This document shows, in pieces, positions 1 through 24,232 of a stretch of 24,232 nt of DNA. Position numbers and translations under genes: made by a program. This DNA comes from a virus: positions 1 through 24,232 of the IMG/VR virus record IMGVR_UViG_3300031565_000358; one strand, written 5' to 3'. The notes below the pieces were generated by a model. The model was not told the DNA's origin. It worked only from the letters and a program-made list of their open reading frames with translations, and did not search any database. Position 1 is the stretch's first letter; each line of letters starts with the position of its first letter.

Positions 1-231
1 ATTGGAATCTCTTAATGAAATTTTCAATGCATACATAGGGACGCTAAAATAATGACTAATCATTGTTGCTGGGATTGTTCCGCCGCGCACTAACCCGACA
101 ATGTAATTAGGTCGCCAGCCGTCGGCACCGGCACTAATACTCCTACAAATAGAAGAAACTTGAGCCCTTATGTCGTCCCAAGTTAAGACTAATTTGTTTT
201 CAGTTTTAGGTAAGAGTCTACGTCCACCCAT
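1..231 (-). CDS. Phosphoribosyltransferase (partial, N-terminal 77 residues)
   Basis: This reading frame runs off the left edge of the window, so only the first 77 codons are present. It begins MGGRRLLPKTENK and contains WRPNYIVGLVRGGTIPATM, followed by SHYFSVPMYAL and ISLRDS. That is the N-terminal half of a type I phosphoribosyltransferase of the hypoxanthine/xanthine type (COG2236-like), which transfers ribose-5-phosphate from PRPP to a purine base. The PRPP-binding loop would lie beyond the edge. The start at 231 is chosen because a strong Shine-Dalgarno GGAGGA (239-244) sits 7 nt upstream. The gene overlaps the end of the cupin-like gene by 43 nt, which suggests translational coupling. 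Family is clear from sequence; the substrate is not. It could serve purine salvage next to the base-modification genes. Confidence 0.75.
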   Translation of the reverse strand, partial: MGGRRLLPKTENKLVLTWDDIRAQVSSICRSISAGADGWRPNYIVGLVRGGTIPATMISHYFSVPMYALKISLRDSN

Positions 232-680
232 TTTTGCTTCCTCCAATTAGTATGTGTTAAAAACCCCCAATTCCTACTTCGGCGCCACGGAATAAACAAC
301 GTCCAACAATCAGTAACATCGGGGTTTAATTCTATTCTGTGATAAGATGTTGCTGCACAAATTCTAAAATGTCCAGGTCCGCGCCAGCGTCTTTGCTCGC
401 CAATAATTACATCTGTATTAGTTACAATATTCCATGCATATTTAGGTATCCATTCATAATAACCACCTGTTAAAATTACTGCCATATATGGCCACGGATG
501 ATCATGTAAATCGTCGGGATCAGACTTTAGGAATTTGTGCAGGAAGATATTAAATGGAAAGTTTTTTCTGTTCTTTATAAAGACATAATATCGTTCTAAA
601 TATGGCTCAGCACTTTGCCTGTCTAAAACGACACGCTTCCGCCCGTGTTCTTCTAACCAATTTAGAAACCGTCCAAACAT
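189..680 (-). CDS. Cupin-like protein with HDHPW motif
   Basis: A 163-residue protein with the features of a small cupin-like family common in bacteria and phages. A YLERYYVF segment comes near residue 27, then FLHKFLKSDPDDLHDHPWP near residues 46-64 and a glycine turn TGGYYEW. RWRGPGHF and a second histidine in SYHRIEL follow, and then a WTLFIPWRRSRNWGF strand. The HDH and YHR histidines are placed as cupin metal ligands would be. The family is seen mostly as an uncharacterised metal-binding beta-barrel; the substrate is unknown. A Shine-Dalgarno AAGGAA precedes the ATG. The gene overlaps the upstream 112-residue gene by 19 nt and the downstream phosphoribosyltransferase by 43 nt, so it is in one operon with them. 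Confidence 0.65.
   Translation of the reverse strand: MFGRFLNWLEEHGRKRVVLDRQSAEPYLERYYVFIKNRKNFPFNIFLHKFLKSDPDDLHDHPWPYMAVILTGGYYEWIPKYAWNIVTNTDVIIGEQRRWRGPGHFRICAATSYHRIELNPDVTDCWTLFIPWRRSRNWGFLTHTNWRKQKWVDVDSYLKLKTN
239..244 (-). promoter_or_regulatory. Ribosome binding site of the phosphoribosyltransferase gene
   Basis: The minus strand reads GGAGGA, then seven bases, then ATG at 231. The site lies inside the upstream cupin-like coding sequence and decides the start of the edge-truncated gene. Confidence 0.7.
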
Positions 681-1000
681 AAAAATTCCTTTTTGTGCGT
701 CATTTCTAAAACCTTTATTCCGCTTACCTTTATGAAAAACAAAGTGATTAAACCTTTACCTTCATCTGTGTTTGGTACTTTAATTCGAAAATAGTTTATA
801 TCACTGGGCGCAAACGAGAATCCCGAAGCCGCCTCACTAAGCATTCTCTGAGAAAATGTTTCACCACTAATGGTGCTCCTCGATCCGGTCATCCTATAAA
901 TGCTTATTCCTTGATTAACCAATTCTCTTACTTTGTCCCAATTATTAAACATGGGCCCACTAGTAACTGCAATATCAATTAAGATATTACGGTCGTTCAT
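662..1000 (-). CDS. Hypothetical protein, 112 residues
   Basis: I do not recognise this protein. It is a soluble 112-residue sequence with no transmembrane segment, starting MNDRNILIDIAVTSGP. The central part carries TGSRSTISGETFSQRML and the C-terminal half is beta-rich (GLITLFFIKVSGIKVLEM). The ATG forms a TAATG stop/start overlap with the GTP cyclohydrolase gene, with AGGA upstream as a plausible ribosome binding site. The end overlaps the cupin-like gene. The tight coupling argues that it is a real gene of the FolE operon, but the function is unknown. Confidence 0.6.
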   Translation of the reverse strand: MNDRNILIDIAVTSGPMFNNWDKVRELVNQGISIYRMTGSRSTISGETFSQRMLSEAASGFSFAPSDINYFRIKVPNTDEGKGLITLFFIKVSGIKVLEMTHKKEFLCLDGF

Positions 1001-1668
1001 TATTTCATCCTAGCAATAATGTTAAAGAATTCCTGTCTAAGCTCTGGTGTGTCTCGCATTGTGCCTCTAAGCACGCTCGTAGTCATGTCACTTTGGTGTT
1101 CCCTGACACCCCGATGTGTCATGCAAAAATGCTCTGCTTGTATTAGTACAGCAATACCATCAGCTTCGGTTTCAACTTCTATTGCATCGGCTAGTTGCAT
1201 AGTCATCTCTTCCTGAATTTGTGGACGACTTGTAATCCAATCTGCAATTCTATTAAATTTGCTTAGGCCAATTACTTTACGTCCGGGAAATACTCCAACG
1301 TAGGCTTTACCTACGATCGGCATTATATGATGGGCGCATGTACTTCTTATTGTAATAGGTCCGGTTACATACAACTGATCATATTCTAATTCGTTTGGAA
1401 ATGCTGTTATTGCTGGAGGATCTTGATATCGTCCAGCAAAAATTTCAGTAACAAACATCTTAGCGACACGCATTGCAGTTTCTTTAGTATTGTGATCATT
1501 CTTAGTATCAATTACTAATGCCTGTAGTACGCTTTCCATTTCTGTTGCAACTTCCTTAATAAGACGTTCTTCATCCCCAGGAATTAATGCTTCAGAAATA
1601 TTGTCATTACTAAAATAACGTTTCTCTAACCGTTTAAGTCTTGCTCTAATTTTGTCGGATGTCTTCAT
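1000..1668 (-). CDS. folE: GTP cyclohydrolase I
   Basis: FolE converts GTP to 7,8-dihydroneopterin triphosphate, the first step of both folate and 7-deazaguanine (queuosine-type) synthesis. Family motifs are complete: zinc ligands in STCAHHIMPIVGKAYVG (Cys111 and His114, counting from this start) and EHFCMTHRGVREHQS (Cys182). The GLSKFNRIADWITSRPQIQE block lies between them and TTSVLRG follows. At 222 residues it has normal family length. I place the start at 1668 (MKTSDKIRAR), 4 nt after the macro-gene stop; an in-frame ATG at 1704 would add 12 residues and overlap that gene by 32 nt. Neither has a clear Shine-Dalgarno. With DpdA and a QueD-like gene nearby, the likely role is supplying a 7-deazaguanine DNA base rather than folate (inference). 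Confidence 0.93.
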   Translation of the reverse strand: MKTSDKIRARLKRLEKRYFSNDNISEALIPGDEERLIKEVATEMESVLQALVIDTKNDHNTKETAMRVAKMFVTEIFAGRYQDPPAITAFPNELEYDQLYVTGPITIRSTCAHHIMPIVGKAYVGVFPGRKVIGLSKFNRIADWITSRPQIQEEMTMQLADAIEVETEADGIAVLIQAEHFCMTHRGVREHQSDMTTSVLRGTMRDTPELRQEFFNIIARMK

Positions 1669-1672
1669 AGTA

Positions 1673-2245
1673 CTATTTAGAATTTTCCTTGTATGTCCAA
1701 ACATTATTCAACCGTATTTTTTTAATTTGTTGTCCAGTGTTAATATTGGATTGGTATAAGTCACATATCCAAATAGTGTAATCATTAAATTCAGGTTTCC
1801 CTAATAATTTTCTAATCACAGGTTCGACGTCATCAGCCCAGTCTAATCCTCCTAAACCACAACCAATCTTTGGTATGTAAATCTTACGTTGAAGATCGGT
1901 ATCATTAACAGCTAGAAAGACTTCGCATATACAGTCTTCAATTGCTTGTATATTAGCGTATACTGCCTTATTGTTTCCATATGCTAATTCAACTGGCCGT
2001 CCATAATTTTCTTGTGTGATAGCATTTACAATGAACAAATTTTCAGTTGCTTGAAACCAGATATTAGTACCGACTTCGAGTCCCTCTTCAAAAAATTCTC
2101 TTTTGTACGCCATATATGCGCCAGGCCACCGTTTTTTAACAGCCAACGCAGCGCCTGATCCCATTACACCTTGAGCATTGCATCCATGAATAACAACGCC
2201 TCGGGTTACTTCTGTTATGTCTTTTTTAATAAAAACCATTGACAT
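1673..2245 (-). CDS. Macro-domain protein (ADP-ribose binding/hydrolase)
   Basis: A 190-residue single macro domain. The ADP-ribose-binding loop 1 is HGCNAQGVMGSGAALAVKK (residues 20-38, with Asn23), and the second loop is IPKIGCGLGGLDW (124-136). The form resembles the ALC1/TARG1/DarG class, in which an Asn, a Lys just after the glycine loop and an acidic residue after GCGLxxL act in removing ADP-ribose; Lys37-38 and Asp135 are in suitable places. Such enzymes de-ADP-ribosylate proteins or nucleic acids, or process ADP-ribose-1''-phosphate. The gene overlaps the glycosyltransferase stop by 20 nt and lies just before folE. There is no clear Shine-Dalgarno; the second ATG (2239) is an alternative start. 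The target is unknown; see findings for a counter-defence reading. Confidence 0.8.
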   Translation of the reverse strand: MSMVFIKKDITEVTRGVVIHGCNAQGVMGSGAALAVKKRWPGAYMAYKREFFEEGLEVGTNIWFQATENLFIVNAITQENYGRPVELAYGNNKAVYANIQAIEDCICEVFLAVNDTDLQRKIYIPKIGCGLGGLDWADDVEPVIRKLLGKPEFNDYTIWICDLYQSNINTGQQIKKIRLNNVWTYKENSK

Positions 2246-3326
2246 GATATTTGATCACATTTGTTAAAGTGTTAGCCGAAAAATAAAACTTATCTAAATA
2301 TTCTTTCGTTAAATTTAGATTAGTTTGCGTAATAAGACTGCCATAGTTGGTCATTAATTTTCTAATTTTCGCAACTAGCTTATCTTTATGCTTTGTGTAT
2401 AATTCAAAACTACTAGTCCATTCAGTTTCATAAACAAATTCATTCTTAATGTACATTTCTTTATAGCTTAAACGCGAAGGGACTAATGGAATTGCATTTG
2501 CTAATACACCCTCGTAACAACCAATACCTAATGTTTCTTGTAGGTTTGCAGAAAACACAATTTTAGCTTGTCTCAGTAATGCGTGGTATTCGTCTTTAGT
2601 AAGAGGCTGGTCCTGACAAACAATGAATTCATATTCAGGCAGTGCTTCCTTTAAGTCTAAAAATATGTCTACTTGTTTTTCCGGCGCCAGTCTGTGCGGG
2701 AATAATATTAGATCTCGTTTCTGAGATGCCTGAGGACGTATTGCTGCTTCTAAATATTCAAACGGCCAACCTGATCTAAGTATTTTAGGGAATCGTCCGG
2801 GGAACTGTCCATTAATTTCTAACGGGGTCTTTCCAAATAGGTTTTTACAAAACATTTCGATATGGAAATTAGTTGCAAAATAATTAGCGTCGATTGCATA
2901 GAACAACGATTTCTCAAAATGTCTTACCCACGGCTTATCGCCAATGAGTCTACCTAAAAAGTCAGCTGGGTCATAGCTGCCCGCATGCCACAACGCATGT
3001 ATGCCTACAGGAATTTGTAACAATTCGCTCATGTACTTCAAGTTGATAATCCCGGGGTGCCATGCATCTGTAAATAGAAATTGGTCTCCCGCTTTGATAT
3101 ATCCATCGCAAAACATTCGGCTAAAAGCTTCGACTTGTGATGCTTTGTAAATGTTCGTGCCACCGAAATTTAAGAAGGCCCCGGGAGTAGTCGCCGCCGG
3201 AATATCCACGCGGCCCTCAATTACACCTGTGGGTATTCCTGCATCATCAAACAGCTTAGGAAGATGTGTCTTCCACTGTCCGGTGTATCTGGTTTCGACA
3301 GCTTCGAGGTCAACTAAGTGTAACAT
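2226..3326 (-). CDS. GT-B fold glycosyltransferase (GT4-like)
   Basis: A 366-residue soluble protein. The C-terminal half has the nucleotide-sugar half of a GT-B enzyme: LILFPHRLAPEKQVDIFLDL (residues 206-225), EYEFIVCQ, KIVFSANLQETLGIGCYEG with an E-x7-E motif (Glu264/Glu272), then ANAIPLVPSRLSYKEMY. This is the usual arrangement of family 4 retaining glycosyltransferases. The N-terminal half (NFGGTNIYKASQVEAFSR, LFTDAWHPGIINLKYMSELL) would bind the acceptor. Start and upstream stop overlap as TAATG; there is no strong Shine-Dalgarno. The acceptor could be phage DNA bases, a virion protein or host glycan; the sequence does not decide. Confidence 0.7.
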   Translation of the reverse strand: MLHLVDLEAVETRYTGQWKTHLPKLFDDAGIPTGVIEGRVDIPAATTPGAFLNFGGTNIYKASQVEAFSRMFCDGYIKAGDQFLFTDAWHPGIINLKYMSELLQIPVGIHALWHAGSYDPADFLGRLIGDKPWVRHFEKSLFYAIDANYFATNFHIEMFCKNLFGKTPLEINGQFPGRFPKILRSGWPFEYLEAAIRPQASQKRDLILFPHRLAPEKQVDIFLDLKEALPEYEFIVCQDQPLTKDEYHALLRQAKIVFSANLQETLGIGCYEGVLANAIPLVPSRLSYKEMYIKNEFVYETEWTSSFELYTKHKDKLVAKIRKLMTNYGSLITQTNLNLTKEYLDKFYFSANTLTNVIKYHVNGFY

Positions 3327-3526
3327 TAGCGATTGCGCTTTTTCTTATTGCTTACCTCTTTGACGTACTTCTTCCAATTAGAATTCTTGTTGTTATAGAG
3401 GTCTCCTTGGTTGAAGGGAAGAAGCTCAAACCTACAAAAGTTTAGGTAGTCTTCTAAATCATTAAAGACTTTAGAAACCTCGGGCTTCATGGTTAAGTAC
3501 TTCTTAAGCCAAACTGGATTAGACAT
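3326..3526 (-). CDS. Small conserved phage-type protein, 66 residues
   Basis: A 66-residue protein starting MSNPVWLKKYL, with KVFNDLEDYLNFCRFELLPF in the middle and a lysine/arginine-rich tail (KKKRNR). It resembles, as far as I can judge from memory, short uncharacterised proteins of marine T4-like phages with an LxFCRxxLLPFN core. Function unknown. A Shine-Dalgarno AAGGAA precedes the ATG, the gap to the QueD-like gene is 9 nt and the stop overlaps the next start, so it is co-transcribed with the modification genes. Confidence 0.6.
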   Translation of the reverse strand: MSNPVWLKKYLTMKPEVSKVFNDLEDYLNFCRFELLPFNQGDLYNNKNSNWKKYVKEVSNKKKRNR

Positions 3527-3535
3527 GGTTGTTCC

Positions 3536-3982
3536 TTAGTGTGGTTTAGTAAAATCGTATTTTGTAAAACTACCGTTTTCTCTGTCTTCACTAATCTCTA
3601 TCCAAGTATTTCGTTTTGGATATTGATCAGAAATAGCAACGAAAAGGTCATCAGATAGCATCTCACAGCTCTTATTATTAAGTTCTAGTGTGCCGTCATT
3701 ATATTGCCTCTCTAACCAGCGTTTAAATTGAATAAATTCTAAATCTCTGTCGTCGTGAAAAACCTGGATCCATACTTTGAAATGAAATATATGTCTGTGT
3801 GGATAACCTAAAAATTTTACGTCCTCTAAATTGGGATCATCTAACGCAGCGGGATATTTATGAATGCCCTCTTTTTGGAAGGTAACCCAAATCATTTTGG
3901 GAGCGTTCTCCCGAATATTATTACGAACTCCTGCAATATATTCGGCATATTGTTGTTCAGGACTAAAGTCTCTATCACTCAT
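3536..3982 (-). CDS. QueD-like T-fold protein (6-carboxytetrahydropterin synthase-like, divergent)
   Basis: A 148-residue protein that can be laid over QueD/PTPS enzymes. His41 (FQKEGIHKYP) lies where the first zinc histidine occurs, and His62/His64 (GYPHRHIFHFKV) match the HGH pair. DDRDLEFIQFKRWL matches the 'x-DF-x-LK' strand-helix, SCEMLSDDLFVAI the PTxENLA helix, and IEISEDRENGSF the strand with the pterin-anchoring Glu (Glu132). QueD makes 6-carboxytetrahydropterin from the FolE product. The Cys before HxH and the LDHxxLN motif of canonical QueD are missing, so activity is uncertain. The first 29 residues are extra; Met30 (start 3895) would give normal QueD length. A 5-bp GGGAG/CTCCC hairpin (3899-3912) lies just upstream of that ATG. 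The call is my own alignment by eye. Confidence 0.5.
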   Translation of the reverse strand: MSDRDFSPEQQYAEYIAGVRNNIRENAPKMIWVTFQKEGIHKYPAALDDPNLEDVKFLGYPHRHIFHFKVWIQVFHDDRDLEFIQFKRWLERQYNDGTLELNNKSCEMLSDDLFVAISDQYPKRNTWIEISEDRENGSFTKYDFTKPH

Positions 3983-3989
3983 GCAGTCT

Positions 3990-4018
3990 ATTGTATATTA
4001 AAGAGTTTTACTTGTCAA
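3990..4018 (-). promoter_or_regulatory. Sigma70-type promoter of the QueD-like gene
   Basis: The minus strand reads TTGACA (4013-4018), a 17-nt spacer, then TACAAT (3990-3995). This is near the host sigma70 consensus. The ATG at 3982 starts 7 nt after the -10 box, so transcripts from this promoter would carry almost no leader. No Shine-Dalgarno precedes that ATG. Confidence 0.6.
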
Positions 4019-4364
4019 GTGTTTGATTAGGAGTGGAATTAATCATATAATCTTCGATGATTTCGCATATCTGATCCAAAAATACATCTTTGGATATATA
4101 TTTCCCAGTGTATTGACACCAAATGTTTAAAATTTCGTCCATTTCTTCATTTTTTTGGTTATTTTGGGAATTTAATTGTTTCTCATATTGTACAAGGGCA
4201 TTCTTTGCTATTGTACGCATGTAATCGCGTTCTCCATTGCTTCCAAACGCCGAACCATAAGTTAATTCCTTCCCATCAAAATACTTCCCGGACATTGGAA
4301 ATTCATTAAACCATTCTTCAATTCTACGCAATGCTTTTATTAACGTTCTATTTGGATCAGACAT
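4008..4364 (-). CDS. Hypothetical protein, 118 residues
   Basis: Unrecognised soluble protein of 118 residues between dpdA and the QueD-like gene. It starts MSDPNRTLIKALRRIEEWFNEF, has SAFGSNGERDYMRTIAKNALVQYEKQ in the middle, and ends with a predicted helix (KDVFLDQICEIIEDYM). It is helical and moderately charged, with no recognisable catalytic motif. Shine-Dalgarno GGAG lies 8 nt before the ATG; the gap from the dpdA stop is 2 nt. Its position inside the modification cluster makes a link to that pathway possible, but there is no sequence evidence for it. Confidence 0.6.
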   Translation of the reverse strand: MSDPNRTLIKALRRIEEWFNEFPMSGKYFDGKELTYGSAFGSNGERDYMRTIAKNALVQYEKQLNSQNNQKNEEMDEILNIWCQYTGKYISKDVFLDQICEIIEDYMINSTPNQTLDK

Positions 4365-4366
4365 AG

Positions 4367-5845
4367 TTATTTCTCCACTTCGAATAAGTTATTAAACATA
4401 GTCATAGCGTTTACTGCTTTCTTTCCGCTAAAACCTCTTGTGCCAACAAGACGCATCCAAAATTTACTGTGGTCATCTAGGAATTGTAATGCTTTGTCCT
4501 TGTCGTCAATACGGATTGCTTCAGTAATTAAGTCTCCCATAGTGTTCCGATCAATATCATCTTCAATTAACATATTTGGATAGATATTGGTGTCGTATAA
4601 TTCATTGGCTAATTTCACAGCCATTAAATGTATCCAAACATTGTGCGCCATTAATATTGCATAACTGAAACTATCCCAGCTTGTATTACCTTCCTTACCT
4701 ATTTTATTTAGATCACCTTCTTTGTAGATACAAATATCTTTAATAAGCAAATCTTCTGTTATAGGGCTATCAATAAAATGTTTAATTTTGGTTTTTTTAC
4801 GCCTCATATCTTCTAGTAATGCTTTACTAAATTTTCTTTTATCGGTCGCATACTTCTTATCATCGGGGCCAAATTCCATTCTGTAAATCCACTTTTCGCG
4901 TTCAGTTAGTTCTATGTCAGTATAAATTCTACCATTAGCAGTTGCTAAGAATGGACTAGCACAGTCGAAACTAATTGTAAAGTTTTCGTTGTGATACTTT
5001 CTAACTGCTTTTTGTATATCAGTTAATGCCAGTGCCCACTCTAGTCTGCTTGTACCTAAAAAGTGCATCCAATCATGTGTTCCTTTCTCTAGCAGCCCGT
5101 CGAATTTTAGTGTTATAACTCGTTTTAGTGCTAAATGCAAGTCGCACATATTTTGTCCGCCCATAGCCCAGCCGTTAAAATGTGTGGACTTAAACTTTTT
5201 GGGATCACAGTAGTGTTTCATTTCTTTGTACCAATTGTCTGCTTCGGCATGATTCTCGCCTTGCAGTACGTTTAGAAATTTACAGCTACCAGAGCCGTTT
5301 TTCATAAAATAATCGTTATTAATCTTTGTTGCGTTTACAGCATCCTCAAATGTTGCTATCTTAGTTTTTTTCACAGCTTCCGGCCGCCAACGTGTCCACA
5401 CAGGAATATCTAGTCCCATTCCGTAGTCTGCAATACCTTCTAACCAACTTAGAACTAGTTTTCTCTGCTTACTAGATTTAGGACAATTAACATCACGCCA
5501 GTCACCTTCCCACACACCCTTGCCGATTTGGAAACCTCCACTGTCTCCTAACAATAAGGAACTAGACTTGTCTCTACTCCTTATCATATCCTCTTTGGGT
5601 TCGTGTTTGTCTAAATTTAATTGCGCATGTCCTGCACTGTATAGCGCATACGGATAATAAAATGTAGCTTTGTCTTTGTTAAGAAAATTTATGCTCTCCA
5701 TACCGTTTTTAAGACACTTGGGAATCCTTTTCTCAGGAACGTATTCCTCAAATCGTTGTTTGCCTATAAATGTAGCATAGAAACTGCTAATTGCAGGCAA
5801 AAAGATGGCATGATTCTTATTAAACGTAGTAAATTCGTTTTCCAT
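4367..5845 (-). CDS. dpdA: DpdA-type DNA guanine transglycosylase (7-deazaguanine insertion into DNA)
   Basis: A 492-residue TGT-fold enzyme. DSGGFQIGKG (101-110) is the TGT base-binding motif with its general-acid Asp. GMGLDIPVW (142-150) and FLNVLQGENHAEADNW (190-205) match the QG loop. GWAMGGQN (225-232) matches the GxAIGGL loop, HFLGTSRLEWA (261-271) follows, and SFDCASPFLATANGR (292-306) matches FDCVxPTRxGR, giving Asp294 as the nucleophile. The CxCxxC zinc site of bacterial tRNA-TGT is not seen, as expected for DpdA rather than Tgt. DpdA proteins exchange guanine in DNA for preQ0 or a related 7-deazaguanine, which protects phage DNA from restriction. FolE and a QueD-like gene nearby support this. 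The ATG overlaps the clamp stop (TAATG). A tRNA target is less likely but not excluded. Confidence 0.82.
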   Translation of the reverse strand: MENEFTTFNKNHAIFLPAISSFYATFIGKQRFEEYVPEKRIPKCLKNGMESINFLNKDKATFYYPYALYSAGHAQLNLDKHEPKEDMIRSRDKSSSLLLGDSGGFQIGKGVWEGDWRDVNCPKSSKQRKLVLSWLEGIADYGMGLDIPVWTRWRPEAVKKTKIATFEDAVNATKINNDYFMKNGSGSCKFLNVLQGENHAEADNWYKEMKHYCDPKKFKSTHFNGWAMGGQNMCDLHLALKRVITLKFDGLLEKGTHDWMHFLGTSRLEWALALTDIQKAVRKYHNENFTISFDCASPFLATANGRIYTDIELTEREKWIYRMEFGPDDKKYATDKRKFSKALLEDMRRKKTKIKHFIDSPITEDLLIKDICIYKEGDLNKIGKEGNTSWDSFSYAILMAHNVWIHLMAVKLANELYDTNIYPNMLIEDDIDRNTMGDLITEAIRIDDKDKALQFLDDHSKFWMRLVGTRGFSGKKAVNAMTMFNNLFEVEK

Positions 5846-6579
5846 TACTTGCTTTGTGCAGGGAGGATATATTCATACAATGCTGTTCCACTATCAACGG
5901 TGATCAGCAACGCTCCTTGGTTACTAAATTGCATTACCTTGTCGCCAACTAAGTTTAAAATACAAATAACTGGCGCGACTGGCCATGCAAATCCTTTGTT
6001 TAGTGTTCCAGATACTTTCGGTTCGAATACAAAGTTACCAGCATAGCTGCTAACATCACCAAAGTGAAATACTAAGTTCTTGTTTTCAGTTTTTGCAGTA
6101 AACAACGGTTCGTCGTTGTTTGCCTGACTTTGAAATTTAAATTTGTTGATGCTGGCAATACTCGGAGCAACGTCAACATCCCATTCTACGCCTTTAAATT
6201 TAACCGACTTTAGTTTTTCGTTAATGACCTCAGTGCTCATAAATCGATAATCGTTTTTAAAGTCGCCACCCTTGTTAGCAAAATGTAAGCAAACTGGAAT
6301 TGTGTCCTCACCTTTCTTCTGTGTTTCTACGTTAATAACCGAATCCTCGTCATACTCCGGAATACCCAATATAACATTTAACTTTGCTAAGTTAGGAATA
6401 CCAAACGTACCCATAAATTCTGAGGCTGGCTTTCTAAATTTCCCGTTAATAACAACAGAATTATCCTCTGCTATTGCAAAGAATTTTGTTTCTTTTTTGT
6501 CGCCAACAAGCTTAACGTATTGAACATTCCCCAATGCATTAATGTGGTCAACTAGATCCTGCAGATAGTCTTTAATCAT
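5845..6579 (-). CDS. 45: Sliding clamp DNA polymerase accessory protein (gp45-like)
   Basis: A 244-residue homolog of the T4 gp45 trimeric clamp, which tethers the polymerase and, in T4, also activates late transcription. Recognisable segments are FRKPASEFMGTFGIPNLAKLNVILGIPEY (residues ~48-76 in two parts), RFMSTEVINEKLKSV, and the C-terminal strands GALLITVDSGTALYEYILP. The start at 6579 (MIKDYLQD) is preferred over 6585 because AGGAGA (6587-6592) is 7 nt from the former and only 1 nt from the latter. It has its own sigma70-type promoter and lies two genes downstream of the polymerase. Clamp-loader genes (gp44/gp62) are not in the window. If late promoters here work as in T4, this clamp is part of their activation (inference). 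Confidence 0.85.
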   Translation of the reverse strand: MIKDYLQDLVDHINALGNVQYVKLVGDKKETKFFAIAEDNSVVINGKFRKPASEFMGTFGIPNLAKLNVILGIPEYDEDSVINVETQKKGEDTIPVCLHFANKGGDFKNDYRFMSTEVINEKLKSVKFKGVEWDVDVAPSIASINKFKFQSQANNDEPLFTAKTENKNLVFHFGDVSSYAGNFVFEPKVSGTLNKGFAWPVAPVICILNLVGDKVMQFSNQGALLITVDSGTALYEYILPAQSK

Positions 6580-6586
6580 ATTCATA

Positions 6587-6592
6587 TCTCCT
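6587..6592 (-). promoter_or_regulatory. Ribosome binding site of the clamp gene
   Basis: AGGAGA on the minus strand, 7 nt before ATG 6579 and 1 nt before ATG 6585. It selects the shorter clamp reading (MIKDYL) as the more likely start. Confidence 0.6.
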
Positions 6593-6599
6593 AAATTGA

Positions 6600-6628
6600 A
6601 TTATACAGCATTAAAACATAAAAGTCTA
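6600..6628 (-). promoter_or_regulatory. Sigma70-type promoter of the clamp gene
   Basis: TAGACT (6623-6628), 17-nt spacer, TATAAT (6600-6605) on the minus strand, lying in the 40-bp gap after the methyltransferase-like gene. The -10 box is perfect; the -35 box matches 4 of 6. It predicts a leader of about 15 nt containing the AGGAGA site, so the clamp can be made apart from the upstream polymerase transcript. Confidence 0.5.
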
Positions 6629-7576
6629 CTGTCCTACCATTTTAATTGAACCAACTGTTTTCCTATTTTTGACTGTTCTTAAGTTACCTGATTTTTTGAG
6701 CACCATCACCGTATGTTGATTGAATGTTTGCACGTCATCAATTATAAATGGAATTTGTTCTTTGCTGGGTTTTAGAATGTATTCTAACAAGTAATTTTTC
6801 GTTATGCAATTTAATTGGGGAGTATCACCGCTGTCTATCCATTTACAAAACATATCGTATCCAGCTTCACTTAGTACATCGACGAATGAAAGAAGTAGAA
6901 TTCCGCCCGGCCTCAACAATTTGAAACATTGATTTAGATAATTAAGTAGATGCATTGTGGCTATGACACTAAAAATTTGTGTAGTTAGTATTAGATTAAA
7001 TTGTCCCTGTGGTAGTTTAGCTGATACTTCTAAAAATCTACCTACAACTTCGTAGGGTTGTAGGGATTTAACAAATCCAGTATTTGAATAAGTGTCGATT
7101 TGACTTAATTCATTGGGTTTGGTTATTACATAATGCGGATCGGCCGGAGACATGGATGTAACTAACGTTTTGCTGTGGCTGTCTAGATTCAAAACTGGAT
7201 ACCGATGATCAACTTTGTGTTCAATAACCGAAACAATATGATTGAGAGCCCCAGCATCAAATTCAAGTGCATTATTAACCCATTCAGTATAAAATGGAAA
7301 CTGATTATCAGTATTAATATTGTATGTAGTTCTTGCTCTTGTAAGTTGTTCCTCTACCCTACCAACGTAAGTCATTTCCGCCTTCGATAATGTAGCGTCT
7401 AACTCTTGTAGATTTTGTAACAGGCGCTCACTCGGCTTATCATCGTTGCTTAGTATTTCAGCAAATGCAATCAAGTCAGCTAAGTTAGCACTGTTAATTT
7501 GTAGCTTTTGTCTATAGTCAGAAATTTCCTTAATAAACCTAGGTAATTGGTTAAATGGTATTTCAGTTAATTTCAT
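6626..7576 (-). CDS. Class I SAM-dependent methyltransferase-like protein
   Basis: A 316-residue protein. The N-terminal 100 residues are helical (KEISDYRQKLQINSANLADL, SERLLQNLQELDATLSKAEM). The C-terminal half looks like a Rossmann methyltransferase: YPVLNLDSHSKTLVTSM, then QFNLILTTQIFSVIATMHLLNYLNQCFKLLRPGGILLLSFVDVLSEAG, which matches the motif IV strand, helix and the LRPGG-LL strand of class I enzymes. A clear glycine-rich motif I is not seen, so SAM binding is uncertain. The ATG overlaps the polymerase stop (ATGA) with GAGGAG upstream. Its placement between polymerase and clamp points to a role on DNA or nucleotides, possibly in base modification; this is inference. Confidence 0.5.
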   Translation of the reverse strand: MKLTEIPFNQLPRFIKEISDYRQKLQINSANLADLIAFAEILSNDDKPSERLLQNLQELDATLSKAEMTYVGRVEEQLTRARTTYNINTDNQFPFYTEWVNNALEFDAGALNHIVSVIEHKVDHRYPVLNLDSHSKTLVTSMSPADPHYVITKPNELSQIDTYSNTGFVKSLQPYEVVGRFLEVSAKLPQGQFNLILTTQIFSVIATMHLLNYLNQCFKLLRPGGILLLSFVDVLSEAGYDMFCKWIDSGDTPQLNCITKNYLLEYILKPSKEQIPFIIDDVQTFNQHTVMVLKKSGNLRTVKNRKTVGSIKMVGQ

Positions 7577-10284
7577 TCGTCGCTCTCCTCTATGCTAAAC
7601 AGTGAATTGAATGTACTCTTAATCTGTGTTGACTTAGAGAGTTCCCAATCAAGCACTCCTAATAAGTTATTTACTTTTTGATCTACAATAGTATCTTCCA
7701 TGTCAGTGTCGTCAAACGGGAGTTCTTTGAACCAACCCGGTAAATGTGTTTCGTCAGTCGGATGTGCGACGCTAGTATATCCCATCGGATTAGGTCTTAC
7801 TTTGCAAACAATTACTTTCATTCCATCTACTATATTCATACTATGGTTATCACAGTTCATCTTCTTTAGTGTATTCCAGTTCATTGCTGCCCTTACGTGG
7901 CCCGGAAGATTTGCCTTACCTAACCGCGTTTCTTCTTTAGTATACTTAGTTAGATTGTTAACTCGCTTAGGCGTTCCTTTCTCCCAACCAGGTCGCTCAG
8001 TAAATTCTAATTTAAACTTCTTCACCATTTCGATAATTTGATTCTTGTCTGGATTCTTTAATACCTCAACTAATAACGTGCTTAAGAAGTCCTGTACAAT
8101 TTTAGGAGTATCTGACCGTTTAAGATCTAACCCCATAGCTTTAATTTTGCCTACACTAGGAATTACATTCTTCTTTTTAGCTTCCTGTACAGTTAGTAAA
8201 TCAAGCCTAGTTCCTTCCTGATCAAATATCACTACGCCATAGCGTTTCTTTTTAATGAACAGTCCTCTGGATGCTATTAATTCTCGGCCCCCGCCGATTA
8301 ATAGTCCCAACGTATCCGGACAATGGAAGCTATTCTTCATGCAATCTTTAAAGCTTTCGTTAACGCTTTCTGCAAGTTGATCATAAATCTCAACGCAGAT
8401 GTCCTTGCTCCATTCCATCTTCTTAGCTGCAACATCGTCCTTAATGATCGGCCAAAGACTAAAGTAACAACTATCAGTATCTCCATATATAATAGTCTGT
8501 CCACTGTGATCGTTAATTCCGGTCATTAATTCGTTTAAATATCCAGCCATATGTTTAGTAATAACGCGGCCCGTTAATGTAGTACTCTGTCCAATGCGTT
8601 CATCAAAGAACCTACAGCCAGGATTTAAAATTGCGCCGTATAAACTATTTAGATTAATCTTTTTAACGTGCTGTCGCTTGTCCCAAAATACAATATCCTC
8701 AGCGGATTTTGCAGTCTTAACATTTTTCTGTAATTCTTGTCGTTCCTTATACCATTTACCTAATAGCCCAGGAATAATTCCTTCCTTCGTGTGCGTAAAG
8801 ATTGTTCCGTTTGCACTTAGTGTCCAATCGTTATTATTGTCAAACACTAACCTCCAAACATCGGCGGCTGAGTGCGAAGTTATTTCTCCATCTGCCCAGT
8901 CAATTGTAATTTCAGTGCCTACTTCTTGTTTCATTACTGCTATATATTCTAAGCTACCAAATAATCCTTCCCATGCCGCAGCAAATGTCAATCCGGAAGC
9001 CATCTTTCCTTGTATGTGCCGATCAGTCATTATAGGTCTTAGCTGGGCAACAATAGTTTCCGTAGACATGTTTAAGGCTCGAATTGCGCTAGGGTATAGA
9101 CTTTTAATGTCTATGGCTCCAATCCATTCATGTATGCCCTTTTTAGGAGTTGCAACATACGCGCCCGCCGCCTTGCCGTCGTCCTCGCCCTCAATTCGTT
9201 GTGTTTTCCTATTAGGAACAACGTATCCTAAGGAATGTGCTTCGTTAATAATTGCTTGTTCAGTCACTGCTACCACACCCATTACGGTAGGTAATAGCAC
9301 TGTGTTATCATGTGCAAGTTCGTTAGCCAAGTCCATAAAGCGTAATTTTTGATCTAGCTTATGAAGAATGATTGCATCCTGCCGGTTATAGTCAATAAAT
9401 TTCTGGAAGTCTCTATTGTACAATTGATCTAACGTTCCTTCATATGCAACCTTACGCTCATTTAATTCGTGCTCACCAATTGCATCCAAACTCCAGGAGT
9501 GGCGTTCTTCATATGTAAATTTCCTGTAGAGTTGCATGTAATCTAAGTGTACACGGCCGACTAAATCAAACGTAAGGTTTTCCGATCCAAAACGTTTAAA
9601 CATTCTTTTGCGAGGATACTCATTCCAGAGACAAAAACGTCTAGTATCGTCTTTGCTCATTATTTTATTAACCCTCATTACAGTATAAGGAATATCATAT
9701 CCCTCAGAGTTCCAGCCGCTTAATACATCTGCATCTTCGATTAGCTTTAAAAATGTATCTAGCAGGGCCGTCTCGTCTGCAAAAATATAAGTATCATCAA
9801 ACTTAGCAGCAATAGCTTCTGCTTCCTCTAGTGTTAATGTTGGAGGAGGTTTAGCAAGGGTTATTAGCTGCCCAGTCCAGTCTAAATAAAGACTGATTGC
9901 TGTAATCGGATTAAATGGATCATCTGGGGAAGAATATCCACGTTCCTGATCGAAATCAACCTCAATATCGAAAAAGATTGTTTGAAGTTTTGGGGCGCCA
10001 GCATTTGAATAGTTTTCTTCTAAACATCTAAATATAGGATTGATGTCGCTCTCCCATAGCTTCTTATTGTTGTGTATCTTTTGTTCCTTCCTAAACTCCT
10101 TAGAATTTTTGGAACTAAAACGCGCAACAGGATTACCGAAGATGGTTTGATGTTGGCCGTTCGGATCGTCATAATAGAAGACATACTTCGCGGGGAACTC
10201 TCTATATTCCCTGCCGTTTTTTGTCCTCTCTACTACGAAGATTTTATCGGTATCTCGTTTGAGATACGCATCAACATAACTCAT
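7573..10284 (-). CDS. 43: DNA polymerase family B (gp43-like)
   Basis: A 903-residue replicative polymerase with intact 3'-5' exonuclease and polymerase domains. Exo I is FFDIEVD (residues 104-110, Asp106/Glu108), Exo II is GWNSEGYDIPY (190-200) and Exo III is YNRQDAIIL (299-307). Polymerase motif A is DIKSLYPSAI (392-401), motif B is KKINLNSLYG (541-550) and motif C is YGDTDS (600-605). The length is close to T4 gp43 (898). The last residues (STFNSLFSIEESDE) hold a short hydrophobic clamp-binding-type peptide. The gene starts 7 nt after the DsbA-like stop, without a strong Shine-Dalgarno, which suggests coupling. It acts with the gp45-like clamp encoded downstream. Confidence 0.97.
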   Translation of the reverse strand: MSYVDAYLKRDTDKIFVVERTKNGREYREFPAKYVFYYDDPNGQHQTIFGNPVARFSSKNSKEFRKEQKIHNNKKLWESDINPIFRCLEENYSNAGAPKLQTIFFDIEVDFDQERGYSSPDDPFNPITAISLYLDWTGQLITLAKPPPTLTLEEAEAIAAKFDDTYIFADETALLDTFLKLIEDADVLSGWNSEGYDIPYTVMRVNKIMSKDDTRRFCLWNEYPRKRMFKRFGSENLTFDLVGRVHLDYMQLYRKFTYEERHSWSLDAIGEHELNERKVAYEGTLDQLYNRDFQKFIDYNRQDAIILHKLDQKLRFMDLANELAHDNTVLLPTVMGVVAVTEQAIINEAHSLGYVVPNRKTQRIEGEDDGKAAGAYVATPKKGIHEWIGAIDIKSLYPSAIRALNMSTETIVAQLRPIMTDRHIQGKMASGLTFAAAWEGLFGSLEYIAVMKQEVGTEITIDWADGEITSHSAADVWRLVFDNNNDWTLSANGTIFTHTKEGIIPGLLGKWYKERQELQKNVKTAKSAEDIVFWDKRQHVKKINLNSLYGAILNPGCRFFDERIGQSTTLTGRVITKHMAGYLNELMTGINDHSGQTIIYGDTDSCYFSLWPIIKDDVAAKKMEWSKDICVEIYDQLAESVNESFKDCMKNSFHCPDTLGLLIGGGRELIASRGLFIKKKRYGVVIFDQEGTRLDLLTVQEAKKKNVIPSVGKIKAMGLDLKRSDTPKIVQDFLSTLLVEVLKNPDKNQIIEMVKKFKLEFTERPGWEKGTPKRVNNLTKYTKEETRLGKANLPGHVRAAMNWNTLKKMNCDNHSMNIVDGMKVIVCKVRPNPMGYTSVAHPTDETHLPGWFKELPFDDTDMEDTIVDQKVNNLLGVLDWELSKSTQIKSTFNSLFSIEESDE

Positions 10285-10290
10285 CTAATG

Positions 10291-10545
10291 TTAGACTTTT
10301 CCAGTAACAGTTAGAATATCTTCTAATGTTTCATTGTCTTGAGTATGTTGTGTATACTGACTTTTCTGTGCAATTTTAATTGCCTTTTTAAGAATGCTCG
10401 GCTTAATTTCTAGTTCTTCTGCAACAGCCTTTACAGTGTCAGACAAACTTCCATTCAAGTCTTCAATTTCTGATAGGACTTGGATACCTTCGTTAATTAG
10501 TGTAGTTAGTTTGATTTTTTGATCCGGATTAAAACTCTTTCCCAT
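10291..10545 (-). CDS. DsbA-like small dsDNA-binding protein
   Basis: An 84-residue, mostly helical acidic/basic protein: PDQKIKLTTLINEGIQVLSE, LSDTVKAVAEELEIKPSILKKAIKIAQKS, ending ETLEDILTVTGKV. The central LSDTVKAxAEExxIKPxxLxKAIxIA pattern is typical of proteins annotated as T4 DsbA (late-transcription dsDNA-binding protein) in cyanophages and relatives. The middle could form a helix-turn-helix. Shine-Dalgarno AAAGGAGA precedes the ATG and a sigma70-type promoter lies just upstream, making it the first gene of the replication operon. Assignment is from recalled family patterns. Confidence 0.6.
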   Translation of the reverse strand: MGKSFNPDQKIKLTTLINEGIQVLSEIEDLNGSLSDTVKAVAEELEIKPSILKKAIKIAQKSQYTQHTQDNETLEDILTVTGKV

Positions 10546-10563
10546 TGTAATCTCCTTTTGTTA

Positions 10564-10592
10564 ATTATACTATAAAACTAAACGTATATCAA
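10564..10592 (-). promoter_or_regulatory. Sigma70-type promoter of the dsbA-like/polymerase operon
   Basis: TTGATA (10587-10592), 17-nt spacer, TATAAT (10564-10569) on the minus strand, inside the 78-bp divergent region. It predicts a short leader carrying AAAGGAGA before ATG 10545. An inverted repeat arm overlaps the -35 box. Confidence 0.65.
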
Positions 10593-10616
10593 TAATTATC
10601 TTACTTTTTTATACGT
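10582..10616. repeat. Inverted repeat ACGTATA/TATACGT in the divergent intergenic region
   Basis: Seven-base perfect arms at 10582-10588 and 10610-10616, 21 nt apart. The left arm touches the -35 box of the leftward promoter, so it could be an operator. Short arms in AT-rich DNA can also arise by chance. Confidence 0.3.
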
Positions 10617-10623
10617 CATAATA

Positions 10624-11616
10624 ATGCTGACCATAAATATTGACATGCCCAATCAGCTAACATTCAACAACCATTTCAAATTTGGTTACAATGGAGAATG
10701 GTTTAACCAGCGACAATCTCCGGACGATAAATTTATTGCCAAATTTGGACGGGCTGAATCTATACTTACATTTAGTGATGCAGGGGTTGATGCCAGTCGA
10801 AAAATTGCTATGTCTACCGACAGACCAATTTATGTCTGTACCAGTGGCGGGATCGACAGTGAGATAGTAGTTAAGTTTTTCCTTAAAGCAAAGGTCAATT
10901 TCACTGTTGCTATGCTTGAATTCAAAAATAAGGAAAATGAACATGATTTGAAATATGCATATAAATTGTGTGATGCATTGGGCTTACGATATAAAAAATT
11001 CGTACTTGATGTTGACAATTGGTACAATTCTCCTGAGGCTATTGAGATTGCGAGAAGGTCAACTTCTTGTTATATTACTCAGCTTTGCCAAAGTTGGTTG
11101 CTAGCACAAATTAATGAAATAGGTGGATTTCCGGTTATGGGTACTGGTGACCCAGGAATTTATCGATCCGTTCCATCGGACTTTAGTTACACAAGATATG
11201 ACTTTACTACGCACAATGCACGATTAGAAGATGATTGGTATTTGCACGTTGGGGAAGATATATCTTGTTTTGCTGGAGCGTTTTTAAAAACTGCCAACTT
11301 AGTTGGCGCACCATTTTTCTATTGTTACACACCAGAGTTGATGTACAGCTACTTAACTGATAATGTTATCGAGCAGCTTGTTAGCGATAAAACTAAGTTT
11401 AGGTTTACAACTAAAGAGAAATATGCAATTTACTCAAAGTATTTTGGATTAGAGGAGCGTCCCAAGTACACTGGGACCGAGCATCTTAAATGTTTAGAGA
11501 AAAGCAATGCAATGCTTGAACTAATTAATCCACACCCTACGCATATAGCTAGATACAGATATAGATACTACGATTTACTTTCCCTTCTTAACCCGGCCCC
11601 TGAAAGTAGCCGGTAG
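10624..11616 (+). CDS. PP-loop ATP pyrophosphatase (adenine nucleotide alpha hydrolase-like)
   Basis: The only plus-strand gene, 330 residues. The PP-loop is YVCTSGGIDSEIVVKFF (SGGIDS at 74-79), followed by VAMLEF and NEHDLKYAYKLCDALGLRYK, the order seen in N-type ATP pyrophosphatases (QueC, NAD synthetase, asparagine synthetase C-domain). The family adenylates a carboxyl or similar group before amination or thiolation. The C-terminal Cys zinc site of QueC is absent, so I do not call it QueC. Later segments include FPVMGTGDPGIYRS and PFFYCYTPELMYSYL. There is no Shine-Dalgarno at 10624; ATG 10645 is an alternative start. The last 42 nt overlap the convergent minus-strand gene. A role in base or amino acid amidation is plausible but unproven. 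Confidence 0.7.
   Translation: MLTINIDMPNQLTFNNHFKFGYNGEWFNQRQSPDDKFIAKFGRAESILTFSDAGVDASRKIAMSTDRPIYVCTSGGIDSEIVVKFFLKAKVNFTVAMLEFKNKENEHDLKYAYKLCDALGLRYKKFVLDVDNWYNSPEAIEIARRSTSCYITQLCQSWLLAQINEIGGFPVMGTGDPGIYRSVPSDFSYTRYDFTTHNARLEDDWYLHVGEDISCFAGAFLKTANLVGAPFFYCYTPELMYSYLTDNVIEQLVSDKTKFRFTTKEKYAIYSKYFGLEERPKYTGTEHLKCLEKSNAMLELINPHPTHIARYRYRYYDLLSLLNPAPESSR
10632..10639 (+). promoter_or_regulatory. Possible late promoter motif CATAAATA
   Basis: CATAAATA fits the NATAAATA late motif. With T4-like spacing the start site falls on the A of ATG 10645, predicting a leaderless mRNA for the shorter form of the PP-loop gene. It is a single 8-base match in AT-rich DNA. Confidence 0.3.
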
Positions 11617-11808
11617 TCCCTGCATGTCTGGCTTGTTAAACCAAAGCTGAAACCATTCTTGTGTACCGGGCTGTATCTTTTGTTCTTTAGCTATAGTATG
11701 CTTCTCGTTTGCGTTTGTTACTTGCGATTGAAATGTACTAGAGCCAACCTGTTTGCCAGATTTATCTGTAACTCCTGACAGTAATTTTAGTCTTTCTAAA
11801 TCATCCAT
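11575..11808 (-). CDS. Small hypothetical protein, 77 residues
   Basis: The likely start is ATG 11808 (MDDLERLKLLSGVTDKSGK), with AAAGAGA upstream; the frame stays open to an ATG at 11901, which would overlap the next gene heavily and add an implausible Arg/Lys-rich leader. The 77-residue product has an acidic amphipathic N-terminus, a Ser/Thr/Gln-rich middle, and a C-terminus EWFQLWFNKPDMQGLPATFRGRVKKGK (the last part basic). Short proteins opening MDDLERLxxLxG occur in T4-like marine phages, but I know no function. Its 3' end overlaps the convergent PP-loop gene by 42 nt. Confidence 0.5.
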   Translation of the reverse strand: MDDLERLKLLSGVTDKSGKQVGSSTFQSQVTNANEKHTIAKEQKIQPGTQEWFQLWFNKPDMQGLPATFRGRVKKGK

Positions 11809-11819
11809 AATATATCTCT

Positions 11820-12026
11820 TTAATAATAGTGCGTCCACATAAGTTTTAATCTTTCTACTTCTCTTTTTATTTCTAAATCTTCTAAGTAAGCAGCAAACCA
11901 CGAACGTCCTTTTTCATAGTAGTGCCATTCTCTTGCAGGATCGAAGTCGTTGTATAAGTAGTGATTTGAATCCATATATTTCTTATACGCAGTTTCGAAG
12001 TCCAGTCTGCCCATTTTTTTAAGCAT
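11820..12026 (-). CDS. Hypothetical protein, 68 residues
   Basis: A 68-residue aromatic-rich protein (MGRLDFETAYKKYMDSNHYL, EWHYYEKGRSWFAAYLEDLE). It has six or more Tyr and several Trp, no transmembrane segment and no recognised domain. No clear Shine-Dalgarno is present; ATG 12014 is an alternative start that removes four residues. It sits 8 nt after the 464-residue gene and 11 nt before the next, in one operon. Function unknown. Confidence 0.5.
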   Translation of the reverse strand: MLKKMGRLDFETAYKKYMDSNHYLYNDFDPAREWHYYEKGRSWFAAYLEDLEIKREVERLKLMWTHYY

Positions 12027-12034
12027 ATGGCTGG

Positions 12035-13429
12035 TTAGAAGTATGTAGCCTTTAATCTACTTGGTTTTTGTGGGTCTCTGTATACGGTAATGTTAATTCG
12101 ATCGGACACCGGTTCCGAATCGGCAGGAAGGTCGTCGCGCATAGATTCAAATCCAAAGTAAACTCCTAACTTTTTACCAGCTACTTGTTTACCGTTGATA
12201 GTAAGTCTAGTGTCTTGCCTCGAAACAATATCAATTATTTCACCTCCAGGACCTGGATATTCTCCTGTAGTGAATATTTTTTGTAACCTACCCCAGTCTA
12301 ATTCTTTATCTTCAATAGGCGCCATACGCTTATGATTATATTCTTCTTCTGCTCGTCGTTGCTGACGTTGTAATGTTCTAAGTTTGCTGACTTTTTGTGC
12401 ATCAGTGTCTGGAATAACTTTCTTCTTTAACGATCCACCGGGACCTTTAACCCATACTGTTCTTTCTTCTTCTACGGATTCCCTAGTCTTGCCAGCTTCA
12501 AAATCTTTTTGACGTAATTCCGAAGGAGTTAACATCTTTGGTTCACCCCCTACCGCCCCGCTCGCCGGTGCCGGTGGCGCTGCTACTGCTACTGGTGCTG
12601 CAACTTTCTTAGGACGCTTGATCAATGTAATAGGTTCTTGTGTCTTACTATCAGTATCATGTTTACCAACAGTAAATGATAGTACAACTTTGTCTCCCTT
12701 ATTCCCTAGCTTGTTTCCGAAGTAAAGTAATTCTTCTGCGTTAGGAGTAACAAGTTTGTTGATATAATAATCACCAAATTGTCCGGAGCGTGGCCCGAAC
12801 GACATTAATATTTCAGCAGCTTGTCCTTTAATCCTATCGCCCACATTGCCTAAATGTTTGCTAGGAATTCTATTAGCTGCGGCTTGTTGTTTTTGTAACG
12901 CTTCGTCGTTTTTACCTTGAGCTAAAGTATTAATTAATGTCGTTGCTGCACTAGCATCACGTTCCCATTCTAATTTGGTTCCAGCAGCGTCGACGGTAGT
13001 ACCTGACTTCATGTCGCCCTTAAATTTTAGTTTATATTTTGCTGCTACACCATATTCATCTAGTACGAACATCCATTGTATTGGTCGATTTCCTCTTCCG
13101 CCATACTGACTCCAACGCATGTAGCCACTTGGTGATATTACTCGTTGTCCTGGAACAATAGTAACACCAAAGATACTTAGTAGAAACGCAGCATCATCGC
13201 GAAGGTCACCCGAATATGAACCGCCAGTTAGTTGGCTATTAAAACTAGGTAATGTCCAGCCCCATTTTTTATGTAAAAACTGCTGTTGCTTATAGCTTTT
13301 ATAGATTCCATTATTATACTTTGCTAACGAATTTAGGTTTCTATAATTTTCTGAGTCGCCCTCACTAGTCCATTCAAACTCCATTGCGTGGCCGACATTG
13401 CCGGCCTCAAACATGTCATTAACGTACAT
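12035..13429 (-). CDS. Unknown protein, 464 residues, probable virion-associated
   Basis: I do not recognise this protein. It opens MYVNDMFEAGNVGHAMEFEW; MFE|AG resembles a T4-type prohead-protease site. An N-terminal globular half (LLSIFGVTIVPGQRVISPSG, SQYGGRGNRPIQWMFVLDEY, IKGQAAEILMSFGPRSGQFG) runs to about residue 270. A Pro/Ala-rich linker (VAAPVAVAAPPAPASGAV) follows, then a charged coiled segment (RTLQRQQRRAEEEYNHKR). The C-terminal beta-rich domain starts near residue 370 (GEIIDIVSRQDTRLTINGKQ). The linker gives a locally GC-rich patch at 12541-12600. GAAGAA lies upstream as ribosome binding site; the ATG overlaps the 852-residue gene stop. Neighbours suggest a structural or internal head protein. 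Confidence 0.55.
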   Translation of the reverse strand: MYVNDMFEAGNVGHAMEFEWTSEGDSENYRNLNSLAKYNNGIYKSYKQQQFLHKKWGWTLPSFNSQLTGGSYSGDLRDDAAFLLSIFGVTIVPGQRVISPSGYMRWSQYGGRGNRPIQWMFVLDEYGVAAKYKLKFKGDMKSGTTVDAAGTKLEWERDASAATTLINTLAQGKNDEALQKQQAAANRIPSKHLGNVGDRIKGQAAEILMSFGPRSGQFGDYYINKLVTPNAEELLYFGNKLGNKGDKVVLSFTVGKHDTDSKTQEPITLIKRPKKVAAPVAVAAPPAPASGAVGGEPKMLTPSELRQKDFEAGKTRESVEEERTVWVKGPGGSLKKKVIPDTDAQKVSKLRTLQRQQRRAEEEYNHKRMAPIEDKELDWGRLQKIFTTGEYPGPGGEIIDIVSRQDTRLTINGKQVAGKKLGVYFGFESMRDDLPADSEPVSDRINITVYRDPQKPSRLKATYF

Positions 13430-15987
13430 TATTCTTCGTGTCCTGCTTGAGTCATACTTCCGATTTGATCTGCTACCATCATCTGTTGCTCTAACTTATA
13501 AACATATCTCTTAGCATGAGCAAGCTTATCGAATGTTTTAACATTCCTGCGTCCGTTAGTATACAAATAAAATTTGTTTGAGTCATCGGTTTTAATTTCT
13601 ACTTCGACTTCTTCAAAATCAGGACCGATTGTGTCTTGGAACACTACTTGCGCATTAGCTGCGGTATCAAATCCTATAATAGGCTGTTCGCCTTTTTTAA
13701 TTACAACAGCTTGTTTAGTAAACAGTCCGCTGGAATTGATTGCTCTTAGAACTTTTCCTGCTGCGTGAATGTTGTGTGCGACAATATTCTCGCCGTCGTA
13801 GTGGTAATCTTCGCCTTCGGATCCGGCATCACCGTTGTCTAGAACCATTCTAAGTGCTTCTTCGTTGGAATTCTTTACTTCAGGTTTCTTGGCCTCTTGT
13901 GTGTTAAGGTTACCTTCTCTCGTAAGTTTACGGTTAGGAAGATCTGCAATACGCCCAAATCCAATTCGTTTCTGTTTTCGTCGAGCAGCCATGTATCCTT
14001 TTATATAGGCATCTCTTAATTCTGGTTGAGAATGGTCATACGGATTTTTAAATTTGAGATCCATAGCATTTTCCCATCCTTTTATCTGCGCCAATTCGGC
14101 TGGGGTATGCTTATATTTTGTACCAAAGGTAGCCTCGCCTACGGGTCTTTGATTATGATCCAACGAAATACCAAAATTGATTAACATTTCTGGAGAAATT
14201 TTATTTAAAGGAACAATTTTTCCATAACCAACCTCAATCTTAGCTTTTGTTGCGTCTGCAATGTTTTTGAATGGCCCAGCTACAATTTCATGCTTATCAA
14301 TTATTGCAAAATCATTTGGATAACCAACGCTTGCTGACCTCGAATACACGCCCGCCTTCGGCGGGGCGTTTATCGCCCATGCGTGGCCCATGGCGCGTAG
14401 GGCGCGACCGTCCGAGCCCCTCGATTCGGACATTTTTTCTGTTACGTCTTCACCAAGACGTTTAAATCCAAAGCTATCGACAATGTAAAGGGCAGTACCA
14501 ACTCGTACAGCATCACCCATACTCATTGAGGTGTGGCCTGTGCCCGACCGTTCGATCATTCCTCGTGCCTCACCCTGCGGGCTCCAATTTTCGCCTTGCA
14601 TCATCATATAAATGTCTTCTAAATCGGAAGTATTAAGGGTTCCGATCATCGAATGTGTTTTGCCAATAGTTTCTGCCGAAGGCATTAGTTCGGGTCTCTT
14701 TTCTTCTATCCAACTTGGCCCCATCATAAAATCTCTACTGTATTCTTGTTTCCAATACCATACCTCAGAGTTTCCTGGGGCATATTTTGGTCCAGCGTCG
14801 GATAATTGTCTATAGCTAGTAGGCTTATTAACATCAACTTCTTTAACATAGTCATTCCACTGTCTGTGCATAGAACGAACTAAATCTTCCTCTACTCCGT
14901 CTTCGACAGCAATGTCTCTAATTGATTCTTTACCATCCGGGTGTCTAATCGACAGTGTAGTTCTACCTTCTGCTGTTTTTACTTTGTAAACTTGGGAACC
15001 ATCGTGTTCAATAGTTTCGATTACTTGTTCAATATTGTTCCTGTGCTTTGCTTCCATATTAAGGTTACCAAACTGTCCATCGTCTTTGTCAAACGCATCG
15101 GAATTGTGAATGTAGTTTAAATAGTCGTCTGAATTTTTAAATAGCACTCCAGAATATTCCGGATTGTTGGAATCGGGATCACTTTTTGCTTCATCCGGTC
15201 CCCAATGTCCGTATAAGTCTCCGTGCTCATCTTGAGCATACGCATAATTCCATATGTCATCTGGACTTGGTCCATTTTCTACGTCGGCTGCAACCCGAGT
15301 TTGCAACCCTCTTGCCTGAACTGCACGATCCCACATTTGTGGATCATTAAATTCGTAATCTTTAAGTAGTTCAGGAGCTTCTTCTACTTTCTCATCTTCG
15401 TCGTGTTCATATTCATCGAAGTCTATAGCTTCGTCGTCGGATGTATTGTAACTGCCGTCGGAATTAAAGCTTCCTAGTTTTCTAGTCTCATGCATGCCGT
15501 GGTCATCATGCTCTTTCTTGCCATCTTCATAACCAGTCTGGTATTCTCGATTCTTCATGCCGTAGTCCTGAGGTTTACGTTTAAAGCCATCTTTGTAACC
15601 TTGTATATATGCGTTGGATTTATCTGTCTTTTCAACAGACTCTTCATAGCCACTGCTACCGTAGTCGCCATAATCTTCATCGGTTCCTAATCCTGCCGAC
15701 GCCATACCGGAATCAAAATCACCATCCATGCTATCGTCGTAATCCTGGGGAGCACTTTCATCTTCGACGCGAACTTCAGGCATTTGAATTCCTGGATGAT
15801 TCATTAAGACGTCTTCTACTCTATTAACGTCAATTTGGTCATATACTACTAAAGAACCGTTTTCAAAATGTGCATCAATATGATGTTGGTCGAGGATAGT
15901 TAATATTTTACCTTCGTAACCTTCGTTTAAAGATTTCTTTTTACCTTCGAATAGGTTTACAAATTTACGGATTATTTCAGGATTCAT
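13429..15987 (-). CDS. Unknown acidic protein, 852 residues, with a GC-rich in-frame insert
   Basis: The largest unrecognised gene here. It opens MNPEIIRKFVNLFEGKKK, with LFE|G resembling a T4-type prohead-protease site. Residues ~75-105 are strongly acidic (Asp/Glu/Gly/Tyr-rich). A tandem motif AYIQGYKDG...EYQTGYEDG lies near residues 126-155, and a related NPYDHSQPELRDAYIKGY lies in the C-terminal third. The middle contains YKVKTAEGRTTLSIRHPDGK and GTALYIVDSFGFKRLG. The 27 residues between two 'SR' pairs (GSDGRALRAMG...AGVYSR) come from the GC-rich segment at 14338-14424. Shine-Dalgarno GAGGA precedes the ATG, which overlaps the 110-residue gene stop. There are no transmembrane segments. 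Probable virion or internal head protein by context; function unknown. Confidence 0.6.
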   Translation of the reverse strand: MNPEIIRKFVNLFEGKKKSLNEGYEGKILTILDQHHIDAHFENGSLVVYDQIDVNRVEDVLMNHPGIQMPEVRVEDESAPQDYDDSMDGDFDSGMASAGLGTDEDYGDYGSSGYEESVEKTDKSNAYIQGYKDGFKRKPQDYGMKNREYQTGYEDGKKEHDDHGMHETRKLGSFNSDGSYNTSDDEAIDFDEYEHDEDEKVEEAPELLKDYEFNDPQMWDRAVQARGLQTRVAADVENGPSPDDIWNYAYAQDEHGDLYGHWGPDEAKSDPDSNNPEYSGVLFKNSDDYLNYIHNSDAFDKDDGQFGNLNMEAKHRNNIEQVIETIEHDGSQVYKVKTAEGRTTLSIRHPDGKESIRDIAVEDGVEEDLVRSMHRQWNDYVKEVDVNKPTSYRQLSDAGPKYAPGNSEVWYWKQEYSRDFMMGPSWIEEKRPELMPSAETIGKTHSMIGTLNTSDLEDIYMMMQGENWSPQGEARGMIERSGTGHTSMSMGDAVRVGTALYIVDSFGFKRLGEDVTEKMSESRGSDGRALRAMGHAWAINAPPKAGVYSRSASVGYPNDFAIIDKHEIVAGPFKNIADATKAKIEVGYGKIVPLNKISPEMLINFGISLDHNQRPVGEATFGTKYKHTPAELAQIKGWENAMDLKFKNPYDHSQPELRDAYIKGYMAARRKQKRIGFGRIADLPNRKLTREGNLNTQEAKKPEVKNSNEEALRMVLDNGDAGSEGEDYHYDGENIVAHNIHAAGKVLRAINSSGLFTKQAVVIKKGEQPIIGFDTAANAQVVFQDTIGPDFEEVEVEIKTDDSNKFYLYTNGRRNVKTFDKLAHAKRYVYKLEQQMMVADQIGSMTQAGHEE
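14338..14424. repeat. GC-rich 81-bp in-frame insertion-like segment flanked by 6-bp direct repeats
   Basis: Between CCTCGA at 14338-14343 and CCTCGA at 14419-14424 lies DNA of about 70% G+C by hand count, inside an AT-rich gene. The repeat-to-repeat distance is 81 bp, exactly 27 codons, so the reading frame is kept. It contains a strong hairpin (ACGCCCGCC, loop TTC, GGCGGGGCGT; 14348-14369, one bulge). The pattern is like palindromic elements that insert in frame into coding sequences, such as Rickettsia RPEs. Confidence 0.5.
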
Positions 15988-16316
15988 TCATCGGTCCTCA
16001 ATTGGTGTACTAACATGTCAAGTTTTTCAAGTGCGTTAAGAAATACAATTCTTTCTTTTTTGCTGCCATGAAGAAGAAAAATAGATTCTTTAAAGTTATC
16101 AATTAACATGTGCATTTCTTGGATGACGTCTGCCCGAGTATCCACTGGAATGTTGCGTGGGGTTTCGACGACGTCTTCTTCACCAACTAGTCTACCTCTA
16201 AACGGGTGGCCCTTGCCGGTGTTTTTAGCTTTTTCTTTACCCTTAACTTGCCCACTAGGCGCTTTTGGTTGGGAATATTCTAGTAGAACTTTAAGAGATC
16301 TCTTAATATCATCCAT
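15984..16316 (-). CDS. Hypothetical protein, 110 residues
   Basis: A 110-residue protein opening MDDIKRSLKVLLEYSQPKAP; the LLE just after a short amphipathic helix resembles a T4-type prohead-protease site. A basic, low-complexity stretch follows (SGQVKGKEKAKNTGKGHPFRGR), then a helical C-terminus (DVIQEMHMLIDNFKESIFLL, FLNALEKLDMLVHQLR). The EMHxL helix resembles the C-terminus of the neighbouring nucleotidyltransferase. A perfect late promoter TATAAATA lies just upstream, with AAGG in the short leader. It overlaps the start of the 852-residue gene by 4 nt. The late promoter and leader fit an internal head protein, but the function is unknown. Confidence 0.55.
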   Translation of the reverse strand: MDDIKRSLKVLLEYSQPKAPSGQVKGKEKAKNTGKGHPFRGRLVGEEDVVETPRNIPVDTRADVIQEMHMLIDNFKESIFLLHGSKKERIVFLNALEKLDMLVHQLRTDE

Positions 16317-16336
16317 TGTTTTAAGACCTTATTTAA

Positions 16337-16344
16337 TATTTATA
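16337..16344 (-). promoter_or_regulatory. Late promoter TATAAATA
   Basis: An exact match to the T4 late consensus on the minus strand. It contains the TAA stop (16340-16342) of the 102-residue gene. T4-like spacing puts the start site near 16331, about 15 nt before ATG 16316. Confidence 0.6.
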
Positions 16345-16648
16345 AAATTTCAAACTTTCCTGCATCATCTATAGCAAGTGGCTGTTTATCTACTGTCGTG
16401 TTCACAAGTGAATAAATTGCAGTGCCTTTGCTGTCTAAATCTTCTATTTTCACCTTGTGTTCACCCTTTTCTAGGCGTACTTCGCATCGTTCTCGGATGA
16501 ATTGTGTCGCATTGTCCCACACATAGTCCCGTTCGGCCATTAAGTCGTTATCTACATAGATTCTATAGCGCGGTGTAGGATGTACATCTACTTTGGTTTT
16601 GTTACACATCAAATCAAATTCAATTACATATACTGGATTGATTTCCAT
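16340..16648 (-). CDS. Hypothetical beta-rich protein, 102 residues
   Basis: A 102-residue protein with alternating strand-like segments: NPVYVIEFDLMCNKTKVDV, RYRIYVDNDLMAERDYVW, CEVRLEKGEHKVKIEDLDSK, YSLVNTTVDKQPLAI. The layout suggests a small beta-sandwich of the kind found in phage structural or carbohydrate-binding proteins, but I recognise no named family. Shine-Dalgarno AAGGAA precedes the ATG. It starts 3 nt after the nucleotidyltransferase stop, and its own stop codon lies inside the late promoter of the next gene. Confidence 0.5.
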   Translation of the reverse strand: MEINPVYVIEFDLMCNKTKVDVHPTPRYRIYVDNDLMAERDYVWDNATQFIRERCEVRLEKGEHKVKIEDLDSKGTAIYSLVNTTVDKQPLAIDDAGKFEIL

Positions 16649-16650
16649 AA

Positions 16651-17454
16651 TTATTCCTTATTTTGAATGTCGGCAAGAGCTTTTATTTTATTGACAATCG
16701 AACCCTTTGTCAAATGATGATAGACGTTGCTTGCATCACCACGCTCTAACATTGTAGTTAGAATGTGCATTTCCTTTACTACATTTCTTATTAGCGTATC
16801 TTGCGTCCAACTGCCGGTTCCGCCTTGCGGTACAATTCTATCATCACCTTCGGTCATGTCTGTTACTCCCATTTTACGTCGTAATTCGTCATACATTTTC
16901 TTTTTAAGGTTATTATCTTTACTAGGCACACCGCTAGCAAATGATTTAAAGTTTCCTTGCACTGCTAAATCTCTAAGTTTTGATGCACTCATCCCCGACA
17001 TAGCATCACTGTCGGGATCACGTTCTCCGGCACTAACCATCTTCACTCCGCCGGGAAAATTGAAAGGAATAATCCCTTCTTTAGTAGGCTTACCGTTGTA
17101 AGAATTAATAATATCTTGGAACGTTTTTATTCTGTCACTGCCTACTACAAAATATACTTGTTCGTATCCTTGTGCAGTGAGCCAATTTAACGCATCCACG
17201 GGTGTTTTCACCTCAGGCTTGTCTACTACGCTCTTTGTACCTAATAGGTTTTGTACGAAATACTTCTTCGACTTAAATCCCAACGGATTCTTTTTAGCAT
17301 CTTGTGTTTGGCTTAGGAATAGATGTACATCTGCGTTAGTTTGTCCAGCTAGCTTTTGCATTTTGTCGAACAGATGCTTATGCGCTACAGTAGGAGGATT
17401 CATCCTACCGAAGGTCATTACAGCAATTTTATTTGTGGCCTCGGCTATTTTCAT
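16651..17454 (-). CDS. Nucleotidyltransferase (cytidylyltransferase/NMNAT-like)
   Basis: A 267-residue protein. The HxGH-superfamily signature is AVMTFGRMNPPTVAHKHL (residues 11-28), with the second His of HxGH kept (TVAH). VVGSDR (103-108) and GMSASKLRDLA (154-164), matching the ISSTxxR motif, follow. The family joins a nucleotide to a phosphorylated substrate (for example NMN + ATP to NAD, or CTP to an alcohol phosphate); such genes are common in T4-like phages. The C-terminal 65 residues (RIVPQGGTGSWTQD, VVKEMHILTTMLERGDAS) form an extra helical tail. The start MKIAEATNK carries IAE|A, like a T4 prohead-protease site. There is no Shine-Dalgarno: a 22-bp palindrome directly abuts the ATG. 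Substrate uncertain. Confidence 0.78.
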   Translation of the reverse strand: MKIAEATNKIAVMTFGRMNPPTVAHKHLFDKMQKLAGQTNADVHLFLSQTQDAKKNPLGFKSKKYFVQNLLGTKSVVDKPEVKTPVDALNWLTAQGYEQVYFVVGSDRIKTFQDIINSYNGKPTKEGIIPFNFPGGVKMVSAGERDPDSDAMSGMSASKLRDLAVQGNFKSFASGVPSKDNNLKKKMYDELRRKMGVTDMTEGDDRIVPQGGTGSWTQDTLIRNVVKEMHILTTMLERGDASNVYHHLTKGSIVNKIKALADIQNKE

Positions 17455-17476
17455 TATAGTGTAATATTACACTATA
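17455..17476. promoter_or_regulatory. 22-bp perfect palindrome abutting a start codon
   Basis: The half-site TATAGTGTAAT is followed at once by its reverse complement, ending one base before ATG 17454. As DNA it could be an operator for a dimeric regulator; as RNA it would put the start codon at the foot of a hairpin. It fills the gap after the glycosyltransferase gene. Confidence 0.55.
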
Positions 17477-17482
17477 TTTATT
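17475..17482 (-). promoter_or_regulatory. Late promoter motif AATAAATA
   Basis: AATAAATA on the minus strand fits NATAAATA and contains the TAA stop (17478-17480) of the glycosyltransferase gene. The predicted start site lies within the 22-bp palindrome, upstream of ATG 17454. Confidence 0.45.
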
Positions 17483-18377
17483 CTTTTCTAGGTTGTTTGT
17501 CCGTTTTGAAGTTCGGGGTCGTATCTAATAGCTTTGTAACCTTACCAGCATCCACTGTTACGTTAGAAACAGGTACTCCGGCATTAGCGGCATTTGCGGC
17601 CTGTGCTGCATTAAATTTCTCAGCTAAATCTTTGTGGTGTTTGATTGCGTCTTCACCTAAGAATGAATATGTGCCTTGGTGATCTAGGATAACTTCCTTA
17701 TGCACCCATACCTTATTGCCCATTTTACGCCATCTATAGCAAAATGTCCAATCCTCACTTAGATAGTTTTTGTGTTCGTCGATCATAGTGTCAAACAAGT
17801 CATACATGTGTGGCTCGTACTGCTTACCGATACCAATGTTGTCATTGTATTTTAGTTCTGGCATCTTTGCAATCATATCTGTTATTACGTGACGTTCGAT
17901 TAACATGAATCCAGTCCCTGCCGTACTAACTTCTTCCAACGGACCTTCTCTAGAAGGATTTGGAATTGAATTAATAACAAATCTAGGCGGAACACACTTC
18001 ATTGGATATAAGCCACAAATCAAATCCTTCTTAGTTTGTAGCATTAGCGGAATATACTCTGGCTTCCATCTAATGTCTGCATCAATAAACATTAGGTGGG
18101 TGGCGCTTTCGTTAAAAAGGAACTTTGATACTAAGTTATTTCGACCTCTGGGGATTAAACTTTCGTTTACCATTGTGTCTACTGTCCAATTTATTCCCCA
18201 TTTTTGGGCAACTACAGCAAACTTCAATAAACTCATAAAACAAGCTTCAAAAATTTGCCCGCCGTAACATGGGATAGCTATGTAAACGTGAACCTGTTTA
18301 TTTGCTAGCGTTGGTTGTGGTACTGAAGGATTAATTGATGGATCTAACAGCGGACTTACTTTTGATTCTTTCTTCAT
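17478..18377 (-). CDS. GT-A fold glycosyltransferase (GT2-like)
   Basis: A 299-residue protein with a GT-A nucleotide-sugar domain: VHVYIAIPCYGGQIFEACF (29-47), ESLIPRGRNNLVSKFL (72-87), THLMFIDADIRWKPEYIP (93-110, with the metal-binding DxD as Asp99-Ala-Asp101), LICGLYPMK, TAGTGFMLIERHV, and EDWTFCYRWRKMGNKVWVH near 208-226. The family moves a sugar from a nucleotide-sugar to an acceptor. The last 50 residues (AAQAANAANAGVPVSNVTV) are a low-complexity tail. Shine-Dalgarno AAAGGAA precedes the ATG. Similar enzymes are frequent in T4-like phages; the acceptor is unknown. Confidence 0.72.
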   Translation of the reverse strand: MKKESKVSPLLDPSINPSVPQPTLANKQVHVYIAIPCYGGQIFEACFMSLLKFAVVAQKWGINWTVDTMVNESLIPRGRNNLVSKFLFNESATHLMFIDADIRWKPEYIPLMLQTKKDLICGLYPMKCVPPRFVINSIPNPSREGPLEEVSTAGTGFMLIERHVITDMIAKMPELKYNDNIGIGKQYEPHMYDLFDTMIDEHKNYLSEDWTFCYRWRKMGNKVWVHKEVILDHQGTYSFLGEDAIKHHKDLAEKFNAAQAANAANAGVPVSNVTVDAGKVTKLLDTTPNFKTDKQPRKE

Positions 18378-18404
18378 CTGGAAGTATTCCTTTCTTCTTC
18401 TTAT

Positions 18405-19163
18405 TTAATCCTTTTGTACTAACGTATAAATTTTCCACTTCCCGCCAACAACAAGTTGAAACCATGACAATGTGGTGTCATCTTTTATTCTTATCCGCAT
18501 ACCCTCTATCCAATCGCCGCCGATTAGGTTTGATTCTACCGGGTCAGTTTTGTGTTTAGTATGTCGGGTGGCTTCGCAGTCACAGTTTGTAATGAAATTT
18601 CTAAGAGCTTGAATTTCGAAACGTGACCAAAGTTGCCAATGTGAATGAGCAAGATATTTGTAATCACGGGTATTTTTAACAAGCAGAGTATTTGGTTCAA
18701 TGGCCGCTGCCCCAGGTTCTGTAATAGAAATTATCCTGCCCTTAAAGATGCTTGGCAGTTTCTTTAAGAGAGTTAAACATTCTTCTTCATTTTCAAAAAA
18801 GCAATGTACTGTAGATCTATAAATGGATGTTTTACAATTACTAACTAATCCTAACAATCGCGCCAAATTAATAATAGTATCATATTCTTCTTTCGAGTCA
18901 CCGTACGCAGCGGAAAACTTTTGTCTTATGCTTTTTCTGAAATCGATCATGCTTTCAATTTCTGCCAGACAGTTAGGCAGACTGAAGTCATTGCCAAATC
19001 GTCTGCGCCTATACGAGCCAAGCAGAAACGCGCCGTGCACCTGAAATGAAATCCTATACAAATACTTGTTGAATAAAAGTCGGTTAGTACTCTTAACTTC
19101 AAATAATTGTAGAGTCTTCTGTCGAAGTATTTTTCTCGCTTTCTGTATGAATGGTGTCGTCAT
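18405..19163 (-). CDS. Hypothetical protein, 252 residues
   Basis: I do not recognise this protein. It is 252 residues, basic at the N-terminus (IQKARKILRQKTLQLF), with RLLFNKYLYRISFQVHGAFL, a patch SYRRRRFG, YDTIINLARLLGLVSNCKTSIYRS, and a C-terminal segment GDWIEGMRIRIKDDTTLSWFQLVVGGKWKIYTLV (in two parts). The arginine patches would suit nucleic acid binding, but no motif confirms this. The ATG at 19163 overlaps the ClpA coding end by 65 nt and has no Shine-Dalgarno; no better start is visible close to the ClpA stop. The frame is certainly coding, but the exact start is uncertain. Confidence 0.5.
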   Translation of the reverse strand: MTTPFIQKARKILRQKTLQLFEVKSTNRLLFNKYLYRISFQVHGAFLLGSYRRRRFGNDFSLPNCLAEIESMIDFRKSIRQKFSAAYGDSKEEYDTIINLARLLGLVSNCKTSIYRSTVHCFFENEEECLTLLKKLPSIFKGRIISITEPGAAAIEPNTLLVKNTRDYKYLAHSHWQLWSRFEIQALRNFITNCDCEATRHTKHKTDPVESNLIGGDWIEGMRIRIKDDTTLSWFQLVVGGKWKIYTLVQKD

Positions 19164-21381
19164 TTTGTACTATAGTAAATGTAAATTTATCTTCTTTCTT
19201 ATCGAAGTCCACTAAGATAATAGATTTATTCGGAATCTTCTCGAACAGAATCTTTTTACTCAACGGAGTCTTTAGCTTTTCATTAATAATTCTTGCAAGT
19301 GGTCGCGCTCCCATTTTATCATCGTACCCTTGTTCAGCCAGCGCATCAATTGCATTTTCTGTGCAGCGAATTTTAAGATTACGTTGCGACAGTAGCTCGT
19401 TAAGCTCGTTGATAAATTTATTTACTACTTTCTTAATCGACAACGTGTCAAGCGTATCAAATCTAATAATTCCATCTAACCTATTTCTAAATTCCGGCTT
19501 AAAGAAATTATTGACTTCTTTCTCATACTCTCCGGTCTTATTTAAAGACCCAAAACCAATTGCATTTTTCTCAGATGCTTCTGCACCTAAATTACTGGTT
19601 AAAATAACCATGCAATTTCGACAATCTGCTTTCTTACCATTGCTTGCTGTTACTATACCTTCATCCATAATTTGTAGCAAGATGTTAACTACATCTGGAT
19701 GTGCCTTTTCGATCTCGTCAAATAATATAACACTATGCGGATTCTTTTCAATATCGCTAATTAGCAGTCCGCCACCTAAGTTACCGTCATCATATCCTAC
19801 ATATCCTGGAGGAGCACCAATTAGTTTAGCAACGGTATGCTTTTCTTGATATTCGCTCATGTCATATTTCAACAGCTTCATGCTTAATTGCGCGGCCAGC
19901 AATTTAGATAATTCTGTTTTACCTACGCCCGTCGGGCCCAAGAATAAGAAGTTAGCTAACGGTTTGCCGATTGTCTTTAATCCAGCTTTTGCAATGTAGA
20001 TCTTGTCTAGGACTTTATCTACAACATGATCCTGCCCGTATAACTTAGACTTAATACTTTCCTCAATAGTAACAGTAACAGTATCCGCCTTTGTTGTTAG
20101 CTGATCTAATGGAATTTTGGTTTGCTTACTAATAATTTCTAAGATATCGGCTTTCCTAACAGTAAAGTTAGCATTCTTAATCTTTTCCTTAGCACAGGCC
20201 ATGTCAATCATGTCAATTGCTTTATCCGGTAGTTTCTTGTCCTGAATATATCTAATGCTAAAGTCCACCGCTGCATCAATCGCAGCCTTTTCAATTTTTC
20301 CACCGTGGAATTTCTCGTAGATTGGTTTCAGACTAAGAAGAATTTTTCTAGTTGTATCTCTATCGGGCTCGTCAATTGTTAGTCTATAAAATCTACGCAT
20401 TAGCGCACGGTCTTTTTCAAAGCTACCGACATATTCTTCCCAAGTAGTGCTAGCAATTACTTTGATCTGTCCTCTCGTTAATGCAGGCTTGATCATATTG
20501 GCAAAGTCCACACTGCTACCAGATCCTGATCCTGCGCCGCGCATTTGGTGAGCTTCGTCTACGAAAAGAATGCATTTACCTTTGGAGGTAAGAGCTTTTA
20601 GTACGTCTTTTAGTTTTTCTTCAAACTCACCTCTGTACTTACTTCCCGCTAACAACGATCCTACATCCAAGTTAAAGAGTTCAAACCCTTTAAGGTAGTC
20701 TGGAACACGATCAGCTAAAATTTCTAATGCAAGTCCTTCGACAATTGCAGTCTTACCTACTCCGGGATCGCCAACTAGTAGGACATTACTCTTATTCTTT
20801 CTTCCCAATGTTTGGACAATCTCATGTAGTTCTAACTCACGTCCAATTACAGGATCAATTTTGCCATCCTTCGCTAAGGCGGTAATGTTAGTGCAATATT
20901 CGTCTAACACCACGTCGGCTTTTGATCCCGTCATATTCTCTTTTCCGCTTAATTGGTTTTCGTGAAAATGTTTTACAATATCGGCCTTGTCAATGCCATA
21001 CTTCTGGCAAAAGTACAAGGCATAGGTTTTGTCTTCACCCATTAAGCTTAAAAATAGATCGATGGGAAGTACTTTAGCTCTACCGTTAAACAATACTTGT
21101 GCAAATGCTCGATTAAACACTCTATCTATTGTGTTAGTCTTCTTAGGCAGGTATTCGAGTGTATACTTAGAATACTTGGCCTGCCCTTCTAAATAAAGCT
21201 TGATGTCAGTTTCCAATCCTTCGGAGTCGGTGCCAAACTCTTTAAGGAATAACTTAAAATTTTTGTTTGACAGTAACCCCAATAATAAATGTTCGACAGT
21301 AAAATATTCGTGTTGATAATATCGAGCATAATCAAATGCACTGTCGATGATTGACTGTGTTTCTGGATTTGGCTGTATCAT
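19099..21381 (-). CDS. clpA: ClpA-type AAA+ unfoldase
   Basis: A 760-residue protein, nearly the length of E. coli ClpA (758). The Clp N-domain (AFDYARYYQHEYFTVEHLLL, ~15-34) is followed by two AAA+ modules. The first has Walker A GDPGVGKT (204-211), Walker B ILFVDEAH (271-278) and pore segment GSKYRGEFEE. The second has Walker A GPTGVGKT (482-489), GYVGYDDG pore loop (526-533), Walker B VILFDEIE (551-558) and FRNRLDGII sensor region (631-639). IGF at 608-610 sits where ClpA/ClpX carry the ClpP-docking loop. It would unfold proteins and feed them to host ClpP; no phage clpP is in the window. Shine-Dalgarno GGAGA; the ATG overlaps the deformylase stop. A ClpA-type unfoldase is unusual cargo for a T4-like phage. 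Confidence 0.93.
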   Translation of the reverse strand: MIQPNPETQSIIDSAFDYARYYQHEYFTVEHLLLGLLSNKNFKLFLKEFGTDSEGLETDIKLYLEGQAKYSKYTLEYLPKKTNTIDRVFNRAFAQVLFNGRAKVLPIDLFLSLMGEDKTYALYFCQKYGIDKADIVKHFHENQLSGKENMTGSKADVVLDEYCTNITALAKDGKIDPVIGRELELHEIVQTLGRKNKSNVLLVGDPGVGKTAIVEGLALEILADRVPDYLKGFELFNLDVGSLLAGSKYRGEFEEKLKDVLKALTSKGKCILFVDEAHQMRGAGSGSGSSVDFANMIKPALTRGQIKVIASTTWEEYVGSFEKDRALMRRFYRLTIDEPDRDTTRKILLSLKPIYEKFHGGKIEKAAIDAAVDFSIRYIQDKKLPDKAIDMIDMACAKEKIKNANFTVRKADILEIISKQTKIPLDQLTTKADTVTVTIEESIKSKLYGQDHVVDKVLDKIYIAKAGLKTIGKPLANFLFLGPTGVGKTELSKLLAAQLSMKLLKYDMSEYQEKHTVAKLIGAPPGYVGYDDGNLGGGLLISDIEKNPHSVILFDEIEKAHPDVVNILLQIMDEGIVTASNGKKADCRNCMVILTSNLGAEASEKNAIGFGSLNKTGEYEKEVNNFFKPEFRNRLDGIIRFDTLDTLSIKKVVNKFINELNELLSQRNLKIRCTENAIDALAEQGYDDKMGARPLARIINEKLKTPLSKKILFEKIPNKSIILVDFDKKEDKFTFTIVQNDDTIHTESEKNTSTEDSTII

Positions 21382-21866
21382 TCTATTATCTCCGATGGGG
21401 TTGATTCAACTATTGCTTGCTGCTGTCGTTTATACTGATCTGCACGCCAAAGCATTGTAATTCCAAACAAATGATCATACTCGTGTTGAAAACACCTAGC
21501 AGCTAGTCCGTGTAATAGTTCTTCTTTTATTTCTCCTGAAGCATTGAAATATTGAACTGTAACACTAGTCGACCTGTGTACAGGAGCCGTACGATCTGGA
21601 TAACTCAAACAGCCTTCTTCTTCTACGGCTGTTTGCTCTGAAAATTCTTTTATGCTAGGATTAAAAACATTACGACGCACACCAGCAACTTCCATTACAA
21701 ATACTTGTTCTCTGAGACCGACTTGGTTTGCTGCTAACCCAATGCCTCCATTCTTTTTCATAAATTTAAACATGTTATCAGCTACAATTTTATTAGCAAC
21801 AGGGAATTTAAAGCTGATAGGCTTGGTTGTGAACGCTAATGTTTTAGATGTTAGTTTCATTGTCAT
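21378..21866 (-). CDS. def: Peptide deformylase
   Basis: Removes the formyl group from the N-terminal Met of new proteins. All three family motifs are present: GIGLAANQ (41-48), EGCLSYP (84-90, with the metal-binding Cys) and QHEYDH (127-132, with two metal His and the catalytic Glu). At 162 residues it matches bacterial Def length without the long tail, as in known phage deformylases of cyanophages. Two starts are possible, 21866 (MTMKLTS) and 21860 (MKLTS). The late motif just upstream predicts a start site between them, favouring 21860 for the late mRNA. No Shine-Dalgarno is seen. It sits 5 nt after dnaJ and overlaps clpA. Confidence 0.95.
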   Translation of the reverse strand: MTMKLTSKTLAFTTKPISFKFPVANKIVADNMFKFMKKNGGIGLAANQVGLREQVFVMEVAGVRRNVFNPSIKEFSEQTAVEEEGCLSYPDRTAPVHRSTSVTVQYFNASGEIKEELLHGLAARCFQHEYDHLFGITMLWRADQYKRQQQAIVESTPSEIIE

Positions 21867-21868
21867 AA

Positions 21869-21876
21869 TATTTATT
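21869..21876 (-). promoter_or_regulatory. Late promoter motif AATAAATA before def
   Basis: AATAAATA on the minus strand includes the TAA stop (21872-21874) of the dnaJ-like gene. T4-like spacing puts the start near 21863, three bases before ATG 21860. Confidence 0.45.
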
Positions 21877-22723
21877 CATCCTTGAATTGTGGGGAGTTTA
21901 TTTCTTTGATCATTGCCAGTTGTTTTTCGTTTAAATCCTTAGGTATTGTAATCTGCACCAGCAATTTCAGATCTCCTCGGTGTTTATCAGATACTTTAAC
22001 GCCTTTACCTTTTAATGAAAGCCCAGTACCAAATTGTGTGCCCACCGGAATCATTACATCGTATGTGCTGTCGTCATAATTTTTAAATTGAACTATAGAT
22101 CCAGTTAATGCATCCCACACCGAAATATCAATTTTAGAACAAAGTACATTAGATTGCTCTAACCAGAAGCCGTTTGGCATTGAAATTCTAAATTCAACAA
22201 GTAAATCTCCTGTCGGAATATTGTTAATTGCATCATCTCCTAAGCCGGGATATTTTGTCCTCGGGGGATTGCTAAGTGATTTGGGATAATGTACTTCTAT
22301 TTGTTTCTCTGTATGTTTGCTGGTCTTATAAGATAGAACTTTTGTTTTCGGTTCTAATAACTCTTTCAGTTCAATTTGAATAGTTAATAAAATATCTTTA
22401 TTTTTAGGTTTATGTCTAGATACTTTTTCCTCAGTAAATCGCCTAAATAACGCGTCCATCATTTCATCTCGAAGGTCTCCAAAATTTGCGCCATGTATTT
22501 GATAAGAACCAGAGCTAGTCCCGTGCTTCCGTTGCATATCGTACTTGGATTTCTTACTGATGTCGCTCAATGTATCGTGTGCTTCATTAATTTCCTTGAA
22601 CTTTGTTTCGTTGCCCGTTTCTCTATCTGGATGATGCGTCATAGCCAATTTTCGGTAAGCTTTTTTGATGTCTTCAGCCGTAGCGGTATCAGACAAACCC
22701 AAAATTTGGTAATAGTCCTTCAT
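21872..22723 (-). CDS. DnaJ/CbpA-type J-domain co-chaperone
   Basis: A 283-residue protein. The J domain spans residues 1-68 ([20 protein letters not shown], with HPD at 31-33, then [13 protein letters not shown]), which stimulates host DnaK ATPase. It lacks the Gly/Phe-rich region and the CxxCxGxG zinc fingers, so it is of CbpA/class II type. C-terminal substrate-binding segments follow: [20 protein letters not shown] (~112-131), [23 protein letters not shown], and [25 protein letters not shown] (in two parts). It has its own sigma70-type promoter and no Shine-Dalgarno. It heads the proteostasis block with def and clpA, with the end 5 nt before def. Confidence 0.9.
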
Positions 22724-22729
22724 TAATGA

Positions 22730-22758
22730 ATTATAAAGCCAATACCGTTTCTAGTCAA
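22730..22758 (-). promoter_or_regulatory. Sigma70-type promoter of the dnaJ-like gene
   Basis: TTGACT (22753-22758), 17-nt spacer, TATAAT (22730-22735) on the minus strand, filling the 40-bp gap after the o-spanin gene. Exactly six bases separate the -10 box from ATG 22723, so the mRNA would start at the A of the start codon (leaderless). Confidence 0.6.
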
Positions 22759-22763
22759 ATCTA

Positions 22764-23117
22764 TTACTTTTGATCTAGTTGCTTTCTCTCGTAGTATTGT
22801 TTTAATGCGGCAATGATTGCTCGCTGTTGTCTAATATACCGTCTAAGTTCTGCAGTATTCAAACTTAAAACTTGGTAACCTTCACCGGTTAATGCAAATA
22901 GGACAACTGAGCCGCCCCGTTTTTCCATTTCTCTTACTTTATCTTCAAAATTATCTTTGGTAATGATGTACCATTCCATTGCAATTTGTTGTGCTGGTTC
23001 TGGCTCCGGAAGTAGCAGTGGAGGTTTATCAACTATTTCTGGTTTGGTAAAAACGTGATCTATTCCGCCGCATCCAGCCAAAAATAATGTCATTAAAATT
23101 GCAGCAATTATTTTCAT
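22764..23117 (-). CDS. Outer-membrane spanin lipoprotein (o-spanin, Rz1-like)
   Basis: A 117-residue lipoprotein. The signal peptide MKIIAAILMTLFLAGC has a lipobox LAGC with the lipidated Cys at residue 16. A Pro-rich stretch (KPPLLLPEPEPAQQ) follows, then VVLFALTGEGYQVLSLN and a C-terminal helix RRYIRQQRAIIAALKQYYE. O-spanins pair with an inner-membrane spanin through the periplasm and fuse the membranes at lysis. The start overlaps the preceding i-spanin stop by 4 nt, the usual arrangement. It is longer than lambda Rz1, mostly in the FALTGEGY/LSLNTAEL part, which recurs in phage proteins of this kind as I recall them. Confidence 0.65.
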   Translation of the reverse strand: MKIIAAILMTLFLAGCGGIDHVFTKPEIVDKPPLLLPEPEPAQQIAMEWYIITKDNFEDKVREMEKRGGSVVLFALTGEGYQVLSLNTAELRRYIRQQRAIIAALKQYYERKQLDQK

Positions 23118-23596
23118 GGCTCAACCTTTAACATATTCCCGCATACAGAATTTTTAACTTTGCCAGCACGTTCGTCTGCAGTTAACGGAGATCCAGTTGC
23201 AATTTCATTGCATCGAAGAGCATCTCGTGTCGCGTTATTAACAATGTTTTCCACTAGCCCAGGCTTCCTTACAGCTATGGAACTAAAATCTCTCTTCTTT
23301 CCTAATTTATTTTGGGTAAATGTTTTAGCTAGTTCTGCGCGTTCTTTACTTGCATCAGACAATTCTCTAAACAATTCTATTCTAACCTTTGCTGCTTGCT
23401 TCATATCGTCGTCTAGCTTTTTAATTTTCTTTGCTTGTGCTTCTTGTGCTTCTTGCATTTTAATTTGATTAGCTTCAGCAACCTTTAAATCACTACGCAA
23501 ACTTAGAACATAAAAATATCCACTAACACCAGCAGCACCAACAATAAGGGCCACAATCAAATAAATTTGAATCATCCCACGTTGTTTAGTAAACAT
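23114..23596 (-). CDS. Inner-membrane spanin (i-spanin, Rz-like)
   Basis: A 160-residue type II membrane protein: one N-terminal transmembrane segment (QIYLIVALIVGAAGVSGYFY, ~9-28), then a long charged coiled coil (QEAQEAQAKKIKKLDDDMKQ, FRELSDASKERAELAKTF). The periplasmic C-terminus has two Cys (LRCNEIATG, NSVCGNML). This is the i-spanin plan. The start at 23596 (MFTKQRGM) is chosen because it forms TAATG with the upstream stop and puts the membrane segment at the N-terminus; in-frame ATGs at 23623 and 23635 would add 9-13 charged residues. It is paired with the overlapping lipoprotein gene; no endolysin or holin is visible beside it. Confidence 0.65.
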   Translation of the reverse strand: MFTKQRGMIQIYLIVALIVGAAGVSGYFYVLSLRSDLKVAEANQIKMQEAQEAQAKKIKKLDDDMKQAAKVRIELFRELSDASKERAELAKTFTQNKLGKKRDFSSIAVRKPGLVENIVNNATRDALRCNEIATGSPLTADERAGKVKNSVCGNMLKVEP

Positions 23597-24150
23597 TATT
23601 TGGTTCCGCTCAGTATCCGCCATCCGTCTGTCCAATCATTAATTGGAGCTTTTGATTCTACCGGAAGTTGGGCCATTGTTTTCATTGCATCAATATCATC
23701 GGTATTAGGATATCTTTGCAAATATTCCTCGGGTGTTAGAGGTATTTTCTGTTCTAATTCTTCTTTCGTAATAGGATACTTTTTGATACTCTTACCATAA
23801 CGGAATCTCAAATCTTCAACATCTATATCTGTTAGGTTACTCATTTCTCTTGTAATCTTTAAGATTTGCTCGACAACTTTAGGACTGCGCTCTAACTCAA
23901 CAAACACAAGGTAGTCGCCGTCGCCGCCAATGTCGCCGCTACTAACATCGGCGTCTAATACAAACTCATATCCTTTTTCGAAGAAATCGGAAAGATCAAG
24001 TCCGGGTTCTTTATTCATAGTTTTAAAACTAACAACTACAATATCTTCATCCCTGCCCATCTTGCTTTTAAATTCATCAATGTGGACACGATCAGAAACT
24101 GTGTCTTTTAAGTCAGCATTTTGTAGGCCTTCTCTTAATGCTCGTTTCAT
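23596..24150 (-). CDS. Conserved T4-like phage protein of unknown function, 184 residues
   Basis: The start is placed at ATG 24150 (MKRALREGLQNADLKD), with AAGGA 11 nt upstream and directly after the previous stop; the frame extends to an ATG at 24213, which lies in the coding end of the upstream gene. Segments are HIDEFKSKMGRDEDIVVVSF, FFEKGYEFVLDADVSSGDIG, DYLVFVELERSPKVVEQILK, LTDIDVEDLRFRYG and PLTPEEYLQRYP. I recall similar proteins near head genes of marine T4-like phages, without a known function. It is acidic and soluble, of mixed alpha/beta type. It is likely co-transcribed with the gene at the right edge. Confidence 0.6.
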   Translation of the reverse strand: MKRALREGLQNADLKDTVSDRVHIDEFKSKMGRDEDIVVVSFKTMNKEPGLDLSDFFEKGYEFVLDADVSSGDIGGDGDYLVFVELERSPKVVEQILKITREMSNLTDIDVEDLRFRYGKSIKKYPITKEELEQKIPLTPEEYLQRYPNTDDIDAMKTMAQLPVESKAPINDWTDGWRILSGTK

Positions 24151-24151
24151 A

Positions 24152-24232
24152 TTAAAATTGTCCTTGCTGTCCTGGTGAATTTGGCGGAGCGACTGGCATT
24201 CCTGACTCTGCATCGTTCTCCATGTTATCGTT
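24152..24232 (-). CDS. C-terminal end of an unidentified gene (partial)
   Basis: An open frame enters from the right edge and ends at TAA 24152-24154. Its last residues read GMPVAPPNSPGQQGQF, a Pro/Gln/Gly-rich disordered tail preceded by NDNMENDAES. The next gene starts 1 nt later with a Shine-Dalgarno inside this frame, which supports a real coding end. Tails like this occur on phage head proteins such as portals, but 26 residues cannot identify it. Confidence 0.45.
   Translation of the reverse strand, partial: NDNMENDAESGMPVAPPNSPGQQGQF

Follow-up and report, generated by a model that had tools for sequence, protein, structure and literature searches.

Gene content of the locus

The question raised by this locus is which base a phage would place in its DNA if it encodes FolE, a QueD-like T-fold protein and a DpdA-type transglycosylase together and lacks QueC. 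The window analysed here is the whole 24,232-base IMG/VR record IMGVR_UViG_3300031565_000358, so that any gene located past position 1 is missing from it. An earlier note on this sequence had placed the three genes on one strand and proposed a 7-deazaguanine DNA modification module. All genes named there were found on the minus strand at the coordinates given, and the module was borne out by a DpdA-type transglycosylase which occurs with FolE and adjoins a DNA polymerase and a clamp. The genes of the locus are as follows.

1-246, minus strand: phosphoribosyltransferase-like gene, truncated at the contig end (49/80 and 48/80 loci)
189-680, minus strand: cupin-like protein (phrog_4786), often part of the cassette (37/80 and 47/80 loci)
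1000-1704, minus strand: FolE, GTP cyclohydrolase I (PF01227, E 2.6e-49)
2226-3326, minus strand: GT4-type retaining glycosyltransferase of GT-B fold, fixed partner of DpdA (model, fold matches, residues, co-occurrence)
3326-3526, minus strand: conserved small protein of 66 aa between the T-fold and GT4 genes (homologues in 61/80 and 74/80 loci)
3536-3982, minus strand: T-fold protein related to QueD but devoid of its catalytic Cys (phrog_17812), with 7-carboxy-7-deazaguanine (CDG) as its proposed substrate (profiles, residues)
4008-4364, minus strand: lineage-specific protein of 118 aa (no homologue in any of 84 loci compared)
4367-5845, minus strand: predicted DpdA-type (TGT-fold) DNA guanine transglycosylase of 492 aa (TGT fold, invariant catalytic motifs)
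5845-6585, minus strand: sliding-clamp-like gene directly upstream of DpdA (63/63 loci with room upstream)
7573-10284, minus strand: T4-type family B DNA polymerase, upstream context (phrog_262, E 1.7e-187; 62/63 loci)

DpdA, T-fold and GT4 genes occurred together in each of the 103 aquatic loci that extended far enough downstream, and in 100 of these the order was DpdA, T-fold, GT4. The slot of the 118-aa protein is taken by an unrelated protein of ~177 aa (c2) in 102/103 relatives with room, and the counterpart of the clamp-like gene is annotated as PCNA in vB_Pa-PAC2. A full-length relative of the truncated phosphoribosyltransferase-like gene matches phrog_8995, and in several relatives the next gene after it is QueE. 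Neither QueD nor QueE is encoded in the window, a point against the pathway proposed below.

We consider it somewhat probable that the region is a QueC-less, GT4-bearing phage cassette for 7-deazaguanine DNA hypermodification which follows the complete pathway proposed below. Most likely, the cassette, whose genes are conserved in many aquatic phages, swaps guanine in the phage DNA for a 7-deazaguanine.

The DpdA-type transglycosylase

Direct scans of DpdA against Pfam, PHROGs and NCBIfam were empty or stayed below a useful score, and phmmer with this protein alone gave nothing useful; structure prediction was required to place both DpdA and GT4. The AlphaFold model of the 4367-5845 product (pLDDT 90.2) matched best the TGT 2ash (Z 18.9, 305 residues, rmsd 4.5), and TGTs made up all 50 best matches listed in two fold searches. 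The motifs DSGGFQ (D101-Q106), LD.P (D146, P148), LQGE (Q195, G196), GWAMGG (G229, G230) and FDCASP (D294) follow each other in TGT order. Residues D101, Q106, D146, Q195, G196, G229, D294 and P298 were invariant in 59/59 diverse relatives, which shows that the motif set did not arise by chance. A search for the CxCxxC...H zinc site of tRNA-TGT revealed no CxCxxC in the window protein or in the family consensus. The earlier assignment to DpdA, which had relied on four of these motifs and the missing zinc site, was upheld: judged by its predicted fold and its motifs, the protein is a DpdA-type transglycosylase with a predicted base exchange activity on DNA.

Near relatives of this protein are encoded on at least 599 IMG/VR stretches and by 13 isolate phages. 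Phmmer detected no link to DpdA1 of phage 9g, with an hhalign match of only 12 columns, and no pairwise link to DpdA2 of nt-1/VH7D, the two forming disconnected groups with a profile-profile E value of 0.15. Compared with these two, the window DpdA is by its sequence a group apart.

A probable pathway without QueC

The FolE assignment was confirmed by a PF01227 score of 167.5 bits as compared to the curated cut-off of 27. QueE, which the earlier note had allowed to lie outside the window, was found just downstream in relatives (69/80 loci with >9.5 kb downstream). The same note had suggested the canonical route to preQ0, with QueC located elsewhere or taken from the host. This part was not supported, because no QueC above the cut-off was detected in PA5oct-like phages, Phosso and large IMG/VR relatives, including complete relatives of 156-469 kb. 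The PP-loop protein of the window (10624-11616) was rejected as QueC, as it matched asparagine synthase better (7.6e-6 vs 0.004 for QueC) and was present in 1/84 loci, and weak QueC C-terminal matches in large relatives belonged to other PP-loop proteins of ~206-252 aa. None of 13 isolate phages combined a T-fold gene with QueC (10 vs 3, Fisher P 0.0035), which indicates that synthesis probably proceeds no further than CDG, where the T-fold protein would take over. As a rule of thumb, a T-fold gene in the place of QueC would mark a CDG-derived modification.

The product of 3536-3982 had been called QueD-like. Its relationship to the T-fold superfamily held, as H41, H62 and H64 of the Zn-binding His triad and the anchoring Glu E132 were present in 30/30 relatives, but an identity with QueD itself was not supported. 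The catalytic Cys of QueD (C-x3-HGH/Y plus xDH motif) was absent in 30/30 T-fold relatives and present in 7/7 phage QueD proteins, and a separate true QueD gene was found in PA5oct-like phages, ACP17, BUCT-ZZ01, RHph_I1_18 and phiST as well as in 7/10 large relatives. A PTPS match was obtained for 1/24 relatives and was weak (E 0.013); a profile-profile comparison gave E 7.7e-5 as a single comparison with a probability of only 34%, which is weak alone, and a PDB profile search with the family yielded nothing useful. By sequence, the protein appears remotely related to QueD and T-fold proteins.

A glycosyltransferase linked to DpdA

Fold matches of the GT4 model included 6kih (Z 25.2), BshA and MshA. 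The motif E264-x7-E272 together with R212 and K217 was invariant in 72/72 sequences; a PDB profile search with the family gave nothing useful. This GT4 is a constant component of the module, a role overlooked in the earlier note. No such constancy was seen for the PP-loop protein, a 316-aa protein and a second glycosyltransferase (17478-18377).

GT4 also lies beside the T-fold gene and/or DpdA in PA5oct-like phages and in three phages whose DpdA belongs to the DpdA2 group (ACP17, X1 and BUCT-ZZ01). In bacterial chromosomal islands it adjoins DpdA without FolE, QueD, QueE or a T-fold gene; such islands are rare (2/394 sampled family members), and a plasmid search with the island glycosyltransferase gave no match. 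Two phages weigh against the pathway proposed below. PhiXhv-12 encodes a divergent homologue with no FolE, QueE, T-fold gene or DpdA of these groups nearby. Vibrio phage 2.275.O carries the same DpdA group with QueC and QueF and has neither GT4 nor T-fold gene, so that DpdA itself does not require GT4.

The ever-present GT4 suggests that the altered base may then receive a sugar, and we propose a sugar-decorated 7-deazaguanine in DNA, inferring both sugar and linkage. A nearby epimerase, phosphomannomutase (PMM) and DegT-like aminotransferase were considered as clues to the sugar and rejected as lineage-restricted (epimerase in 54/80 loci of one set and in 1 of the other, PMM in 18/80 and in none, respectively), so that no particular sugar was assigned.

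Proposed pathway and alternative explanations

Folds, catalytic residues, gene linkage and the absence of QueC were established computationally; we infer which substrate the T-fold protein uses, that DNA is the target, and which sugar is attached and where. FolE, QueD and QueE would convert GTP to CDG, with QueD supplied from elsewhere in the phage genome or by the host and QueE encoded just past the contig end. In the place of QueC, the T-fold protein would act on CDG, whose carboxylate it most likely removes or alters. The DpdA-type enzyme would then replace guanine in phage DNA by the 7-deazaguanine through a TGT-type covalent mechanism with D294 as nucleophile. GT4 would use a nucleotide sugar as donor and most likely glycosylate the 7-deazaguanine, either before or after this base is inserted. 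Such a modification probably serves to escape restriction by the host. There is an even chance that many aquatic phages make sugar-decorated 7-deazaguanine DNA in this way, using FolE, QueD, QueE and the T-fold protein, a distinct DpdA group and a dedicated GT4, and that the DpdA-GT4 pair has moved into bacterial islands.

If the T-fold protein decarboxylates CDG to plain 7-deazaguanine, no obvious handle for a sugar is left at C7, which casts doubt on the assignment of the T-fold protein or else on the site of glycosylation. This speaks for plain CDG or 7-deazaguanine in the DNA and for a co-inherited GT4 which glycosylates another modified base or the surface of host or phage. Phage GT4 enzymes often have other roles, and T-fold phages without GT4 exist (phiST, RHph_I1_18, Ahp1, Bakedbeans and D479). 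However, the linkage in 103/103 aquatic loci, the recurrence of the pair with two sequence-unrelated DpdA groups and its presence in chromosomal islands without the surrounding phage operon make this explanation unlikely, although it deserves to be taken seriously.

We regard it as improbable that the enzymes modify tRNA in a queuosine-like manner, with the glycosyltransferase acting like a tRNA-queuosine mannosyltransferase. The TGT fold of the DpdA-type protein is compatible with such a role, and a stretch of GT4 (FPHR..PEK; QETLG..YEG...P.RLSY.EM) may resemble QTMAN; the QTMAN family was not among the Pfam matches of 23 members of the glycosyltransferase family. The missing CxCxxC site and the constant association with genes for DNA polymerase and clamp argue against tRNA as target, and QueA, QueG and QueH were not among the enzymes named in annotated isolate loci. 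More improbable still is a pterin glycoside made by FolE, T-fold protein and GT4 and unrelated to DNA, for which the glucosylation of tetrahydrobiopterin in cyanobacteria would be the model. The tetrahydrobiopterin glucosyltransferase 5zes is indeed among the fold matches of GT4, but only at place 17 among many GT4 folds; moreover, QueE and DpdA are conserved alongside GT4, and the bacterial islands contain GT4 and DpdA without FolE.

Significance and comparison with known systems

Hydroxymethylated pyrimidines in phage DNA are known to carry sugars. To our knowledge, no sugar has been described on a 7-deazaguanine in DNA, and no report of such a base was found in the literature searched. If true, the proposed sugar-decorated 7-deazaguanine would extend the known DNA hypermodifications by a class from aquatic phages that are abundant and for the most part uncultured, provide an enzyme family for labelling purines in DNA, and be a likely reason for restriction resistance of such DNA. 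As the same cassette is present in existing isolates, namely PA5oct-group phages of PAO1, ACP17, BUCT-ZZ01 and X1, the proposal is testable there.

The α- and β-glucosyltransferases of T4, which act on hmC, share the concept that a sugar on a modified phage DNA base blocks restriction; there the sugar is bound to a pyrimidine, here it would be bound to a purine analogue. Enterobacteria phage 9g represents the dG+ system (DpdA1, Gat-QueC). It likewise has consecutive genes for DNA polymerase, clamp, DpdA, FolE and QueD, but QueC is present, T-fold and GT4 genes are absent, and its DpdA1 has no detectable sequence link to the window DpdA. Cui et al. (NAR, 2023) reportedly described CDG-type phage modifications with FolE, QueD and QueE and without QueC, and proposed DpdL as a CDG decarboxylase. 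These systems share the QueC-less gene set and, in Cellulophaga phage phiST, the T-fold protein; GT4 is additional here.

Schizotequatroviruses (Vibrio phages nt-1, VH7D and KVP40) combine DpdA2 with FolE, QueD, QueE, QueC and QueF (PMC6884629, PMC8056088). Common to both systems are a TGT-type enzyme and phage-encoded 7-deazaguanine synthesis in T4-related phages, whereas the present cassette lacks QueC and QueF, contains T-fold and GT4 genes, and has a DpdA unlinked to DpdA2 of VH7D. For the jumbo phage PA5oct, a system for deazaguanine synthesis and incorporation was noted (PMC7824862); no mention of GT4 as a part of it was found in the literature searched. PA5oct-like phages differ from the window by carrying FolE and a true QueD at another site, and they share with it the DpdA group, GT4, the T-fold protein, QueE and the linkage to polymerase and clamp.

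Transglycosylase and glycosyltransferase of a probable deazaguanine locus

As the window is a whole IMG/VR record of 24,232 bases, sequence past base 1 is missing. The genes across 1000-5845 lie on the minus strand at the coordinates given in an earlier note, and its identification of FolE is certain.

1000-1704, minus strand: FolE
2226-3326, minus strand: glycosyltransferase of GT4 type
3536-3982, minus strand: T-fold protein
4367-5845, minus strand: DpdA-type transglycosylase

The transglycosylase gave no useful family match in Pfam, PHROGs or NCBIfam. Its relatives form a large virus family, encoded in at least 599 IMG/VR stretches, from which 80 (about 60% identical) were retained, and in 13 phages among GenBank isolates. 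An AlphaFold model built from 59 sequences of the window and IMG/VR (pLDDT 90) matched structures of tRNA-guanine transglycosylases (TGT; 2ash, Z 18.9, rmsd 4.5 over 305 residues), and the TGT catalytic positions were all invariant (59/59). No CxCxxC zinc site is present in the product, and the earlier assignment to a DpdA-type transglycosylase without this site is borne out. Phmmer comparison connected the window enzyme with those of PA5oct-like phages, Phosso and Vibrio phage 2.275.O and with several bacterial-island proteins; a second group comprised VH7D DpdA2, ACP17, X1 and BUCT-ZZ01, and 9g DpdA and E. coli TGT fell outside both.

The model of the glycosyltransferase (pLDDT 89) revealed a GT-B fold of GT4 type with similarity to 6kih (Z 25.2), BshA and MshA. 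The enzyme should be active, as its E-x7-E motif and R212/K217 are invariant in 72/72 sequences. Wherever an IMG/VR locus extends 5.5 kb or more past DpdA, T-fold and GT4 genes are both present (103/103), and 100 of these loci keep DpdA, T-fold and GT4 in that order. As the phages are in many cases related to one another (123 distinct DpdA proteins), this represents conservation inside a broad clade. The loci were sampled partly via DpdA and partly via GT matches, and the GT-derived loci taken alone contained DpdA in 58/58 cases. GT4 also adjoins DpdA2-group enzymes in ACP17, X1 and BUCT-ZZ01, and lies beside DpdA in bacterial contigs (Azospirillum, a Rhizobiales isolate, Shimia, Sulfitobacter, Thalassobius and Pseudooctadecabacter). 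These pairings outside the broad clade provide independent support.

The bacterial islands are rare, and FolE, QueD, QueE and the T-fold gene were absent from these contigs. In Shimia, a Vut_1-type transporter (E 4e-5, below the Pfam cut-off) adjoins the pair. The GT4-DpdA island on the Shimia ponticola chromosome (L195:1387-3294) is a possible defence island: integrase-like genes and a Lamassu LmuB-like gene (PADLOC E 4e-163) adjoin it. Bacterial islands also carry two further genes, the second resembling one in cyanophage BUCT-ZZ01:

L195:10555-12312: protein of about 586 residues, family not recognised
L195:12275-13531: second GT4-like protein

Proposed role of the T-fold protein

The T-fold gene, previously taken as QueD-like, corresponds to phrog_17812. 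Thirty aligned relatives share, without exception, the three zinc-type histidines, the terminal Glu and a C-E pair, and the QueD catalytic Cys, four residues ahead of HxH, occurs in 0/30 of them versus 7/7 phage QueD sequences compared. The profile match to QueD, from one comparison with E 7.7e-5 and a probability of 34%, is weak when taken alone. A true QueD is encoded at another site in PA5oct-like phages, ACP17, BUCT-ZZ01, RHph_I1_18 and phiST and in 7/10 large IMG/VR relatives. Together, these results make it a T-fold protein rather than a CPH4 synthase, and the QueD assignment is abandoned.

QueE and QueC had been suggested to lie outside the window or to come from the host. For QueE the first alternative holds, since relatives carry it a few genes downstream of FolE (phrog_2076, E 2e-51). 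For QueC it does not: none was detected above cut-off even in large or complete relatives of 256, 270, 212, 286 and 469 kb. QueF was likewise not found in the relatives tested, Vibrio 2.275.O being the sole exception. Ten of 13 isolate phage records had the T-fold gene without QueC and three had QueC without the T-fold gene (Fisher P 0.0035, only indicative because these records were picked via matches to the same genes and the phages lack independence). On the simplest interpretation, 7-carboxy-7-deazaguanine (CDG) is processed by the T-fold protein where QueC would normally act. Cui et al. (2023) reportedly proposed a CDG decarboxylase, DpdL.

Proposed pathway

FolE, QueD and QueE would provide CDG, the T-fold protein would convert it, DpdA would exchange guanine in DNA for the converted base and GT4 would attach a sugar. 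Folds, residues and linkages were computed here; DNA is proposed as the target from homology to DpdA, for which insertion of 7-deazaguanine into DNA was demonstrated (PMC6884629), and from the constant linkage with polymerase and clamp. Addition of a sugar is proposed solely from genetic association. The lack of any evident C7 group on plain 7-deazaguanine to which a sugar could be joined is a real difficulty; either the T-fold product differs or the attachment is unusual.

Neighbouring genes

1673-2245, minus strand: DarG-like macro-domain protein (NCBIfam E 2.1e-15; PADLOC DarG 1.2e-17), adjoining FolE
10624-11616, plus strand: PP-loop/asparagine-synthase-like ATPase, the sole sizeable plus-strand gene, inserted between operons
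19099-22723, minus strand: consecutive genes for a ClpA-like ATPase, a peptide deformylase and a DnaJ-like protein
L006:11640-12155 (a relative's locus) and equivalents in most relatives: protein of about 171-177 residues between DpdA and the T-fold gene

The macro-domain protein may counter DarT-type toxins; in Rhizobium phage RHph_I1_18 an Appr-1-p processing gene adjoins the T-fold gene. The 171-177-residue protein, lacking Pfam or PHROGs matches, is present in 102/103 relatives having room and missing from the window and the relative L002, where other ORFs fill the slot. The PP-loop ATPase was found in one other locus. The ClpA-like row constitutes a phage-encoded protein-quality group. 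In three large IMG/VR relatives (L087, L088, L185), radical SAM clusters adjoin a weakly QueC-like PP-loop protein of about 250 residues with a Zn motif, possibly another modification pathway. Between polymerase and clamp, one subclade has genes for a phosphomannomutase (PF03332 E 2e-22; L008:7606-8313 and similar) as well as for an NAD-dependent epimerase, which hints at a supply of sugar nucleotides.

Comparison with known systems

The literature searched, which omits most subscription papers and key 2023-2024 reviews, contained no report of a glycosyltransferase within a DpdA system or of glycosylated 7-deazaguanine in DNA. The deazaguanine system of PA5oct itself was noted earlier (PMC7824862).
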